DNA from: Paenibacillus sp. sptzw28
Lineage (GTDB): Bacteria > Bacillota > Bacilli > Paenibacillales > Paenibacillaceae
NCBI RefSeq assembly: GCF_019550795.1
Contig: NZ_CP080545.1
Location: 4,932,001-4,996,000 of the forward strand
DNA length: 64,000 nt
Reading direction: 5' to 3'
The notes under the pieces are model-generated. The model ran no database searches. It was given only the letters and a program-made list of their open reading frames with translations, and had not been told where the DNA came from. Of the stretch, positions 1 to 64,000 are shown in pieces (the first letter of the stretch is position 1; each line of letters opens with the position of its first letter). The translations under genes were made by a program, and so were the position numbers.

Positions 1-342
1 ACGGCGATGGCCATTCCGCCCCAGGAGCGTGTTTTCCATCTCGTCACCGGCGAGTTTCAATCGAAGACGGCGGACGGCAAAGAAATCGAGGTTTACCGAT
101 GGGATCCGGGAACGCTTATCGTAAATGCAGGCGAGCAGGTGGAGCTGCGGATAACCGGAATAAACGGGGCGTCGCATCCATTCGTAATTGAGGGGCTCGG
201 GGTCAAGGGCGAGGTAACCAAAGGCAAAACGACATCCGTCCGCTTCTCGGCCGAAACGAAAGGCACTTACCCGATCGTCTGTCTCACACACACCACAATG
301 GACCAGGGCGGGCCTATGGTCGGCTATATCGTCGTTCAATAG
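1..342 (+). CDS. Cupredoxin-domain protein, 5' end outside the window
   Basis: Only the C-terminal part is present: the reading frame is open from base 1, so the ATG at base 7 is probably internal. The segment is a complete-looking cupredoxin fold of about 110 residues. Copper ligands of the blue-copper type are visible: a His in SHPFVIEG, and Cys, His and Met in the closing loop PIVCLTHTTMDQGGPM. Family knowledge: such domains bind copper outside the membrane and act in electron transfer, nitrosocyanin-like or cytochrome-oxidase-like roles. The missing N-terminus would tell whether a signal peptide or lipobox is present. Specific substrate or partner cannot be named. Confidence 0.75.
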   Translation, partial: TAMAIPPQERVFHLVTGEFQSKTADGKEIEVYRWDPGTLIVNAGEQVELRITGINGASHPFVIEGLGVKGEVTKGKTTSVRFSAETKGTYPIVCLTHTTMDQGGPMVGYIVVQ

Positions 343-404
343 AAGCACTGCAGTGACCGGACACAGTCCGGGCGCATATATAGGGGTGAGAGGAGTCGTT
401 TACG

Positions 405-716
405 ATGAAACCTTCACCCCCAAAACATCAAACGGGCTACCCAACCGCCCGGAAAATCAGACGCGCCTGCGAAAACGAGCTGTACCGCACTGTCAAGCGG
501 CTCGGTATTTGGGTTCCCAAAGAGCGGATGGCTCAAGCGGAAAAGCTGTATTTCGAGAAAGTAGCGCTAAATTTGCCCTGGATCCATGAGAACGGCAGCA
601 ACCGCAAGCTCCTCGCCGATTGGTGGGACGAGAACGTTAGCGGGGAAATAGCCGAACTGTGGGAAGTCGAGCCAAATAAGCTTCGGAGCGCCTTTCGGGA
701 CGCTTTCGGGGCATAA
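405..716 (+). CDS. Small conserved hypothetical protein, 103 aa
   Basis: The ATG at 405 is preceded by GAGAGGAG at a normal distance, and a strong terminator follows about 70 bases after the stop, so this looks like a real single gene. The protein is basic at the N-terminus (PTARKIRRACENELYRTVKRLG) and rich in Trp (five or more) with a WWDENVSGEIAELWEVEP stretch. There is no signal peptide and no membrane segment. I recognise no domain. It resembles short cytoplasmic proteins of unknown function seen in Paenibacillus, but I do not assign a role. Confidence 0.6.
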   Translation: MKPSPPKHQTGYPTARKIRRACENELYRTVKRLGIWVPKERMAQAEKLYFEKVALNLPWIHENGSNRKLLADWWDENVSGEIAELWEVEPNKLRSAFRDAFGA

Positions 717-788
717 GCGGGCATAATAAAATTGCCTTTCCGGGTGATCAGAAGCAGACATATGACGGATTTCCGGTATCAAACAATT

Positions 789-830
789 AACAGCAGCACT
801 GCTCCATCGGGGAGCCGTGCTGCTGTTTTC
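789..830 (+). terminator. Rho-independent terminator of the 405-716 gene
   Basis: Perfect 11-bp stem, AACAGCAGCAC at 789-799 pairing with GTGCTGCTGTT at 817-827, followed by a short T run. It lies about 70 bases after the stop codon of the small plus-strand gene. Confidence 0.8.
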
Positions 831-1182
831 GTGTATGAGGGATATGCTCGGTAGGAACCGCATAAGCGCAAAGGTTGCTGCCATCGCTGCTTGCGAACAG
901 ATGGAGCGGCTATCATACAGCTTATGCAGCGGCGTCTTTAATGGCATGGACAAACCTCATATAATATGTGCCTATTTGTCCGTGGTCAATCCTTAAAGGG
1001 GAAAACCCCATGGACCGCTTCGGAGTTTAACCGTTCCACCCGGGGCCGACTGAAGATTCAGGCCGTCCCGATTGGTTCATTGAGATTGGATGCCTTACTT
1101 AATCCCCTTCTTCTCCAAATCCTGCAGGCGCCGTTGGTACATGACTTCTCTACTTTCCCGGCACCAACATGGTTCACTGCCA
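831..1182. other. Intergenic stretch without a supported gene
   Basis: No reading frame here has a good ribosome binding site or a recognisable product. The only structure seen is an 8-bp inverted repeat GCATAAGC / GCTTATGC roughly 60 bases apart near 859-926 and a short GGGG-AAAA-CCCC hairpin near 1000. It follows a plus-strand terminator and lies downstream of the minus-strand ligase gene. Confidence 0.5.
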
Positions 1183-3297
1183 CTAGGCGGGAGCGAGCTC
1201 ATTAAGGAGCCGGCGGCTTGCGGCAGCTGCCGCTTTGGATTCCGGCGTGACGTCGAAATCGCGTCCGCCCCGTTTCGCCGCTTCGCCTTGCGATTGAAAA
1301 GCAGCGAAGAACGCCAGCGCCGTCTCGGCGGCGTAGCGGGCGTCAGCCGGTCTTTCGGCAGCTCGCATATTTTGGGCGAGCTCATTCATCGTTACGATCG
1401 CGGTGGTCTGATTGTCGCGGTCGTAATGATCGTAACGCAGCGCCAGGCGCAGGTATGCCGCGGCCTGCCCGGCGTCGCCCCGCTCGGCATAGCTGCGGCC
1501 GAGCGCCCGCAAGAGCGGCACGGACTGCGGCTCGTAGCGCAGTCCGGCGGCCAGCAGCGCCGCTCTCTCCTGCGGCGGCGCCAGCTGGGCGAGCTCGATG
1601 CGAATCCGGCTCCAATACGGATTCGCACTGAGCGCAGAGCGCAGCGAAGCCGCCTGCGCTTCGCCGGTGAGCGCGACGGCCTCCGCCCGGTGCTGCACCG
1701 CACGGTCAAACCGCCAGCCATAGGCAGCGGCAGCGGTGAATAGGGCGACGGCCGTCAATGCAACGGCGATTTGGGCCGTATACGCCCTATTGCCCCCGGT
1801 TCGCCAAAGCGGCTTCACCGCTACTTGATCGCCGCCGGGAAGCGGACCGGCGGAGTAATAAATAATCCAGCTGAACAGCAGCAGCCAATAATAACCGAAG
1901 GACATGTCGAAATCGACTGCCGCATGAATCAGCAGCAGGCCGATTGGAACAACGCCTGTCCGGTCGCGCATCCATACCCGGCGAAGAAGGAGTCCAAGAC
2001 CGATAATGAAAACGATCAAGCCGATAAGTCCGAGATTCAGCAGCATGTCCAAATAACCGCTGTGTACCTCGTTTCCGATATACGGATATGTTTGGATTCT
2101 TGTAAACAGCATCCGCCACGTATCGCCTCCCCGTCCCAGCAGCGGCGCCTCCCTAAATAACAGCCATGCATCCCGGTAGAACATCGACCTGGCGCCCGCT
2201 GTTTGAAAATGACCGCTGAGCCGCCCGTGGATAACAGACGGAAGGATCAGCGCCAAGGCCGCGATCGCGCCGGACCAGCCTCCCCATGCGGCAATTTCAA
2301 GCCGTCGTCCGGACCGGCGGGAGACAGCCGCCCGAATAACGGCAAATCCTGCGGCACCTGTTAACAGAACGGCCAGCAGCAGAACCGTTGCTGACATACC
2401 CGCCGCACCCGCAGCCCCTCCGCTCCGCAGCCCCGCCTCCAAGGCGAAACGGTAAGCCGCACCTGCGCCTATCACTGTCCAGGCTGAATAGATAAGCCAC
2501 TTGACCCGCTCAGGCCGCGTAACCAGCAGCAAACCGGCAAGCCAGCCGGCCGCAGCCGAGAGCCAAGCGCCCCGCGACTCCGTCAGCAGAAGCGTAAGCG
2601 CGGCCGGTATGACCAGCACCGCCGCGGATATAAACGCAGCACGCGATCCGGCACGGGCAAGCAGCAGCCACTGCCAAATCAAATAAGCTCCAGCGACCGT
2701 CCCGAGCAGGTTCGGATATTGCATAAATCCGGCAAGCCGGGCGCCGACGGAGGATAATTGATTATCACCCGTGAACATGATCATTTCTGGAAACGAAATC
2801 CACCCCATCCACCCCGCCAAGGCTCCTCCGATAACGAAAAGGCCTGCCGCCTGCAGCGCCGCCCCCAATAAGAAGGGATGGCGTCCGGATCCGAACCACA
2901 TATACCCGGTCATAAGGAAGGCGGCATATGCCGACCATCTTATTGCTTGTTCGATAGTGCCCAGCACGGAAGCGGGCTCATTCAACAAAGATAACCCGTA
3001 AAGCAGCGAAATAGCGACCGGGCCGTAGGCTTCTGCCGGAACGGATGACCAGCCTGGGAGAACGGAAGCACGCGCTGAACTGCCTGGCGATAATCCAAGA
3101 GTCGGGCTTTTCGTCTGCCGCCGAATCCGGATGCGTCCTGCCGTCTCTGCGGCAACCGCCCATCCAACCGCAACTGACATCATGACCCATTCCCACTTAT
3201 AGAAATTCACATCAAAAAACATACCGTATCTGTAAGCCGAATGGGCAAGCATGAACGCGAATAACAATGAAGCGATAGCCACAACTATTGCCGGCAT
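1183..3297 (-). CDS. O-antigen ligase-like polytopic membrane protein with C-terminal TPR
   Basis: A 704-aa integral membrane protein. The N-terminal two thirds carries about a dozen hydrophobic segments. A Wzy_C-type region follows: RGAWLSAAAGWLAGL, then the long extracytoplasmic loop with GHFQTAGARSMFYRDAWLLF, LLGRGGDTW and VHSGYLDMLLNLGLIGLI. The last 180 residues are Ala-rich and helical with a TPR-like repeat (AALLAAGLRYEPQSVPLLRALGRSYAERGDAGQAAAYLRLALRYDHYD broken over two helices). Family role: ligation or polymerisation of surface glycans at the outer face of the membrane. The start has a good AGAAGGGG site eight bases ahead. It stands alone downstream of the c-di-GMP block, so regulation of a surface polysaccharide by c-di-GMP is possible but only inferred. 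Confidence 0.75.
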   Translation of the reverse strand: MPAIVVAIASLLFAFMLAHSAYRYGMFFDVNFYKWEWVMMSVAVGWAVAAETAGRIRIRRQTKSPTLGLSPGSSARASVLPGWSSVPAEAYGPVAISLLYGLSLLNEPASVLGTIEQAIRWSAYAAFLMTGYMWFGSGRHPFLLGAALQAAGLFVIGGALAGWMGWISFPEMIMFTGDNQLSSVGARLAGFMQYPNLLGTVAGAYLIWQWLLLARAGSRAAFISAAVLVIPAALTLLLTESRGAWLSAAAGWLAGLLLVTRPERVKWLIYSAWTVIGAGAAYRFALEAGLRSGGAAGAAGMSATVLLLAVLLTGAAGFAVIRAAVSRRSGRRLEIAAWGGWSGAIAALALILPSVIHGRLSGHFQTAGARSMFYRDAWLLFREAPLLGRGGDTWRMLFTRIQTYPYIGNEVHSGYLDMLLNLGLIGLIVFIIGLGLLLRRVWMRDRTGVVPIGLLLIHAAVDFDMSFGYYWLLLFSWIIYYSAGPLPGGDQVAVKPLWRTGGNRAYTAQIAVALTAVALFTAAAAYGWRFDRAVQHRAEAVALTGEAQAASLRSALSANPYWSRIRIELAQLAPPQERAALLAAGLRYEPQSVPLLRALGRSYAERGDAGQAAAYLRLALRYDHYDRDNQTTAIVTMNELAQNMRAAERPADARYAAETALAFFAAFQSQGEAAKRGGRDFDVTPESKAAAAASRRLLNELAPA

Positions 3298-3401
3298 CTG
3301 ATATCCCCTTCTACGGCGATGTGAAATATCCCAGATTCTACCTTCTTATTACCGATTGTATCATAAGGAAACGTGAATCGATAACCAAAGATTAAACAGA
3401 G

Positions 3402-3437
3402 ACAGGCGCCCGGGTACGATGACCTTCGGGCGCCTGT
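3402..3437 (-). terminator. Hairpin terminator downstream of the PilZ gene
   Basis: Perfect 11-bp GC-rich stem, ACAGGCGCCCG at 3402-3412 with CGGGCGCCTGT at 3427-3437 and a 14-base loop. It lies 47 bases after the PilZ stop codon on the minus strand. The T-rich tail is weak, so efficiency is uncertain. Confidence 0.6.
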
Positions 3438-3483
3438 ATATTAATCGAATCATTCCGAAGCATTTCGAAAATCGGTTGAAATG

Positions 3484-4200
3484 CTAACTGCGCTCTTTCC
3501 CTGGTTTCTCCTCTTTCCTGCGATAGTAGGAGGCTACCTGTTCACGCAGTATAAACGCTCTCAGCGCCCGCTGCCGGTGAGCGTCCAGTTCGCAGAAGCG
3601 GGCTCCATAAAACGATTGCCCCCCGTCGAATTCGCTGCGCATGATTTCGAGCGAGCAATGAAATTCCGAGCCGAGCATTATTGTTGCCTCGACGACTTCG
3701 CTGACAAGTATTTTCGGTCCTTCGGAAACGATAAATCCGATACCGGAGCAGCTGATATTTCTTGCATATAAACTGATCGATTCGGTAAATTCAAACGTCT
3801 CCGGCCCGTCTTTAAGCTCTCTTGTTTCAGAAATGGTTCGCTTCAACGTTCCGTTATGCCCGATCTCCAAGCGAGGTGCTTCGCGTTTCTCTTCGAGCCC
3901 GACAAGTGCCCGCGACGGAAAAAGAACGGCGATGGAGCCTTCAGCCCTGCCGATGACAGTCGATTGCAGCCGGTGAATACCTACCGGTGAATAGATTGTC
4001 AAGTCGACTGGGTTACCCAGATCGAACGACTTGAACTCCGTCATCTCGATCTCCATCATTTCACCTTCGATATGAGACAGAACCCCGGTTGAAACATAGC
4101 CGTCTTTCTCGACGACCGTCCGACTGAGTATAAGCGCCTTCTCGGTGAAGGTGGCCTTCTCTACCCCGTATCTCTGCTTATTCCGCGCATTCAGTATCAC
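3484..4200 (-). CDS. PilZ-domain c-di-GMP receptor, YcgR/YpfB type
   Basis: I place the start at GTG 4200 because a TTAGGAGGT site sits six bases ahead. The longer open frame upstream only translates repeat DNA. The 238-aa product has an N-terminal YcgR-like domain (about 1-100, VEKATFTEKALILSRTVVEKDGY) and a C-terminal PilZ domain: the linker K-R-E-A-P-R-L-E matches the Arg-containing N-terminal switch and NISCSGIGF matches the D/N-x-S-x-x-G motif that contacts c-di-GMP. In Firmicutes this family brakes the flagellar motor or controls exopolysaccharide. The gene lies downstream of two GGDEF genes and an HD-GYP gene and directly under a c-di-GMP-I riboswitch, so both its expression and activity should follow c-di-GMP. 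Confidence 0.85.
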   Translation of the reverse strand: MILNARNKQRYGVEKATFTEKALILSRTVVEKDGYVSTGVLSHIEGEMMEIEMTEFKSFDLGNPVDLTIYSPVGIHRLQSTVIGRAEGSIAVLFPSRALVGLEEKREAPRLEIGHNGTLKRTISETRELKDGPETFEFTESISLYARNISCSGIGFIVSEGPKILVSEVVEATIMLGSEFHCSLEIMRSEFDGGQSFYGARFCELDAHRQRALRAFILREQVASYYRRKEEKPGKERS

Positions 4201-4213
4201 TTCGGGACCTCCT

Positions 4214-4277
4214 AAGCGTTTTGCGTGGCAAAACGCAGCTTCGTAAGCATACACTTGGGGTTTTGCGTGGGCAAAAC
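4214..4277 (-). repeat. Two copies of a 42-bp hairpin repeat in the PilZ leader
   Basis: On the minus strand each copy has a stem GTTTTGC / GCAAAAC with a 3-4 base loop, followed by GCTTACGAAGC-like sequence. Hairpin arms lie at 4218-4224 / 4228-4234 and 4260-4266 / 4271-4277. The repeat runs directly into the Shine-Dalgarno sequence. The same unit occurs five times at 19412-19605, again ending at a Shine-Dalgarno sequence. Confidence 0.85.
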
Positions 4278-4303
4278 GCAGCTTCGTAAAGCTGTTTTTT
4301 AAA

Positions 4304-4336
4304 ATAAAAAAAGCTGCTTCCACGGAGCCGCTTTTG
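4304..4336 (-). terminator. Terminator serving as expression platform of the c-di-GMP riboswitch
   Basis: On the minus strand AAAAGC (4330-4335) pairs with GCTTTT (4309-4314), with further pairing of GCT/AGC inside, followed by a TTTTTTTATTTT tail. It lies between the riboswitch aptamer and the PilZ start, the usual place for a transcription-controlling hairpin. It could also simply end the HD-GYP transcript. Confidence 0.65.
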
Positions 4337-4359
4337 TCACCCAGAATGGGCGGGTCATT

Positions 4360-4445
4360 TCGGCAGCCAGGCTATCATTCGTTCAAAATTGAACCTTAGA
4401 CCCTTTAGCTTTGCGTCCTTGCCTTTCAGCAAGTTTGCTATTGTC
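4360..4445 (-). promoter_or_regulatory. c-di-GMP-I (GEMM-I) riboswitch
   Basis: The minus strand shows the conserved GEMM-I core in order: AGCAAAC, the GAAAGG of the first stem tip, GGACGCAAAGC, GGGTCTAAGG, a GTTCAA/TTGAAC stem, then ATGATAGCCTGGCTGCCGA closing P1. The first stem is TTGC / GCAA around the GAAA loop. This matches the class-I aptamer that binds cyclic di-GMP. It lies in the leader of the PilZ gene, after the HD-GYP gene, and is followed by a terminator hairpin. Whether ligand turns expression on or off cannot be told from sequence alone. Confidence 0.9.
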
Positions 4446-4469
4446 GATGTATGCAGTTGTGGAGTTTAC

Positions 4470-5552
4470 CTACATTTCTTTAATAATCATCAGGCAGTTC
4501 TGGTCCTTGAGATCAATCTCGTACGGGGCTGGCGGCGGACTTCCGTCAGCTTCACGAAGCACCCTTACCTTTGGCCGATGAAGCGCAAGCGGATTGTTCA
4601 GTGCCACGACGGCAATCTGGCCTGAGCTGAGAAGTACTGTCGTTGCAACCGGGTAGATCGATATATGCTTGCAAAATGTCCGGATCAGCTCGAGATCAAA
4701 AAATGTGTTTCCTGCCGCAAACAAATATTCGATCGCTTCTGTCGGCGTGTATCGTCGTCTATGGGGACGGGGTGAAGTTAGTGCGTCGTATACATCGGCC
4801 AGCGAGATGATTTGCGCATATTCATGAATGGCATCCTTACTCAGCTTTCGCGGATATCCAGAGCCGTCATACCGCTCATGATGCTGCAAGGCGCAGTGCG
4901 CGGACAGAAGAGATATATCATGCTGAGCCCTGAGAATATTGAATCCTTCCTCCGTATGCTTCTCCATCGTGGCCCGTTCTGCAGCGGTAAGTGGCGATAT
5001 TTTATTTATCAGCTCTTTGGGCAATCGCGTCATACCAATATCGAACAGCAGCGCACCCATTCCCAGTTCTTCCATCTGAGTCCGGTTATACCCTTTGGCA
5101 AGTCCCATAATACCGGCCAATATAGCCACATTTACCGAATGCTGGAACAAATAACCGTCGGCAACTTGAATGTTGGTCAGGCTTACCAGAACGTCTTCCC
5201 TGGCGATTAGGTCCTGCATGATATCACCGAAAACATGCCGGAAAGTTCTTCCCATCTCGGGAGCAATGGCTCTGCCCTTAGCGGCCGGCTGTTCCATTAG
5301 AGTATTCATCGTTTTGAATACCGCAGCTGTGGCAAGCTTACACGTATCGTCGCGAATAGCCGACGTCGGTTCGATATCCTCCGTCATGGGATCATCGAGA
5401 TACAGCATATCGATTCCGAGCGATTTAAGGCGCTTGATGAACCGTTCATTAAGCTCCACGCCGGCTCCGAGCAGTATATTTCCGTTTTCCTGCAAGATAG
5501 GGCTAGCCAATTTGTCTCCCGGCCTTGCGGAAAGGATATTTAATTTTCGCAT
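4470..5552 (-). CDS. HD-GYP domain protein with altered HD pair
   Basis: A 360-aa cytoplasmic protein. Residues 1-60 form a short N-terminal domain common in Firmicute HD-GYP proteins. The HD-GYP domain covers about 125-310. Seen motifs: H138 in QHSVNVA, H199 in EKHTEEG, HHERYDGSGYP at 224-234, and D in SLADVYDALTS. The HD pair itself reads F170-D171 (LLFDIGM) where the family has HD, so one metal ligand is missing. Active HD-GYP enzymes hydrolyse c-di-GMP to pGpG or GMP; this one may be weakened or act as a binding protein. A GGCGGGAG site precedes the ATG. It is 34 bases downstream of a GGDEF gene in the same direction, so one operon is likely. Confidence 0.85.
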   Translation of the reverse strand: MRKLNILSARPGDKLASPILQENGNILLGAGVELNERFIKRLKSLGIDMLYLDDPMTEDIEPTSAIRDDTCKLATAAVFKTMNTLMEQPAAKGRAIAPEMGRTFRHVFGDIMQDLIAREDVLVSLTNIQVADGYLFQHSVNVAILAGIMGLAKGYNRTQMEELGMGALLFDIGMTRLPKELINKISPLTAAERATMEKHTEEGFNILRAQHDISLLSAHCALQHHERYDGSGYPRKLSKDAIHEYAQIISLADVYDALTSPRPHRRRYTPTEAIEYLFAAGNTFFDLELIRTFCKHISIYPVATTVLLSSGQIAVVALNNPLALHRPKVRVLREADGSPPPAPYEIDLKDQNCLMIIKEM

Positions 5553-5586
5553 CTGCAGCTCCCGCCTTTAGTGGCTTGCTCTCTAT

Positions 5587-6276
5587 TTATTGCGCCTGCA
5601 TCATCCCAGGTTCGGCATGCTTCATTTTCCGTGATTTTTTGTCCGCGTACATCCGTTTATCCGCCGTATGAGCAAGCTCGCTTAACTGATTGCCCTGCTC
5701 CGGAAAGGATGCGCTTCCAACAGATACCGAAAGGCCAAATCCGGTAATGACCGAAAGCCTAAGAAGCTTTTCCTGCAGCTGCTGCAGTAATTTCTCAAGC
5801 AATCTGTCGTCCGCATAAGGACAAATCATGATGAATTCGTCGCCGCCCCATCTACCCGAAATCTCCCCCCGCTGGGCACAGATTTGGAGCGTTTCGGAAA
5901 CAAGCCTAAGCGCCTGATCCCCTTGCTCGTGACCAAACCGGTCATTGACCTCTTTGAAATCGTTTACGTCCAAGATCAGCACCGTTAATTTCTTGCGTTT
6001 GCGCTGCGCCTGATTAACAAGCTTAGGGAAGTTTGCCTCTATGAAGCCGCGATTGTACAGACCCGTCATACAGTCGATGGTTGAGTTTGACTTAAGCAAA
6101 TCGTATTTGCGCCCCAGCAGCCACGCAATCGGAAGGGCGGCGGCGGCATAAACACCGGCGAAGGCATAAGATGCAGCCATGGCGGAGGTATCTTTCATCC
6201 AATAACCGAGTCCGGCCATATACGTAATGGTCCCGATTGTAACCGCTGCTGCAGTAATACGTCCCGCGAAATACAT
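5587..6276 (-). CDS. Membrane-anchored GGDEF diguanylate cyclase
   Basis: I set the start at ATG 6276, which follows GGGGGGAG and gives a 229-aa protein; the longer open frame overlaps the upstream gene without a ribosome site. Two membrane segments occupy about residues 3-65, then a GGDEF domain. The active-site motif is intact, GRWGGDEF with GGDEF at 144-148, so synthesis of c-di-GMP from two GTP is expected. The allosteric RxxD I-site is absent at the usual position (Q-R-G-E instead). It starts 13 bases after the stop of the upstream GGDEF gene, so the pair is cotranscribed and may form a regulated set. Confidence 0.85.
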   Translation of the reverse strand: MYFAGRITAAAVTIGTITYMAGLGYWMKDTSAMAASYAFAGVYAAAALPIAWLLGRKYDLLKSNSTIDCMTGLYNRGFIEANFPKLVNQAQRKRKKLTVLILDVNDFKEVNDRFGHEQGDQALRLVSETLQICAQRGEISGRWGGDEFIMICPYADDRLLEKLLQQLQEKLLRLSVITGFGLSVSVGSASFPEQGNQLSELAHTADKRMYADKKSRKMKHAEPGMMQAQ

Positions 6277-6289
6277 ACCGCTCCCCCCA

Positions 6290-7960
6290 TCAACTGACAT
6301 TGACAATCCGGTTGCGTCCGCCCCTCTTGGCTTCATAAAGGGCTGCGTCCGCTTTCGCAAACAATTCGCGCAAATATATTTTCGCGTCATCGACCTCCTC
6401 GGCATGCTGCGCTTCGACAGCGAGGACGCCGATACTGATTGTGATCGAGACACTGTTTTTTTCCTTGCCGGCCGCTATTTCATTGTCTTCCACCGCCACA
6501 CGGATCCGCTGCGCCAAGACTTCAGCTTGATCGCGGTTAGTATGAGGCAAATAAACGGCAAACTCTTCACCGCCGTACCTTGCCAGTATATCCGTTCGCC
6601 TTAAGGCTCCCCGGACGATCTCGGCTGTTCGGCGTATCACTTCATCACCGACCAGATGGCCGTAAGTATCATTGACCGTTTTGAACAAATCGATATCGAA
6701 TAAAAAAATAGCGAACGGTATACGGTAACGCAAATTCGTCATCACTTCATGTTCAAGCTGCAGCATCAAATATCTGCGGTTGAAACAACCGGTCAAGCTA
6801 TCGGTGACAGCCATCTGCTCAAGCTTCTGATTCGCTTGAAACAACTCATCCTGCATATAGAGCAGAGCACGGTTTCTTTCTTGAAGCGCTTCATACTGAG
6901 CGTAGGATTCCTCGATCAGTCTCCTGAGCTCGGTATCGTCCTGAAACGTAATAACTCTTCCCATCATTTTTTGCTGGATCATAATCGGGGCGACATGCAT
7001 CGATAAATAGACGAAACTGTCGTCCGGCTGCCGGACCGCGATGTCGGCTTGAATCCTTCTCTCGGGATGAAGACGATAGGTTTGCAGGAATTCTTCTTCA
7101 AGATCGCTAAGCGCACAGGCTTCAAGAAGCGCTTCCATATCGAACAGATGTCCAAGTGCAATACGGAGCTCGGGATTTACCGCCCGGTTCATTTCGATAA
7201 CGTAATCCTGCTCGTCCATCACGATTACGCCGGCCGACATCGTATCGGCGACATCCTGCTGGGCGATTTTAATAATATCGAACATACGGTGTTTGCGAAT
7301 GGAAAATACGAAGTACAAATTCGATATTACAATGCCTGTAGATGTCAGCCCCGGAATGACCGGCAGCCACTTGTCAAATACGACATTGAGGAGAAGGTCC
7401 AGCGTAGCAAAGCCTACGATGACAAAGATCCCGGTTAACGCATTGGCGATCTGCGGCCGATCCTGTACCTGCGATTCCGAACAATACGCCCGCCACAGCA
7501 AACGCGTCGAGTAAACATAATACGAAAGCAGAACAAGGATCAAAACCCAAAAAATCGGACCGTAAACTCGCTGCTCATAGTGATTGTCGACCGCTGACAT
7601 AAAGAGATGTTCCGGGTTCCACAAAATGCCGATCAATACAAGCATCGACGGAAGAAGCGCGTAAACGATTGATTTTCGGCCAGGCACGTATGCGCGATTG
7701 GTTAAAAATTTAGTAAATAGCAGCCATCCGAATCCGAGCATGGACATGCCGATAAACGAAATGTTGACATAAACGAGCTGTAAATTAGGGTTGTCGGTCG
7801 TATGGACTGCGACTTGGCCAAACGGCCAGAGCATCATAAAGAAGTGAAAAAGCAAATAGACTTTATGGATCTGTGTTATAACGTTCGTCGCAAAAACATA
7901 AACGAAAACCATAAATAGAATGAGAAATAAAAGTAGGTCAAGCCATGTCATCAGTCCCAA
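6290..7960 (-). CDS. 7TM-PAS-GGDEF sensory diguanylate cyclase
   Basis: A 556-aa membrane sensor. Seven to eight hydrophobic segments fill residues 1-220 and resemble the N-terminal 7TM region of histidine kinases. A PAS domain follows (DTMSAGVIVMDEQDYVIEMN onward, about 235-340), then a short coiled coil (EALQERNRALLYMQDELF) and a GGDEF domain. The catalytic motif is ARYGGEEF (GGEEF at 463-467) and the I-site RRTD lies five residues ahead, so product inhibition is likely. The track frame starts at TTG 7960; ATG 7951 is an equally possible start and neither has a strong ribosome site. It heads the c-di-GMP block and carries a good candidate promoter at 8021-8050. Confidence 0.88.
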   Translation of the reverse strand: MGLMTWLDLLLFLILFMVFVYVFATNVITQIHKVYLLFHFFMMLWPFGQVAVHTTDNPNLQLVYVNISFIGMSMLGFGWLLFTKFLTNRAYVPGRKSIVYALLPSMLVLIGILWNPEHLFMSAVDNHYEQRVYGPIFWVLILVLLSYYVYSTRLLWRAYCSESQVQDRPQIANALTGIFVIVGFATLDLLLNVVFDKWLPVIPGLTSTGIVISNLYFVFSIRKHRMFDIIKIAQQDVADTMSAGVIVMDEQDYVIEMNRAVNPELRIALGHLFDMEALLEACALSDLEEEFLQTYRLHPERRIQADIAVRQPDDSFVYLSMHVAPIMIQQKMMGRVITFQDDTELRRLIEESYAQYEALQERNRALLYMQDELFQANQKLEQMAVTDSLTGCFNRRYLMLQLEHEVMTNLRYRIPFAIFLFDIDLFKTVNDTYGHLVGDEVIRRTAEIVRGALRRTDILARYGGEEFAVYLPHTNRDQAEVLAQRIRVAVEDNEIAAGKEKNSVSITISIGVLAVEAQHAEEVDDAKIYLRELFAKADAALYEAKRGGRNRIVNVS

Positions 7961-8020
7961 TATGATTCACCCAATCAAGAGTTAATATGTAAAACGACCT
8001 GGGACCAGCCACACTCTCCC

Positions 8021-8050
8021 ATTCTATCACAATCCGCATTTATTCGACAA
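8021..8050 (-). promoter_or_regulatory. Candidate promoter of the c-di-GMP operon with overlapping palindrome
   Basis: On the minus strand TTGTCG (8045-8050) and TAGAAT (8021-8026) are separated by 18 bases. A palindrome ACAATG-GA-CATTGT overlaps the -35 side and could be an operator. The start site would fall about 60 bases before the GGDEF gene. Confidence 0.45.
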
Positions 8051-8085
8051 TGTCCATTGTTGTCTTATTTAAGATAAGCACGCCG

Positions 8086-9267
8086 TTACGGCAAACCGGC
8101 CTGCGGAAGACGACTTGACAACTCCCTCTCCAAGTAGGGCGAAAGTTGCAAAACATCGCGAAACGCCTCATATTCCCGCCACTTTCGCTCCGTATCGTCC
8201 TTACGGCCTAGTGCGGCGCGAATCAGCATGTTCTTGGGCGTATGTTCCGGATCGATAAATTCCAGCAGCTGTACTTTATATCCAAGCACTTCGAGAAGCT
8301 GCGCACGCACGGCATCAGTGGCTAGTGCCGCGAATCGTTCCTTCAGCAATCCGTGAGCCAATAAAGGTCTAAGTGAATCGTTCGATATTTGCCGGAACAA
8401 TTCATGTTGGCAGCAAGGCACGGAAAGTATTACCGCCGCTCCCCACTCAACCGCTTTCACAAGCGCGGCGTCGGTGGCCGTATCGCAAGCGTGCAGGGTT
8501 ACAACCATATCAATATTCGTTTGCTCATTATATTGCGCGATATCGCCCACCTGAAAATGAAGCCGGTCATAACCCAGCTTGCGGGCCAGCTCCGAGCAGA
8601 AGGCTATAACATCCTCTTTCAAATCAAGTCCGATGACTGAAATCTGCCGTTTCTGCTGAATGGCGAGCAAATAATACAGCGCAAAGGTCAAATACGATTT
8701 GCCGCAGCCAAAATCGACGATTTTGATTTCTCTGCCTTCCGGCAGGTACGGGAGAACATCCGTCACCATCTCAAGAAACCGGTTTATTTGCCTGAACTTG
8801 TCTTGTTTCTTGGAGGCGACCCGGCCGTCCTTGGTCATGATGCCGAGCTCAACCATGAATGGGGCCGCTTCTCCCTCCTGGATGACACGCTCCTTCTGAC
8901 GGTTGTGAGACAGCTGGTCCTGTTCGCCCTTAGCCGTGGCCGGCTTGCCCAGTACAGCGGCCTTTCCCTTCTTATTGAATAACACCTGTACATCTGCTGT
9001 GTCCGTTTTGAACAGAGCCTGGCGGTAATGCTCCTCAAGCCACCCGGCCATCCGAAGGGCGGCATCGGCTTGCGGGACGTTGTCGTGCGTCACTTTAGTT
9101 GCAAAATGATACTCGAATTGATAATGGAGACTGCCCTTTAGCTGAATAGGGCGGACGGTTGTTTTCGGCGGAATGCTTCCGTCCTTGCGCCGAAGCTGGC
9201 TGAAGGTCGCCTGCCGCAGCTGTCCGTTGTCCACCCATTGCCTTAACTGTTCCTGCCATTTCTCCAC
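8086..9267 (-). CDS. Class I SAM-dependent methyltransferase
   Basis: A 393-aa cytoplasmic protein. A Rossmann-type methyltransferase domain covers about 170-330, with the SAM-binding glycine loop VDFGCGKSYLTFALYYLL, an acidic residue after strand 2 (VIGLDLKEDV) and motif VVTLHACDTATDAAL. This pattern fits the Methyltransf_32 family whose substrates are mostly unknown, some being RNA. The N-terminal 150 residues are unlike the domain and may bind the substrate. The likely start is GTG 9267; an AGGAG lies 14 bases upstream, rather far, and an in-frame stop precedes it. The next gene upstream is close (16 bases), so cotranscription with the DUF6483 gene is likely. Confidence 0.8.
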   Translation of the reverse strand: MEKWQEQLRQWVDNGQLRQATFSQLRRKDGSIPPKTTVRPIQLKGSLHYQFEYHFATKVTHDNVPQADAALRMAGWLEEHYRQALFKTDTADVQVLFNKKGKAAVLGKPATAKGEQDQLSHNRQKERVIQEGEAAPFMVELGIMTKDGRVASKKQDKFRQINRFLEMVTDVLPYLPEGREIKIVDFGCGKSYLTFALYYLLAIQQKRQISVIGLDLKEDVIAFCSELARKLGYDRLHFQVGDIAQYNEQTNIDMVVTLHACDTATDAALVKAVEWGAAVILSVPCCQHELFRQISNDSLRPLLAHGLLKERFAALATDAVRAQLLEVLGYKVQLLEFIDPEHTPKNMLIRAALGRKDDTERKWREYEAFRDVLQLSPYLERELSSRLPQAGLP

Positions 9268-9283
9268 GCCTGCAATTCATCTC

Positions 9284-9937
9284 CTATACTGACTTTTCAA
9301 TCGGAACTTGCTTCTGGCCCAGCAAAACCTCTTCCCGCGACAGTCCGCCTGCGGCAAGCGATTCATCCGGAAGCAGCAACAGCCGCCGGTAAAACTCAGT
9401 GGCTTCTTCCGCCGGCAGGACGCCGTCCTCAAGCAATTCATAGAGCATATTTTCAGCTTGATCGTATCGCCCGTCCCCTTCATGCCATTCGAACATCAGC
9501 AGCTTTGTCTCCGGCGGCAGCTCATAGATGCTAAGCTTACGGGAAAGCTCGGCAGCTTCCTCCGACGGTGTGCGAAGCATGGGCGGCGCATCGATAAGGG
9601 CAAGGCGCATAAATAAATGAAACGATTTAAGACGAACCGGATAGCTTAGCTCCGGACGCTCCTGATCGTCGAAAATATCAGCTTCTTCCTTCATCAGCAG
9701 CGCAATGGCATGGATATTAGCCGTCTCGATCATGCCGCTTGTCGTCATCATTCGAACGAGGTCGGCATCGGATAACGAGCGTATAAGTTTTCCGTTCAAC
9801 CGGAAATGCTTGTCCAGCAGCTCATCAATGATCACCAGCGCCTCATCCTGCTTACGCTCTTGACGGAGGCCCATGACCTGCCCGACGACTTGCGACATCT
9901 GTTCGATCATTCGCATAAAATAATCCCTTTGGAACAC
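9284..9937 (-). CDS. DUF6483 family protein
   Basis: A 217-aa soluble, all-helical protein without signal peptide. The N-terminus MFQRDYFMRMIEQMSQVVGQ and the segment QDEALVIIDELLDKHFRLN match the DUF6483 proteins common in Bacillales, whose function is unknown. The C-terminal part has a TPR-like helix pair (LLMFEWHEGDGRYDQAENML). Start is GTG 9937 with GAGAGG eight bases ahead. It is cotranscribed with the methyltransferase downstream. Confidence 0.75.
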   Translation of the reverse strand: MFQRDYFMRMIEQMSQVVGQVMGLRQERKQDEALVIIDELLDKHFRLNGKLIRSLSDADLVRMMTTSGMIETANIHAIALLMKEEADIFDDQERPELSYPVRLKSFHLFMRLALIDAPPMLRTPSEEAAELSRKLSIYELPPETKLLMFEWHEGDGRYDQAENMLYELLEDGVLPAEEATEFYRRLLLLPDESLAAGGLSREEVLLGQKQVPIEKSV

Positions 9938-9981
9938 TGGCTACCTCTCCCTCTTATCAAACGGTAATCCAAAAGAATACT

Positions 9982-10824
9982 TTATAATGTTGAAAGAAAA
10001 CGGATAAAGGCGGAAATTCGTTCTCCCACAATATCCGGCTTCTCAATCATCCCCATGTGGCCGACTTCGCTCAGCAGCACCTGGGAGACGTTAGGCCCTT
10101 CTGTCGTAAAGGTGTTCTCCGTCGGAATTACGCCGTCTTCAGCGCCGGCAATGAGCAGCCTGGGAACAGTCAGACCGGCCAAAACCGCTCTCGTGTCCGT
10201 ACGCACCTTCATCCCAAGCGCCGTGGCCGATGCGCCTTCAGGGGACGTACCCGAGCCAACCTCGATCATCCGCTGCACACGGTCTGCCATCGATTCGCGA
10301 TGCTCTGGCGCAAAGAGCTTGGGCACAAGCCCCTCTACAAACGGACGAATACCGTTCTCCCTTATGGATTGCACCGCTTTATCCCGGTTGCTTCTGGCTG
10401 TTTCCCCATCGGGCAGAGCAGTGGAATGGATCAGGCTGAGCGATTTCAGCCGGTGGGCGTAACGCTCCGCGAATGCGAGTGATACATAACCGCCCAGTGA
10501 ATGTCCGAAGAGGCATATGTGCTCGATCTGAAGCTGGCTTATAAGCATGGATAAGTCTTCGGCAAACGATTCCATTAAATAGACTTCGCCGCTAGGTGCC
10601 GAGCTTCCGCCATGCCCTCGGAGATCGGGAACGATCACGCGGCCAAGCCCCTCAAGCTTGGGTACGACATTTTCCCAATAGGCCGAGCTGCCGCAAAAAC
10701 CATGCAGCAGAACGATCGCACAATCAGCGGGCAGATGACTGCCGGACTCGCCAGAATCGTAATAGGCGGTCTGCAGCCCTTCCATTAAGGTAACAGAATT
10801 ATTGGCTAACGACAAAATTGACAT
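9982..10824 (-). CDS. Alpha/beta fold hydrolase
   Basis: I use ATG 10824, which has GGGGAAGGGTG ahead; the longer open frame lacks a site and runs into the yyaC leader. The 280-aa product is a canonical alpha/beta hydrolase: oxyanion region LLHGFCGSSAYW, acid-loop DLRGHGGSSAP, nucleophile elbow GHSLGG with the serine, a late Asp in AGAEDGVIP and the catalytic His in SEVGHMGMIEKPD. The lid region spans about 120-190. Such proteins include esterases, haloperoxidase-like and RsbQ-like hydrolases; the substrate cannot be told. No signal peptide, so it is cytoplasmic. Confidence 0.85.
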   Translation of the reverse strand: MSILSLANNSVTLMEGLQTAYYDSGESGSHLPADCAIVLLHGFCGSSAYWENVVPKLEGLGRVIVPDLRGHGGSSAPSGEVYLMESFAEDLSMLISQLQIEHICLFGHSLGGYVSLAFAERYAHRLKSLSLIHSTALPDGETARSNRDKAVQSIRENGIRPFVEGLVPKLFAPEHRESMADRVQRMIEVGSGTSPEGASATALGMKVRTDTRAVLAGLTVPRLLIAGAEDGVIPTENTFTTEGPNVSQVLLSEVGHMGMIEKPDIVGERISAFIRFLSTL

Positions 10825-10874
10825 ATGAGCTTCACCCTTCCCCTGTATATAATGAACATTCACCTGTGAGACGG

Positions 10875-11429
10875 TTACTGAATCGCGGGCCATGCCGCAT
10901 TGATTGCGCCCGCAACGGTCCTTGCCATCCCCATCACCTCGTAAAGGGACGCCCGCTGCAGACTCCAATACGGTTTCACGCTGAGCGGCCCGACAATTCC
11001 GGCAACGCTATAATGTCCGACTGGAGATAGATTTCGGCCGGTAGCCCTTCCGGGAAACAGGGGTCCATCGGCAATTAAATAACGGCAGGAGGTATCCGTC
11101 CTTCCGAGACATGCATCGATTGCGATAACGATTTGCGATTCCGGAATCCCGGACACAACCGATTCATAAAGATCGGCGTCGCAAGGGGTATCGAGAGTGC
11201 CAATGATGTGAGTCCAGCCCTGCTCCCGGAGCATCGTGCCAACCCATGGTCCGAAGGAATCGCCCGTTGAACGATCCGTACCGATGCAAACAAAGATCAG
11301 CTGAGTCCGGCTAGGATAGAGGGCGGCCACTTTAGCGAAGAAGTCCGCGAGACCGCCGCCGTCTACTCGCTCCCGCGGCAATTGCTGCTCCCTGCACGCC
11401 TCTTTGCGCAGTTTCGCGCGATTATTCAT
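10875..11429 (-). CDS. yyaC: YyaC-like spore protease-fold protein (DUF1256)
   Basis: Start at ATG 11429 follows GGAGGAACTGCAATC. The 184-aa product contains FVCIGTDRSTGDSFGPWVGT, GTLDTPCDADLYE and IVIAIDACLGR, the signature of the YyaC/DUF1256 family, related in fold to the germination protease GPR. In Bacillus the gene is expressed under sporulation control and its precise activity is unknown. Its presence supports a spore-forming host. The gene stands alone, with DUF1128 divergent on the plus strand. Confidence 0.85.
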   Translation of the reverse strand: MNNRAKLRKEACREQQLPRERVDGGGLADFFAKVAALYPSRTQLIFVCIGTDRSTGDSFGPWVGTMLREQGWTHIIGTLDTPCDADLYESVVSGIPESQIVIAIDACLGRTDTSCRYLIADGPLFPGRATGRNLSPVGHYSVAGIVGPLSVKPYWSLQRASLYEVMGMARTVAGAINAAWPAIQ

Positions 11430-11600
11430 GATTGCAGTTCCTCCAGATATAAGTAACCACTGCCGCCGAAGGACGCTCCTGTTCTGCGGTTTGGCTGTCA
11501 GTCTAATTGTATCTAAATCCCGCCCGGTCTTCAAACGGTGGCGGACGATTCTCGGGCATGATACAATACGTACAGCCAGCGATAGGGAGGAGCAAAACTA

Positions 11601-11828
11601 ATGAGAAACTTGAATGAACCGACACATGAGAATGTGGAATTCATGATAGACACGATTAAAACGAAGCTGCGTATGGCAACTGCAGCGGCTATGCAGGCAT
11701 CTAATTTCAATATGGACAAATACGAAGATATTAAAGATTTGTACGATATTGTAGCAGGCAAAGATAAATTCAGTATAAGCGAAGTGGAAGCGCTCGTCTC
11801 TGAGCTGGGGCAGCTTCGAAACAAATAA
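11601..11828 (+). CDS. DUF1128 family protein (YfkK-like)
   Basis: A 75-aa acidic helical protein of the DUF1128 family, found almost only in Bacillales. The family pattern is seen in NVEFMIDTIKTKLRMAT, a central YEDIKDLYDIV helix and the end VEALVSELGQLR. Function unknown. The ATG is preceded by GGGAGGAGC. It is transcribed alone between the divergent yyaC and a convergent gene, and ends in the shared terminator at 11889-11913. Confidence 0.8.
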   Translation: MRNLNEPTHENVEFMIDTIKTKLRMATAAAMQASNFNMDKYEDIKDLYDIVAGKDKFSISEVEALVSELGQLRNK

Positions 11829-11888
11829 GCGGTTATTTAGCATTTTGTTACAATTTCATACATTAATCGACAATTTATTTTTGAGAAA

Positions 11889-11913
11889 AAACCGGAGCTA
11901 TATACTCCGGTTT
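11889..11913. terminator. Bidirectional terminator between convergent genes
   Basis: AAACCGGAG (11889-11897) pairs with CTCCGGTTT (11905-11913) with a 7-base loop; A and T runs flank it, so it can stop both the DUF1128 transcript and the minus-strand gene that ends at 11925. Confidence 0.85.
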
Positions 11914-11924
11914 CTTGCATGAGG

Positions 11925-12395
11925 TCAGGAATAATCTGCGGAACCGCCTCCAGCCGTTTGATCATCGGCGTCTTTGGTTGCGGCTGTCAATGACAATTTT
12001 ATTGTCACGGCCTTATGTTCGCCTTTCATGAAGTGGGCGAGCCGTTCGAGCTTGTCCGCCAGTTCCGGACCGTTTAAAGTAACGTTGAGCTCGTAGGCGA
12101 ATTGGTCTGCCGGCGCCGTTCGTTCGCTTGCGGCATAAACCGGGGACGCGTACGCATCGGCTCCGTTGCGTGAAACGAGCAGCTGCTCAGGCGAGAACTT
12201 GTCCGATTTATTGACCACCCGTTCATAAATGCGAAGCTTTTTGAGGAGCATGTAATATTGGGCGGAATGCTTGAACCCCCACGCTTCACGGATATCCTTC
12301 AGCGTATAATCCATCTTCCATTGTTTCAGCTTTTCTACCTGTTCGTCAGTCGTCAAGGCCAGAAAATCGTCGAGCGGTATTATTGGTAATGGCAT
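11925..12395 (-). CDS. Hypothetical protein, 156 aa
   Basis: The ATG at 12395 has GCGGAGGG at a proper distance. The N-terminal 60 residues look like a small helical DNA-binding-type module: LTTDEQVEKLKQWKMDYTLK followed by DIREAWGFKHSAQYYMLLKK, which could be a helix-turn-helix, then a variable linker and a C-terminal domain of alternating charge (ELNVTLNGPELADKLERLAHF, VTIKLSLTA) that reads as a beta-alpha-beta unit. I recognise no named family. Cytoplasmic by composition. A regulatory role is a guess only. Confidence 0.6.
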   Translation of the reverse strand: MPLPIIPLDDFLALTTDEQVEKLKQWKMDYTLKDIREAWGFKHSAQYYMLLKKLRIYERVVNKSDKFSPEQLLVSRNGADAYASPVYAASERTAPADQFAYELNVTLNGPELADKLERLAHFMKGEHKAVTIKLSLTAATKDADDQTAGGGSADYS

Positions 12396-12575
12396 AATCG
12401 ATCCCTCCGCAGCTAAGTTTACTAATCATTTATATTTTCGCCAGGATATGCAGCTTCTCCTTTTAATATATAAAAGAATCCCATTATTTTATTATGATTA
12501 ATTATAAAGGCAAATATTAGGAAGATACAAGAGGTATCATTCACTAGCGCCGCTCCACCGAACGAACACATTGGC

Positions 12576-12638
12576 ATGGGTGCTCTTCGCGCATGGTTCT
12601 ATGCCGTAGGCGAAGGTCTCAGTTTCTTCGTACTGTAA
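12576..12638 (+). CDS. Possible 20-aa peptide ORF ahead of a terminator
   Basis: An ATG frame encodes a hydrophobic peptide beginning MGALRAWFYAVGEG and stopping with TAA only four bases before a strong hairpin, which is how a real short gene would look. The frame is open further upstream as well. Against it: no Shine-Dalgarno sequence is visible in front of the ATG. It may instead be a leader peptide, a degraded gene end or chance. Confidence 0.25.
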   Translation: MGALRAWFYAVGEGLSFFVL

Positions 12639-12642
12639 GCGT

Positions 12643-12681
12643 CAAGAAGCCCGCAGTCGGAAAACAACTGCGGGCTTCTTG
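12643..12681. terminator. 15-bp stem-loop between micro-ORF and galT end
   Basis: CAAGAAGCCCGCAGT (12643-12657) pairs perfectly with ACTGCGGGCTTCTTG (12667-12681), loop of nine. T-rich sequence is modest on both sides. It is the only candidate terminator for the gal operon on the minus strand. Confidence 0.75.
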
Positions 12682-12762
12682 ATGTATTATTCGGATTTAA
12701 AGCTTGCACCGGGCGGTTACTTACGAGGCAATCTCAGCGCGCGGGCTGTCTGAGCGAAGAGA

Positions 12763-14346
12763 TTACCGCTGCGACAAACCTAGTGAGTGCAGGAACCGCC
12801 TGAACGCGTTCATACCTTCCGGGGTACGTTTGTATACGCCTGCGTCTTTAAGCACATCAAGGAACTTGCGGCCGACTTCGTCACGAAGCACTTCCGCCGC
12901 TTGCCCCGCGGATAAGCCGGTGCCATGGGCCTCGACCATCGATTGAATCCAGTCGCCATGCTTGCCGAGCGATCCGCCTTGCAGCGCCGTTTGGTCGTAT
13001 GCGGCAGTTCCTGTGAGCAGCTCCGCAATCTCTTCGAGTTCGGTCTTAAGCCGTCCGGGAAGTACGGCAAGCCCCATTACCTCGATGAGACCGATGTTCT
13101 CTTTCTTGATATGGTGCAGATGCTCGTGCGGATGAAAAATGCCATCCGGATGCTCGTCGCTCGTCCGGTTGTTGCGAAGCACAAGATCAAGCTCATATTC
13201 TCCGTTATCGCGCAGCCGCGCAATCGGTGTAATCGTATTATGCGGTACCTGCTCCCCGCTCTTATCCGAGAAGGCAAGCACTTCCGCCGACGGATCGCTG
13301 TATGCTCTCCAAGCACCCAGAATCCGGCCGGCCGCCTTGAGTACGGCTGCCTTATCCGTCCCGTTCACACGCAGCACCGACATCGGCCAAGCGACGATGC
13401 CAAAGCGGAGACCCGGCGCCGAAGGATCGGCGAATTCGGCTTCCACATCCGCTGTCTCCATCGGAAACACATGACGTCCCGCCTGGAAATGATCATGATT
13501 CAGAATTGAACCGCCTACGATCGGCAGGTCCGCATTGGAACCGATAAAGTAATGCGGAAAAGCATCGACGAAATCAAGCAGACGCGCGAACGTGTCGGAG
13601 GAAATTCTCATCGGCACATGCTTGCTGTTAAAAACAATGCTGTGCTCGTTATAGTAGACATAAGGCGAATATTGGAAATACCATGATTCGCCGAGCAGCT
13701 CGAGTGGAACGACGCGAAGGTTCTGCCGCGCCGGGTGGTCCGCCCGTCCCGCGTAGCCGATGTTTTCGGTGCAAAGCAGGCATTTCGGATAGTTGCCGGG
13801 CGCCATAGTCCTGAGCAGGGCTATTTCCTTCGGGTCCTTCTCCGGCTTAGACAGGTTGACGGTAATTTCAAGCCGGCCGTATTCGGTCGGCTGCTCCCAA
13901 TATTGATTTCGGCGAATACGGTCCATCCGGATATAATTGGAATCGATGCTTAGACGGTAAAAAGCGTCCGTCGCTGCAGCGACGCCCTGGTCGGCCGACA
14001 TGCGGCTGAACCGCCGGGCCACTTCCGAAGGCCGCGGCATGAGCAGCCCCATAATGCGTGCATCCAGCAGATCGCGAAACGTGGTCGTATTGTCTTGAAT
14101 CAGGCCTATTGAAGCCCCGTAATCCAGCAATGGCTCCAGCAGCGGGACGGCGCTCTCCAGCCGCTCATCCGGAACGTCCCCTTCATAAGCTCCGGCAAAG
14201 CCGAACAAATCCAGCAGCGCATTCCGCGAATAATAGGCGTCCAGCGGTTCAATCATGCCGCGCTGAAGCGCGAATTGCACTAATCGTTCAATGAGGATAC
14301 GAGCTTCGCCTGCACCCGGCGTCGGTATCTGATTGTGTTCTGTCAT
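12763..14346 (-). CDS. galT: UDP-glucose--hexose-1-phosphate uridylyltransferase
   Basis: Start at ATG 14346 with AAAGGAG ahead gives 527 aa, the length of the Firmicute class of GalT rather than the 350-aa E. coli type. Seen: ETADVEAEF, GGSILNHDHFQAGRH with the active-site His pattern (HDHFQAG), and TRMPSGI-like HPDGIFHPHEHLHHIKKENIGLIEVMG. It exchanges UMP between UDP-glucose and galactose-1-phosphate in the Leloir pathway. It is the last gene of galK-galE-galT, 51 bases after galE. The divergent AraC regulator at 16776 is the obvious candidate controller. Confidence 0.93.
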   Translation of the reverse strand: MTEHNQIPTPGAGEARILIERLVQFALQRGMIEPLDAYYSRNALLDLFGFAGAYEGDVPDERLESAVPLLEPLLDYGASIGLIQDNTTTFRDLLDARIMGLLMPRPSEVARRFSRMSADQGVAAATDAFYRLSIDSNYIRMDRIRRNQYWEQPTEYGRLEITVNLSKPEKDPKEIALLRTMAPGNYPKCLLCTENIGYAGRADHPARQNLRVVPLELLGESWYFQYSPYVYYNEHSIVFNSKHVPMRISSDTFARLLDFVDAFPHYFIGSNADLPIVGGSILNHDHFQAGRHVFPMETADVEAEFADPSAPGLRFGIVAWPMSVLRVNGTDKAAVLKAAGRILGAWRAYSDPSAEVLAFSDKSGEQVPHNTITPIARLRDNGEYELDLVLRNNRTSDEHPDGIFHPHEHLHHIKKENIGLIEVMGLAVLPGRLKTELEEIAELLTGTAAYDQTALQGGSLGKHGDWIQSMVEAHGTGLSAGQAAEVLRDEVGRKFLDVLKDAGVYKRTPEGMNAFRRFLHSLGLSQR

Positions 14347-14397
14347 GTTAATGCTCCTTTGCACTGCTCACCCGGATAACCGGGTGTGCAAGCCTCG

Positions 14398-15384
14398 TTA
14401 CTTGTTATAGCCCGACGGGTTGGCCTGATGCCAAGCCCACGCGCTTCCGATGATGTCTTCGAGCTTGCTGCGCGAAGGACTCCAGCCAAGCTCCTGCCGC
14501 GCGCGGGCAGACGATGCGACGAGAACGGCCGGATCACCTGCACGTCTTGCTTCGAACACCGCCGGTATTTCCCGGCCTGTGACTTCAACCGCAATGTCGA
14601 TCACCTGTTTGACGGAGAAGCCCGTGCCGTTGCCGAGATTATAGATCGCGCTGCCGCCGCCTTTCCGCAGCTTCTCCACCGCCAGTACGTGCGCATCCGC
14701 AAGGTCGCTGACATGAATGTAGTCGCGTACGCAGGTGCCGTCATCCGTCGGATAGTCTTCGCCGAACACGGATATGTGCGGGCGCTGCCCTAATGCAACC
14801 TGCAGAACGACCGGCACAAGGTGCGTTTCCGGATTGTGGTCTTCGCCGATCTTGCCGCTCTCATGAGCCCCCGCAGCGTTGAAGTAGCGCAGCGAGACGA
14901 ATTTGATGCCGTGGGCGACGTCGAACCATTTCATCATTTTCTCCATAGCGAGCTTCGTTTCCCCGTATGCATTGGTCGGAAGTGTGCGGTCCAATTCATC
15001 GACCGGCACGTTCTCCGGCTCGCCGTAAGTTGCGGCAGTCGAGGAGAAGACGATCTTTTTGACTCCGTATTGGTTCATTTTTTCAAGCAGGCACAAGGTG
15101 CCGTATACGTTGTTGTGATAATATTTGCCCGGGTCCTTCATGCTTTCCCCGACAAGCGAGCTTGCGGCAAAATGAATCACCGCATCGATATCGTTCTCCT
15201 GGAATACGGTACCCAGAAAATCGGCGTCGCGCAGGTCGCCGCTGTACAGCTTGCCGCCCAGCACCGCTTCCTTATGTCCTTGCTGCAGATTGTCGACGAT
15301 CACGATTTCCTCGCCGCGCTCAAGCAGCGCCGCCACTGTGTGCGAGCCGATATAGCCCGCGCCTCCCGTTACTAATACTGCCAT
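14398..15384 (-). CDS. galE: UDP-glucose 4-epimerase
   Basis: A 328-aa extended short-chain dehydrogenase. NAD-binding GGAGYIGSH at residues 7-15, catalytic S in FSSTAATYG and the YxxxK pair in NAYGETKLAMEK, substrate loop YFNAAGAHESGKIGEDH. It interconverts UDP-galactose and UDP-glucose; besides galactose breakdown it can feed UDP-galactose into the exopolysaccharide made further along the window. AAAGGGGAG lies nine bases before the ATG. It sits 24 bases after galK and 51 before galT in one operon. Confidence 0.95.
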   Translation of the reverse strand: MAVLVTGGAGYIGSHTVAALLERGEEIVIVDNLQQGHKEAVLGGKLYSGDLRDADFLGTVFQENDIDAVIHFAASSLVGESMKDPGKYYHNNVYGTLCLLEKMNQYGVKKIVFSSTAATYGEPENVPVDELDRTLPTNAYGETKLAMEKMMKWFDVAHGIKFVSLRYFNAAGAHESGKIGEDHNPETHLVPVVLQVALGQRPHISVFGEDYPTDDGTCVRDYIHVSDLADAHVLAVEKLRKGGGSAIYNLGNGTGFSVKQVIDIAVEVTGREIPAVFEARRAGDPAVLVASSARARQELGWSPSRSKLEDIIGSAWAWHQANPSGYNK

Positions 15385-15408
15385 TGTAATTCTCCCCTTT
15401 CCAAGTGC

Positions 15409-16581
15409 TTAAGATAATTGCTCGACTCCGTTGCCGATTTTGCAAACATAGAAGTCGGCGGTTAGACCTGTGGCTTCCTTATATTTGCGTCCTACTTCTT
15501 CTTTGAAACGTTCTATGCTGTCTTCATGGACAAGCGATACCGTACATCCGCCGAAGCCCGCTCCGGTCATCCGAGAGCCGAGTACGCCAGGGACTGCGCG
15601 CGCCGCATCAACCATCGCGTCAAGCTCTTCTCCGGTTACTTCGTACAGGTCGCGCAGCGAATCGTGCGACCCGTTCATCAGCTCGCCGAAGGCCGCAAGG
15701 TCGTTTGCTCTCAGCACCGCGATAGAGCGAACGACGCGGTCTATCTCTTCAACGACGTGCTGCGCGCGCTTGCGTACCGTCTCATCTTTGATCAGGTGTT
15801 GATTGGCATTGAAATCTTCTAGAGAGATTTGGCCCAGCAGTGCAACATCCGGGAATGCCGCCTTCAAATCTTGCACCGCCTGCTCGCATTGGCTGCGGCG
15901 CTCGTTATATTTGGAATCGACGAGCCCCCGGCGCTTGTTCGTATTGCCGATAACGAGCTTATAGCTGCCGGAATCAAACGGGATCAGTTCATATTCAAGC
16001 GTATCGCACATGAGCAGGATCGCATGGTCCTTCTTGCCGTTTGCAACGGCGAACTGATCCATGATGCCGCATTGAACGCCGTTGAATTCGTTTTCGGATT
16101 TCTGGGACAGAAGCGCGATATCCACCGTATCGGTCTCATAACCCGCCATTGTGAGAAGCGCGTAGGCGGTGACGACTTCGATCGATGCCGAGGACGAGAG
16201 TCCCGAGCCGTTTGGAATTTCGCCGTGGAAGAGCAGGTCAAATCCGCTCTCAAACTTGCGGCCACGCTGCTGAAGCTCGTTTACAATGCCCTTCGGATAG
16301 TTCATCCAGTCGTCCGCTTCATCATATACAATCGGCTGGATAGGCAGGTGCTTATGCTCGCTGAAATTGGTCGATGCCAGACCGAGAAGATCGTCGCTGC
16401 GCTTACGGATAAGCAGCGTCGTGCCGAAGGTCAGAGCCGCGGGAAAGACATACCCGCCGTTGTAGTCGGTATGCTCCCCGATCAAATTGACCCTTCCCGG
16501 CGCGTGAAATACGCTGATGCCTTCCGAGGATTCGCCGTATACCTGCAGAAATCGTTGTGTCAGTTCATGGATGTTAGCCAT
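15409..16581 (-). CDS. galK: Galactokinase
   Basis: A 390-aa GHMP kinase. The family signature GRVNLIGEHTDYNGG is at about 29-43, the ATP loop GSGLSSSASIEV at about 122-133, and the C-terminal motif GSRMTGAGFGGCTVSLV near 335-351. It phosphorylates galactose at C1. First gene of the gal operon. The ribosome site is weak (AGTGGTG). A candidate promoter reading toward it has TATACT near 16637 on the minus strand, with a poor -35, which suits activation by the divergent AraC protein. Confidence 0.95.
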   Translation of the reverse strand: MANIHELTQRFLQVYGESSEGISVFHAPGRVNLIGEHTDYNGGYVFPAALTFGTTLLIRKRSDDLLGLASTNFSEHKHLPIQPIVYDEADDWMNYPKGIVNELQQRGRKFESGFDLLFHGEIPNGSGLSSSASIEVVTAYALLTMAGYETDTVDIALLSQKSENEFNGVQCGIMDQFAVANGKKDHAILLMCDTLEYELIPFDSGSYKLVIGNTNKRRGLVDSKYNERRSQCEQAVQDLKAAFPDVALLGQISLEDFNANQHLIKDETVRKRAQHVVEEIDRVVRSIAVLRANDLAAFGELMNGSHDSLRDLYEVTGEELDAMVDAARAVPGVLGSRMTGAGFGGCTVSLVHEDSIERFKEEVGRKYKEATGLTADFYVCKIGNGVEQLS

Positions 16582-16775
16582 TTGTCACACCACTTTCTTT
16601 TTATTTTGGTTTGTTTGCGGCTTGCTTTACGTTAAGTATAGCGGAATTTGGACGGGAGCAAAATGGCTGGATGTGAAATTAACATGGATTAATGTGACTT
16701 CATACTGTTAGAATCGCATTCTTATGTTACAATGTGCGTAATGTAATTTGATTGTAAATAAAGGAGGTGCCTTAT

Positions 16776-17633
16776 ATGGCGAGGCCGTTCAGTTATACGG
16801 TAGTATCCAATCCAATACCGAATGAGCATGGTGATTTATATGTCTTATTTTCCGGGGAGAGCCAAACGAAGCCCGGCCACCTCATCGGGCCGAAGGTTTA
16901 CGATTTCTATCTCATGCATCACGTGTTGTCCGGTTCAGGCACTTTCACATGCGCGGATAAGCAGTATGAGCTGCAGCAGGGACAAACTTTTCTAATACCA
17001 CCGGAGCAGTTAATCAGCTATGCTTCGAGCGAGTCGGACCCTTGGCGGTACCGTTGGATAGCGTTCGAGGGCCGCATGGCGGCCGGACTCGCCGCTTCTG
17101 TCGGCTTGTCCGATCATCAGCCTGTGATCGATACGGAGAAAAATAAACGAATCGGCGTTTTGTTTCACAGTATAGAGCGAACCTTTCGCCATGGCGGGGC
17201 AGCCGCACATTTGCGTTCGGTCGGTTATCTTCATCTGCTGTTCGGCGAATTCAGCTCAACCCTGCAGCCGCAGGACGGCAGCGCGCAGCGGACCGGGAAC
17301 GATGGTGAAGCACTCATCAGGCAGATTATCCGCTATTTGTCGACGCAATATGCGGAGCCGGTTACGATCGAGCGAATGGCGGATTCCCTTGGCTATAACC
17401 GTGCTTATTTGTCCAGGCTGTTCAAGCAGCGCACCGGACTTACCCCGGTAACGTTCCTGCTCAAGCTGCGCATTGACAAAGCGAGGCTCCTCCTTCGCGA
17501 GCGGCCGGAGCTTACGATCGAACAGATTGCCGCCTCCGTCGGTCTCCAGGACCCGCTTTATTTCTCGAAGCAGTTCCGCCGCTTCTATGGCTTGCCGCCT
17601 TCGGCTTACCGGGAGGAAATGAGCTCGGTATAG
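16776..17633 (+). CDS. AraC family transcriptional regulator, likely of the gal operon
   Basis: ATG 16776 is chosen because AAGGAGGTG ends seven bases ahead; an in-frame GTG lies inside that site. The 285-aa protein has an N-terminal cupin-like sensing domain (VYDFYLMHHVLSGSGTFTC, LQQGQTFLIPPEQ) and a C-terminal double helix-turn-helix: VTIERMADSLGYNRAYLSRLFKQ and LTIEQIAASVGLQDPLYFSKQFRRFYG. It is divergent from galK with a 194-base shared control region, the usual layout for a sugar-responsive activator of that operon. The effector is presumably galactose or a galactoside; this is inferred from position only. A TACAAT box lies about 45 bases before the start. Confidence 0.88.
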   Translation: MARPFSYTVVSNPIPNEHGDLYVLFSGESQTKPGHLIGPKVYDFYLMHHVLSGSGTFTCADKQYELQQGQTFLIPPEQLISYASSESDPWRYRWIAFEGRMAAGLAASVGLSDHQPVIDTEKNKRIGVLFHSIERTFRHGGAAAHLRSVGYLHLLFGEFSSTLQPQDGSAQRTGNDGEALIRQIIRYLSTQYAEPVTIERMADSLGYNRAYLSRLFKQRTGLTPVTFLLKLRIDKARLLLRERPELTIEQIAASVGLQDPLYFSKQFRRFYGLPPSAYREEMSSV

Positions 17634-17838
17634 AGGTCTTACAGTCGGATCTTCTCCGGTTATATGCTCAGGCGGCTCGCTAGAATAGGGAGAGACCGCT
17701 GTTTGAACCGTTCTAACCGGAAGATTTAAACTGATGCCACAGACAATCAATCTGTTCAAACGGTGACTTGAACGAGAGTCGCCAAATGAACCGAATAAAG
17801 GTTGAACTACTGCGTATAGGAAAAAAAAGGAAAGCAAG

Positions 17839-18921
17839 TTAATCGACGAGCTCCTCCACCCTATCCGCGAAGAACAGACGGTAAATGCGCACGACAATGA
17901 TTTTGACAACCATATAGATCGGTAGAGATAAAATGATGCCCACAATGCCGGAAACCTCCACCGCGACGAGCAGGATTATAATCGTCGTGAGCGGATGCAT
18001 ATCCATCCGTTTGCCGTAAATATGCGGCGACAGCAGACTGCTCTCAACCTGCTGGGCGATTACGACAACGATCAGCACCCACAGCACCATCGTCGGCGAG
18101 TCGATAAATGCGACCAGGATGCACGGTATCGCGCCCAGCACCGGACCTATGTATGGAATAATGTTCAATACCGTGGCAATGATCGCAATCAATAACGAAT
18201 ACGGCAGGCCGATAAGCAGAAAGCCGATATACATCATGACTCCCAGCAAGAAGGTTATAATGATGCGGCCCACAATAAACCCGCTCAATGCCGAATCGAT
18301 CTCCTCCAGCACTTCCTTGCCGTCCTTCGTATATTTGCCTGGTATTAAATGAAGAAGCGCCTTTGGAACCGATTTATCTTCCTTCAGCAAATAGTACAAA
18401 ATAATCGGAGCGGTGGCGACGACCACAAGAAAATTGGTGATGAATGAGATTGCTTCAGACACATAATTGGAAGCGGCGGTGATCGCCTGTGTCAGATACT
18501 CGGACAATTTCGCGGTCAGATTGTATTCGCTGTTCGTGAGTACCGAGAAAATCCGATTGTGCTGCATATTGATAATCTGCTGATTAAATCCATCCATGAG
18601 CTTTGGCGCGCTCGCCACGAAAGTATTGAATTGAAGAGTGAGCGTGGGCCAAACGACGACGGCGAACAAAACGAAGATAGCGGTGAGCGCCAAGTAAACA
18701 AGCAAAATAGAGGCGATCTTGTTCACCCGCCATTCCGTGAGGAGATGAACGATGGGGCGCAGCAGATAATAGAAGAAGCCTGCGAGCATGAAAGGGACAA
18801 TTAAAATATTGAACATTTTGATCACTGGCACGAAGATAAAGCTGTCTTTTTCAATTAAATAGATGATTAATAACAGAAACACCGTGCCGATACAGAAACG
18901 AAAAAAACGGCTTTGCAGCAA
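17839..18921 (-). CDS. AI-2E family transporter (PerM/YdbI-like permease)
   Basis: The start is probably TTG 18921, since AAGGGAGG lies six bases ahead; an in-frame GTG at 18939 overlaps that site. The 360-aa protein has about eight membrane helices: two at the N-terminus, a long extracellular loop (residues about 90-150), and a C-terminal group with NIIPYIGPVLGAIPCILVAF and SSLLSPHIYGKRMDMHP, the family signature. Members are putative transporters; a few export autoinducer-2, others move Na+ or remain unassigned. It stands alone after the AraC gene with a convergent layout. Confidence 0.85.
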   Translation of the reverse strand: MLQSRFFRFCIGTVFLLLIIYLIEKDSFIFVPVIKMFNILIVPFMLAGFFYYLLRPIVHLLTEWRVNKIASILLVYLALTAIFVLFAVVVWPTLTLQFNTFVASAPKLMDGFNQQIINMQHNRIFSVLTNSEYNLTAKLSEYLTQAITAASNYVSEAISFITNFLVVVATAPIILYYLLKEDKSVPKALLHLIPGKYTKDGKEVLEEIDSALSGFIVGRIIITFLLGVMMYIGFLLIGLPYSLLIAIIATVLNIIPYIGPVLGAIPCILVAFIDSPTMVLWVLIVVVIAQQVESSLLSPHIYGKRMDMHPLTTIIILLVAVEVSGIVGIILSLPIYMVVKIIVVRIYRLFFADRVEELVD

Positions 18922-18950
18922 TTTGTCCCCTCCCTTCACTCTAACTCATA

Positions 18951-18983
18951 CAAAAGTAGACCGTTCGCTGACGAACGGTCTAC
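18951..18983 (-). terminator. Terminator of the YflT-like gene
   Basis: A 12-bp stem GTAGACCGTTCG (18956-18967) / CGAACGGTCTAC (18972-18983) with a four-base loop. On the minus strand it is followed by TTTTG. It separates the stress-type gene from the AI-2E gene. Confidence 0.85.
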
Positions 18984-19003
18984 CCGTATTATTATGCTGC
19001 GGC

Positions 19004-19399
19004 TCAGACGAGAAGCGGCGGATAATATACAATGTTCGGATCATAATCATTATCATCATATTCGCTACCGCCCCAGGCAATGATTACAATCTTGTCCTTG
19101 TCCATTTCCATCTCCAGCCGCTCGGCTTCCTCCGGGCTGACGCCCATTGATTTCAGCTTCGCCCGAAGTTCGTCTCCGCGCGACCGGAAAATGTTGGCGA
19201 TAGCCGTATCAAGTCCTTCTTCATATATGCCGATTCTCTCCGCATCCGCCGTTTCAGCGATTCGCTTGGTCCGATCTTTATCGTGTGCAAGCACGTAAAG
19301 ATGGTCTTTATCATAGCCAAGCGACTTATAGCGGCTCAACTGCTCCATTGCTTCACTAATGTTATCCACTGTGTGGACGTTCGTGACTTTTATGTTCAT
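19004..19399 (-). CDS. General stress protein 17M-like (YflT domain) protein
   Basis: A 131-aa acidic soluble protein with a YflT/GS17M N-terminal domain: NVHTVDNISEAMEQLSRYKS, LGYDKDHLYVLAHDKDRTKR and the following helix-rich segment DTAIANIFRSRGDELRAKLK. The C-terminal tail is rich in Asp and Tyr. The family is induced by general stress in Bacillus; the activity is unknown. AGGAGGT lies seven bases before the ATG, and that site is the end of a five-copy hairpin repeat. The DUF1328 gene lies upstream in the same direction, so the repeat is in a shared transcript or in the leader of this gene. Confidence 0.8.
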   Translation of the reverse strand: MNIKVTNVHTVDNISEAMEQLSRYKSLGYDKDHLYVLAHDKDRTKRIAETADAERIGIYEEGLDTAIANIFRSRGDELRAKLKSMGVSPEEAERLEMEMDKDKIVIIAWGGSEYDDNDYDPNIVYYPPLLV

Positions 19400-19411
19400 T
19401 GATATAACCTC

Positions 19412-19605
19412 CTAAGAGTTTTGCGTCAGCAAAACTTGCTTCGTACGCATTAGCTTGAGTTTTGCGTCAGCAAAACGGCTTCGTAAGCATAAGCTTGAGT
19501 TTTGCGCCAGCAAAACTGGCTTCGTAAGCATTAGCTTGAGTTTTGCGTCAGCAAAACTTGCTTCGTAAGCATTAGCTTGAGTTTTGCGCCAGCAAAACTG
19601 GCTTC
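19412..19605 (-). repeat. Five tandem copies of a 40-41 bp hairpin repeat
   Basis: Hairpin stems GTTTTGC / GCAAAAC begin at 19418, 19459, 19499, 19540 and 19581, each with a four-base loop (GTCA or GCCA on the plus strand), joined by GCTTCGTAAGCATTAGCTTG-like linkers. Loop bases vary while stems stay intact. The last copy in the transcribed direction ends in CTTAGGAGGT, the ribosome site of the YflT-like gene. The same unit is found twice before the PilZ gene at 4214-4277. Confidence 0.92.
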
Positions 19606-19616
19606 CAAGTGACGAG

Positions 19617-19778
19617 TTAGACTCGTCTGCGTCCGAAGACAAGCGAAACGACAAACAAGATAAGGAATACGACGAACAATACTTTGGCAATACTCGCCGC
19701 AGCTGCGGCAAGCGTAAAAAAGCCAAGAATGCCGGCAACTATGGCGACAATAAAGAATAGTACAGCCCATCCTAACAT
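19617..19778 (-). CDS. DUF1328 family small membrane protein
   Basis: A 53-aa gene. It starts [20 protein letters not shown], continues with an Ala-rich [13 protein letters not shown] segment and a second helix [15 protein letters not shown], and ends RRRV. Length and pattern match DUF1328 (YtjA-like) proteins, two-helix membrane proteins often found next to stress genes. GAGGGTGAG precedes the ATG. It lies upstream of the repeat array and the YflT-like gene, so a small stress operon is likely. Confidence 0.85.
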
Positions 19779-19916
19779 TGACACTCACCCTCATTTCTTT
19801 TTGGAGTAGTTGTTACGTCTTCCTACCTTGCATATAAACCAATCCATGCAGGCCTGAAACCGGGTAAAAATGTGATTCTGCCGCTGGTTTTGTGGGTATA
19901 CGCCCGGGAAATGCCC

Positions 19917-19954
19917 ATAAAAAAAGCCGCCCGCGCGGTCGGTGCGGGCGGCTT
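19917..19954 (-). terminator. Terminator after the asparaginase remnant
   Basis: AAGCCGCCCGC (19924-19934) pairs with GCGGGCGGCTT (19944-19954). On the minus strand the stem is followed by TTTTTTTA, a classical intrinsic terminator. It remains in place behind the broken gene. Confidence 0.9.
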
Positions 19955-20014
19955 CGTGAGCAGGGATAATGGCGCGATAAGGCCGGCAAGCCGGCGGTCA
20001 AATAGCGGATACAT

Positions 20015-20640
20015 TTAATGAAACCGGAGCCGCAGGCATGGTTCGCGGTGTCCGACGGTTTCGCCGGTATCATTTACGATTTCCGGCGGAAAATGGTTAC
20101 GGATGCGCTCGGCGAGGCCCCCGCCGGCGCGAAGCTGCTCCAGCGCCGCGACAACAGCTCGCTGCGCAGCAGCTTGCCCCGCGCCTCTGAACCGGACGGC
20201 AGCGCCGGACCGAAAGCGAGCTCCGCTTCCTTAACACCGGTCCGCGTCAGCATCCGCTCCAGCACCTCCATATGCATCTCTTCGCCCTGATGCGAAGCGG
20301 TCATCAGCGCAAGCTCCTCATTATCGAGGCCATAGGCCTCAAGAACCGCGCCGAGTACGGAGGACATGGCCTGAACCGGTTTGGCGGTCGACCTGGCAAA
20401 GGTCCAAACATCCGCAGAGCCTGCATGCGCGATTATATCGCCAACCTCGGATACGGCAACTACGTGACCGCTATGGATATTCTCGGCCCATTGGCCCCGC
20501 GTGGATATGACAAGCGGCACTCCGAGAGCATGTTCAGCCGTTTCAGGGCGTTCACCGGCAGCATTGAAGAAACTTCCGGCATGAATATGCTTGCCCCGCT
20601 CTTCTGCCGCTCCCGCATTCAATATTTCCGTCACTTCCAA
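20015..20640 (-). pseudogene. L-asparaginase II-like gene with internal deletion and frameshift
   Basis: The open frame 20074-20640 gives the N-terminal half of a PF06089-type asparaginase: STRGQWAENIHSGHVVAVS, ARSTAKPVQAM, LALMTASHQGEEMH and LPSGSEARGKLLRSE. Normally some 150 residues follow, including a HNCSGKHAGM motif; none is present. Instead a different frame, starting within the same bases near 20150, reads VAALEQLRAGGGLAERI, then RNHFPPEIVNDTGETVG and ends at 20015, which is the family's C-terminus. So the middle of the gene is lost and the ends are out of frame. The start is unclear (TTG 20640 or further inside). Intact members hydrolyse asparagine or act on unknown amides. A normal terminator follows. 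Confidence 0.75.
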
Positions 20641-20732
20641 TCACCGCCATTTCCCCCTTCTTACCGCACCGAATTTCTCTATCAACTACTTTTCCTCGTG
20701 CCGCCGAAACCGATTCGGGACATGGGGCTAAT

Positions 20733-20759
20733 GTTTCAAATTATTGTCTTGCCGGGTAT
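20733..20759 (+). promoter_or_regulatory. SigB-like promoter candidate before ytxH
   Basis: GTTTCA (20733-20738) and GGGTAT (20754-20759), 15 bases apart, resemble the general-stress sigma-B consensus GTTT-N-GGGTAT. YtxH genes are sigma-B controlled in Bacillus subtilis. The spacer is one base longer than usual, and many Paenibacillus lack sigma-B, so this is tentative. Confidence 0.35.
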
Positions 20760-20832
20760 TAAGAAGCAAGAAAGCGGAAACCACACCGCTTCAAAACATC
20801 TTCTCTTTCATTGAAATAAAGGAGTGAGAACA

Positions 20833-21219
20833 ATGGAAAACGAGAATAATCAACAAGCCCGCAGCAGTAATATGATGAAAGGAGTTCTTATAGGCGGTGC
20901 GATCGGAGCTGCCGCAGCAGTCCTGATGACCCCGAAATCCGGTAAGGAAATGCGCGAGACGATCCGGCGCAAATCGACGGAACTATCAACCGCCGCCCGT
21001 GAGCGGGCAGCGACCTTGGCGGATCAGGCGAAGGAAAAAGCCGGGGACGTCGGCGTGATGGTCAACGAAATCGGAAGAACCGCGGCGAACAAAGTGGCTT
21101 CTGCGGCGGAGCAAACCGCCAATGTGTTTCAATCTATGAAACGTGCCGAAGAAGGAGTGAACTCTAATGTATCGTCAACCGGAACGAATGGAGCTTCACA
21201 TGAACGGTCGCAGCCCTGA
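20833..21219 (+). CDS. YtxH domain-containing protein
   Basis: A 128-aa protein. One membrane segment at about 15-35, GVLIGGAIGAAAAVLMTPKSGKE, has the YtxH signature; the rest is a long amphipathic helix with Ala/Glu/Lys repeats (ARERAATLADQAKEKAGDV) similar to LEA or apolipoprotein-type sequences. Family members are general stress proteins of unknown mechanism, anchored in the membrane. AAAGGAGTGAG precedes ATG 20833. The next gene overlaps its 3' end by 53 bases. Confidence 0.85.
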   Translation: MENENNQQARSSNMMKGVLIGGAIGAAAAVLMTPKSGKEMRETIRRKSTELSTAARERAATLADQAKEKAGDVGVMVNEIGRTAANKVASAAEQTANVFQSMKRAEEGVNSNVSSTGTNGASHERSQP

Positions 21220-21397
21220 CCGCAAGACGTCGTCGGGTCAAGCAGGACGTAAATCCGAACCGCTTGACAGCGCACGGAATGGCTCAATGGTGCAGGATGA
21301 ACAGGATATGAGACGCCTTGGCAATGACATGAAAGGGATGAAAACCAACAGCCAGCTGCTTGAAGACGGGCTGGTGCCGGACCCCCTTCAGGAGTAA
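21167..21397 (+). CDS. Small hydrophilic protein overlapping ytxH
   Basis: A 76-aa polar protein, rich in Asp, Arg, Ser and Met, without a membrane segment. It starts inside ytxH in another frame, behind AAGAAGGAGTG, a site strong enough to support translation. The overlap of 53 bases implies translational coupling to ytxH. The sequence looks disordered (DRKTSSGQAGRKSEPLDSAR) and I recognise no family. A strong terminator follows. Confidence 0.6.
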   Translation: MYRQPERMELHMNGRSPDRKTSSGQAGRKSEPLDSARNGSMVQDEQDMRRLGNDMKGMKTNSQLLEDGLVPDPLQE

Positions 21398-21457
21398 GAA
21401 ATAATCATAAGAACGGGGAATTATTATCAAGACCTCTTCAATAATAAACAAACAAAT

Positions 21458-21503
21458 AAAGGGTTTCATATCTTGGTCTGACTCTCAAGATATGAAACCC
21501 TTT
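21458..21503. terminator. Bidirectional terminator, 18-bp stem
   Basis: AAAGGGTTTCATATCTTG (21458-21475) pairs perfectly with CAAGATATGAAACCCTTT (21486-21503), with A and T runs outside. It ends both the ytxH operon and the convergent sugar permease operon. Confidence 0.92.
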
Positions 21504-21526
21504 ATTTTATTGATGGTAAGAACCAG

Positions 21527-22435
21527 TTAACCTTTCACGGCTCCCGCCGTAATCCCTTTAATGATGAACCGTTGAGCAAAGACGTAAACAATGATAAGCG
21601 GGTACACAATCAGGAAAATTCCCGCGAATATCGGTGACCAATCGTTGAAGTATTGCCCGACGAAAGAGAACAGCTGGACGGTCAACGTCTTCATACCCGA
21701 ACTGGGTAGAAACAGCATCGGCATCAGAAAATCATTCCATATGTGAAACGTGTTCAGGATAGCCACGGTCACCAGCGCCGGCTTCATGAGCGGCATGACG
21801 ATTGAGAAGAACGTCCTGTACAAGCCGCAGCCGTCCATTTTGGCCGCTTCTTCAAGCTCTTTTGGAACACCGCGCACGAAGCCGGATAAAATAAAAATCG
21901 AGAAAGGTGCTGTCAAAGCAAGATAGACAAAAATAATGCCGTGGTAGGTATTGATAAACTCCAGGTTCACCATTAATTTATACAGCGGAATCATCGTCAT
22001 CTGAAAGGGCACGATCAGCCCGGCCAGGAAGAACAGGTATAATCCGTTATAAAACCTGTTGTTTCTGCGGATGATCGCATATGCGGCAGCGGAAGCGATA
22101 AAGATCATAATAAATACGGAGATACTTGTGATCACCAGCGAATTGAACATGCTTTTGAAAAAATGCATCGTCTGAAAAGCAGTTGTAAAATGCTCAAAGG
22201 TAATCAGGGTTGGGAGACCGAACGGGTTGACGGCCAATTCCGCCTTCGTTTTCAGAGCGGACAGCATGACAAGCGCGACCGGATAGATATAAACTGCGGC
22301 AAGTATCCAAAGCGCGGCCTGGGTTATGAAGTATGCAATTCTCCCCTTCCGCGTTTCCTCAGCACTTTCTCCCTTCCGCACAATAAGATGACTTGAATCG
22401 AACTGAACCGAGGCTTTGCTCTTCGATGTTTCCAT
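21527..22435 (-). CDS. Carbohydrate ABC transporter permease, MalG type
   Basis: ATG 22435 overlaps the stop of the upstream permease (TAATG) behind GAGAGGTGG, giving 302 aa. Six membrane helices are visible. The EAA loop that docks the ATPase reads EEAAKMDGCGLYRTFFSIVMPLMKPA, typical of CUT1 permeases. The start has an unusually long cytosolic N-terminus of about 35 residues. It is the second permease of a sugar importer; no ATPase gene is nearby, so a shared MsmK-type ATPase is likely, as usual for CUT1 systems in Firmicutes. Confidence 0.92.
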   Translation of the reverse strand: METSKSKASVQFDSSHLIVRKGESAEETRKGRIAYFITQAALWILAAVYIYPVALVMLSALKTKAELAVNPFGLPTLITFEHFTTAFQTMHFFKSMFNSLVITSISVFIMIFIASAAAYAIIRRNNRFYNGLYLFFLAGLIVPFQMTMIPLYKLMVNLEFINTYHGIIFVYLALTAPFSIFILSGFVRGVPKELEEAAKMDGCGLYRTFFSIVMPLMKPALVTVAILNTFHIWNDFLMPMLFLPSSGMKTLTVQLFSFVGQYFNDWSPIFAGIFLIVYPLIIVYVFAQRFIIKGITAGAVKG

Positions 22436-23325
22436 TACATATCCACCTCTCTTCGGCGCAATAAGGTCACTTGAATTGAACTGAACACAAGTATGAAAGC
22501 AAACAGAACGATCGAAATCGCCGTGCCGTACCCCCACTGCCCGCCCGAGCCAAATCCGACCGTGTAAATCATCGTGGCAACCGATTGCGTGCTGTAGCCC
22601 GGCCCGCCTCTGGTCATCGCATAAATTTGGTCGAACAGCTTGAGGCAGCCAATCGTCGTGAGCAAAATGTTTATCGTAAAGGATGGGGCAAGCAGCGGAA
22701 AGGTGATATACTTGAATTTATCGACGGCACCGGCTCCTTCTATGGATGCCGACTCATACATATCTTTGGGGATTCCCTGAAGGCCCGCCAGGAAGATCAC
22801 CATCGAATATCCGCAGAATTGCCATACCGTGACCAGTATGATCATAGCGATGCCGTAGTGAGGATTTCCGAGCCAATCCTGCTTCAATGCGTCCAAATTC
22901 AAGACTGAAAGCACATGATTCACAACACCGATATTGGGCTCCAGCATATAACCCCAAACATAACCGATTACAAGCGAGCTGAAGATGGCCGGCATAAAGA
23001 ATACGGTTCGCATCATGTTTACCATTCGCATCTTGCGGTCCAGCAGCACTGCAAGAAACAAGCCAAGCGTATTCTGCACCACCGTTATGGACAATGCGTA
23101 AATCAGAGTATTAATAAAAGCCGTCTTAATGTTGTCATCATCCAGCATATCCCTGTAATTCTGCAAACCGATAAAGCTGTAGGTGATCCCGTCCCAATCG
23201 GTCAAACTGTAAAACGTAGCGCTGATGGAGGGAACAATAAAGAAGAATAAATAAAACAACAACGAGGGAACGACAAATAACAACCATTTCAACTCCAGGA
23301 AAGACCATGCCATCGCTTTACGCAT
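22435..23325 (-). CDS. Carbohydrate ABC transporter permease, MalF type
   Basis: ATG 23325 follows AAGGGGTG; 296 aa with six membrane helices. FVVPSLLFYLFFFIVPSISATFYSLTDWDG is the usual first helix region (split here by P and D residues), and the EAA motif is YESASIEGAGAVDKFKYITFP. It pairs with the downstream MalG-type permease through the TAATG junction. Upstream, a hairpin ends the response regulator transcript, so this permease pair may have its own promoter within 23326-23460. Confidence 0.92.
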   Translation of the reverse strand: MRKAMAWSFLELKWLLFVVPSLLFYLFFFIVPSISATFYSLTDWDGITYSFIGLQNYRDMLDDDNIKTAFINTLIYALSITVVQNTLGLFLAVLLDRKMRMVNMMRTVFFMPAIFSSLVIGYVWGYMLEPNIGVVNHVLSVLNLDALKQDWLGNPHYGIAMIILVTVWQFCGYSMVIFLAGLQGIPKDMYESASIEGAGAVDKFKYITFPLLAPSFTINILLTTIGCLKLFDQIYAMTRGGPGYSTQSVATMIYTVGFGSGGQWGYGTAISIVLFAFILVFSSIQVTLLRRREVDM

Positions 23326-23468
23326 CCTTACACCCCTTCGCAGCCTCTTTTCTATCTTTATCTTAAACAATTGCAATGTTCGTATTTATCCTTATTTCTT
23401 ACAAAAAAGGTCTACTTTTTTTACCTTTTTACCGCTGGTTGGAAGCGATAACCGCACAATTAAAAGAA

Positions 23469-23496
23469 GCCGGCATCTGTATGAACAGATACCGGC
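23469..23496 (-). terminator. Terminator behind the yesN-type gene
   Basis: GCCGGCATCTGT (23469-23480) pairs with ACAGATACCGGC (23485-23496) apart from one mismatch, loop ATGA. On the minus strand TTCTTTTAATT follows. It splits the regulator genes from the permease genes of the same locus. Confidence 0.75.
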
Positions 23497-23531
23497 CTAT
23501 AGTGTGTTTCAACTGTGGAACGAACCGCGTG

Positions 23532-25055
23532 TTAATCATTCGCCTGAGAAGACGAAGGGAGCCGCCGTTTCCGGTATTCGGAAGGGGTGCAGCCGAAAAA
23601 CAGCTTAAACCGTTTGAAAAAGTATTTCGGATTCTCGAACCCGCACATTTGCGAAATGAGCTCCAATTTGAGGCTGCCGTCCGCAAGCAGCCGGGATGCC
23701 TTGCTCATTCGCAGCTGCATGATATATTCGTTGAAGTTCTGGCCGTATTCCCGCTTGAATGTCCGCGACAAATACGCCGGGTTAATAAAGAAATGCTCGG
23801 CAACCCAATTAAGGCTTATTTCCTCGGTATAATGCTCGTCGATATAAGCTTTAATTTCCTCGATCGTCCGCTTCGTACCGCCCGTGGCGTGCGATTGTAC
23901 GGTCCGCAGAACTTCTTCGATGAACGCCGAGAAGCGGTGCTTGAACTTTGTATACGTATCGGATTCAAGCGCAATAGCCAGTGTTTCATGGCGGTCGAAC
24001 AGATTGCTGAGGTCAACCTCGTTCTTGCGGTTCGATTTGGCGACAGCCAGCATAAGCTCAAGTACCGACTTCTGGATTGATTCAAGCGCGATATCCGGCA
24101 CAGCAGCCTGCTGTTCCAGCCAAGTGAAATACCATGGCAGCAGACGGTCTCTCTCTCCGGTCTCCAGACGCTTGATGAAATCATTCACGATCTCGTCAGG
24201 CAGAACCAAATTCTTCTTGCGCTCCTGAATCGCTTCATATGCAACGATCTTCCGGCCGGGCAGCCATCCCGAATATTTCATCCCCTGGCATGCCTGCTCG
24301 TAAGATATCTTAAGCTGCGATAATGAATCGGCGATCCCGCCCGCACCGATCTTGATCTCCTCGTAACCCTCAAACCATTGCTCCGCTGCCGAAAGCGGCA
24401 GCACGGGTGTGCACATGATGACCCGCTGCGGCTCATAAGGGTCCTGAAATACGACCGGATGTTTCAGGTCGATGCTGATTTTGCGCTCCATATCATCCAC
24501 AAACCGGCGGGCATTCTCCCTCTCCTCACCCGTCAGCTGCACCACGGTAACACGTGCGGGAAGAGTTATGCGGATTCCCGCCGAATCCAGTACAGCCTTC
24601 ATATCTTTCTCCTCGCAGCCGTGGTGGAGCATTTCGGAGAGCCTTCTGTACACTGCCCCCGGTTCAACCGGGTCCGAGTTGGTCGCGAGTACCTTTCGTT
24701 TCGCCTTGCGCATGCTCTCGATTAATGCCTCTTCATCGAAGGGCTTAAGAATATAGTCCGAGGCATCATAGATCAAAGCCTTCCGGGCATATTCGAATTC
24801 GGCGTAACCGCTGATTACGATCACCGTCATGTTCGGATAACGGGTTCGAATCGTCTCCATTAGTTCAAGTCCGTTCATGAGCGGCATCGCGATATCCGTC
24901 AGCACGATATCCGGCTTAACCTCCTCGATCAACTGCAGCCCTTCCACTCCGTTGGAGGCTTCCCCGGCCAGCGTGATATCAAGCGCGTCCCAAGGGATCT
25001 GAACTTTTAGTCCTTCACGTATCCATATTTCATCATCAATAATTATCGCTTTCAT
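23532..25055 (-). CDS. YesN-type AraC response regulator
   Basis: A 507-aa protein. N-terminal receiver domain (1-120) with IIDDE, the phospho-acceptor Asp in VLTDIAMP and Lys in ILKPFD. A middle region of about 270 residues follows, then a C-terminal AraC DNA-binding domain (410-500): ISLNWVAEHFFINPAYLSRTFK and LKLELISQMCGFENPKYFFKRFKLFFG. It partners the YesM-type kinase encoded eight bases upstream and should activate the solute-binding protein, lyase and permease genes of this locus in response to an extracellular saccharide. Confidence 0.92.
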   Translation of the reverse strand: MKAIIIDDEIWIREGLKVQIPWDALDITLAGEASNGVEGLQLIEEVKPDIVLTDIAMPLMNGLELMETIRTRYPNMTVIVISGYAEFEYARKALIYDASDYILKPFDEEALIESMRKAKRKVLATNSDPVEPGAVYRRLSEMLHHGCEEKDMKAVLDSAGIRITLPARVTVVQLTGEERENARRFVDDMERKISIDLKHPVVFQDPYEPQRVIMCTPVLPLSAAEQWFEGYEEIKIGAGGIADSLSQLKISYEQACQGMKYSGWLPGRKIVAYEAIQERKKNLVLPDEIVNDFIKRLETGERDRLLPWYFTWLEQQAAVPDIALESIQKSVLELMLAVAKSNRKNEVDLSNLFDRHETLAIALESDTYTKFKHRFSAFIEEVLRTVQSHATGGTKRTIEEIKAYIDEHYTEEISLNWVAEHFFINPAYLSRTFKREYGQNFNEYIMQLRMSKASRLLADGSLKLELISQMCGFENPKYFFKRFKLFFGCTPSEYRKRRLPSSSQAND

Positions 25056-25063
25056 ATCAATAC

Positions 25064-26878
25064 CTATGTCCCCATCTTCCGCGGGATATGAAACGTAACC
25101 TTGGTCCGGACGCCATGCTCGCTCTCCACCTGCAAGCCATAATCCGGGCCGTATACGTATTTCATCCGCTGATGAATATTTTTTAGTCCGATTCTTTCCT
25201 TATCGCCGCCGGTATGCCCATTCTGCATGTCGAGCTCCTCCTTAAGGATGCGCAGCTGATCCGGAGCGATTCCAAGGCCGTTATCTTCAACCTCCACCAC
25301 AATCCTGTCATCCCGTACAAATGCGCGTATCCATATCATCCCTTCTTTACCTTTACCCTGTATGCCATGGATAATCGCATTTTCCACGATCGGCTGCAAT
25401 ATCAGCTTCGTGACGCCAACCATGTTCACTTCTTCCTCAACGTCGATGGAATATTCCAGAAAATCTTTAAACCGCACCTTTTGAATTTCCAGGTAGTTGA
25501 TTACATTCTGCACTTCTTTAAAGAACGGGACCATTTTCTGGCTCATATTAATGCCGTAGCGCAGCATATCCCCCAGCTGCTTGGACATTTGGGTTATTTC
25601 CTTGATCCCGTAGACGGCGGCTATACTGCTGATTGTCTGCAGCGTATTATTGATAAAGTGAGGGTTGATTTGTGACTGCAGATACTTGTATTCGGCTTCT
25701 TTACGTTCAAGTGTTTCTTCATATTTCTCGACAATTAACTTCTTGATCGTAGCGGTCATTGAGTTGAAGTTTTGGACCAGCTGCCCTACCTCGTCGTTCG
25801 CCGGCACTTCCAGTTGGATGTCGAAGTCGCCTCGCTTAACCGTCGTCATGCCTTTATTCAGCTTCCGAATCGGCGTAGTGACGACTTTGGAGAAATAGTA
25901 CGCCAGCAGAATTGCCAGCAGAAGTCCTCCGAATGCGATTAAAGCGTTGATGACAAGCAGCCGGTTTCCTTCCATTGCGATTAATTTGTATGGAGTCAGC
26001 GTAAGCAGCTTCCAACCTGTCAGCTGAGAAGTATGGAAGGTGACCAGGTAGCGGCTGCCGAATAGATCGGCGGTAAATTGCCCGGTATCCTGCAACGTTA
26101 TTTTCGACCGGTACCGCTCATCGATCGCCCGCTCTTCGCCGGCAAAACTCCGGTAAATAATTGTCCCATCGCGATCCGTAAACAGAACCAGGGAAGACGG
26201 GTCCAGGTTCGCTCTGTTAATGATCGTATTCAGTGTATCGGCTGCAAAATCCATCAGGATAACGCCTTCCTTCTCCCCGGCGTAATTGGTCAGCTGCCTG
26301 GAAAAGGAAATGACTGGACCGGACCGGTCCAGCTGAAAAGGGAGATGGGGCGGCGTAATGACGGTCTTGCCCTGGGACGCTTCAGTGGCTTTGAACCACG
26401 CTTCCCCGGTCGGATCATAGTCGAGTTTCAGCGAACCGTCGCGATAGTAAGAGAATGTCTTGGTCTTCGATAGGTAGATATATATGCTGCTCAGATCATG
26501 TCTAAGATAAATAAATTGCTGGAAAAACTTCTGCATCTTCAGTTGGTTGTTGTACATCTCGAGCAAGCTGCCGTCCGTGTTGCTTGACAGCGCGGAGAGC
26601 ACGTCCTGATCGGCAAAGGTCAATTGTATCAGGCTGTCCACTTGAACGATATTATCCTGTATGCTGAGATTAATGTTCTTGACCAAGCCGATCGATTTCT
26701 CGCTTATTTTCTCTTCCAACAGACGCTGGGAATACAAATAGGAAGCCGCACTCGATAGTGCGAGTACGAGGAACAGAATTGCCAGCGTGCCGTAAAAGAT
26801 TTTGTAGAACAGGTTGAGCTTATTGGCTGCTCTACGCATCCGTTCGAACATAACCCACCACACCATCCCCGGGCTCAT
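25064..26878 (-). CDS. YesM-type sensor histidine kinase
   Basis: Up to 604 aa; ATG 26851 (MFERMRR) is an alternative start, since neither site has a convincing ribosome sequence. One helix near 25-47, an extracellular Cache-like domain of about 230 residues, a second helix (ALIAFGGLLLAILLAYYF), HAMP, then a His_kinase domain with QSQINPHFINNTLQTISS carrying the phosphorylated His and an ATPase domain with VENAIIHG and DNGLGIAP. The residue after HF is Ile-Asn-Asn rather than the common Leu-Tyr-Asn. Senses carbohydrate, possibly through the lyase product, and phosphorylates the regulator encoded next. Confidence 0.92.
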   Translation of the reverse strand: MSPGMVWWVMFERMRRAANKLNLFYKIFYGTLAILFLVLALSSAASYLYSQRLLEEKISEKSIGLVKNINLSIQDNIVQVDSLIQLTFADQDVLSALSSNTDGSLLEMYNNQLKMQKFFQQFIYLRHDLSSIYIYLSKTKTFSYYRDGSLKLDYDPTGEAWFKATEASQGKTVITPPHLPFQLDRSGPVISFSRQLTNYAGEKEGVILMDFAADTLNTIINRANLDPSSLVLFTDRDGTIIYRSFAGEERAIDERYRSKITLQDTGQFTADLFGSRYLVTFHTSQLTGWKLLTLTPYKLIAMEGNRLLVINALIAFGGLLLAILLAYYFSKVVTTPIRKLNKGMTTVKRGDFDIQLEVPANDEVGQLVQNFNSMTATIKKLIVEKYEETLERKEAEYKYLQSQINPHFINNTLQTISSIAAVYGIKEITQMSKQLGDMLRYGINMSQKMVPFFKEVQNVINYLEIQKVRFKDFLEYSIDVEEEVNMVGVTKLILQPIVENAIIHGIQGKGKEGMIWIRAFVRDDRIVVEVEDNGLGIAPDQLRILKEELDMQNGHTGGDKERIGLKNIHQRMKYVYGPDYGLQVESEHGVRTKVTFHIPRKMGT

Positions 26879-26934
26879 CCTGCCGACTTATAAGTGAAGC
26901 GGAGGAGCGGGAGCCGCTCCTCGCCTTATACGCC

Positions 26935-29745
26935 CTAATAGACCTCAACCTCCGCAAACTGCATCCGATAATACTGGTGGTCGTAAGGATTCGGCGACAG
27001 GTTCGTTCCTGAAATCCTCACATACCGCACTTGCATCGGAGAAAAGGAGAAGCTTTGTACCTCATTGCCCGGCAGCGGATATCCGGTTTGCGTTACAACG
27101 GCATTCCATACACTTCCATTATCCGATACCATGATCATGAAGTCCACTGGAAACCCCTGCCCGGTTGTAATCCCATCGTTGCGCGGATACAAATCGACTT
27201 TGGAGACAGGCATCACGCTTCCCAGGTCGACCTGGAACCACTCGGAATGATTGGTTGTAAGGCTGTTATTGCTGGTCCAGCCTTTCTTCCCGTCAACCGA
27301 GCTCCGCCCGCCGTCGACAGCATGGAGAATATTCCAGTCCTTGTTGCTGAAAGTGCTGCTTGCCGTTACCGCCTTCTGAAGCGCGAGATTAGCCGGTACG
27401 GGTTCGTTCAAGCTGAACGTCGCCTTCAGTCCTGCACCGCGGGTACCGCTCACATTCACCGTCATTTTTATAGTCGGACTTAACTGCGTCACCGTAATTC
27501 GGCTATCCGCGGCTGCGAGTCCTGCTGCACTTTTATTAATTTCGATATTTATCGTTCCCGTATTCAATTGTGTCGGATCCGATACGCTTACTTCCAGCAC
27601 ACCAGCCGTCACAGCTGTCATGACGGACGCCTTCTTGTCGCTTGTGATGTCACCGGCCGTTTTGACCATGTCTTTCCAGAAGTTTACGCCGGTTACTCCG
27701 ATCGTATTCTCGCGCACCGCCTGTGCGTCGGCGGAGTTTTCCAGGATGGTAAACTCAGGTGCGCTTGCATAATCGCTTGTTTCCGCAGCGCTTCGATTCG
27801 GAAGAAGGACATAGGCGTAAGTTGCACCGCTGGGATTAACCCCATGATCGAACCACAAATTCAAATAGTTCCGGGTTATTGGAGTCGTCGAACCTCCGAT
27901 ATTGATGCCCTTCCAAGAGCCTGTTCTCGCTTCGCGCAGTCCCTTTACCGAGGCTCCTTCCGGGAAATAATAGCCGATATCCGAGCCGGGTACAGTTCCG
28001 GCAAGATGCGCCCAGTTCACGTCAGTCATCGTTTCCGACCAGCCGGTCGATGCCGGTTTCGCGGTGCCGTTCACCGTGAGTGCGTTATTGCCCGGTCCAT
28101 TCAGTTTCCGGTTCTCGATTACCGTTTCAATCTTTCTCGAATCCGAACTCGTGATTCCCGCACCCAGTGCGATGATCTCATCGTCAAACATGAACCATGA
28201 CTTCTTCGCAGTCAGCGAGCTCCCCCACGCATCCAGATCCATACCGGAAATTCCGTATGTTCCAAGAATGGAGGTTCCTCCTGCCCAACTGCTCGGGCTG
28301 ATGTATTGCTTTCCGGAGCCGTCCGCCCTTGTTTGGGTATCAACTGTCGTACCCGGCATCCTGTAGGGGTTGATCGTCGGCCAGAAACCGTCGCTAAATT
28401 GGGACAAGTCCGAATTATACAAGTAAGTCATTCCGTCCGCAGTATACCAGGCTTTATAATTCTCGTTATTAATGGATTCGTAGTTGGCTATGCGTTTAGA
28501 AGACATGCTTATGCCAAATCCATACCCGGGCTGAAGCTGAACCGCGCGGTCCATACTGGAATATTGAACTTGCTTGACTAGTTCGCCTCGGGATGGAATA
28601 GAAGCGTCATTTATGATGTTTTTTGCAAGCACGATCATGTTTATAGGTGCTGTTGCATAAAAGTTTTCATAGGTATTCGTTTGAATCCAGTATTTCACCA
28701 TGCTCTTGTATCTGGCTGCATCGGATGGAGAAGCAACCTGCGAAAGGAGAGTGACGGAGCGGATGACACTTTGCCCCACGTAGTGATCGCTGTTCATCCG
28801 GGACATATCGCGTCCCCGGACCATATCCATCATAGCCCCTCTGTAAACCAAAGGCTCGAACGAATTATATATCCAACCGAACACATTCTGTTTATCCGGG
28901 TCCGTTATGGCCCAAGTCGATTGATCAAGAACGTACATCATTCTGGAAATATCTGAAAGCAGCTCTTTCCCATAACCGCCTGTATAAGGGTAAACGGTAT
29001 GCTGTATGAATGATCCGTCCGGATAAAAGCCGTCTCCTGCCGTCACCACATCAAATACCGGACTTAGACCGTCGCGGCCGGCTGCGATTTTGGCGCTATT
29101 CTTGCCGACTATGCCGCGAACGGCGATAATCATGCTTTCCCACACCCGGTTTGCTCCCGTTTGTGTGATAGTGGACTGGAATTTATCTATTGCGCTCGTA
29201 TAATTCGTGATCTGAGTTGGACTTAATTGTTCGTAAAACATTACCATGATATCGTTTAAGGCAAGCGGAGCTCCGATTTCCCAATCCCACCAGTTCCCTG
29301 ATACGGTTTTGCTCGTATTGTAACGATTCGTATACATCCAATCCAAAGCCCCGGCAATATCCGCCTGCAAAGCTGCATCGTCGTGCAGCTGCGAACCGAA
29401 GGTGGAGTAGGCAAGGACCATCGATCTCAACCGGTTATAGGATCCCGTAATATGGCTCGAATCGCTGGTGCTTGCGAGATCGCTCCACAAATAGGTCCGC
29501 CCCGCAGCCTTATTCATGCTATTCCAATAGGTCTGAGCTTCAGTCGTAATGGAAGCAATCCGTGCCACGATATCCGGGTCGTTAACCGAATAATCTTTCC
29601 CTCCGCCCAAAAGTGTCTTCCACCGTCCGCGGAGCACATCGTACTCGTCAGCGGCATGTGCAGCGGAAGCCGAATAGAACTGGATTAGAAAAATGAGCAG
29701 AGCGGCTACCATAAAGACCTTTCCTAACTGACTTATTAAAGTCAT
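26935..29745 (-). CDS. Secreted family 8 polysaccharide lyase with F5/8 type C domain
   Basis: ATG 29745 follows GGGGGAGATTAAGG and gives 936 aa with a signal peptide (cleavage near AHA-A at 31). The alpha/alpha toroid of PL8 fills about 35-380 and the beta-sandwich domains about 390-770. Catalytic residues are in place: N199 in TGANR, H249 and Y258 in IQHTVYPYTGGYG, R312 and R316 in RGRDMSR. The last 140 residues are an F5/8 C (CBM32-like) carbohydrate-binding domain (NLALQKAVTASSTFSNKDWN). PL8 enzymes cleave hyaluronan, chondroitin or xanthan side chains by beta-elimination; the substrate here is not decided by sequence. Its place between the binding protein and the sensor pair marks a saccharide uptake locus. 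Confidence 0.9.
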   Translation of the reverse strand: MTLISQLGKVFMVAALLIFLIQFYSASAAHAADEYDVLRGRWKTLLGGGKDYSVNDPDIVARIASITTEAQTYWNSMNKAAGRTYLWSDLASTSDSSHITGSYNRLRSMVLAYSTFGSQLHDDAALQADIAGALDWMYTNRYNTSKTVSGNWWDWEIGAPLALNDIMVMFYEQLSPTQITNYTSAIDKFQSTITQTGANRVWESMIIAVRGIVGKNSAKIAAGRDGLSPVFDVVTAGDGFYPDGSFIQHTVYPYTGGYGKELLSDISRMMYVLDQSTWAITDPDKQNVFGWIYNSFEPLVYRGAMMDMVRGRDMSRMNSDHYVGQSVIRSVTLLSQVASPSDAARYKSMVKYWIQTNTYENFYATAPINMIVLAKNIINDASIPSRGELVKQVQYSSMDRAVQLQPGYGFGISMSSKRIANYESINNENYKAWYTADGMTYLYNSDLSQFSDGFWPTINPYRMPGTTVDTQTRADGSGKQYISPSSWAGGTSILGTYGISGMDLDAWGSSLTAKKSWFMFDDEIIALGAGITSSDSRKIETVIENRKLNGPGNNALTVNGTAKPASTGWSETMTDVNWAHLAGTVPGSDIGYYFPEGASVKGLREARTGSWKGINIGGSTTPITRNYLNLWFDHGVNPSGATYAYVLLPNRSAAETSDYASAPEFTILENSADAQAVRENTIGVTGVNFWKDMVKTAGDITSDKKASVMTAVTAGVLEVSVSDPTQLNTGTINIEINKSAAGLAAADSRITVTQLSPTIKMTVNVSGTRGAGLKATFSLNEPVPANLALQKAVTASSTFSNKDWNILHAVDGGRSSVDGKKGWTSNNSLTTNHSEWFQVDLGSVMPVSKVDLYPRNDGITTGQGFPVDFMIMVSDNGSVWNAVVTQTGYPLPGNEVQSFSFSPMQVRYVRISGTNLSPNPYDHQYYRMQFAEVEVY

Positions 29746-29859
29746 CCTTAATCTCCCCCATGATGGATTGGTAACGCTTACATATGAGATTGGATGTGAG
29801 GACCGGCTTAGCTTAAGCCGGTCCAATCGAGTTGTGTCTTCTCGTACACAAGCATTGGT

Positions 29860-31206
29860 TTATTTTGCTTTAGCCAGTTCTTTCTGCACCTGCTTATCGG
29901 CGTCTTGCGCTAATTTTTCGGCGGTCGTCCCTCCGGCAAGCATGTTTTGCCAGCCTTTCTCAAGAAGTGTCGCCATCGCTGCGCTTTGGTATTTTCCATG
30001 GAAATGATTCGTTACATACCCGGCTGAACTAAGCGCTTGATTGACCTCCGTCAGGAATGGATCCTCCACCTTCACCGTTTTATTCGTCGTGATCCCCTTC
30101 ATGTTCTCAATGAAGGCAGTCTGGTTTTCGGTTCCGAGATAATATTCCAACACCTTTTTCGCCGATTCGATATTTTTACCCTTGGCGTTTACGAACAATC
30201 CGCCGGACAATGTCGTAGGAATCGTAATAGGCTCGCCTTCTTTGTTAAGTGGCAGCGGGAAAAATCCGATTTCTGCTTGAGGATTCGAATCCTGTACTGA
30301 CTTCAGCTGCCACGTACCGTTAATGAGCATTGCCGCTTTGCCCGTGCCGACCATTGCGCTTGCTACATTAATGTCGGTTCCGAGGAAGTTATCCTGGAAA
30401 TAGCCTTTCTTTGTCCAGTCGACTTGAAGACCAAACGCTTGAATCATGGCCGGCTGTTCATATTTCACTTTGCCTTCGCTAAGTTCCTTTACGACCTCAT
30501 GATCGGGTGTCTGGAGCGACTGCGCGATGGCGATAAACGGGATGATTTGGGCGGTCCAGCTGTCTTTGAACCCGCCTGCGATCGGGACAATGTTCGCCGC
30601 TTTAATCTTCTCGACCGCTTTGGTGAACTCATCAATATTGGTTGGTACCGAGATGCCAAGATCATTGAAAATCTTCTTGTTGTACATAACGCCGAGCACA
30701 TTGGTGGAGATGGTCACGGCGTATAACTTCCCGTCGACCTTATTCGCATCTTTTGCCGAATCGATATATTGATCAAGTACGCTTAGTCCGGATATGTCCG
30801 CGAATTCTCCTTGTTTAACAAGCTGGGCACCGTATGAAGCTGTTGCGCTGTGCGCCATGATCAAATCCGGCGCATCACCCGAGGCAATTTTCGCTTTAAT
30901 CGCGCTTTCGTACTGATCCGTCGGATAGTTTTCCAGCTGGATCGTAATACCCAGTTTTTCTTTCACATTTTTAATAAATGCATCAGTCGCATCTTTCGTG
31001 TCCGAATAGTTCCATGTCGCGTATCGCAGCGCGATGTTTTCGTCCGGCTTCTCGGCGGACTTTTCCGGCGTGGTTTCACTGCTTGTTCCCTCGTTTGAAG
31101 CCGGGCCGGCTGCGTTTTCCTTGCTACCAGTAGTGCCGCTGCCGCATCCCAAAAGCAGAACGGACATCGCTGCGATGATCGCTAACACGCTGTAAAGTTT
31201 CTTCAT
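29860..31206 (-). CDS. Extracellular sugar-binding lipoprotein, family 1
   Basis: A 448-aa lipoprotein with signal peptide and lipobox LLLGC (Cys at 21), then a Ser/Thr/Glu-rich linker and a family 1 solute-binding fold: ASGDAPDLIMAHS, VDGKLYAVTISTNVLGVMYNKKIFNDLGI, GKAAMLINGTWQL. It captures oligosaccharides for the MalF/MalG pair downstream. GGGAGGGTCAC lies before the ATG. It is the first gene of the locus, with a weak -35 / good -10 promoter at 31258-31286, as expected for a gene needing the YesN-type activator. Confidence 0.92.
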   Translation of the reverse strand: MKKLYSVLAIIAAMSVLLLGCGSGTTGSKENAAGPASNEGTSSETTPEKSAEKPDENIALRYATWNYSDTKDATDAFIKNVKEKLGITIQLENYPTDQYESAIKAKIASGDAPDLIMAHSATASYGAQLVKQGEFADISGLSVLDQYIDSAKDANKVDGKLYAVTISTNVLGVMYNKKIFNDLGISVPTNIDEFTKAVEKIKAANIVPIAGGFKDSWTAQIIPFIAIAQSLQTPDHEVVKELSEGKVKYEQPAMIQAFGLQVDWTKKGYFQDNFLGTDINVASAMVGTGKAAMLINGTWQLKSVQDSNPQAEIGFFPLPLNKEGEPITIPTTLSGGLFVNAKGKNIESAKKVLEYYLGTENQTAFIENMKGITTNKTVKVEDPFLTEVNQALSSAGYVTNHFHGKYQSAAMATLLEKGWQNMLAGGTTAEKLAQDADKQVQKELAKAK

Positions 31207-31257
31207 ATTGTGACCCTCCCATGATTTTAATGCGCTTACTTTGTCTGCTACACTTTC

Positions 31258-31286
31258 ATTGTATAGAAGCCGCTGTAACTAATTGA
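31258..31286 (-). promoter_or_regulatory. Candidate promoter of the solute-binding protein gene
   Basis: Minus-strand TACAAT (31258-31263) and a weak TCAATT (31281-31286) stand 17 bases apart. An A-tract with AAGTAAAAAAAAGGG (31288-31302) abuts the -35 side and is a plausible activator site. Confidence 0.5.
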
Positions 31287-31428
31287 TCCCTTTTTTTTAC
31301 TTTCGATGGTGAATTATTTTGACTTTTTGCCTGGGTCGTTCGGTCCTTTCCTTCTAATTATACCCAATCTTAAATGGTTCTTTAGACTTGTCCGCACTTC
31401 GGAAAATGCATTGTCGGAGAAAAAGAAC

Positions 31429-31462
31429 TATGATACAATTTGTATCATATTCATGATATCAT
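31429..31462. promoter_or_regulatory. Palindromic operator-like site, copy 1
   Basis: Perfect palindrome with 10-bp arms, TATGATACAA (31429-31438) and TTGTATCATA (31440-31449), one central base, followed by a second palindrome ATGATATCAT at 31453-31462. Related sites lie at 41025-41043 and 42616-42636 in exopolysaccharide gene promoters. Confidence 0.6.
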
Positions 31463-31665
31463 TCGCAGTTCAAGAATATCACTCTTAGTTTAATGTGTAT
31501 TCGTTGCCTGGCGTGTTTGAGCAGAATGCCTGTCTCACATGTCTGCGTTCTCTGGCATATACTCGAGAAGACTGCACTAAAACTAAACAAAACATGGCCG
31601 CTAATCCGGTCCTATACCGGCACTTCATAACCAAAGGCTTTAGGAAATGGAAAGGTGATTAAGAA

Positions 31666-32246
31666 ATGGTTAAAGCCGAGATCAAGCAATTCGCAAAGGA
31701 CGCAAAGGCTGCATTATTCAATTTTCCGGTAAATGTATTGGCATCTTCGATCATCACGCCTCGGCTTATCCGCTCGCTTATTTACAGATTGTGGGGCATC
31801 GGGGTTCATTCCAATTCGATTGCTCCGCGGTGTTTTATCGGCAGTAAGCATGTGAGCATCGGCCAGGGGAATTTGTAAACTGCAGCTGCTTCTTTGACGC
31901 TTATGCCCCAATTGAAATCGGGAATTACTGTTCAATCGGAATGGATGTCCTGTTCTGCACCTCCTCTCATGATCCGGGAACGAAGCATAAGAGAGCCGGT
32001 AAGAATAATGGAAAGCCCATTATAATAGGCGACGGCAGCTGGATTGGAGCAAGAAGCATTATTTTGCAGGGCGTAACGGTGGGAGAGGGCTGCATTATTG
32101 CCGCAGGGTCGCTTGTGAACAAGGACTGCGAGCCCAACGGGCTGTATGCAGGCATTCCGGCTAAACGGATAAAAGACCTTCCGGTTGAAGAAACCCGGGA
32201 AGCTCAGGCGTTCCCTAGCAAGGAGCTCCAACTGCTCGCCAGGTAG
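31666..32246 (+). pseudogene. Hexapeptide-repeat acyltransferase with a frameshift
   Basis: The first frame (31666-31878) encodes the N-terminus of a maltose/galactoside O-acetyltransferase-like protein and stops after VSIGQGNL. The sequence continues in another frame with NCSCFFDAYAPIEIGNYCSI, then SSHDPGTKHKRAGKNNGKPI and the left-handed helix repeats IIIGDGSWIGARSIILQGVTV, ending AGIPAKRI. One base appears to be missing near 31870-31877. Restored, it would be about 193 aa. Such enzymes acetylate sugars of surface or secreted polysaccharides using acetyl-CoA. AAAGGTG precedes the start. A real mutation and a sequencing error cannot be told apart here. Confidence 0.8.
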
Positions 32247-32317
32247 TTCCCGTTAGGCGGGCTTCAACAATAGAATTAGTAGGATTTGGGCATACTGACG
32301 GGGGGAGGTATGCTTGA

Positions 32318-33556
32318 ATGCGGGAATTATATTATGGCCGTTTATACTGGCCGGAATTGGTGAAGGAACACTTCTCCTACCCCCCGCTCGACTCGGATAA
32401 GCAAGTAACGGTCGCTATAATCGGCGGCGGCATATCGGGCGCGGTATGCGCCTATGTTCTGGCCAAGAGCGGCATTGATGCCTGCATACTTGAACGAGGC
32501 GAGGTGGCAGGAGGCAGTACGTCCGCAAATTCGGGACTTTTGCAATTTTCCAGCGATATAATGCTGGTTGATCTCATCCGGCAAATCGGCGAAAAGGACG
32601 CGGTAAGCTTTTATAAAGCCAGCAGGCAGGCGCTCGAACAGCTCGCTGCGATCGTGGCGGAACTTAAAACCGATGTCGGGTACACGACCCGAAGCAGCTT
32701 ATACTATGCCAGTGCCGAAGAGGACGAGCCGAAGCTGAGGAGTGAATACGAGAAGCTTAGAAGCTGCGGGTTTGAAGTCGAGTACTGGGGCCCTCGCACA
32801 ATCGGCGAGCGATATCCTTTTCATAAGCCGGGCGCAATCTGGACTTGCGGCGGCGATGCGGAAATTAATCCGCTCCAATTCGTATACGCGGTTGCAGAAG
32901 GCTCCTGCAGCATGGGACAAGCTATTTACGAGCGGACCGAGGTCGTGGCGCACGAGACGCTGGTGAACGGGGTCCATAGGTTGAAGACATCCTCGGGTGC
33001 AGCAGTCGATGCGGATCACGTCATTTATGCGATCGGCTATGAACCGGAGGAGCTTAAAGGGCGGCTCATCAAAGCTGACTTAAACCGGACTTACGCGATC
33101 GCGACCGGGCCTCAGCATGAGCTTGCCGCTTGGTACGGACGGAGCCTGATCTGGGAGACTTCGCGGCCTAATTTCTATATGCGCACCACGCCGGAGGGCC
33201 GCGTCATTGCCGGCGGCCTCGACGAAGAGGCTCCGAGGCCTTTGCAGGACGATGAAGCGATGCGCAAACGCTCTGACAAGCTGCTCGCACGAATACAAGA
33301 GCATTTCCCGGGATTTCAGGCTCCGGCCGAATTCGAATGGACCGGAATATTCGGGGAATCGAGGGACAATTTGCCGTTCATCGGCGAAGATCCGAACCGT
33401 CCCGGCGTCTACTACTGCCTTGGATACGGCGGTAACGGCACTACATACAGCTTGATGGCCTCCACGCTGCTCCATGACCTAATATGCGGATCTGACCATC
33501 CGATCGCTCAAATTGTCAGGCTGGACCGGCCATCACTGCAAAAGATACAGTCGTGA
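32318..33556 (+). CDS. FAD-dependent oxidoreductase of the glycine/D-amino acid oxidase family
   Basis: A 412-aa DAO-type flavoprotein. The dinucleotide motif GGGISGAVCAYVLAKSG lies at about 36-52, followed by the acidic residue in CILERGEVAGGSTSANSG, where the second Gly/Ser-rich strip is typical of this family. The C-terminal FAD motif reads ESRDNLPFIGEDPNRPGVYYCLGYGG. A substrate (secondary or N-methyl amino acid, or glycine) cannot be named. GGGGAGG lies nine bases before the ATG. It meets the cardiolipin synthase gene end to end on the opposite strand. Confidence 0.85.
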   Translation: MRELYYGRLYWPELVKEHFSYPPLDSDKQVTVAIIGGGISGAVCAYVLAKSGIDACILERGEVAGGSTSANSGLLQFSSDIMLVDLIRQIGEKDAVSFYKASRQALEQLAAIVAELKTDVGYTTRSSLYYASAEEDEPKLRSEYEKLRSCGFEVEYWGPRTIGERYPFHKPGAIWTCGGDAEINPLQFVYAVAEGSCSMGQAIYERTEVVAHETLVNGVHRLKTSSGAAVDADHVIYAIGYEPEELKGRLIKADLNRTYAIATGPQHELAAWYGRSLIWETSRPNFYMRTTPEGRVIAGGLDEEAPRPLQDDEAMRKRSDKLLARIQEHFPGFQAPAEFEWTGIFGESRDNLPFIGEDPNRPGVYYCLGYGGNGTTYSLMASTLLHDLICGSDHPIAQIVRLDRPSLQKIQS

Positions 33557-33557
33557 A

Positions 33558-34985
33558 TTACAGCAGCGGAGATAGCATCCGCGCAATGGCCTCGCCGGCC
33601 TTCTGCCAGCGGGGCCGCCGCTTGAACCGGGAGAGGTTCAACTCTTCGCTGTCCTTCAAATCCTGCAGGAAATCATCGTCCAGCCGTTTAATCGCCTTGT
33701 CATCAAACAACAATGCGTTAAGCTCAAAATTGCTGAAGAAGCTGCGCATATCAAAATTGGCCGAGCCGACAAGGGCTAATAGATCGTCAACCAGGAGCAC
33801 CTTGGCGTGAATGAATCCTTTCTTATACCGGTAGACTCTTACCCCTGCATCGAGCAAATCCTCGACATAGGAGAGCGTTGCGGCCAATACGAGCCGTGAA
33901 TCCGCCACATACGGAATAATAAGGCGAACGTCCACCCCGCTCAGCGCTGCGATCCGAAGCCCCATGAGCACACTAGGATCGGGTATGAAATACGGGGTAG
34001 AAATATAAATTCGCGACTTGGCAACCGCTATCGCTGAGAATACACATTCAAGAATCGCATCAACGGTGCTGTTCGGACCGCTTGAGACGATCTGTACCTG
34101 CTCTGTTCCGAGGCAGCCGTGCTTCGGCAAATACTGCTCTCCGCTGAGCCTCTCCTTCGCGGTATACCACCAATCCCGCATGAACACATCCTGCAGGAAA
34201 TAAACGGCATCCCCTGTAATTTGGATATGGGTATCGCGCCAGTATCCGAGTTTCGGGTTGCCGCCCAAATATTCGTCTCCGATATTGATCCCGCCGATGA
34301 AACCGGTAAGCCCGTCCACGATGACGATTTTTCGATGGTTGCGGTAATTGATCCTCTTGTCGAAGAAGGCTAGGCGCGGCGTCAGAAAGCACTCGGTCTG
34401 AATGCCCGCCTTCTCTATTTCCGATAAAAAACGGCCGTCCAGCTCTAGGCTGCCGACCCCGTCGTAAATAATCCGAACCTCGATTCCCTCTTCCGCTTTC
34501 CGAATGAGAGCGTCCTTGAACCGTCCTCCTATGTTATCGCTGCGGATTGTATAATAATCAAGGTGAATGTGGTGCTTCGCCTTCTCTATCGCTTCCAATA
34601 TTGCTTCGTATGTATCGTGGCCGTTCGTCAAAACCCTCGTTTTGTTACAGCCTGTTATCGGCGATAACGTCATGCTTTGCAGCAGGCGGAACAACCGTTC
34701 CTGGTGCACGAACTGTTTATTGCTCATATCGCCCGCACGGTGAACAAGCGTGCAGCGCATCAGCGCCTGCAGCCGCATTGCCTCCGCAATAACTCTGCTC
34801 TTGCGCACGGTGCGCCGCCGCTGGTATTCTTGCGCGAGAAAATAATACAGGACGAAACCGATAATCGGCAAAATAAACGAAATAAGAAGCCATGCAACCA
34901 TCTTGGAGGGCCTTCGGAATTCCAGGATGAGAATCGTCGCAATTTGGAAAATAAATATAAGGAGTGCAAGCACTGCCCAAACCAT
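33558..34985 (-). CDS. cls: Cardiolipin synthase
   Basis: ATG 34985 follows AAAGGGGAG; 475 aa, the usual size. Two N-terminal membrane helices (1-55), then two phospholipase D domains with motifs NHRKIVIVDG and IHAKVLLVDD, each with its His, Lys and Asp. It condenses two phosphatidylglycerol molecules to cardiolipin and glycerol in the membrane. No neighbour shares its pathway, and it is transcribed alone, convergent with the oxidoreductase gene. Confidence 0.93.
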   Translation of the reverse strand: MVWAVLALLIFIFQIATILILEFRRPSKMVAWLLISFILPIIGFVLYYFLAQEYQRRRTVRKSRVIAEAMRLQALMRCTLVHRAGDMSNKQFVHQERLFRLLQSMTLSPITGCNKTRVLTNGHDTYEAILEAIEKAKHHIHLDYYTIRSDNIGGRFKDALIRKAEEGIEVRIIYDGVGSLELDGRFLSEIEKAGIQTECFLTPRLAFFDKRINYRNHRKIVIVDGLTGFIGGINIGDEYLGGNPKLGYWRDTHIQITGDAVYFLQDVFMRDWWYTAKERLSGEQYLPKHGCLGTEQVQIVSSGPNSTVDAILECVFSAIAVAKSRIYISTPYFIPDPSVLMGLRIAALSGVDVRLIIPYVADSRLVLAATLSYVEDLLDAGVRVYRYKKGFIHAKVLLVDDLLALVGSANFDMRSFFSNFELNALLFDDKAIKRLDDDFLQDLKDSEELNLSRFKRRPRWQKAGEAIARMLSPLL

Positions 34986-35133
34986 ATCATTCTCCCCTTT
35001 GCTCATCTAAATGTCTATAGCTTTGACCGGCTCTCCTAGCTGTATACGCTGTTTTGTTGGTATGTTTTAAACCTTCCAAGAATAAATAGCTATAAGAACG
35101 TTCTAAACTCATTGCCGGCCGGAAGGAGAACGA

Positions 35134-36114
35134 ATGTTAAAACGAGCTCGGGGAAACAAGTGGTCGCTTCTCATCATGCGTGGCGCCGACCAGAATGTGA
35201 AGCAGTTCCGCATGTCGAAACGATCCGTTGTCGCTGCGCCCGCCGCCGCCTTACTGGCGGTATCGGGCTGTATCGCCGGGCTGCAGTTCCGTTCCTCATA
35301 TCAAATCGATCAGGCGGAGGATGCAATGGTCCGTCAATCGGCAGCCTTCTCGCAAACCGTCGAAGCGAAAGAAAAAAGCATCGCTGGGCTGCAAAAGGAA
35401 ATCGACCGTCTGAAAAAGCAATCATCCGATATGAAAATGAAGCTCGCAGATCTTCAGGAGCTTGAGGAGAAGCTGAAGCAATTTACGGAAGCTTACGGCG
35501 GAATGGTTGGGAGCGGGGGATCGACGGACATACCGAAGGAACGGTATAGGGCGGAAAGCTACTCCGTCGATAAGAAAACAAGCAGTATGGTCAAGCTGGC
35601 AAGCGAATCCGATCTCGATTTTCGCGCTATATCAAGCATGGTTGATTCGATGGAGAAATTGATGGCCGAATCGCTTCGCAAGGAACAGGAGCGACGTGCC
35701 AAGCTTGCCGCTCTGCCTTCGGGCTGGCCGACAGTCTCGCATACGCTCACTTCAGGATTCGGCTACCGTACCGATCCGTTCACCGGGCGTTCGATGTTTC
35801 ACGCAGGCATCGATATAGGCGGCAAATCAGGCGATCCCGTGTTTGCCGCCGCGAACGGCACCGTTATCGAAACCGGTTTCGACTCGGCCAAAGGCAACTT
35901 TATCGTTATCGCTCACCGGGGCAAGCTGAAAACGGTCTACTATCATTTAAAACGGATTGATGTAAAGCGAAACGACTACGTGCTCCGCGGCGAGAAAATC
36001 GGATTGGTCGGATCCACCGGCAGAAGCACCGGGCCTCACCTGCATTTTCAAATCATGCAGGAGGACGAACCCGTCAATCCATTCAAATATCTGAGATTGG
36101 TGAAGGAGGACTGA
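35134..36114 (+). CDS. Membrane-anchored M23 (LytM-type) peptidase
   Basis: A 326-aa protein with a short cytosolic start, one membrane helix at about 31-53, a coiled coil (about 75-120, AKEKSIAGLQKEIDRLKKQ) and a C-terminal M23 domain. Zinc ligands are H223 and D227 in FHAGIDIGG and H304 of PHLHFQI, with H302 catalytic. It cuts or binds peptidoglycan cross-bridges outside the membrane. CGGAAGGAGAACGA precedes the ATG. The bactofilin gene begins six bases after its stop, an arrangement seen in several bacteria where bactofilin positions an M23 enzyme to shape the wall. Confidence 0.9.
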   Translation: MLKRARGNKWSLLIMRGADQNVKQFRMSKRSVVAAPAAALLAVSGCIAGLQFRSSYQIDQAEDAMVRQSAAFSQTVEAKEKSIAGLQKEIDRLKKQSSDMKMKLADLQELEEKLKQFTEAYGGMVGSGGSTDIPKERYRAESYSVDKKTSSMVKLASESDLDFRAISSMVDSMEKLMAESLRKEQERRAKLAALPSGWPTVSHTLTSGFGYRTDPFTGRSMFHAGIDIGGKSGDPVFAAANGTVIETGFDSAKGNFIVIAHRGKLKTVYYHLKRIDVKRNDYVLRGEKIGLVGSTGRSTGPHLHFQIMQEDEPVNPFKYLRLVKED

Positions 36115-36120
36115 AGACCG

Positions 36121-36558
36121 ATGTTTAAAGAGAACAAGAGGTTGACTGCGACCGACACCCTGATCGGACAAGGAACACAGATTGAAGGTAAGTTGACCAG
36201 CGAAGCCGGGATTCGCATCGAGGGCGAATACAGGGGAGATATCGAGTGCAGCGGTGACGTCATCATCGGCGAATGCGGAATTGCAAAATCGAATATCAAG
36301 GCAAGAGATATAATCATCGCAGGTAAAGTATTCGGAGAGATCGTTACGAAGGGGCGGCTTACGATTACGGCTTCCGGGCAGCTTCACGGCAACGTTACTG
36401 CGCATACGCTTCTCATCCAGGACGGCGGGACGTTCAACGGCAGCTGCCGGATGGAACGCGCTCAAGAGGCTAAAGCCCGCCCGGCTGCAGACGGCGAACA
36501 GGCGCAGCAGCAAGCGAAAGAAGCGGACATAAAGGAGAAAGCAAAGCAAGCCGTATAA
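36121..36558 (+). CDS. Bactofilin (polymer-forming cytoskeletal protein)
   Basis: A 145-aa protein. The central right-handed beta-helix (about 13-110) is clear in repeats such as LIGQGTQIEGKLTSEAGIRI, EGEYRGDIECSGDVIIGECG and VTAHTLLIQDGGTFNGSCRM. The C-terminal tail is Ala/Lys/Gln-rich and flexible. Bactofilins polymerise without nucleotide at the inner membrane and recruit wall enzymes. AAGGAGG before the ATG overlaps the end of the M23 gene, so the two are one operon. Confidence 0.92.
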   Translation: MFKENKRLTATDTLIGQGTQIEGKLTSEAGIRIEGEYRGDIECSGDVIIGECGIAKSNIKARDIIIAGKVFGEIVTKGRLTITASGQLHGNVTAHTLLIQDGGTFNGSCRMERAQEAKARPAADGEQAQQQAKEADIKEKAKQAV

Positions 36559-36566
36559 CTGGAAGC

Positions 36567-36615
36567 AAAAAAAGGATAGAGCGGCAGACCGGCATCTGCT
36601 CTCTGTCCTTTTTTT
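36567..36615. terminator. Bidirectional terminator
   Basis: AAAAAAAGGA (36567-36576) pairs with TCCTTTTTTT (36606-36615), with AGAGC / GCTCT continuing the stem inside. It ends the bactofilin operon and the convergent ABC-2 operon. Confidence 0.85.
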
Positions 36616-36629
36616 GTCCCGCTCTTTCT

Positions 36630-37427
36630 TTATGCGGCAACATCCCGCTTGTTGAAGATGAGCCATGTCAATGCAATGAAAACGGCGTAATATACGGCGA
36701 GCACCGACAGCGAGAAGCCGAGCGTCATCCCCTGGATCGTTGGGGTCTGGTTTAGATATTGCGTCAAATTCATATTGATGAATAAAATGTACTTGATCCA
36801 GCTGTAATCGAGCATGCTGAGCAAGCCCGTGATCGTCCCGCCGGCGAGCAGGACGAATAAGGAAAGCCCGATGGCCAGCCCTCCGCTGCGGAAGATCGTG
36901 GACAGCATGAATGATAGGGTTACCGTAATAACGAGCGCCACGGATTGATATACATAATACAACAGCATATATGCAAGCGGCGGAAGGTCGCGATTGACTC
37001 CCAGAACCCTGCTTACTGCATCACTGCTTCCGTCATAACCGAACAGAAATATATTTACGAACAGCGATAGCAAGAACAGAACAATTGTCATCAGGAGGGC
37101 AAACAGCAGCAGACTGACATACTTGGAGAGCAAAATCTTGGAGCGGCTCCAGGGACGAATGAGCAGAAGCTTAATGGTACCGCTTGAGAACTCTCCGGCT
37201 ACGCTGTCGGCGGAAGCGACGACAGTAAAAATCGTGATAATGGACAACAAAATCGACGATTCCAGCTGCATCATGGACCAGTTGTTCGGGTCGCCGGTGC
37301 CGACGAATTTAGCGATAACGGATATTCCGAGCAGCAGCAGCACGATGATGCCGTACATGACCCAGGTCCGGGGCCGCCGGTATATCTTCATATTCTCGTT
37401 GCGTACAAGCTGCAAAAAATTAAACAA
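36630..37427 (-). CDS. ABC-2 type transporter permease
   Basis: A 265-aa membrane protein with six helices of the ABC-2 (ABC2_membrane_5-like) type: TWVMYGIIVLLLLGISVIA, then the motif DSVAGEFSSGTIKLLLIRPWSR that follows helix 2 in this family. Start is TTG 37427, with GGGAGGCGAAAGCG ahead, lying inside the end of the ATPase gene (8-base overlap). Exports or removes an unknown substrate such as a peptide antibiotic or lipid together with the ATPase. Confidence 0.88.
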   Translation of the reverse strand: MFNFLQLVRNENMKIYRRPRTWVMYGIIVLLLLGISVIAKFVGTGDPNNWSMMQLESSILLSIITIFTVVASADSVAGEFSSGTIKLLLIRPWSRSKILLSKYVSLLLFALLMTIVLFLLSLFVNIFLFGYDGSSDAVSRVLGVNRDLPPLAYMLLYYVYQSVALVITVTLSFMLSTIFRSGGLAIGLSLFVLLAGGTITGLLSMLDYSWIKYILFINMNLTQYLNQTPTIQGMTLGFSLSVLAVYYAVFIALTWLIFNKRDVAA

Positions 37428-38349
37428 CGCTTTCGCCTCCCGTCATTTCAAGGAACTGCTCTTCCAGCGACTTGTTCAGGACGCGGATACCGTACACCTT
37501 GATTCCAGCCTCCACAAGCGAGGCGTTGATTGCTGCGATCTGTTCCCTGTTCGCATTCACAAGCGCAGCTTGCTGCTCGCGCGCAGCTCCGAATCCGGAC
37601 AGCAGCGCGACAGCTTCGTCGGGGCGGTCGACATCAAACAACACCCGGTTCGAATCGCTGACAAGCGGCGCCTCCTGCCGGATGCTCCGCACATCGATCA
37701 ATTTGCCGGCCTGGATAATAGCGACGCGGTCGCACATCAGCTCCATCTCGCTCAGCAGATGGCTGGACACGAAGACGGTTATCCCTTCTTCTTTGGACAA
37801 CATTCGCAAATAATCGCGAAGCTCGCGGATACCCGCCGGATCCAGACCGTTCGTAGGCTCGTCCAGTATGAGCAGCGAAGGCTTATGCATGATTGCCTGA
37901 GCTACGCCGAGCCGCTGCCGCATCCCGAGCGAGTAAGTCTTCACTTTCTCGTGAATACGGGCACCGAGGCCGACCAGCTCCACCACCTCGTCAATTCGCT
38001 GCCGGGTTATGCCGGGGACCATGCGGGAGAAGTGAAGCAAGTTCTGATAGCCCGACAAATACTTGTACATTTCGGGATTTTCAACAATCGCGCCAACATG
38101 CCGGATGGCCTTCTCATAATCGGAGCGGACACTGTGCCCGCGTATTATAACGTCGCCATGGGAAATGGACATAAGACCTACCATCATCCGAATCGTCGTC
38201 GTTTTACCGGCGCCGTTGGGGCCAAGGAATCCGAATACTTCAGCTGCATTCAATTCAAGCGATAAATTGTCGATAATCGTTCTACTTCCGATTTTTTTCG
38301 TAATATTTTTCAATTGAACAACCGGGTTGTCGGGTGTTGGGAACTCCAT
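37420..38349 (-). CDS. ABC transporter ATP-binding protein
   Basis: A 309-aa ATPase. Walker A GPNGAGKTTT, signature YSLGMRQRLGVAQAI, Walker B LLILDEPTNGLD and switch His in VSSHLLSEME are all intact. The C-terminal 90 residues are the extension seen in DrrA/BcrA-type exporters. It heads a two-gene operon with the ABC-2 permease. No regulator gene is adjacent. Confidence 0.92.
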   Translation of the reverse strand: MEFPTPDNPVVQLKNITKKIGSRTIIDNLSLELNAAEVFGFLGPNGAGKTTTIRMMVGLMSISHGDVIIRGHSVRSDYEKAIRHVGAIVENPEMYKYLSGYQNLLHFSRMVPGITRQRIDEVVELVGLGARIHEKVKTYSLGMRQRLGVAQAIMHKPSLLILDEPTNGLDPAGIRELRDYLRMLSKEEGITVFVSSHLLSEMELMCDRVAIIQAGKLIDVRSIRQEAPLVSDSNRVLFDVDRPDEAVALLSGFGAAREQQAALVNANREQIAAINASLVEAGIKVYGIRVLNKSLEEQFLEMTGGESVV

Positions 38350-38424
38350 CGCTTACCTCCTGTTGAAACCAAGTTTCGGCTTACCGCTTCGCATCTTACT
38401 TATTATACTGGACACAGGAAACGA

Positions 38425-38517
38425 ATGGTAGTTTCTATGAGCAAAACTAATGCCTGCTTTTTTCGAGCGAGGGTCGCTTCGACAAAGCAGGCATTAATTT
38501 TACAAGGAAACTACCAT
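38425..38517. repeat. 93-bp nested inverted repeat, hairpin element
   Basis: Outer arms ATGGTAGTTTC (38425-38435) and GAAACTACCAT (38507-38517) are perfect; inside, TAATGCCTGCTTT pairs with AAAGCAGGCATTA, and GAGCGA with TCGCTT near the tip. The two halves align over nearly their full length. It could be a folded RNA terminator for the small minus-strand gene or a short MITE-like element. Confidence 0.75.
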
Positions 38518-38796
38518 GGAATAGGAACCAGGAGGTGAATCGACTGTATCCTCATACCGGGGTTTTCCGGCATTGTCCGGGATGTGCAGAATGCTTGCGC
38601 CGATATCCTCATTCCGGGTCGGCTTTGGGGGCTCAAGCTTCGCTGACGCTGCATTTGCAGCAGTCTCGTAACAGTTCTTGCAGTAGCCCAAAGGATGTAT
38701 GGTTCGAAAAAATCCAGTCCGAAAGACTGTATGGGCTTCTTCCTGCGTAAGCAAGTTCTCACAGCCGATACAACAAAACCGATCCCTATCTTGCAT
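38500..38796 (-). CDS. Small Cys-rich (zinc-ribbon-like) hypothetical protein
   Basis: A 98-aa protein. Cysteines occur as FCCIGCENL near the start and YCKNCYE near residue 39-44, a pattern that fits one zinc ribbon or treble-clef site. The second half is polar and looks disordered. AAAGGAGAGGGAAG precedes the ATG. The last eight codons lie in the arm of the 93-bp inverted repeat, so the native C-terminus may have been altered by it. The leader carries the CTACTATATGTATC element (38827-38840) also found at the lasso promoters. Confidence 0.6.
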   Translation of the reverse strand: MQDRDRFCCIGCENLLTQEEAHTVFRTGFFRTIHPLGYCKNCYETAANAASAKLEPPKPTRNEDIGASILHIPDNAGKPRYEDTVDSPPGSYSMVVSL

Positions 38797-38826
38797 AACT
38801 TCCCTCTCCTTTTAGACCCTTTTTTT

Positions 38827-38840
38827 CTACTATATGTATC
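38827..38840 (-). promoter_or_regulatory. Shared leader element CTACTATATGTATC
   Basis: Fourteen bases identical to the core of the lasso operon 1 promoter block at 49423-49436, and one base off from operon 2 at 57039-57052. Here the neighbouring TATAAT box of the lasso promoters is missing. Confidence 0.45.
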
Positions 38841-39002
38841 ACTTTCGCCATTTATGTTACATAACGTATCAAATTACTTCTAGATTATGACAAAATCCGC
38901 TTATTGTCAATAGTGAGTGGCAAATATTTGGGCATTTTGTCATGTATGCGCTTACAAACTATTCCTTACGGAGAACGCCTTCTCAGCTTGCGGCTCTCCG
39001 CT

Positions 39003-40310
39003 TTACATTGAGCCGCGCATTTCCGGTCTCCCTATACCAATGTAACGAATGCCGGACCCTTCCATCCGGTCGCGTGTAAACACATTGCGCCCGTCGATCA
39101 GCAGAGGACTCTTCATCCTCCGAGTTAATTCATTCAAATCGATTGTCGTAAATTGCGGCCATTCCGTAAGTAAACAGACCGCCTCTGCACCGATCGCCGC
39201 ATCAAGCGGATCGATATGCCAGCTAATCAGATTATCCTCGCATTCCCTGCGGAAATTGTGCTCCGCAGCCGGATCGCTCATCCGAATAACGGCCCCCTCC
39301 CGCAGCAAATGCCGCACGGTTTCAACCGCGGGCGAGAAGCGCACATCGTCGGTATGGGGCTTGAAGGATGCTCCCCAGACGGCAATTATTTTGCCTCGAA
39401 GCGGCCCCAGCTCTTCGCTTAATAAATTACATATCGTCATCCGCTGGTTTCTATTCACTTCAATGACGGCTTTGAGCAGCTTAAAATCATAATCGACACG
39501 GCCGGCGATTTGAAGCAGCGCATTCGTATCCTTTGGAAAGCAAGAACCGCCGTAACCGATTCCCGCTTTGAGGAACGACGGCCCAATGCGGCTGTCCTTG
39601 CCCATGCCTTCGGCAACGGTCACCACGTCCGCACCGACTTTGTCGCACAGATTCGCCATTTCGTTTATAAAAGATATTTTTGTGGCCAGAAAAGCATTTG
39701 AAGCGTATTTAATCATCTCGGCCGTACGCAAGTCGGTGATGACGAACTCGCCTGTTAGCGGACGGTACAAAGCGGCGATGACTTCCGAGGCAAGAGGATT
39801 GCGTGAACCGATAACAATTCGCTCAGGGTTCATCGTATCCTCAAGTGCGGAACCTTCACGCATAAATTCAGGTACGGACAGTACGTCGACCTTCTCATCC
39901 GTAATCTCCCCGATCCAGCCCTCGATACGCTCATTCGTTCCTACCGGAACTGTGCTTTTGGTCATCACATATGTGTGACCCGACAAATAAACGGCCATCG
40001 AGCGGACAGCCTCTTCCAAATCGGACAAGTCGCTTTCTCCATCAGCGCTCTGCGGCGTGCCTACCGCTAGAACGACAATATCCGCGGATGCCACGGCTGT
40101 CATGGAGGTCGTAAAGAAGAGACGATGCTCCTCGAGCTGACGCTGCAGTTGTTCGGAAAGCCCCGGCTCATATATCATTAGACGGCCGGCGGACAGCATG
40201 TCTATTTTGTACTCGTCGCGATCGATACAAACTACGCGATGCCCCATCCGAGCGAAACAGACGCCGCTCACCAATCCGACGTAGCCTGATCCGATTACCG
40301 CGATTTCCAT
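39003..40310 (-). CDS. UDP-glucose 6-dehydrogenase (first copy)
   Basis: ATG 40310 follows GGGAGG; 435 aa. NAD motif GSGYVGLVSGVCFARMGH at the start, catalytic Cys in GIGYGGSCFPKDTNAL, Lys in the helix AEMIKYASNAFLATKISFINE. It oxidises UDP-glucose twice to UDP-glucuronate, a precursor of acidic exopolysaccharide or teichuronic acid. It belongs to the exopolysaccharide region and has a paralogue at 57162. It is transcribed last among several minus-strand surface genes, separated by some 90 bases from the PilZ gene. Confidence 0.93.
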   Translation of the reverse strand: MEIAVIGSGYVGLVSGVCFARMGHRVVCIDRDEYKIDMLSAGRLMIYEPGLSEQLQRQLEEHRLFFTTSMTAVASADIVVLAVGTPQSADGESDLSDLEEAVRSMAVYLSGHTYVMTKSTVPVGTNERIEGWIGEITDEKVDVLSVPEFMREGSALEDTMNPERIVIGSRNPLASEVIAALYRPLTGEFVITDLRTAEMIKYASNAFLATKISFINEMANLCDKVGADVVTVAEGMGKDSRIGPSFLKAGIGYGGSCFPKDTNALLQIAGRVDYDFKLLKAVIEVNRNQRMTICNLLSEELGPLRGKIIAVWGASFKPHTDDVRFSPAVETVRHLLREGAVIRMSDPAAEHNFRRECEDNLISWHIDPLDAAIGAEAVCLLTEWPQFTTIDLNELTRRMKSPLLIDGRNVFTRDRMEGSGIRYIGIGRPEMRGSM

Positions 40311-40399
40311 TGCTGATGCCTCCCGGAATAGTGATATAGACTCATTATACACGAGCCCGGAACGGCGAACTGTTACATTATTGTATCGTGGAATACGGT

Positions 40400-40861
40400 T
40401 TAGCTTCTTAAATCCATACGTATGCCGATATTTTCCGGTTTCTCCTGCAAACGGTGGTAAAGCTCATGAATCCACTCTTGCCTCGGATTGTCGTCTGCAA
40501 GTTTCCAGGAGATCGCCCTGAGAAGGGCCGCACGCATATGCCGGTCCGGTTGAAAAAAGCAGCCGTAGACATATTGGTTTTCTTCCATCCGCCTCCAGAC
40601 GATATTGCCGGCCAAGCGAAATTGCCACTCGCCGAGAACAATCATCACGCCTACCGTATAATCCGGGCTGACGGGAAACCGCAGGTGTGTCAGAAACTGC
40701 ATTCCGGAGGGGCTGATATCCTTTAATATTACCGGTATGTGCCGTGTTTCAACATCATTCCCGTTCACGCCGGTGATGGATAAACTGGCGCGGATTCCCT
40801 CGCGAATCCGGATGCGGACATCATCCCGCTTCCGGTCACCTTCTCTTTTTATAATCCCCAT
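40400..40861 (-). CDS. PilZ-domain protein in the exopolysaccharide region
   Basis: I prefer ATG 40861, with GGACGG nine bases ahead; ATG 40891 is possible but has no ribosome site. About 153 aa, one PilZ domain: Arg-rich RKRDDVRIRIREG at the N-terminus, then DISPSGMQFLTHLRF with the D-x-S-x-x-G motif, and GNIVWRRMEENQYVYGCFF. It probably binds c-di-GMP and tunes polysaccharide polymerisation or export. Its promoter at 41020-41048 is very good and has a palindrome in the spacer. Confidence 0.82.
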   Translation of the reverse strand: MGIIKREGDRKRDDVRIRIREGIRASLSITGVNGNDVETRHIPVILKDISPSGMQFLTHLRFPVSPDYTVGVMIVLGEWQFRLAGNIVWRRMEENQYVYGCFFQPDRHMRAALLRAISWKLADDNPRQEWIHELYHRLQEKPENIGIRMDLRS

Positions 40862-41019
40862 CTCGACATCCGTCCTGTTAACAGAATACATTTGGTATGA
40901 TAGCGAGGTACATTATGTATCACCAACCGTTAACGCCAACCATTAAGCGATCCTTGACTCCTGTCAAAAATCACCCATTCTCCTGCTATATCAACCTATT
41001 TTTCATCTTCTATCCTTTA

Positions 41020-41048
41020 AATGTATGATACAATTCGTATCATGTCAA
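41020..41048 (-). promoter_or_regulatory. Consensus promoter with palindromic operator in the spacer (copy 2)
   Basis: On the minus strand TTGACA (41043-41048), 17 bases, TACATT (41020-41025). The spacer is filled by ATGATAC-N5-GTATCAT (41025-41043). A repressor bound here would block RNA polymerase at the PilZ gene. Confidence 0.7.
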
Positions 41049-41064
41049 GCTGTTATTGTCCGTT

Positions 41065-41562
41065 TTACGCTTTCTCATCGTCTTGGTAAGACCACAGCAG
41101 CCGCCATTCTCCGGAAGCCTCGGACGCAAAGCAGGACTGCACGATTTTAAAGTTGCCGTAGGGGGTGTGAAAGAACTGGGTGACATCAATTTGATAGACC
41201 TCCGCGATCTCATCCGCATCGCTGCTCATCTTCCATCCGGTCAACAGCTTCGGCTTCTCCGCATGAAATTGGAATGTTTTAACCCCAAAATCCTGCATAA
41301 TAATGTGAGCGCGATTCTGTATATAAACCGGCTTGCTGAATCGCTGCTGCATGAGCGGGTCGAATAATTCCCACGCGCTTCCAAAGTCGCCTGCCTGCTC
41401 ATACTTATAAAATTGCTCCACCATTGCGAGCGGTCCCCCTTCATCGCCTGAAGAGAACAGCCTTGAAATGTTGTGCCATGTCAGCCATCCCACCATAATG
41501 ACAAGAATACCAAGCGCCAGCTTAAACAAGAGCGGTCCGCCGCTGCTATGCTTACGACCCAT
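41065..41562 (-). CDS. Hypothetical membrane-anchored protein
   Basis: A 165-aa protein with one N-terminal helix (FKLALGILVIMVGWLTW, about 13-29) and a periplasm-facing or wall-facing domain of about 120 residues. The part AMVEQFYKYEQAGDFGSAWELF and EVYQIDVTQFFHTPYGNFKI resembles an NTF2-like fold (helix-rich start, curved sheet later). No named family is recognised. The gene lies between the LCP gene and the PilZ gene in the same direction, 78 bases after LCP. Confidence 0.6.
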   Translation of the reverse strand: MGRKHSSGGPLLFKLALGILVIMVGWLTWHNISRLFSSGDEGGPLAMVEQFYKYEQAGDFGSAWELFDPLMQQRFSKPVYIQNRAHIIMQDFGVKTFQFHAEKPKLLTGWKMSSDADEIAEVYQIDVTQFFHTPYGNFKIVQSCFASEASGEWRLLWSYQDDEKA

Positions 41563-41640
41563 TCCAAGTCCCCCTGTCCTATTTCACTTTATGAGACAGG
41601 TTCCGGGTTTATACATGACGCCTTTCCGCCGCATTCCGTT

Positions 41641-42570
41641 TCACTGCTGGATATGTTCCTTAATTAATTGATGAATCCGGCTGCGCTCGGCATCATCCAC
41701 AATGTAATACCAGATACCGCCGATAGTCTGTCCTTTACCCTTGATCTCAATCGTACTGATCTTGTCGATGTCAGGGCGGTAATCGGTTATTAATGTCTTC
41801 AAGTCACTAAATGTGAAATCGGTCTTCACGCTGTCCCCGACTTCATTCAGCAAACTCCTTATACGAGTAAGATTGGTTAAAGTCATCGAGTTGCGCATAA
41901 TGCCCTGGAGAATGTCGCGCTGCCGGGCATTGCGTCCGAGATCGCCTCTCGGATCGTCGTACCGCATGCGTGAATATAGAAGAGCCTCCGAGCCGCTCAA
42001 AGTCAAATGACCTTTATCAAACTGATGTCCCTCATAATTGAAGGCAAACGGGTTATCTACCTCCACTCCTCCCACTGAATCAATCAGCCGCGCAAAACCC
42101 TCCATGTTAACCTTGATGTAATAGTCGATCGGGTAGTCCAGAAACCGTTCCACGGTTCGGATCGACATCTCCGCATCACCGAAAGCATAGGCATGGTTGA
42201 TCTTGTCCATTGTGCCGTGTCCCACGATCTCAGTTCTCGTATCTCTGGGGATATTAAACATGAGAATGGATTTTTTGGCCGGGTTAACGGTCAGCAGAAT
42301 CATCGTATCGGAACGGCCGCGATCATTATTCCGCTGATCGACGCCAAGTACAAGCACCGTAAAGGGATCACGGTTTTTAAAAACAACGGGCTTTGCGGCA
42401 ACCTCCGGATCAACTCCGGCGTAAACCGGTTTGTCGATCGCCTGATACATTTTGGATGATACCTGCTGCACCGAATTATATAAGTACCAAACATAACCGA
42501 GTACGCATAAAAGAATAGCAATTGCAGCGATCCCCGACCGCAAAATTATTTTTTTCCATGTAAGCTTCAT
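41641..42570 (-). CDS. LytR-CpsA-Psr family glycopolymer transferase
   Basis: A 309-aa protein with an N-terminal membrane helix (about 9-30) and an extracellular LCP domain. Motifs: VLGVDQRNNDRGRSDTMILLT with the substrate-binding Asp and Arg, NIPRDTRTEI, KINHAYAFGD and YDDPRGDLGRNARQRDIL. LCP enzymes attach undecaprenyl-linked teichoic, teichuronic or capsular polymers to peptidoglycan. AAGGGG precedes the ATG. Palindrome copy 3 lies 46 bases upstream, overlapping a possible promoter. Confidence 0.92.
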   Translation of the reverse strand: MKLTWKKIILRSGIAAIAILLCVLGYVWYLYNSVQQVSSKMYQAIDKPVYAGVDPEVAAKPVVFKNRDPFTVLVLGVDQRNNDRGRSDTMILLTVNPAKKSILMFNIPRDTRTEIVGHGTMDKINHAYAFGDAEMSIRTVERFLDYPIDYYIKVNMEGFARLIDSVGGVEVDNPFAFNYEGHQFDKGHLTLSGSEALLYSRMRYDDPRGDLGRNARQRDILQGIMRNSMTLTNLTRIRSLLNEVGDSVKTDFTFSDLKTLITDYRPDIDKISTIEIKGKGQTIGGIWYYIVDDAERSRIHQLIKEHIQQ

Positions 42571-42611
42571 GCAGCAATTCCCCTTATCCTGAATGTGCGA
42601 TTGTTATATGT

Positions 42612-42636
42612 ATTTTATGATACATTTTGTATCATA
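42612..42636 (-). promoter_or_regulatory. Palindromic operator-like site before the LCP gene (copy 3)
   Basis: TATGATACA (42616-42624) and TGTATCATA (42628-42636) form a perfect palindrome with three central bases. On the minus strand TAAAAT (42612-42617) overlaps it at the -10 position, the same phase as in copy 2. Confidence 0.6.
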
Positions 42637-42789
42637 TTCGGTATAAATAAATAAGCATTGGTTCGAAGCTTGTTTTCAGCCTTATCATTTCAGGGAGAAA
42701 TATAGAAGTGTCCGTAAGAGGAATGCGAGAGAAAAAAGCGGGGATTACCGGATTTTCACTTCAGTAATGCTTGAAAGTTTTTCAAAAAG

Positions 42790-42827
42790 CTCGCGTACAT
42801 TCCACTGAACCGGAGCATGTACGCGAG
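42790..42827 (-). terminator. Terminator of the Wzy-like gene
   Basis: CTCGCGTACAT (42790-42800) pairs with ATGTACGCGAG (42817-42827); on the minus strand TTTTTG follows. Seven bases after the stop codon of the ligase gene. Confidence 0.85.
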
Positions 42828-42833
42828 TTTGGC

Positions 42834-44300
42834 TTATGATATATTCGGTTGCAAAGAGGCTGCGTCCGCCGGTTTTGTGCCCGCTATCTCTTTGTTCTCC
42901 AATCGTTTATCTGTAAGCCGATTTAGCACGATCAGCAGTCCCATATGCACCCAAAACATCGACAAGGTATGCGCCGTCGTAAAGCATGTCGCGATCAGAT
43001 TCAATATAAAGCCGCTGAACATTCCAATAAGATACGTTCGGTGTCTCACATCGCGGCTTCTCGCAATCGAGCGTATGGAATCGAAGATAACGACCAATAC
43101 CAGAGAAAGCATGATGATGGAACCAATAATTCCCGTATCGTGGAGGATGGCAAGAGGCGAGCTGATGATCCAGGCACCGTCGCCCATAAACTTCATTGAG
43201 AAGTAGCCTCTTCCCAGGACCGGCGCGAGCTTCCAGTCATTCAAGGTGGTCACCGCATTGTCTACCCGGAAAGCGTTGGAGCCGCCATCCGTTTGAAAAA
43301 AGTTATTGATTTTGCTGGCGAATAAGTTCTCCACTCCCGACGTTTGGTTAAAGCTCGACTGAATGATGTAATAAACGGGAATAAAGCAGACGACAATGCC
43401 GACTACGCTAAAGATCGTCTTCGGCTTCATAAACTTTTTGCCGAAATACATGAACAGAATCAGCAAGCATACAACCAGGCCCAGCCATACGGAACGGGTC
43501 CATCCCAAGGTTATGCCGGCCAATAAGAGTATAATGTTGCCGACATTGTACAGCAGCTTGCTCTTACTGCCCTTCAGTGTCATTACCGAGATAATCAATA
43601 AAAACGTACATCCGATAAAAGAAGAGAATAAGTTGGCCTCGAAGAAGGTTCCTCTGACGCTTACCGACGTTCCAAGCTGACCTGTCATCAGACCGTTCAA
43701 CGTGTCCTCGAACAAGTATCTGCTTGTGGCTGTATAATAAGCATAACAAATCAGCCCGTACACGGTCTGGATAAGGCCGAGCGCCACATACCAATTAATG
43801 TATTTATAGATGTCATTCTTCATGTTATACAGCTGGGTAATCAGAACCAGACTTAACGTCGACATTGCAAGCTGGAGGATCCCCGAAACCGAAAAGTGCC
43901 ATACCGGGCTATTGATCCTGGATACGACAAGCGTGTAGCACAGATAGATGATTATTAGCCAGGTTTCCTTGGTAAGGATAAATTTGAACGCCGGCTTTGG
44001 CTGCCGGACTATAATATGAAAGAACAGAGCGGCAAATGCGATAATCATGATGAAGTTATCCGGTCTGCCATGGAAACTGCCAACGCCGAATCCCAGCTGA
44101 TTCATCGTACAGGACAGCAGGAAAAGTCCAAAACAAAAACCAAGCGAATAGAAACATAGAAATACAATTGCCGCAACTGCAAGGGCTCCGATCATGGCAA
44201 GTGAGCTGAATTTGCTGAGCATCAGTGTGATGGCCACAGCTCCCGCCGCAAGCGCCCACGTTAGCATTTTTGTTTTGTCAAAAGCTCCAAGCCTGAACAT
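42834..44300 (-). CDS. O-antigen ligase/polymerase family membrane protein
   Basis: A 488-aa protein with 10-12 membrane helices. The Wzy_C region shows TRSVWLGLVVCLLILF, then an outer loop with NAVTTLNDWKLAPVLGRGYF and HDTGIIGSIIMLSLV. It polymerises or transfers polysaccharide repeat units outside the membrane. AAGGGGTTG precedes the ATG. It follows the lasso B2 gene by 96 bases in the same direction and may be read through from lasso operon 1, an odd mixing of two pathways. Confidence 0.85.
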   Translation of the reverse strand: MFRLGAFDKTKMLTWALAAGAVAITLMLSKFSSLAMIGALAVAAIVFLCFYSLGFCFGLFLLSCTMNQLGFGVGSFHGRPDNFIMIIAFAALFFHIIVRQPKPAFKFILTKETWLIIIYLCYTLVVSRINSPVWHFSVSGILQLAMSTLSLVLITQLYNMKNDIYKYINWYVALGLIQTVYGLICYAYYTATSRYLFEDTLNGLMTGQLGTSVSVRGTFFEANLFSSFIGCTFLLIISVMTLKGSKSKLLYNVGNIILLLAGITLGWTRSVWLGLVVCLLILFMYFGKKFMKPKTIFSVVGIVVCFIPVYYIIQSSFNQTSGVENLFASKINNFFQTDGGSNAFRVDNAVTTLNDWKLAPVLGRGYFSMKFMGDGAWIISSPLAILHDTGIIGSIIMLSLVLVVIFDSIRSIARSRDVRHRTYLIGMFSGFILNLIATCFTTAHTLSMFWVHMGLLIVLNRLTDKRLENKEIAGTKPADAASLQPNIS

Positions 44301-44396
44301 AAATTATCAACCCCTTATCGGTAAGAAGGTTTTGCCGCAGGTATCCAACGTCAACTATCGATTAAGCCTTATGAAATATCTGCTTTCAATAAGGCA

Positions 44397-44888
44397 TTAT
44401 TTTCGCGCGCTACACATCAATTGTTCTTCCCCGGAACTTTCGTTGAACCTGGAGTAATTGCCGAAAACGCCGACGACCGCAAATTTGTCGATCTCGTCCG
44501 CTCCGGTCAGATACAGGGGACCGCTCCTCAGCCAGGCATGAGCGACCATCTCACCTGCTTCATTCCTACCTGTTCCCAAATAAAGCGTACTGCCGATCCG
44601 GCGCCGCTCCAGCATCTTCATCCCGGCAATTGCCATAACCAGACACTTGCTCTCCCACCAGGTATTTCGACTTGCGATATGAATCGCCCGTGCTATTTGC
44701 AGCAGCTCGCTCTCGTTTGTCCGATCGCGGCGGTATGGACTCTCCTCCATCCGGTTGCCCAAAGAAGGCGCGACCTTTGAGAAGGGCATGCTCTTCAGTA
44801 TTCGAGCCCAGCCCAGATACATAAACGCTTCAACCAGCAATTTCCTCATATGAGGCGGCATGGCCAAAAATCTCTTGATTTTTCTCAT
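44397..44888 (-). CDS. Lasso peptide leader peptidase B2 (operon 1)
   Basis: A 163-aa protein of the transglutaminase-like B2 family. Signature residues: C82 in WWESKCLVMAIAGMKMLERR and H117 in MVAHAWLRSGPLYLTGAD, the cysteine-protease pair. It cuts the leader from precursor A before ring closure. GGGCGAG precedes the ATG, 24 bases after the kinase stop. Closely related to the operon 2 copy at 53054 (shared LGWARILK and PFSKVAPSLG). Unlike operon 2, no B1 recognition protein is encoded beside it. Confidence 0.9.
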   Translation of the reverse strand: MRKIKRFLAMPPHMRKLLVEAFMYLGWARILKSMPFSKVAPSLGNRMEESPYRRDRTNESELLQIARAIHIASRNTWWESKCLVMAIAGMKMLERRRIGSTLYLGTGRNEAGEMVAHAWLRSGPLYLTGADEIDKFAVVGVFGNYSRFNESSGEEQLMCSARK

Positions 44889-44912
44889 AAGTCTCGCCCA
44901 AGACCTCTCTGC

Positions 44913-45887
44913 TCAGGAATTGACTTTCACATCTTCCCTGGATTTGGACTGATCCGAAGTTCGTCCACCCTTGATTACGGTATCGATTATGCGGTCTACC
45001 AGCTCATATGCCGTAAAGCCTTCGGCCGGTCTGGATAACCGATAAACATCGATGTTCCCGGCAATATGCGCTGAGGCCGAGAAGTGCCACTGTTCCTGCT
45101 CCAGAAGCGGAATCAACAGATTGCGGTAAGTATGGTTCAATAAGAGCGGGAAACGTTCGAGACTTTGAACGGGATGAATTTCAGCTTCCATTCCTTCCGC
45201 TTTAACAAGCTCGAATACGCCAGCAAAAGGGACCGGTTCCTTACAGAATGTTGAAGCGACAGGTACGGCGTACTTGTTCACTTCCTGATATAACGGATTG
45301 TAGCGGTTCGTTTCCATCCCCAAATGAGTGATGCTGTTCTCCCACAGCTTCTGCTGCGGATAAGACGGTATAATGTCAGGCGGATTATCCGGCGACAGCG
45401 ATACGGCGATGACATCGTCGCTCAGAAGCTGATAGCCGCTGTTTCGGAAAGCGGCGGCAAGCGTTGATTTTCCGGCACCGGATTCGCCGACGAATGCATA
45501 AGCTTTCCCGTTTATGACGACTGCGCTGCCGTGCAAAGGCAGTATTCTCCGCTGCATCAGCAGCGCGCCCATGCATGTTCCAAGCAAATAGAGACGGATC
45601 TTGTTCTCGTCCGCTCCGGCCATGGGAGAGACGGTTATCCTGCTTCCTTCAGCAATGGAGAATAACGCGGTCTCCGGTACATGAAGAAAGATTTGGCCGT
45701 CAGCTGTCCCGTAGAACTTTTGGTAGACCGGTACGTCCTGCCAGGCTTTGGACAGATCGGCCACGACGATTTCCACATCCGGCTCATTCTCCGGCAGATC
45801 CGGTCCCATCAGCTCCGGCAGGACGATTTCACTTACTATCTGAAGTCCGAAGGCTTTATACTTCATCTTTTTGACGGTTGGAATCAT
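44913..45887 (-). CDS. HPr-kinase-like lasso peptide kinase (operon 1)
   Basis: A 324-aa protein with the HPr kinase fold: LLMQRRILPLHGS with H119, P-loop GESGAGKST at 134-142 and the double Asp of LLSDDVIAV (157-158). It matches the kinase of the paeninodin cluster, which phosphorylates the C-terminal Ser of the precursor. Precursor 1 ends in Ser, as required. AGGGTG lies before ATG 45887. It begins 134 bases after the precursor gene, behind a stem-loop. Confidence 0.9.
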   Translation of the reverse strand: MIPTVKKMKYKAFGLQIVSEIVLPELMGPDLPENEPDVEIVVADLSKAWQDVPVYQKFYGTADGQIFLHVPETALFSIAEGSRITVSPMAGADENKIRLYLLGTCMGALLMQRRILPLHGSAVVINGKAYAFVGESGAGKSTLAAAFRNSGYQLLSDDVIAVSLSPDNPPDIIPSYPQQKLWENSITHLGMETNRYNPLYQEVNKYAVPVASTFCKEPVPFAGVFELVKAEGMEAEIHPVQSLERFPLLLNHTYRNLLIPLLEQEQWHFSASAHIAGNIDVYRLSRPAEGFTAYELVDRIIDTVIKGGRTSDQSKSREDVKVNS

Positions 45888-45960
45888 ATTCTTTCACCCT
45901 ATCCTTCACGGCTTTTTAAAGAAGCCCCGGTTATGTGACATTAAAGGCTTGCTTGAGTAT

Positions 45961-45992
45961 GGCCCTTATACAAAGTCGCTTGTATAAAGGCC
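45961..45992 (-). other. Stem-loop between precursor 1 and the kinase gene
   Basis: GGCCCTTATACAA (45961-45973) and TTGTATAAAGGCC (45980-45992) pair over 12-13 bases with a six-base loop. No T run follows, so it is more likely an mRNA-stabilising or processing hairpin than a full terminator. Operon 2 has a related hairpin at the same place. Confidence 0.75.
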
Positions 45993-46021
45993 TAAGTATC
46001 ATTGCTCAATCTGTATAAATA

Positions 46022-46165
46022 TTAGGAGACTGGAGGCGTATCTGTAATGTCAAGGTCGCTCGGGCTAACAAAATCGATATATTTCGTACCGATGCCCAGC
46101 ATGGTGGAGCTTACATTAAGAGTTTCCAATTGCGGCTTCTCCCAAGCTTTTTTGTTGGTTTCCAT
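46022..46165 (-). CDS. Lasso peptide precursor A1, 47 aa
   Basis: Found by reading between genes. AAAGGAGGTGATAACC precedes the ATG. Leader of 22 residues: METNKKAWEKPQLETLNVSS then TM, with W8-x-x-P11-x-L13 in the place of the usual Y-x-x-P recognition motif and Thr at -2. Predicted 25-residue core starts LGIGTKYID, so the ring would join Leu1 to Asp9; the tail FVSPSDLDITDTPPVS ends in Ser25, the expected phosphorylation site. Tyr7 and Ser/Thr residues are possible sulfation sites. It lies between cyclase and kinase genes. The product would resemble paeninodin in plan but not in sequence. Confidence 0.9.
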   Translation of the reverse strand: METNKKAWEKPQLETLNVSSTMLGIGTKYIDFVSPSDLDITDTPPVS

Positions 46166-46185
46166 GGTTATCACCTCCTTTCAGC

Positions 46186-48135
46186 TCACGGATTATAGAA
46201 TTTAGTTAGAAACCTGTAAACAATGACGCTTCGCATCAGGTATCTGATTTCCGGGCTGAAGGCGTCCTCGGTCCGCGGGGAGCTACCGACCTTGGAAAGC
46301 GCCGCTCGGATCTGATTCACGTTCATATAGTGTGATGCAATGGGGTCGTTGCAAAGCGCTCCGACCTCCTCCGTGAAAGGCCGCCATTGCGGAATCATCC
46401 TGTGAACCCAATCTGCCCCCTGCACGCCGCGGATGCGCTGGTTTAATCTGACCTTATCGGGCAAATAACCCGCCGTCGCTCTCCGTATAAGCGCACGGTC
46501 GTAACCATTTTGCACATATTGTTCAAACGGTACGGATAAGCAGAACCGGACGACTCTCGGATCGCAGGTCGGATCCCGTTCCCATATCGAATATTTAAGC
46601 GACAGCTTCGTACCCTTAGTGCCTCTTAAATTGGCAATGGCCAAATTGTGAAGGTGGTTGCTTCTTGCCTCTAAGGCATCTGTTCTTAAGAAGCCGCTTA
46701 AATCGTTATCCCTCTCCTGAAGCTTCGCCATTACATTTGTTTTATGGGCGAAGTCCGGGTGGATTAACCGCGGAACATCCGGCTCGCTGCCCAGCAAGGA
46801 GATCTGAGGGGAGAAGGGCATTGCCTGCTTCCCTATCATCGGCAATAACCGCGCCCTCCGTATCCCTTTTCGTCTGCTGAACAGGTGCAGCTCGCGGTAC
46901 AATTGAATCCATTTGAGCTTTCTTGCAAGGATCGCGTAATAATGGATCGCCGGCCCCCATGAGATTGTGAGGTTGCCTCTCGCCCCGGTTAGCAGGACAC
47001 CGACCCCTTGCTCCTGTGCTTTCTCGAATATCCCCTTGATCCAAAATGAATTTTCAAAAAACTTATACGGCATTTCCAGAAGCTCGAGCCACTCATCAAC
47101 TTCGGATAGCGGGCTGCGGTCTGCAAAGTCCAAATAGTTCTCCTGAATGTTCCCCACATGCTGAACGGTAGCCTGGATGAATGGACTTTCGTCCGCAATT
47201 CGTCCCTTGCCGGTCCAATCCTGAAAATCGTCAGCGGGTACGTAGCTGTATGTATGCAGCCTCTTCCGTTCTTCGCGCAATTCCTTCGCGGCAAAGCTGG
47301 CCACTGCACCCGAGTCCAGGCCCCCGCTTAACGTGGCGCCTACCGGTTTGTATGTCCGAAGGCTTGATCTGATCGCCGTTTGGAATACGTCGCGGAAAGC
47401 TTCGTCATACTCCTCGTTGGATTTCAGCACAAGCTTGTTGTCAGGCGCCAGCGTGCCGCCGTACCTGGAGCTTGTTACATTCCCGTCTTTAACCGTTAGT
47501 GTATGCGCAGGGGGTATTTGGCTAATATTGTTGTACACCGTTGACGCGGTATCCGGTGATTCGAGCATAACGGGTATAGTCATGAACTCCGCCAGCCAGA
47601 GCTCATGAAGCTCCTTCTTTACGCCGGGTAAAGTAAACAGCGGTGAAATCGTCGTGCAGAACGCAAGCCGGCTTGAGTCGCGGTAATAATACAATGTTCG
47701 ATTCCCGAACATATCCCGCGCTCCGAACAGGAGCTTCTCGCGTTCGTCCCATATGACGAAGGCGAAATCACCGATCAGATAATTCGGAGCATTCCGTCCC
47801 CATTTGCGATAGGCGAGAAGGATAAGCTCACTGTCCGTCATCGCTTCGCGGCGGGCTTGCTCGACCTGCAGCCGGGCAAAGAGCTCCTCCCGGTTATCAA
47901 TAATCGCATCCGCCGTGATCGCAAGCCTGCTCGAGGAATCGTAACAGGGCAATCTTTCATTACGGGATTCGGGAGTAGTCCATTGGGCGCGGCACCCGAG
48001 GAAGAGCGGCCCGTTCTGCCAGATACCCGCATAGTCGGCGCGGTAACGCTGCAGATCTTCCATCATTAACCGGCCGTTCTCCTCAAGTGCCGGGTCTTCA
48101 TCGTTAAAGCAAAGAATACCCGCGATGGCGCTCAT
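46186..48135 (-). CDS. Lasso cyclase C (asparagine synthetase homologue, operon 1)
   Basis: A 649-aa protein. The N-terminal Ntn domain begins MSAIAGIL with Ser where glutaminases have the catalytic Cys, so no glutamine use is expected. The synthetase domain has the ATP pyrophosphate loop SGGLDS at 270-275. It adenylates the Asp9 side chain and closes the macrolactam. The ATG overlaps the sulfotransferase stop (ATGA), so the two are translated together. The precursor gene starts 20 bases after its stop. Clear paralogue of the operon 2 cyclase. Confidence 0.92.
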   Translation of the reverse strand: MSAIAGILCFNDEDPALEENGRLMMEDLQRYRADYAGIWQNGPLFLGCRAQWTTPESRNERLPCYDSSSRLAITADAIIDNREELFARLQVEQARREAMTDSELILLAYRKWGRNAPNYLIGDFAFVIWDEREKLLFGARDMFGNRTLYYYRDSSRLAFCTTISPLFTLPGVKKELHELWLAEFMTIPVMLESPDTASTVYNNISQIPPAHTLTVKDGNVTSSRYGGTLAPDNKLVLKSNEEYDEAFRDVFQTAIRSSLRTYKPVGATLSGGLDSGAVASFAAKELREERKRLHTYSYVPADDFQDWTGKGRIADESPFIQATVQHVGNIQENYLDFADRSPLSEVDEWLELLEMPYKFFENSFWIKGIFEKAQEQGVGVLLTGARGNLTISWGPAIHYYAILARKLKWIQLYRELHLFSRRKGIRRARLLPMIGKQAMPFSPQISLLGSEPDVPRLIHPDFAHKTNVMAKLQERDNDLSGFLRTDALEARSNHLHNLAIANLRGTKGTKLSLKYSIWERDPTCDPRVVRFCLSVPFEQYVQNGYDRALIRRATAGYLPDKVRLNQRIRGVQGADWVHRMIPQWRPFTEEVGALCNDPIASHYMNVNQIRAALSKVGSSPRTEDAFSPEIRYLMRSVIVYRFLTKFYNP

Positions 48136-49373
48136 TTCTTCCTCCCGCTATGAATCAGGTAATTGGATGCCCATTGAGAAAGATGACGACCAAATGGGAT
48201 CATCGACTTTAGCCGGTTGATCTTTTTCTTCACCGCGTCCAGCTGGGCAGCCAGATGCTTCTGAGTCGCATAGCTTTTCTCCAACCTTTTCTCGAGCGAG
48301 CGCAGCGTTATTTGCAATTGCAGCACCTGCGGATTAATCATCGTCCGCATATCGCCCGGTTCAGCCTGGAATAGCCGGCCTTCTGCCGGTGCGTCGGTCT
48401 TCATTCGATAGTTCTCTTCCCACCTGCAGCCAGTTGCGCCAGCCAGCTGTCTCGTGCGCATTTGAATCAGTTCCATGTCCGGTTTCATCTCGAAGCTCGC
48501 GCCTGTCAAGCTTTCAGCTTCCGCTAACTGGCGGCTGTATCCAAGTTTGTGGAAGACTTCGGCGCCAAGAACGCGGCAGTACATCTCGATTTCCCGTTTA
48601 TCCAACACTTCCTTCCAGCTGTCAACGGACCCAAGATGCGGCTGTGTATGCTGAGCGACGAACGGATCCCCGACACCCATGCTGTAATACAAATCGGCCT
48701 TGGCTGTATTCATAAAGTCGCCGTACTTATCCAGGCCCTCTTCATAGGTAAGTCCCAGGAACCTGCACAGCATCCGAAGCTCTTCTTCGGGACGTGCAAC
48801 CATGCTCTCATAACTCAGCCGGTAAGCATAAGAGCTCCCCCCGGAGAAGTAATCCATGTACCTGAGCAATCCGACGGTAATATCGATCATCTTAATATCG
48901 AATTTTGGATTGAGCAAATCTTCCTTCAGGTTGAACCTGTCGTTGGTGTCTTGGTAAACCTTCTTGTAAGATGCAATTACGGAGAGCGGATTTCGAATGA
49001 GCCAGATCCGCCGCGAGTGCGGGAAGAGCGCATCCAGAAATTCCAGCAAATAATAATACCTTGGCGATTTGTCCACAACCATATCGGCGCCGCTGCTCTG
49101 CAGCAGGCCGTTATATACTTGAAGGGCGAATGCACGGCAGGCTTGCTCATACGTTTCGCCGGGGAGTACGCCATTAAAGAATTGATTAAGGATGCCGGTG
49201 CCACCGTAAGCGCGATGAGGGGTTAGTTTCATATCGTAGAGGCTCATCAAGAACCACATTTCCTGGGTAGCGAATATTTTGCTGTGATTTTGAAGCATCA
49301 CGGTTGCAAGCGAGCTCCCGCTCCGGGGAGCACATAGCAAGAAGATGAGATTATTGCCGTTTCTGTCGATCAA
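48132..49373 (-). CDS. Sulfotransferase heading lasso operon 1
   Basis: A 413-aa PAPS-dependent sulfotransferase. The 5'-phosphosulfate loop is APRSGSSLAT (R17, S18, G19, S20, S21) and the 3'-phosphate region is IRNPLSVIASYKKVY with the conserved Arg and Ser. The C-terminal 90 residues form a coiled coil (ITLRSLEKRLEKSYATQKHL). Start is TTG 49373 behind GGGGGGA. It overlaps the cyclase gene by four bases, so it belongs to the lasso operon; modification of the lasso peptide at Tyr7 or a Ser/Thr is inferred. The alternative is sulfation of the exopolysaccharide made by the flanking genes. Confidence 0.88.
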   Translation of the reverse strand: MIDRNGNNLIFLLCAPRSGSSLATVMLQNHSKIFATQEMWFLMSLYDMKLTPHRAYGGTGILNQFFNGVLPGETYEQACRAFALQVYNGLLQSSGADMVVDKSPRYYYLLEFLDALFPHSRRIWLIRNPLSVIASYKKVYQDTNDRFNLKEDLLNPKFDIKMIDITVGLLRYMDYFSGGSSYAYRLSYESMVARPEEELRMLCRFLGLTYEEGLDKYGDFMNTAKADLYYSMGVGDPFVAQHTQPHLGSVDSWKEVLDKREIEMYCRVLGAEVFHKLGYSRQLAEAESLTGASFEMKPDMELIQMRTRQLAGATGCRWEENYRMKTDAPAEGRLFQAEPGDMRTMINPQVLQLQITLRSLEKRLEKSYATQKHLAAQLDAVKKKINRLKSMIPFGRHLSQWASNYLIHSGRKK

Positions 49374-49421
49374 TTACGGTCCCCCCTGCTTCCGGGCATG
49401 CGAATGTTTCGGCAGCATTTT

Positions 49422-49447
49422 GCTACTATATGTATCGATTATATCAT
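49422..49447 (-). promoter_or_regulatory. Promoter block of lasso operon 1
   Basis: A 26-base block containing, on the minus strand, TATAAT (49438-49443) followed by GATACATATAGTAGC. It matches the block before operon 2 (57038-57063) at 24 of 26 positions. The start site would lie near 49430, about 57 bases before the TTG. Confidence 0.7.
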
Positions 49448-49600
49448 AAAATATCCATTTACTATTAATAATTATAAAAATTTTATTATTTATTGAAGCA
49501 ATTATGCTCTTATTTGTCTTGTCATCAGCTTTCGTGTTACAATTTGTCTCAAGAAAATCTATGCGATTTTATATTACACTGGGAATAAGGTAGTGATAAT

Positions 49601-50023
49601 TTGAGGATATTTCTGGGAATTCTATGGGGAATCGTGATTTTCGTCTGCACATGTACGGTCAGCTTTACTCTGCTGCTTCGAAATCATTTCATTTATTTCG
49701 TATTTACTCCCCATCCTAATTGGCGGGAGCTGCTCATTTTTCATTTCAGCGATTTCCGTGACAACATCTACTTAATTCAGAAAATAGGACATTTTTCCGG
49801 TTTCTTTATCCTCGCACTGATCCTCTCGAACTTTGGACGGTACAAACCGGGAATCTACGTATCCATCAGTTACGGAATATTTACCGAAATATTGCAGCTG
49901 TTTTTTCTAAGGGACGGCAGAATCGCGGATATGTTCATAGACTCTTTCGGTATTCTGCTGGCTTATGGATTATGCAGACTCTTTCATTCAGTGAGAAGAC
50001 ATCTTTTATTACAACCCAAATGA
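49601..50023 (+). CDS. VanZ-like membrane protein
   Basis: A 140-aa protein with four membrane helices. The family core is seen in YGIFTEILQLFFLRDGRIADMF followed by IDSFGILLAYGL, matching the VanZ E-x-x-Q ... R ... D ... D/N-x-x-G pattern. VanZ-like proteins give low-level resistance to teicoplanin or lipid-targeting antibiotics by an unknown route. Start is TTG 49601 with AAGGTAG ahead. It lies alone on the plus strand between two lasso operons; an immunity role is conceivable but unsupported beyond position. Confidence 0.75.
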   Translation: MRIFLGILWGIVIFVCTCTVSFTLLLRNHFIYFVFTPHPNWRELLIFHFSDFRDNIYLIQKIGHFSGFFILALILSNFGRYKPGIYVSISYGIFTEILQLFFLRDGRIADMFIDSFGILLAYGLCRLFHSVRRHLLLQPK

Positions 50024-50026
50024 AAA

Positions 50027-50067
50027 ATCCCCTTTCACCTCACCAGGATGGTAAAGTGAAAGGGGAT
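50027..50067. terminator. Bidirectional terminator between VanZ-like and ABC exporter genes
   Basis: ATCCCCTTTCAC (50027-50038) pairs with GTGAAAGGGGAT (50056-50067); TTTTTC follows on the minus strand and A-rich sequence precedes. It marks the end of lasso operon 2. Confidence 0.88.
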
Positions 50068-50080
50068 GCCGCGCCGTAAT

Positions 50081-51877
50081 CTACTGATTCGCTTCTGCTT
50101 GATAAGCGAGTAATTGACTGAATGTGCCTTTGCTTTCTTTGGAAAGCTGTTGAAAGCCTCCCTGCTGAATAATTCTGCCCTGCTCCAGAACAAGCACTTG
50201 ATCGGCATTCCGAATGGTGGATAGCCGGTGAGCTATAACAATAATGGTCATCGACCCCTTCAGACGATCGAGCGATTGCTTGATCTTCGCTTCGTTCTCG
50301 GTGTCAAGAGCACTTGTTGCTTCATCCAATACGAGAATAGCCGGTTTTCTTAGTATCGCCCTGGCTAGTACAATACGCTGCCTTTCTCCGCCCGAAAGAC
50401 GGACACCCCGATCACCAATGATTGTATCAAGGCCTTGAGGGAGCTTCCTGACAAACTCATCCGAAGCGGAAAAGGCTAATGCTTCCCAGAGCTGTTCTTC
50501 GCTCGCATTCGGCTCAACCTGCATCAGATTTTCTCTGATGCTTGCATTGAATAGGAAGGGATCCTGCGAAACGTAGCTGACAGAACGTCTTAAGGAATAC
50601 ACATTCTCCGTACTCAGCGGAACGCCGTCTATAATAACCTGGCCCTCCTCCGGCTGCAGGAGTCCGATAAGGATATCGATCAGAGTGCTCTTCCCGGCTC
50701 CGGATTTTCCAACGATCGCGGTCATGGTGTTGGCCGGAATCTTCAGATTAATATCTTCAAGAGCATAAGGTACATTATCCAGGTCGTACCGGAAGTGGAT
50801 ATGACGGCATTCAATGCCCTCTTCGATCCGGATAGGTTTAATGCTTTCATCAAAAAACCTTGATTCCTGCGCTTCCTCGCATTCCCTCTCCAGTTCCCTT
50901 AAACTCTTAAAGGCGGGAATCGTCGAGACTACCTGTTCCCAGCTTGACTGTATGCCTGCAAACCGGGGCCATAACCGGGAAAATATAATAATAATAACAA
51001 TAAGCTGTTCGCCTTTAATATGAAAAATTGTGTTCGATGAATAAACGAACAACGTAATGAGAAGGGCAGCCGCTACTTTATAGAAAAACTGCGAGTTCGA
51101 TTGCAATCTGGCAAACTGGATCATATTAACCTTCATTCGGTCATTTAACGCTTGAAACCATGTAAGATGCAGCTCTTCCAGCCTATTGCTCTTAATATCC
51201 TTAATACCGTTGAAATGTTCGGTAATCCCGCCCATATAGCTCTGTGAGAGCTCGGTCGTATTCCTTCCCAGTCTCTTCGCATTTTTGATGAATTTCCGGG
51301 AAAACAAAGCAAGCACGAACCCGCATACAAGCACGAACGCGGTCAATTCAAACGACAGCCAGAACGCAAAGCCGATCTGGATCACGGTGAAAACAAGCGA
51401 GGTGAATAAAGTCATGAACAAGTAAATCCCTTGGCTGACACGGGCTAACTCGTTCGTCATAATATGATTAAAATCAGACTTCCTTTTCTTAAGAAAGAAA
51501 GACCATTTCGCCTTCATAAGAGCCTGATAAATTTTCGTTCTTAGGTAACCCATAAAGCCTTGTTGAATGGCCATGCTCATATTGGTTTGATTCCGCTGCA
51601 GCCATGCTTGGCCTATAATGAGTACAATGTAAGCAGCAAGGACAAGCGGCAGTTTATATGCGCTCGGAACGGTATTCAGTTTTTCGATGATTGAAGAGAG
51701 GTAGGGGATTCCCCCGGTACTTACATTAAAAACACCGATAAAGCTAAGCATCGGAACTATCAGATAGATTCCGACTCCTTCAAAAAAACTAATCAACACC
51801 ATACCGAGAAGGTTGGAATAGAGCTTGAGTCCGGCGAATACGTGTAATTTTTTGAGGTAATAAACAATATGAGGCAT
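50081..51877 (-). CDS. ABC exporter of lasso operon 2
   Basis: ATG 51877 follows GGAGAGGG and gives 598 aa; the longer open frame runs into the nucleotidyltransferase gene. Six membrane helices (about 1-310) are fused to an ATPase domain with Walker A GKSGAGKST, signature LSGGERQR and Walker B AILVLDEATSALD. It is the D protein of lasso clusters, exporting the mature peptide and giving self-immunity. Operon 1 lacks one, so it may serve both peptides. Eleven bases after the nucleotidyltransferase stop. Confidence 0.9.
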   Translation of the reverse strand: MPHIVYYLKKLHVFAGLKLYSNLLGMVLISFFEGVGIYLIVPMLSFIGVFNVSTGGIPYLSSIIEKLNTVPSAYKLPLVLAAYIVLIIGQAWLQRNQTNMSMAIQQGFMGYLRTKIYQALMKAKWSFFLKKRKSDFNHIMTNELARVSQGIYLFMTLFTSLVFTVIQIGFAFWLSFELTAFVLVCGFVLALFSRKFIKNAKRLGRNTTELSQSYMGGITEHFNGIKDIKSNRLEELHLTWFQALNDRMKVNMIQFARLQSNSQFFYKVAAALLITLFVYSSNTIFHIKGEQLIVIIIIFSRLWPRFAGIQSSWEQVVSTIPAFKSLRELERECEEAQESRFFDESIKPIRIEEGIECRHIHFRYDLDNVPYALEDINLKIPANTMTAIVGKSGAGKSTLIDILIGLLQPEEGQVIIDGVPLSTENVYSLRRSVSYVSQDPFLFNASIRENLMQVEPNASEEQLWEALAFSASDEFVRKLPQGLDTIIGDRGVRLSGGERQRIVLARAILRKPAILVLDEATSALDTENEAKIKQSLDRLKGSMTIIVIAHRLSTIRNADQVLVLEQGRIIQQGGFQQLSKESKGTFSQLLAYQAEANQ

Positions 51878-51888
51878 GATACCCTCTC

Positions 51889-53061
51889 CTATGGTGTTAC
51901 TTGTTGTTTCATGCGCCGCCAAATCCACAATATCGGCCGTAAGGGTACATACAGGAAATGCAGCTGCTTTGGCAAGGGCAATGTCTGTGCATCCCACGAG
52001 CTCGGATACATGAGGCCGACCATATAATTCCATTTTTGATGATTGGATTTTATTGACAGTAAATACCTTTTGTAATGCTTAGTCGGGCTTAAACGCATAA
52101 TTTCTTTTATAAAATCAATCGAGCTTTGGGCTAAACGGTAAGGACGTTTATCCGCAGTCAAGGTTTTCATCTCTTGGCTGAGGGGCGTTTCTATTAACTC
52201 GGAGGCTAATATGAGCGCCTGTCCGGCCAAATCGCTGCAGTGGTATTCTTTCAACAGAGGAATGAGCTTCCCCCAATCCAGTTTGTTTCGCACCATGCGA
52301 TCAATATCAATCAGCCAGCGAAGCCGAAACCAGGCATGACGGGCGCCATGTGAAACAAGATAGAGAAACAAATCTTCATTTCCCGGAAAATAAACCGGAT
52401 AGCTGGTAAGCGAGCTCGTGCTTCTCCGTTCCCACAGCTCTTCGAAAGCGGGTTCTTTGCCCGTTTCCGGATTCAGTCTCCAATGGACTTCGATTTGAAC
52501 CTTCGTTTGGGGGTTATAATAGGAAATGTGATGCTTCTTTACTTTCCAGTCGTCCAAAATGCGGGGTCTTTCATCCGTTATCGTATATCCGGATGAGAGT
52601 AGAATCTTCTCCGCTCTATCAACATCATCAACTGGGATCAGAATGTCCAGGTCTTTAGACGTGCGAAGAGAGATGTCTCCATAAAGAGCTTGTGCGAGGA
52701 CGGGGCCTTTCAGCATCAGCGAACGAATATTATGTTCATCGAATTGTTTGCATATTTTATCCATTTCAGCCGTTATATGCATCATTTGAAAGGTATTCTT
52801 GTTGTAATCCATGTATAGGGCACGGACCACCTCGGCAGGAATAAGATCATTGCCGAATTTGCTCAGCTTTGAATAGACCGTCGGATAGACACGATGATGT
52901 CTGGCCAGTTGGACGAATTGATTCCAGTCCATGTCTTCTTCAGTAAGATAATTCTTGATATGATCCGGTACCTCCGGAGCATCCTTCATCCCGATCAAAG
53001 AAACCAGCAGCTTCAATTCTTTCGAGAATGAACTTAAATCAAGACAGAATCTGTTATCCAT
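51889..53061 (-). CDS. Nucleotidyltransferase-fold protein of lasso operon 2 (NTP_transf_5)
   Basis: A 390-aa protein of the NTP_transf_5 family. The motif LKGPVLAQALYGDISLRTSKDLDILI (split at GD) carries the metal-binding Asp pair D137 and D139; IEVHWRL later supplies another acidic strand. In the pseudomycoidin cluster of Bacillus a homologue acts after the kinase and adds hexose to the phosphorylated lasso peptide, so a similar tailoring step at Ser24 of precursor 2 is likely. It overlaps the B2 gene by eight bases and is 11 bases from the exporter. Confidence 0.85.
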   Translation of the reverse strand: MDNRFCLDLSSFSKELKLLVSLIGMKDAPEVPDHIKNYLTEEDMDWNQFVQLARHHRVYPTVYSKLSKFGNDLIPAEVVRALYMDYNKNTFQMMHITAEMDKICKQFDEHNIRSLMLKGPVLAQALYGDISLRTSKDLDILIPVDDVDRAEKILLSSGYTITDERPRILDDWKVKKHHISYYNPQTKVQIEVHWRLNPETGKEPAFEELWERRSTSSLTSYPVYFPGNEDLFLYLVSHGARHAWFRLRWLIDIDRMVRNKLDWGKLIPLLKEYHCSDLAGQALILASELIETPLSQEMKTLTADKRPYRLAQSSIDFIKEIMRLSPTKHYKRYLLSIKSNHQKWNYMVGLMYPSSWDAQTLPLPKQLHFLYVPLRPILWIWRRMKQQVTP

Positions 53062-53533
53062 TCATTATGCTCCTTTGCTTCTCCTCGAGCCTTAATACTT
53101 TCCCGAATTTGCTGACTACAGTAAACGCATCCATCTCTTCCGCTCCCGTTATATAGAACGGGCCGCTTCTGAGCCAGGCATGCGCAATCATCTTACCGGA
53201 AGAATCTCTTGCCGTACCAAGATACAGCGTGCTCTCAATCCGCCGTCTTTCAAGCATCTTCATTGCCGCGATCGCTTTAACCAGGCACATGCTCTCCCAC
53301 CAGGTATGGCGGCTAATCGTACGAATTACACGCGAAACATTCTGCAATGTCACTTCATCCGATTGATTATGCGTTAAAGGCGTCTCTTCCATCAGAATTC
53401 CGAGTGACGGTGCTACCTTTGAGAAAGGCAGTGCTTTAAGAATACGTGCCCAACCGAGGTACAGGAAGGCCTCCAGAATTAACATCCTCATGGCCCTGCG
53501 CATCGATAGAAACTTCTTCGCTCTCCGCCACAA
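53054..53533 (-). CDS. Lasso peptide leader peptidase B2 (operon 2)
   Basis: A 159-aa B2 protein with C83 in WWESMCLVKAIAAMKMLERR and H118 in MIAHAWLRSGPFYITGAE. It is the paralogue of the operon 1 enzyme and acts with the B1 protein encoded six bases upstream, whose RRE domain delivers the leader. Overlap of eight bases with the nucleotidyltransferase gene shows a tight operon. Confidence 0.92.
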   Translation of the reverse strand: MWRRAKKFLSMRRAMRMLILEAFLYLGWARILKALPFSKVAPSLGILMEETPLTHNQSDEVTLQNVSRVIRTISRHTWWESMCLVKAIAAMKMLERRRIESTLYLGTARDSSGKMIAHAWLRSGPFYITGAEEMDAFTVVSKFGKVLRLEEKQRSIMNG

Positions 53534-53539
53534 TGTCTT

Positions 53540-53842
53540 TTAGCCCTCTTCCCGCGACTCGGTTTGTATTAATCCTTCTTTGTGCAGTAGCTGCAGGAAG
53601 TTTACAACCTGCTCGGAGCATGCTTCCCGGTCGATATCGTATTCAGAGAGAAGCACGGAAGTTATCTGTTCAACCGAGACCGGCGATTCAATAATCTCCC
53701 AGATTCTTCCTCCTACTTGACCAAGATTATAATACTTTCCATTGTTAATGCTCATCATCACTTTTTCGCCATCCATATTGCTGACAAGATTGCCTTTAGC
53801 CTGTAAAACGACCTGTTCGGGGGAAAATGTTTGTGTTTGCAT
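53540..53842 (-). CDS. Lasso peptide leader-binding protein B1 (PqqD-like RRE)
   Basis: A 100-aa protein with the RRE/PqqD fold: an N-terminal beta hairpin (LQAKGNLVSNMDGEKVMMSI), NNGKYYNLGQVGGRIWEII, then a winged-helix end VVNFLQLLHKEGLI. It binds the precursor leader, normally through Tyr-x-x-Pro; here the two leaders have Trp. It is the only B1 in the window although there are two B2 proteins, so it probably serves both operons. It starts five bases after the kinase gene. Confidence 0.92.
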   Translation of the reverse strand: MQTQTFSPEQVVLQAKGNLVSNMDGEKVMMSINNGKYYNLGQVGGRIWEIIESPVSVEQITSVLLSEYDIDREACSEQVVNFLQLLHKEGLIQTESREEG

Positions 53843-53847
53843 CAGCT

Positions 53848-54792
53848 TTATGCTCCTTCCGAAATTGTGTCTAAGATTTGAGCTGCCAAATCATGTGCGG
53901 TAAATCCGGAATCCAGCCGCCGTAATTGATACACAGCAGCATGATTGATAAGATTCAAACAAAATGTAAAGTGCCATTCTTCCAGTTCAAGCAGCGGAAT
54001 GAGGAAATTACGGTAAGTATGGCAATTGAAAATACGAAACCGCTCAAGCTTCTGAATACGGCGAATTTCCGTTTCTCCGTTTTCCAGCTTTAAGACTTCA
54101 AAAACGCCGGCGAGCGGTACGGATTCGGCATAAAATTGGGAAGACACCGGTACCGCGAATTTCTCGACTTCGTGTGTCAACGGGCTGTAAAGATTGGTGT
54201 CCATATCCAGGTTCACCAGACTTTCCTGCCACAGCTTCTGCTGCGGATAAGCCGGCGATACAACCGGGGATGCCCCGTCAGCGGATAAAGATATGGGAAT
54301 GACGTCGTCGCTTAACAGTGGAAAACCCTTGCTAAGAAATGCTGCCGCGAGCGTTGATTTTCCGGCTCCCGATTCACCTACGAATGCGTAAGCCTTCCCG
54401 TCGATAACGACTGCGCTGCCGTGCAAAGGCAGTATTCTCCGCTGCATCAATAACGCTCCCATACAGCTTCCAAGTAAAAATAGACGCACCTTGTTCATGT
54501 CCGAGCCCATCATAGGTGAAACGATTATCCTTTTCCCTTCCTGGATACAGAAGGCTGCCGCCTTGGGGATATGAAAGAAAATTTGATGATCCCGTACTGC
54601 ATAGCTTAAATGATTCGCCTCTGACACTTCATCATTCCAGAATTTCGGTAAATCCGCGATCATAATTTCGATATCCGCGTGAATATCATCATCTCTCGCG
54701 ATAGACAATTCCGGAAGCGGGATATCGCTTGTGAGCCGCAAGCCGAAGGCAGTATAAATCGTTTTCTTCACAGTAGGTATAATCTCTCTCAC
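53848..54792 (-). CDS. HPr-kinase-like lasso peptide kinase (operon 2)
   Basis: A 314-aa kinase with LPLHGS (H124), P-loop GESGAGKST (139-147) and LLSDDVIPI, paralogous to the operon 1 kinase. It should phosphorylate the C-terminal Ser24 of precursor 2. The start is odd: aligned with the operon 1 gene, its ATG is replaced by ATT (ATT-ATA-CCT), so translation must begin at GTG 54792, inside AAGGGTGAG, or at the rare ATT itself. Poor initiation may keep kinase level low. It is separated from the precursor gene by a stem-loop. Confidence 0.88.
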   Translation of the reverse strand: MREIIPTVKKTIYTAFGLRLTSDIPLPELSIARDDDIHADIEIMIADLPKFWNDEVSEANHLSYAVRDHQIFFHIPKAAAFCIQEGKRIIVSPMMGSDMNKVRLFLLGSCMGALLMQRRILPLHGSAVVIDGKAYAFVGESGAGKSTLAAAFLSKGFPLLSDDVIPISLSADGASPVVSPAYPQQKLWQESLVNLDMDTNLYSPLTHEVEKFAVPVSSQFYAESVPLAGVFEVLKLENGETEIRRIQKLERFRIFNCHTYRNFLIPLLELEEWHFTFCLNLINHAAVYQLRRLDSGFTAHDLAAQILDTISEGA

Positions 54793-54828
54793 CCTTATAT
54801 TAATAGAATCATTTCCCTTTAATTAGAG

Positions 54829-54863
54829 GAGCCCTTATACAAAAACGTATTGTATAAGGGCTC
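54829..54863 (-). other. Stem-loop between precursor 2 and the kinase gene
   Basis: GAGCCCTTATACAA (54829-54842) and TTGTATAAGGGCTC (54850-54863) form a perfect 14-bp stem, loop of seven. No T run. The CCTTATACAA / TTGTATAAGG core is shared with the operon 1 hairpin at 45961-45992. Confidence 0.8.
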
Positions 54864-54893
54864 TTCATCCTGCTAAATAACCAATAAGTCAAC

Positions 54894-55031
54894 TTACGAG
54901 TAGATATCAGCGTCAGCAAGCTTACCGTTTACGTACGTGTAGTCAACCTTTGTCAAGCCCCAGCCAGCCATTGTTTCGCTTACGTTAAGTACTTCCAACT
55001 CAGGTGTTTCCCATACTTTTTTGTTTTCCAT
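54894..55031 (-). CDS. Lasso peptide precursor A2, 45 aa
   Basis: Found by reading between genes; GAAGGGAGGTGAGAACT precedes the ATG. Leader of 21 residues: MENKKVWETPELEVLNVSE then TM, with W7-x-x-P10-x-L12 and Thr at -2. Predicted 24-residue core starts AGWGLTKVD, giving an Ala1-Asp9 ring; the tail YTYVNGKLADADIYS ends in Ser24 for phosphorylation. Three Tyr and a Trp make it more aromatic than peptide 1. It follows the cyclase by 28 bases. Confidence 0.92.
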   Translation of the reverse strand: MENKKVWETPELEVLNVSETMAGWGLTKVDYTYVNGKLADADIYS

Positions 55032-55059
55032 AGTTCTCACCTCCCTTCAATAGGTTTGG

Positions 55060-56988
55060 TTATTGCAGCTTCTTAATAAACCGGAATGCGATTAAACTGC
55101 GCATCAGAAACCTTGTATCCGGGTCGAAAGCCTGATCCGGCCTTGGCGATTCCCCGACACTGGCGAGGGAAGTCCTTATCCGGCTTACATTCAACATCCC
55201 GGATGCAGCAGGATCATTACAAAGCTGTTTTATCTCGTCCGTGAACATGCGCCAGGCAGGCTGCAATCGATGCAGCCAGTCTGCCCCTTGAATCCCCCGT
55301 GTGCGTTGATTCAGCCTTACTTTGTCAGGCAAATCATTCTCGGTCGATCTGCGGACCAGCGACCGGCCGATGCCATTGTGCGTATATTGTTCAAAGGGAA
55401 CGGATAAACAGAATCGGACCAATCTCGGATCACACGTCGGATCCCGCTCCGTCAATCCATAGCGCAGCGACATTTTCGCTCCCGCAGTCCCCTGCAGATT
55501 CAAGGCTGCCAGGTTCCGAAAGTAATTTTGCCTCTCCTCGAGCACATTAACCGAAGAAGGAGTGAGTCCTACATCTTGGTTCTGCAGCTTTTCAAATACG
55601 CCCGTTCTCCTTGCGAAATCAGGATGAATTAACGGCTGGACATCGGGTTCGTTAGTAACGGGAGCTTGAATAAAGGGAAAAGCATATTTGCCGATGATAG
55701 GCAGCAAGCGCGACCTCCCGATTCCCGTCTGTCTGCTGAAGAGCTTGAGCTCACGGTAGAACTGAATCCAGCGCAGTTTTTTGAATAATATAGCGTAATA
55801 ATCAATCGCCGAGCCCCATGAAACCGTGTAATTGCCTCTCGCTCCCGTCAGCAGCACCTTCACTTGATGCCGCGCCGCTTCCTCATAAATACCCTTTATC
55901 CAAAACGAATTTTCAAAGTTTTTATAAGGAGCCTCCAGAAGATCGAGTAAATCGTCGATTTCCGAAAGCGGGCTCCTGCCTGCAAGATCGAGGTAATTGT
56001 CCTTAATGTTCCCCACATGCTCGACAGTTGCTTGAATGAACGGCCTCTCGTCAGCTATCGAACCTCGATCTGTCCAATCTACAAAATCATGCACGGGAAT
56101 CGAACTATATGTATGTAATGTTTTCCCATCCTTCAGCAGTTCCTTCGCCGCGATACTAACGACTGCACTTGAATCAAGTCCGCCGCTTAGTGTAGCGCCA
56201 ACCTGCCGATGCGATCGAAGCCGTGATGCTACCGCCTCCTTGAACACTTCGCGAAAAGCCTCGAGATACTCTCCGCTTGACTTCAACTGAAGCTTATCGG
56301 TGTGCACCAATGTCCCATACTGGGAAACTGATACCCTTCCGCCCGCCACTAACACGGAATGAGCCGGAGGAACTTGCATGATGTTGCGATACGCGGTTGA
56401 GAAAACATCAGTTGTCTCAATCATATGAGGGATAGCCAGGAATTCTGAAAACCACGCTTCATGAAGCTCCTTGCTTACGTCCGGCAAATCGAACATAGGC
56501 GAGATTGCTGAACAAAATACAAATCTATGTCTGTCATAATGATAATATAAGCTCCGGCTTCCCAGCAGGTCTCGCGCTCCGAAGAGCAGCTGTTTACCCG
56601 CATCCCAAATCATGAACGCAAAGTCACCGATTAAATACTTTGGAGCATCTTGCCCCCATTTCCGATAAGCAAGCAGTATAAGCGCACTATCCGTCATCTG
56701 TTTTCTTCGGTTAACCTCTACCTCCAGCCGATCGAACAGCTCATTTCGGTTATCGATGATCGCATCTGCCGTTATCGCCAGCATTGTTTCCTCATCGTAA
56801 TAAGGCAACCGCTCATGAACCGACTCAGGTGTAATCCATCCTGCATGGCATCCAAGGAAAGCGTTCCTCTCCTGCCACGTGTCTGTGCAGTCGGCTGGAT
56901 ATTTCATTAAGGCGTCCATAATATATTGGCCGTCTTCGATGGGTACGGGTTCTCCGTCAAATTGAATGATACCGGCTATAGCACTCAT
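55060..56988 (-). CDS. Lasso cyclase C (asparagine synthetase homologue, operon 2)
   Basis: ATG 56988 follows GTGGAGGAAAAA; 642 aa. Begins MSAIAGII, again with Ser in place of the glutaminase Cys. The ATP loop SGGLDS is at 268-273. Closely parallels the operon 1 cyclase along its length (LIGDFAF, LLTGARGN, SLRYG/SLKYS, DPTCDPR, PDKVRLNQR). It closes the ring on precursor 2. It is the first gene of operon 2, with the promoter block at 57038-57063 about 50 bases upstream. Confidence 0.93.
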   Translation of the reverse strand: MSAIAGIIQFDGEPVPIEDGQYIMDALMKYPADCTDTWQERNAFLGCHAGWITPESVHERLPYYDEETMLAITADAIIDNRNELFDRLEVEVNRRKQMTDSALILLAYRKWGQDAPKYLIGDFAFMIWDAGKQLLFGARDLLGSRSLYYHYDRHRFVFCSAISPMFDLPDVSKELHEAWFSEFLAIPHMIETTDVFSTAYRNIMQVPPAHSVLVAGGRVSVSQYGTLVHTDKLQLKSSGEYLEAFREVFKEAVASRLRSHRQVGATLSGGLDSSAVVSIAAKELLKDGKTLHTYSSIPVHDFVDWTDRGSIADERPFIQATVEHVGNIKDNYLDLAGRSPLSEIDDLLDLLEAPYKNFENSFWIKGIYEEAARHQVKVLLTGARGNYTVSWGSAIDYYAILFKKLRWIQFYRELKLFSRQTGIGRSRLLPIIGKYAFPFIQAPVTNEPDVQPLIHPDFARRTGVFEKLQNQDVGLTPSSVNVLEERQNYFRNLAALNLQGTAGAKMSLRYGLTERDPTCDPRLVRFCLSVPFEQYTHNGIGRSLVRRSTENDLPDKVRLNQRTRGIQGADWLHRLQPAWRMFTDEIKQLCNDPAASGMLNVSRIRTSLASVGESPRPDQAFDPDTRFLMRSLIAFRFIKKLQ

Positions 56989-57037
56989 TTTTTCCTCCAC
57001 GGCGATCAATGATGTTCTGATCCGATTTCACTCAACT

Positions 57038-57063
57038 GCTACTATCTGTATCAATTATATCAT
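57038..57063 (-). promoter_or_regulatory. Promoter block of lasso operon 2
   Basis: On the minus strand TATAAT (57054-57059), with TTACAA 16 bases ahead, followed by GATACAGATAGTAGC. Nearly identical (24 of 26) to the operon 1 block at 49422-49447. Confidence 0.75.
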
Positions 57064-57161
57064 TAAGTATACAGTTTGTAACTATTTTTTCAGAAAAAAA
57101 GCTACTTTTTTACTACTTTTTTCAAAAGAAGTGCCTTGGTCCTAGTGCCTGCTATATAAAC

Positions 57162-58496
57162 CTAAAGGGGCAGCGCCGTGCGAAGAATTTCCCCGCGGTT
57201 CATATTCGGCCGACCGATCGAGCTGTAAATGAAGTCTGTAGATGCCAGCTTCTCCTCGGTAAACACATTTCTGCCATCGATCAGAACCGGCTGATTCATG
57301 ATGCTCTGGAGTAAAGACAACTCCACCTGTTCAAACTCCGGCCACTCCGTTAAGAGGCAAAGCGCATCGGCGCCGGATGCCGCTTGAAGGGCATCTTCAC
57401 ACCATGTAATGGAGGCGTGATCGACCCACTGCCGGAAATTCGCCGTTGCAATCGGGTCATACGCGCGAATTTTAGCGCCTCGCTGCACGAGCTCATGAAT
57501 AATTTCAATCGCTGGAGCATCCCGGACATCATCCGTGTTCGGTTTGAAGGCAAGCCCCCAGATTGCAATCGTCCGATTTGAGAAGGAACCAAATATCGTT
57601 TCCAGCTTGCTGATAATGCTGAAGCGCTGATCGCGGTTAACATCCACAACCGACTTCAACAGCTTGAACTCGTAATCAACATTACCGGCGATTTGGATAA
57701 GCGCCTGCGTGTCTTTCGGGAAACATGACCCGCCGTATCCGATACCCGCCTTAAGAAACGAATGTCCGATTCGATGGTCGAAGCCCATGCCTTCCGCCAC
57801 ATTCGTCACATCTGCGCCTACTTTCTCACAAATGTTCGCTATTTCATTAATAAATGATATTTTGGTGGCGAGGAAAGCATTCGAAGCATATTTGATCATT
57901 TCCGCGCTGCGAATATCCGTTACAACGATCTTATCGGACAGCGGCCTATGAAGTTCGGCAATTCGCTCCGCTGCCGCTTCACATTCCGTACCGATCACGA
58001 CCCGGTCCGGGTTGAACGTATCCTTAATTGCCGAACCTTCCCGCAGGAATTCCGGGACTGAGACAATATCGAACGGATGATTCGTCAGCTTGGAAATCAG
58101 CTGCTTGATCCGATGATTCGTTCCGACAGGCACCGTGCTTTTCGTGACGACAATTTTATACCCGTTCATCGATTGAGCGATATCATGAGCAACCTGCTCG
58201 ATAAAGCTCAGATTAGCTTCCCCGTTCGGAAGCGACGGTGTTCCCACCGCAATGATGATAATGTCCGATTGCTGTACGGCATCAAGCAAGTCCGTTGTGA
58301 AGGAGAGCCGTCCTTCTGATGCGTTCTTGACCAGAAGGTCCTGCAGTCCCGGCTCATATATAGGCACTTCGCCGTTACGAAGCATTTCGATTTTATGTTC
58401 CATTTTATCGACACAAATGACCTGGTTTCCGAGTTCCGAGAAACATACCCCCGAAACTAACCCGACATACCCTGTACCAATAACAGCAATTTTCAT
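57162..58496 (-). CDS. UDP-glucose 6-dehydrogenase (second copy)
   Basis: ATG 58496 follows GGAGAGAA; 444 aa. NAD motif GTGYVGLVSGVCFSELGN, catalytic Cys in GIGYGGSCFPKDTQAL, and AEMIKYASNAFLATKISFINE. Same reaction as the 39003 copy: UDP-glucose to UDP-glucuronate. It is 16 bases behind manC and part of the main sugar-nucleotide operon, while the first copy is with the LCP and PilZ genes. The copies differ most in the central NAD-to-UDP linker and at the C-terminus. Confidence 0.93.
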   Translation of the reverse strand: MKIAVIGTGYVGLVSGVCFSELGNQVICVDKMEHKIEMLRNGEVPIYEPGLQDLLVKNASEGRLSFTTDLLDAVQQSDIIIIAVGTPSLPNGEANLSFIEQVAHDIAQSMNGYKIVVTKSTVPVGTNHRIKQLISKLTNHPFDIVSVPEFLREGSAIKDTFNPDRVVIGTECEAAAERIAELHRPLSDKIVVTDIRSAEMIKYASNAFLATKISFINEIANICEKVGADVTNVAEGMGFDHRIGHSFLKAGIGYGGSCFPKDTQALIQIAGNVDYEFKLLKSVVDVNRDQRFSIISKLETIFGSFSNRTIAIWGLAFKPNTDDVRDAPAIEIIHELVQRGAKIRAYDPIATANFRQWVDHASITWCEDALQAASGADALCLLTEWPEFEQVELSLLQSIMNQPVLIDGRNVFTEEKLASTDFIYSSIGRPNMNRGEILRTALPL

Positions 58497-58512
58497 TTCT
58501 CTCCGCTCCCGT

Positions 58513-59889
58513 CTAGACACATTTCTCTAGAATCTCGGTCCAAGCCATATTAAGCCGAATGATATCTTCTTCGATAAGCTCGGAGCCGCTTTGAACCTCA
58601 ATGATTTCCAAATCCGAAATCGCTTTGACGCTGTGCCGGCTTCCTTGGGGAATCTTCACAACGTCGCCGGCTGCAAGCTGGCTCATCTTCTCATTGAGGA
58701 TAAGCTCACCTTCACCTGCAATGATTGTCCACACTTCATCCCGCTTCTCGTGGAACTGGTAGCTTAGGTTCCGGCCTTCCTTGATGCAGATTCGTTTGGT
58801 GAGCACTTCATTACCTTCTGCGTACTTGATATAATCCACAACCCGGTAATGCCCCCAGCGCCGTTCCTCGAACATTGGCCGGTTATCGATGCCGTTTAAT
58901 ATCTCCTTGATTCTCGGACTTGCGGACTTATCACTGACAAGAATGCCGTCCGGGCTTGTCGCCACAACAACGTTGGATAAGCCAAGTACAGTGACCGGAA
59001 TATCCAGTTCGTTGATGAGGTGGGTATTTAATGAATCTTCGGAAACAATGCCTCTTCCCAGCACCTTTTGATCCATCTCTTCAGTCAGTGTGTTCCATGT
59101 CCCAAGGTCCCGCCACTCGCCGTCATAAGGTGCGGCAACGATATGGTTGGCCTTCTCGACCACTTTGTAGTCGAAGCTGATCTTCGGCAGCTTGTTATAT
59201 TGTTTGAGCATCTCATCGTATTGGATCGGAAGCTCCATCGAGATAAGCAGATTAATCAAATAATCGAGCTTAAATCCGAAAACCCCGCAGTTCCAAAGGG
59301 CAGCTTCACGGATCATTGCTGCCGCTTCTTCCTCACGGGGTTTCTCCTGGAATCGGCTGACGTTTAAGAAAACAGTCGATTCATAGTCGATCGATGATGT
59401 TTCCGTTGGAATGATGTATCCGTACTTTTCCGACGGATAGGTCGGCTTGACGCCGATTAACGCCAAATCCGCTTCTGAATTCTCGAGCACAGCTTCAAGC
59501 TGTTTCACTTTGTGGAAGAACGACTCTTCCACGAACGGGTCAACCGGCAGGACGGCTATGGCCTCATTCAGGCCGACACCCTGCACGGAATATAAATAAG
59601 TGGCTGCAAGGGCGATTGCCGGAAACGTGTCTCTTCGTTCAGGCTCGACAATAACGGGAATATGGTGGCCTAATTGACTTTGCAGAATTTCCACTTGAGG
59701 CTTGCTGGTGGCAATATAAGTATCGTGATCCATACCGGTGCTTTGGATTTGCCGCCACACGCGCTGAACCATCGATTCCGGATTTCCGTCCGGAGCCTCC
59801 AGCACCTTAAGGAATTGTTTGGATCTGGAGTCATTCGATAACGGCCATAACCTTTTCCCGGAACCGCCGGAAAGAAGTACTAGTTTCAC
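58513..59889 (-). CDS. manC: Mannose-1-phosphate guanylyltransferase with cupin domain
   Basis: GTG 59889 is placed eight bases after AAGGAG; upstream GTG and ATG codons are too close to it. 458 aa. N-terminal nucleotidyltransferase LSGGSGKRLWPLSNDSRSKQFL with the pyrophosphorylase signature, VEPERRDTFPA, and a C-terminal phosphomannose isomerase-type cupin (YQFHEKRDEVWTIIAGEGEL, IPQGSRHSV). It makes GDP-mannose for exopolysaccharide. Operon with ugd downstream and the rhamnose genes upstream. Confidence 0.92.
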   Translation of the reverse strand: MKLVLLSGGSGKRLWPLSNDSRSKQFLKVLEAPDGNPESMVQRVWRQIQSTGMDHDTYIATSKPQVEILQSQLGHHIPVIVEPERRDTFPAIALAATYLYSVQGVGLNEAIAVLPVDPFVEESFFHKVKQLEAVLENSEADLALIGVKPTYPSEKYGYIIPTETSSIDYESTVFLNVSRFQEKPREEEAAAMIREAALWNCGVFGFKLDYLINLLISMELPIQYDEMLKQYNKLPKISFDYKVVEKANHIVAAPYDGEWRDLGTWNTLTEEMDQKVLGRGIVSEDSLNTHLINELDIPVTVLGLSNVVVATSPDGILVSDKSASPRIKEILNGIDNRPMFEERRWGHYRVVDYIKYAEGNEVLTKRICIKEGRNLSYQFHEKRDEVWTIIAGEGELILNEKMSQLAAGDVVKIPQGSRHSVKAISDLEIIEVQSGSELIEEDIIRLNMAWTEILEKCV

Positions 59890-59921
59890 TCTCATCACTC
59901 CTTGTATTTCTATGTTTAACT

Positions 59922-60788
59922 TTAAGTTTTATTTACATAAGAAATCTCTTCAATAAAATCCGCGAGTGCGTCCTTCCAGGGTCTCATCGGACTAAAGCCG
60001 CCAAGCTCAAGCGCTTTATGCAGAAATACCGAATACGACGGCCGGCTGGCAGGACGAGGAAACTGGTCCGTTGATACAGGCTTCACTTCAACGCTGCGGC
60101 CCGATAATTCGAAGATCGCTTGTGCGAACTCGAACCATGAGCAGCTGCCCGAATTCGATACATGATAAGTGCCGTATTGCTCGGTCTTGATCAGCTCGGC
60201 GATACATTCCGCCAGATCCTTCGTATATGTCGGGCAGCCGACCTGATCACTCACAACCGATAGTGAGTCGCGTTCTTCCGCAAGCTTCAGCATGGTCTTC
60301 ACAAAGTTATTACCGTGCTTTCCATACACCCACGAGGTGCGAACAATAAAATACCGGGAATGAAACCGTTCGACGAACTGTTCACCGGCCAGCTTCGATT
60401 TTCCGTACACGTTAATGGGCATTGTCGGCTGAAACTCATCATACGGCTCTGTGCCCTGGCCATTGAATACATAGTCCGTGCTCACGTAAACGAGCTTGGC
60501 ACCCAGAGAATCGGCTACAACAGCCAGATTCCTGGAGCCGTAGCCGTTAACCACATACGCATCGTCGGGCTCGGTCTCCGCCAAGTCCACCTTTGTATAA
60601 GCAGCTGCATGTACGATAACATCAGGACTAAAAGCCGTTAACAGCTCTTTGGTCTGATCGAGCCGGGTAATATCCAGCTCCGTTCTGCCATACCCTTTCA
60701 CTTCATACCCTTGGGAAGCCAGGCAGTCGACCATGTCTCTGCCGAGCTGCCCATGTGCGCCGGTGACGACCGCCCTTAGTTTAGCCAT
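59922..60788 (-). CDS. rfbD: dTDP-4-dehydrorhamnose reductase
   Basis: ATG 60788 lies inside the end of rfbB (8-base overlap); 288 aa. NADPH motif GAHGQLGRDM, YVSTDYVFNGQ, the YxxxK pair in NVYGKSKLAGE, and RTSWVYG. Last step of dTDP-L-rhamnose synthesis. Start codon choice follows from the overlap and from the conserved beginning of the family. Confidence 0.95.
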   Translation of the reverse strand: MAKLRAVVTGAHGQLGRDMVDCLASQGYEVKGYGRTELDITRLDQTKELLTAFSPDVIVHAAAYTKVDLAETEPDDAYVVNGYGSRNLAVVADSLGAKLVYVSTDYVFNGQGTEPYDEFQPTMPINVYGKSKLAGEQFVERFHSRYFIVRTSWVYGKHGNNFVKTMLKLAEERDSLSVVSDQVGCPTYTKDLAECIAELIKTEQYGTYHVSNSGSCSWFEFAQAIFELSGRSVEVKPVSTDQFPRPASRPSYSVFLHKALELGGFSPMRPWKDALADFIEEISYVNKT

Positions 60789-61800
60789 AGAGCTTCTCAC
60801 CGTACTGCCGCTCATAATAGTTGGTATATGCGCCGTTCTTGATTCGTGTCCACCAGTCCTCGTTATCGAGATACCACTGAACGGTTTCCTTAATGCCCGT
60901 TTCAAACGTATATTTCGGCTGCCAGCCCAGCTCGTTTGTCAGCTTCGTCGGATCAATCGCATAACGGCGGTCATGACCTTTGCGGTCCTCGACATAACGG
61001 ATCAGATCCTCGGATTTGCCAAGCAGTCCAAGTATGAGCTTTACGATATCAATGTTGCGGCGTTCGTTATGTCCGCCGATGTTGTAGACTTCTCCAGGCT
61101 TCCCGTCATGAATCACAAGATCGATAGCGGAAGCGTGGTCCATCACATGAAGCCAATCCCTGACATTAAGGCCGTCCCCATAAACCGGCAGCTGCTTGCC
61201 CTCAAGCGCGTTCGTCACCATCAGAGGAATCAATTTCTCCGGAAAATGAAACGGTCCGTAGTTATTCGAGCACCGCGTAATATTAACGTTCATCCCGAAC
61301 GTCTCGAAATACGCTCTTGCGAGAAGATCGCCTCCCGCTTTGCTTGCGGAATATGGGCTGTTCGGCGCAAGCGGCGTGTCTTCCGTGAAGTACCCCGTTT
61401 CGCCAAGGGAACCGTAAACTTCATCGGTCGAGATCTGCACATACTTCTTAAGCTGGTTATCCTTCGCCGCATCGAGCAGCACCTGCGTACCAAGTACGTT
61501 TGTTTTTATGAAGATATCCGGCTCTGTTATGCTCCGGTCAACATGAGACTCTGCGGCAAAATTGACGATGATGTCAACATTAAACTGCTTGACCGTATCG
61601 TCCACCAGCTGCTTGTTGCAAATATCTCCCTTTATAAAATGGTAATTGCCATTGCGTTCTACAGAAGTCAAATTTTCCAAATTACCCGCGTAAGTTAGCT
61701 TGTCGAAGTTAACAATTTGATAATTGGGATATTTGTTCAACATATATTGAATAAAATTACTTCCAATAAAGCCCGCTCCACCAGTTACCAATATATTCAT
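60781..61800 (-). CDS. rfbB: dTDP-glucose 4,6-dehydratase
   Basis: A 339-aa short-chain dehydrogenase. NAD motif GGAGFIGSNF, FAAESHVDRSI, catalytic STDEVYGSLG with Thr-Asp-Glu, and YSASKAGGD with Tyr and Lys. Converts dTDP-glucose to the 4-keto-6-deoxy intermediate. It lies 12 bases after rfbC. Confidence 0.95.
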   Translation of the reverse strand: MNILVTGGAGFIGSNFIQYMLNKYPNYQIVNFDKLTYAGNLENLTSVERNGNYHFIKGDICNKQLVDDTVKQFNVDIIVNFAAESHVDRSITEPDIFIKTNVLGTQVLLDAAKDNQLKKYVQISTDEVYGSLGETGYFTEDTPLAPNSPYSASKAGGDLLARAYFETFGMNVNITRCSNNYGPFHFPEKLIPLMVTNALEGKQLPVYGDGLNVRDWLHVMDHASAIDLVIHDGKPGEVYNIGGHNERRNIDIVKLILGLLGKSEDLIRYVEDRKGHDRRYAIDPTKLTNELGWQPKYTFETGIKETVQWYLDNEDWWTRIKNGAYTNYYERQYGEKLYG

Positions 61801-61812
61801 ATTAGTTTGCTC

Positions 61813-62364
61813 CTATACCGTATAGTTGTTTTCGGCATCCCTCAGCAGCGGATGCACTTTATCTTTCTCGGACAACACGACGTTACCCATCGGCCAATCG
61901 ATTGCCAAATCAGGGTCCGACCACAGAATTCCGCGGTCATGATCCTTCGAATACAGCTCATCTACTTTATAAAGCACCTGCGTATGAGGGACTAAAGTAC
62001 AGAAACCGTGCGCGAAACCTTTGGGCACCAGAATCTGCCGTTTGTTGCTCTCGCTTATAATTACACCCACCCATTCTCCAAATGTCGGCGAATCTCTGCG
62101 GATGTCGACGACAACATCATAAATTGCACCGGCAATGGCTCGAACCATTTTCGTTTGAGCCTTGGGACTCAGCTGATAATGCAAGCCGCGCAGCGTACCG
62201 GCCTCCGCCGAGTAAGAATGGTTATCTTGAATAAAATCGTGCGTTATGCCTGCTTCATGAAACCGGGATTTATTATAGCTTTCCGTAAAGAAGCCCCGAT
62301 GGTCTCCGAATACGTCTGTTTCTATAATGAGAACGCCATCCAGCTTGGTTCGAATAATCTTCAC
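61813..62364 (-). CDS. rfbC: dTDP-4-dehydrorhamnose 3,5-epimerase
   Basis: A 183-aa cupin enzyme. Catalytic His in LRGLHYQLSP, Tyr and Asp in YKVDELYSKDHDRGILWSDP, and VPKGFAHGFCTL. Third enzyme of dTDP-L-rhamnose synthesis. The ATG is 21 bases after rfbA. Confidence 0.95.
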   Translation of the reverse strand: MKIIRTKLDGVLIIETDVFGDHRGFFTESYNKSRFHEAGITHDFIQDNHSYSAEAGTLRGLHYQLSPKAQTKMVRAIAGAIYDVVVDIRRDSPTFGEWVGVIISESNKRQILVPKGFAHGFCTLVPHTQVLYKVDELYSKDHDRGILWSDPDLAIDWPMGNVVLSEKDKVHPLLRDAENNYTV

Positions 62365-62385
62365 GTTATGGCTCCTTATCTGATC

Positions 62386-63138
62386 TTATTTCACAGCCGC
62401 AGGCTGTTTGCCGAACGACAGGTCGAAGTGCTGGTTGCGCACCAGCTCGTTAGCATGCGCCCAAGATTCGTGTGTTCCGGCATCCGTCCACCAGCCTGAG
62501 AGAATATCGTAGGTCAGATTTCCCGATTGAATATATGCATTATTAACATCAGTTATTTCAAGCTCGCCGCGACCGGACGGCTTCAATGTCTTGATAAAAT
62601 TGAAAACATTGGCGTCGTACATGTAAATACCCGTTACCGCATAAGCGCTTTTCGGCTCTTTCGGCTTCTCTTCAATGCCGACGATAAGGTTGCCCTGAAG
62701 CTCCGCAACTCCGTAACGCTCGGGATCGTGCACCTCTTGGAGCAAGATTTTTGCTCCCGTACCCTGCCGTTTGAAGTTCTCGACGTATGGTGTGAGATCA
62801 TCCGAGAATACGTTGTCGCCGAGAATAACAAGCATTGGCTCATCCTTCACAAAGCTTTGCGCCAAACCAAGAGCCTGCGCGATACCGCCGGCCTGGTCCT
62901 GCACTTTGTAGGAGAAACTCGCGCCGAATTCATGACCGCTTCCGAGCAGGTTAACGACGTCGCCCATATGGTCTCGTCCTGTGACAATCAGGATGTCGTC
63001 AATACCGGCAGCGATCAATTTGTGTATAGAATGATAGATCATCGGATATTTGCCAACCGGCAGCAAATGCTTGTTGGTCACCTTCGTTAATGGATATAAC
63101 CTCGAACCTGTTCCGCCTGCAAGAATAATTCCTTTCAT
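62386..63138 (-). CDS. rfbA: Glucose-1-phosphate thymidylyltransferase
   Basis: A 250-aa enzyme with the nucleotide signature LAGGTGSRLYPLTKVTNKHLLPV, LGDNVFSDD and GIEEKPKEPKS. It is of the short RmlA type (about 240-250 residues, RmlA-long lacks nothing catalytic here). It commits glucose-1-phosphate to dTDP-rhamnose. First of the four rfb genes, 30 bases after the flippase gene. Confidence 0.93.
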   Translation of the reverse strand: MKGIILAGGTGSRLYPLTKVTNKHLLPVGKYPMIYHSIHKLIAAGIDDILIVTGRDHMGDVVNLLGSGHEFGASFSYKVQDQAGGIAQALGLAQSFVKDEPMLVILGDNVFSDDLTPYVENFKRQGTGAKILLQEVHDPERYGVAELQGNLIVGIEEKPKEPKSAYAVTGIYMYDANVFNFIKTLKPSGRGELEITDVNNAYIQSGNLTYDILSGWWTDAGTHESWAHANELVRNQHFDLSFGKQPAAVK

Positions 63139-63168
63139 CTCTCTTCACTCCTAATTTTTTGAATTTTA

Positions 63169-64000
63169 TTATAAAGCATTAGCTTGGAGCACCTTTTTAG
63201 GTCTGGCGATAAAGGGCATTAATCTGAAGAAGTACACGAGAAGGGCATACGAGATGCAGCTCATCGCTAATGTAACGATAATCGGCGTGAAATAATTGAA
63301 CGTCATGACAAGCGCAGCAAACAGTAAGCTGACGAAAGCCATTCGGCCGACCCATCCGATCTCTATACTAAAAAACTGCAGCCGGTGAATCTTATACGAA
63401 TAACCAATCGTGATGATTAGCTCCGCAAGGACCGATGTTGCAGATGCAGCAATAATCCCAAAACGCGGTATGAGCAGAAAGTTAAGCGACATGTTAACCA
63501 CAGATGAGATGATGACCATTCGGAGAAACATTTTCTCCGAGTTATGGGAGATTAACAGATAACCCAGCACATAGTTGATGAAGCTGAAGAATATCCCTAT
63601 TATCAATATTTTAAAGCTGGCACTAGCACCCAGGTACTCCGCCCCGTAGAGCAAGCCGATGAGATGATAGGACGTTATGACTCCCCCGATCGAGATCGGA
63701 AGAGCGATGACGCACATCGTCTTCAACGAGGAATTAAACAATTCCTTCCTTCTCCCGTCGTTTGCTCCCGACAGGAGGGGGAATAGAACCGTGACGATAA
63801 TACTTGGAATCGCGACTAAAAGGATGGTTATTTTCAAGTTGGCATTGTATAGTCCGACCACTGCAGCGCTGTGATAGTGACTGACGATTAATGCGCCGGA
63901 GCTTGTATACACCTGAACAAGAATTGCCGAGAGAAATATTTTTCCGCTGTTTGTAAACAGCTTTATCTCATCCAGTGAAAAACGGGTGAAATTAAACATC
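63169..64000 (-). CDS. Polysaccharide flippase (Wzx/MATE-like), N-terminus outside the window
   Basis: At least 276 residues of a polytopic membrane protein. The frame stays open to the window edge, so the first 180-200 residues are missing; full-length members have about 470. Eight helices are seen, with GLYNANLKITILLVAIPSI and LGASASFKILIIGIFFSFIN typical of Polysacc_synt/Wzx proteins. It moves undecaprenyl-linked repeat units across the membrane. It heads the rfb-manC-ugd series in this window. Confidence 0.85.
   Translation of the reverse strand, partial: MFNFTRFSLDEIKLFTNSGKIFLSAILVQVYTSSGALIVSHYHSAAVVGLYNANLKITILLVAIPSIIVTVLFPLLSGANDGRRKELFNSSLKTMCVIALPISIGGVITSYHLIGLLYGAEYLGASASFKILIIGIFFSFINYVLGYLLISHNSEKMFLRMVIISSVVNMSLNFLLIPRFGIIAASATSVLAELIITIGYSYKIHRLQFFSIEIGWVGRMAFVSLLFAALVMTFNYFTPIIVTLAMSCISYALLVYFFRLMPFIARPKKVLQANAL

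Follow-up and report, generated by a model that had tools for sequence, protein, structure and literature searches.

The window analysed here, a stretch of 64,000 nucleotides from Paenibacillus sp. sptzw28 (NZ_CP080545.1, positions 4,932,001 to 4,996,000), contains two neighbouring lasso peptide operons of the paeninodin type (Table 1), with domains assigned by Pfam and NCBIfam profile searches. Operon 2 is complete and ordered cyclase (C), precursor (A), kinase (K), B1, leader peptidase (B2), nucleotidyltransferase (NT), and ABC exporter, while operon 1 consists of a sulfotransferase (ST), C, A, K, and B2. It lacks B1, NT, and an exporter, all three of which are carried by its close relatives L032 and L033. 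Both operons are set within a polysaccharide locus, whose genes include those for UDP-glucose dehydrogenase, O-antigen ligase, and LytR-CpsA-Psr proteins. The initial annotation had proposed twin operons that share cyclase, kinase, and B2 and differ in their tailoring genes (ST in one; nucleotidyltransferase, B1, and exporter in the other), and this layout is confirmed by the profile matches, those of the kinases lying below the Pfam gathering score. The hairpins of the two A-K gaps have similar stem sequences. The terminator-like pattern found behind the exporter occurs at 12 sites in the region versus 12.9 in shuffled sequences, and alone it is no evidence. The exporter probably starts near 51877; its listed frame, from 52033, reaches into the nucleotidyltransferase gene (judged by eye). 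A search among plasmids returned no near match to the 12.7-kb stretch.

Table 1. Features of the two lasso peptide operons (coordinates refer to the window)
Feature	Operon	Coordinates	Strand	Description
Leader peptidase B2	1	44397..44888	-	NF033537 91.3 bits (cut-off 33)
Kinase K1	1	44913..45887	-	HPr-kinase-like; PF07475 1.7e-5, below gathering score; P-loop GESGAGKST and SDD
RNA hairpin, A1-K1 gap	1	45961..45992	-	63-nt stretch, -19.7 kcal/mol, z -4.5; no U tract
Precursor A1	1	46022..46165	-	47 aa; core LGIGTKYIDFVSPSDLDITDTPPVS; NF033524 8.1e-13, 47.9 bits
Core Ser12 codon of A1	1	46064..46066	-	Predicted O-sulfation site, from Ser/Thr12 correlation with ST
Cyclase C1	1	46186..48135	-	Asn synthase-like macrolactam synthetase; NF033535 409 bits (below cut-off 525), best NCBIfam match
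Sulfotransferase (ST), gene 1	1	48132..49373	-	413 aa, PAPS-type; PF13469 E=1.8e-28; 4-nt overlap with cyclase start
Terminator-like hairpin 3' of exporter	between operons	50027..50067	-	19-pair stem, T tail
ABC exporter	2	50081..51877	-	PF00005 9.6e-34, PF00664 3.3e-15
Nucleotidyltransferase (NT), NTP_transf_5	2	51889..53061	-	PF14907 3.3e-69; PsmN-like by analogy
Leader peptidase B2	2	53054..53533	-	NF033537 106 bits (cut-off 33)
B1 (RRE)	2	53540..53842	-	NF033536 133 bits (cut-off 80); PbaB1 structure 9x90 4.4e-29
Kinase K2	2	53848..54792	-	HPr-kinase-like; PF07475 9.9e-6, below gathering score
RNA hairpin, A2-K2 gap	2	54826..54866	-	74-nt stretch, -26.2 kcal/mol, z -5.0
Precursor A2	2	54894..55031	-	45 aa; core AGWGLTKVDYTYVNGKLADADIYS; NF033524 1.1e-13, 50.6 bits
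Cyclase C2	2	55060..57009	-	NF033535 412 bits (below cut-off 525)

Both predicted precursor genes are real: their products exceed the 27-bit cut-off of the "paeninodin family lasso peptide" model NF033524, and a Shine-Dalgarno-like stretch precedes each ATG (by eye). The leaders share a WxxPxLExL motif with Thr at -2 (WEKPQL...T and WETPEL...T), and the claimed Thr, Asp9, and C-terminal Ser are seen by eye in A1 and A2. An HPr-kinase homologue (Pfam match below gathering score) accompanies a C-terminal Ser in each operon; discrete B1 and B2 are both encoded in operon 2, and B2 alone of the two in operon 1. The cyclases do not reach the cut-off of NF033535, a model for lasso cyclases in general, but the runner-up models score only 166 and 157 bits, far below it. 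Linear polyphosphorylated peptides (LPP), which have a YxxP leader, an SpI-like peptidase, and no cyclase, were rejected, as WxxP leaders and cyclases are found here.

That the precursors were unannotated is doubtful, since a public protein set already contains proteins of 47 and 45 aa identical to them. Their cores match none of the characterised products encountered, as had been supposed, but close annotated homologues exist: P. solisilvae, P. oenotherae, and P. tarimensis have relatives that carry the family name, and A1 shares 82% identity with a P. solisilvae precursor over 94% of the length. Related cyclases often have such a precursor next to them, 220 cyclase genes being directly followed by a homologous one (208 related loci plus the window). 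As similar cores occur near related cyclases in other Paenibacillus, A1 and A2 are, judged by sequence, new members of a known family and not products of recent tandem duplication; the latter was rejected because counterpart enzymes share only 58-62% identity between the operons (C1 and C2 61%, K1 and K2 58%). C1 groups with ST-linked cyclases, next to which homologues of A1 are also encoded, in a different part of the cyclase tree from C2. The operons are therefore of different lineage, each cyclase being paired with its own precursor. Members of the group often have twin or shared modules.

The comparison set comprised about 190 related operons, several genus regions duplicating named loci (e.g., L036/L123 and L034/L131), and included the core AGPGTSTPDAFQPDPDEDVHYDS of L229, which we take to be that of paeninodin. 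A fixed rule (15 residues after the leader Trp or Tyr) set where each core was cut. The 220 cyclase-precursor pairs gave 173 modules distinct by core and ST state, of which 172 were kept, six with YxxP-leader precursors. L208 was left out for its short cyclase; four of its genes (ST, cyclase, NT, and exporter) are broken into two frames each, and it was scored by rule as ST-less despite the split ST, its core having Thr12. Position 12 of L054 was scored as Pro and is truly Gln, which leaves the count unaffected, and the short ST remnant of L104 was counted as ST in the gene-run, operon-content, and APS kinase counts.

Two characterised systems resemble the operons. Passages on paeninodin from Paenibacillus dendritiformis C454 (PMC8498205, PMC9266682, PMC5067487) describe a split B1/B2 and a kinase whose substrate is the linear precursor, at its C-terminal Ser; the core gene set, kinase, and split peptidase are the same here, but the cores differ, and operon 1 adds a sulfotransferase and lacks B1. 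In pseudomycoidin (Bacillus pseudomycoides DSM 12442), a hexose on phospho-Ser is reported to depend on a nucleotidyltransferase; a kinase and a nucleotidyltransferase are likewise combined in operon 2 and not in operon 1, a likeness by gene content. By analogy with what is reported for PadeK, the kinases would act on the linear precursors and phosphorylate their C-terminal Ser, and the nucleotidyltransferase would, like PsmN, lead to a hexose on the A2 product.

The operon 1 sulfotransferase has a P-loop and 3'-phosphate-binding residues within a domain (PF13469) typical of PAPS sulfotransferases. Among 93 aligned ST sequences, PRSGSS (16-21, the P-loop), E38, DKSP (101-104), R127, and S135 are at least 97% conserved; the roles of the single residues are presumed. 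The nearest solved chains are those of the CurM ST (4gbm, 3.1e-19; 4gox, 2.8e-16), CurM-type enzymes scoring above tyrosine sulfotransferases among the solved relatives. C and A are present in 93 of the 94 ST gene runs, and L253 supplies what the remaining one lacks; in the set found via ST or B2 instead of the cyclase, the same holds for 76 of 77 runs plus the L253-completed one. Most of these operons also have K and NT. No lasso gene accompanies the ST remnant L251 within its 10-kb stretch, and one distant match (G049) forms a domain within a large protein. The enzyme is a member of a lasso-linked family. The surrounding polysaccharide genes raise the alternative that it acts on exopolysaccharide and is linked to lasso genes by chance or co-regulation, which is very unlikely given that ST is the first gene of the operon and overlaps the cyclase, that its relatives reside in lasso operons, and that it tracks a core residue (see below). 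According to a review (PMC8498205), Zhu et al. (2016) noted Firmicutes lasso clusters that begin with a putative sulfotransferase gene, as operon 1 does; the review passage assigns the enzyme neither a function nor a site and mentions neither a correlation with the core nor a linked APS kinase. No report of a sulfated lasso peptide was found in the literature searched.

An APS kinase gene, whose product helps to make the sulfate donor, was found near 72 of 93 ST loci versus 0 of 115 ST-less loci, with unequal flanks. These kinases were found by similarity to one Pfam-confirmed protein, and three of the 72 are fragments. As the ST-less control stretches (L210-L249) extend only ~2 kb past B2, the fair comparison is that of the 73 named loci longer than 18 kb, with similar flanks: 9/15 ST versus 0/58 ST-less loci, two of the 73 (L034 and L035) coming from one genome and the Fisher p ignoring kinship. 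No linked APS kinase is present in the window, and the single copy in the genome is located ~1.95 Mb from the operons.

Presence of the ST is correlated with a hydroxyl residue at core position 12, Ser or Thr being found in 58/58 distinct ST-linked cyclase-precursor modules (e.g., Thr12 in AGTGYRQIDWVTVHDADLYDPTS) versus 5/114 others, and two of the five exceptions retain ST remnants. The ST-linked cores share the motif D9-x-[VIM]-[ST]12-x-x-D15-x-D17, with D17 in 57/58. The ST might instead modify another group on the same peptide, i.e., the C-terminal Ser, its phosphate or hexose, or a Tyr, which is unlikely. All 58 cores end in Ser, K and NT are common in ST operons, and A1 contains Tyr7; however, the C-terminal Ser also occurs in 114/115 ST-less cores and so does not track ST, and position 12 is the only one among positions 1-19 (from the N terminus) with Ser/Thr in all 58. 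Absence of NT from operon 1 speaks against hexose, and Tyr sulfation as a general rule was rejected, 3/58 ST-linked cores having no Tyr. In the most distant ST operon (L209/L253), which was held out, the Ser/Thr-rich core HGAGGGFDGTTISAS also has no Tyr; here the prediction failed by absolute position (Ile12) and held by distance from the likely ring Asp (Asp8, Thr11).

Folding or target binding could also be what preserves Ser/Thr12, D15, and D17 in this class of cores, independently of ST, and the broken ST of three loci (L075, L213, and L104/L250), whose cores yet retain Ser12, suggests that the residue may be kept for other reasons. D15 and D17 are likewise retained in the ST-less sisters L243-L245, but exactly position 12 is Lys there, and it is Phe, Tyr, or Val in other nearest ST-less cores. 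Moreover, the nine changes at position 12 among the ST rows are all between Ser and Thr, D15 being unchanged throughout; conservation for folding or binding is thus somewhat unlikely. Only five ST changes occur in the cyclase tree, and the three independent pairs on supported branches (two agree, none opposes, one shows no difference) are too few for significance, so that the correlation is suggestive and not proven. It points to O-sulfation of Ser12 in LGIGTKYIDFVSPSDLDITDTPPVS, together with phosphorylation of its C-terminal Ser.

The K1-B2 gap of operon 1 is 24 nt long and contains no B1. B1 of operon 2 is the single PqqD-family match found in the genome, and a B1 hidden elsewhere was not found in three genome searches. 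According to a passage of PMC5067487, B2 of the paeninodin system does not cleave without B1, and operon 1 would therefore depend on B1 in trans; pseudomycoidin is reported to form without leader and leader peptidase, which suggests that B1 might not be strictly needed. B1-less operons recur in 10 of 191 gene runs with C and A, in addition to operon 1, which had been counted as one run with operon 2 under the rule for joining runs. At least one B1 above the cut-off was found in the genome of all ten B1-less cyclase units searched (window, L048, L087, L098, L107, L121, L125, L135, L142, and L143). It is therefore likely that operon 1 shares the B1 of operon 2 for its leader processing, and perhaps it also uses the exporter. 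The absence of B1, NT, and exporter would equally be expected if operon 1 were decaying, made no peptide, and had lost these genes first; with its five remaining genes open and matching their families, A1 so close to the P. solisilvae precursor, and B1-less ST operons of this kind in two other genomes (L121 and L125), decay is quite unlikely. The nearest solved B1 is PbaB1 of P. alginolyticus; PMC13381572, on the LPP and PbaB1 systems of that species, describes lasso operons in capsule loci, with WxxP deciding RRE binding, and shows how two RREs avoid cross-talk, whereas here both lasso operons appear to rely on a single RRE. If B1 is shared, incomplete-looking RiPP operons could be expressed, and mining rules requiring a local B1 would miss real clusters.

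From the observed genes, motifs, linkage, and correlation we infer every chemical step of the proposed mechanism. The operon 1 ST would use PAPS as donor to sulfate Ser12, which lies three residues beyond the ring Asp9, either before or after leader removal by B1-B2 and cyclisation by C1. This explanation as a whole, with twin operons of different lineage, a shared B1, and an ST acting on Ser12, is rather probable. Belief and doubt are evenly balanced for the wider proposal of a lasso subfamily common in Paenibacillaceae that is O-sulfated at Ser/Thr (ring Asp + 3) by a dedicated operon ST, often fed by an APS kinase, and here with B1 shared in trans. To our knowledge, Ser/Thr O-sulfation of a bacterial ribosomal peptide is unusual; if true, it would be a new tailoring reaction of lasso peptides within the literature searched. 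Reaction, site, donor supply, and family-wide motif are now specified so that they can be tested directly. For the A1 lasso, the calculated neutral monoisotopic masses are 2631.332 unmodified, 2711.289 with SO3, 2711.298 with HPO3, and 2791.255 with both. The two additions, sulfate and phosphate, are only 9.5 mDa apart, about 3.5 ppm at this mass, and "+80 Da" lasso products hence need high-resolution mass spectrometry.

The twin lasso peptide operons proposed in the initial annotation are present at the places it assigned to them, both on the minus strand. Both precursors, A1 of operon 1 and A2 of operon 2, score above the cut-off of the NCBIfam model NF033524 ('paeninodin family lasso peptide'), and both operons are new members of this family. 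What is new within the family is the layout of operon 1, without the leader-binding (RRE) protein B1 and with a sulfotransferase; the resulting site prediction is sharp and testable.

Genes of the two lasso peptide operons (window coordinates)
Feature	Position	Strand	Supporting match
Operon 1 sulfotransferase	48132-49373	-	PF13469, 1.8e-28
Operon 1 cyclase C1	46186-48135	-	lasso cyclase model, 409 bits (below curated cut-off of 525)
Operon 1 precursor A1	46022-46165	-	NF033524, 47.9 bits (cut-off 27)
Operon 1 kinase	44913-45887	-	Pfam match below Pfam's cut-off
Operon 1 leader peptidase B2	44397-44888	-	Pfam and NCBIfam
Operon 2 cyclase C2	55060-57009	-	lasso cyclase model, 412 bits (below curated cut-off of 525)
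Operon 2 precursor A2	54894-55031	-	NF033524, 50.6 bits (cut-off 27)
Operon 2 kinase	53848-54792	-	Pfam match below Pfam's cut-off
Operon 2 B1	53540-53842	-	NF033536, PF05402
Operon 2 B2	53054-53533	-	Pfam and NCBIfam
Operon 2 nucleotidyltransferase	51889-53061	-	NTP_transf_5
Operon 2 ABC exporter	50081-51877	-	Pfam

A1 is 82% identical over 94% to a relative from P. solisilvae (core AGKGTKYIDFVSPSDLDITDTPPVS) and has a further relative in P. oenotherae, while A2 is 88% identical over 96% to one from P. tarimensis. No characterised product was found to match the cores; the three relatives, however, already bear the NCBI name paeninodin family lasso peptide, so the cores are not new to annotation. 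The twin operons are enclosed by an exopolysaccharide locus (41641-44300 and 57162-63999) with LytR-CpsA-Psr, O-antigen ligase, UDP-glucose dehydrogenase and nucleotidyl transferase/mannose-6-P isomerase genes (Pfam), as well as dTDP-rhamnose-type genes and a flippase recognized by eye; a passage of PMC13381572 places other lasso clusters likewise inside such loci. A small VanZ-like gene (PF04892, 49601-50023, plus strand) lies between both operons, and in the related locus L143 a VanZ-like match also adjoins a second cyclase.

The comparative set comprised 79 named loci (the best 79 of 280 in a cyclase search) and 129 further regions (L121-L249) from searches of 22 genus genomes and 295 family-drawn genomes, the latter queried with the sulfotransferase and B2 (for B2, among the matches listed); some genomes are counted twice, once named and once under a sample handle (G). 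Annotating these 208 loci and the window with profile HMMs derived from the window's own proteins yielded 191 gene runs that include both a cyclase and a precursor. Among the frequent layouts are ST-C-A-K-B1-B2-NT-ABC (55 runs; ST, sulfotransferase; C, cyclase; A, precursor; K, HPr-kinase-like kinase; NT, nucleotidyltransferase; ABC, exporter), C-A-K-B1-B2-NT-ABC (31), C-A-K-B1-B2-ABC (25), and the double operon ST-C-A-K-B1-B2-NT-C-A-K-ABC (15), whose second C-A-K unit brings neither a B1 nor a B2. It is common in this lasso group for modules to be twinned or shared. A recent duplication of the window's pair is ruled out, since in the cyclase tree (FastTree) C1 falls among ST-linked cyclases and C2 in a separate clade with cores such as AGFGLTKVDFTYVNGKLVDADIYS, and the enzymes of the two operons are 58-62% identical.

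The nearest solved relatives of the sulfotransferase are of the CurM type (4gbm, 3.1e-19; 4gox, 2.8e-16), with tyrosine sulfotransferases ranking behind (best 3.6e-5). CurM-type enzymes sulfate aliphatic alcohols. Among 93 aligned family members, conservation of the P-loop PRSGSS, E38, DKSP, R127 and S135 is 97% or higher. The 295-genome search gave matches in 76 genomes at E ≤ 1e-10; 79 rows were judged full or near-full, and with the window and G006:C35 left out, 77 were examined. Cyclase and precursor lie within the fetched stretch for 76 of these, the exception, L209, being completed in L253. The resulting divergent operon (L209 4319-10768 plus L253 1045-3281) reads APS kinase-ST-K-B1-B2-NT/ABC fusion-C-A, and its 15-residue core, HGAGGGFDGTTISAS, likely forms an Asp8 ring. 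The other rows comprise the second halves of matches that were split, a domain within a 3512-aa frame (G049) and two remnants: G302 (L250) adjoins a lasso operon, and the 10-kb stretch of G202 (L251) contains no lasso genes.

Core position 12, counted from the N terminus, is Ser or Thr in 70/70 distinct precursors of ST modules. In a reduced set of 172 modules this holds for 58/58 with ST vs 5/114 without; with duplicates kept, the counts are 92/92 vs 6/128, the sixth case being L208, scored ST-less by rule because its genes are split. Among the five exceptions, L075 and L213 carry sulfotransferase remnants before the cyclase, and L061, L069 and L072 have unlike cores. Along the tree, ST rows show nine changes at position 12, all between Ser and Thr, none at D15 and one at D17. 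The nearest ST-less cores carry Lys12 (AGVGTRYIDFVKAGDFDVTDD), Phe12 (AGVGTKYIDYIFVDKDFDITD) and Tyr12 (AGFGLTKVDFTYVNG); Tyr is absent from 3/58 ST cores. Against the link, however, ST changes only five times on the cyclase tree, Ser12 persists in three broken-ST loci (L075, L213 and L104/L250), and the distant L253 core has Ile12. Independent pairs on supported branches (n=3, where significance is unreachable) comprise two that agree, none that oppose and one without difference.

An APS kinase homologue occurs in 72/93 ST loci (three as fragments) vs 0/115 ST-less loci; restricting the comparison to loci of comparable flank length (73 named ones above 18 kb) gives 9/15 vs 0/58 (Fisher p 5e-8, uncorrected for kinship). 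As 22/22 genus genomes contain APS kinase, many of the linked genes are additional copies. PAPS supply for operon 1 is possible but not local, because the sole APS kinase copy in the window's genome is unlinked, ~1.95 Mb away. According to a review (PMC8498205), some Firmicutes lasso clusters were already observed in 2016 to begin with a putative sulfotransferase gene. No sulfated lasso peptide was found in titles and abstract openings covering part of the matching lasso and RiPP sulfation literature, nor, under the terms checked, in sections of a 2026 review of lasso modifications (PMC13352647); another such review, PMC9266682, has no words beginning 'sulfo' or 'sulfate'.

Operon 1 has a kinase-B2 gap of 24 nt and no B1. 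Protein search, NF033536 and PF05402 (PqqD family) each find a single B1 in the genome (6.10 Mb, single contig, completeness 96.73), the same operon 2 gene. B1 is absent from 10/191 runs, plus operon 1 of the window; four B1-less operons (operon 1, L121, L125, L135) retain their own B2. One or more B1 genes above cut-off occur elsewhere in the genome in 10/10 cases searched (window, L048, L087, L098, L107, L121, L125, L135, L142, L143); the L098 run includes a B1 belonging to another, upstream operon. Two further loci, L072 and L230, have a B1 in a neighbouring operon of the same stretch. In the paeninodin system, B2 cleavage required B1, according to part of PMC5067487. The operon 2 B1 matches the PbaB1 structure 9x90 (4.4e-29) and retains the YYNLG stretch, including the glycine tied to paeninodin-type selectivity in a passage of PMC13381572, and WxxPxLExL is common to both leaders. 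We infer that one B1 serves both operons. The C-A-K-B1-ABC operons L124, L127 and L146 have B1 but lack B2 in the run and, if active, must borrow a leader peptidase; their gene content suggests that B2 may be shared likewise. The literature search found no paper joining lasso peptide, B1 protein and action in trans.

In the proposed order, the operon 2 B1 would first bind the A1 leader. The kinase would phosphorylate Ser25 of the linear precursor, an activity reported for PadeK (PMC9266682 and PMC8498205), and the sulfotransferase would sulfate Ser12. B2 would cut off the leader after Thr-Met, C1 would join Leu1 to Asp9, and the product might leave via the operon 2 transporter or another. A2 would be phosphorylated as well, and the analogy of pseudomycoidin suggests its glycosylation through the NTP_transf_5 protein.

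Directly 3' of each precursor lies a strong hairpin (45961-45992 and 54826-54866); the two are similar to each other, both having stems of 14 pairs and lacking a U tract. By mononucleotide shuffles, 86/174 precursor-kinase gaps in relatives have z ≤ -3, and the window's two give -4.3 and -2.0. A structured gap may raise precursor relative to enzyme levels. Just upstream of A1, within the end of the cyclase gene, is a promoter-like match, TTTACA-17-TATAAT (11/12; 46192-46220); sites of this kind are no more numerous in the region than in shuffled sequence. In L147, a paeninodin-like leader with a very Gly/His-rich core (8181-8546) belongs to a run with K, B1, B2, NT and ABC and no cyclase match. 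Tyr, an unusual first ring residue in lasso peptides, starts 15/58 ST-linked cores (YGKG...; L034, L036-L038, L042 and kin).
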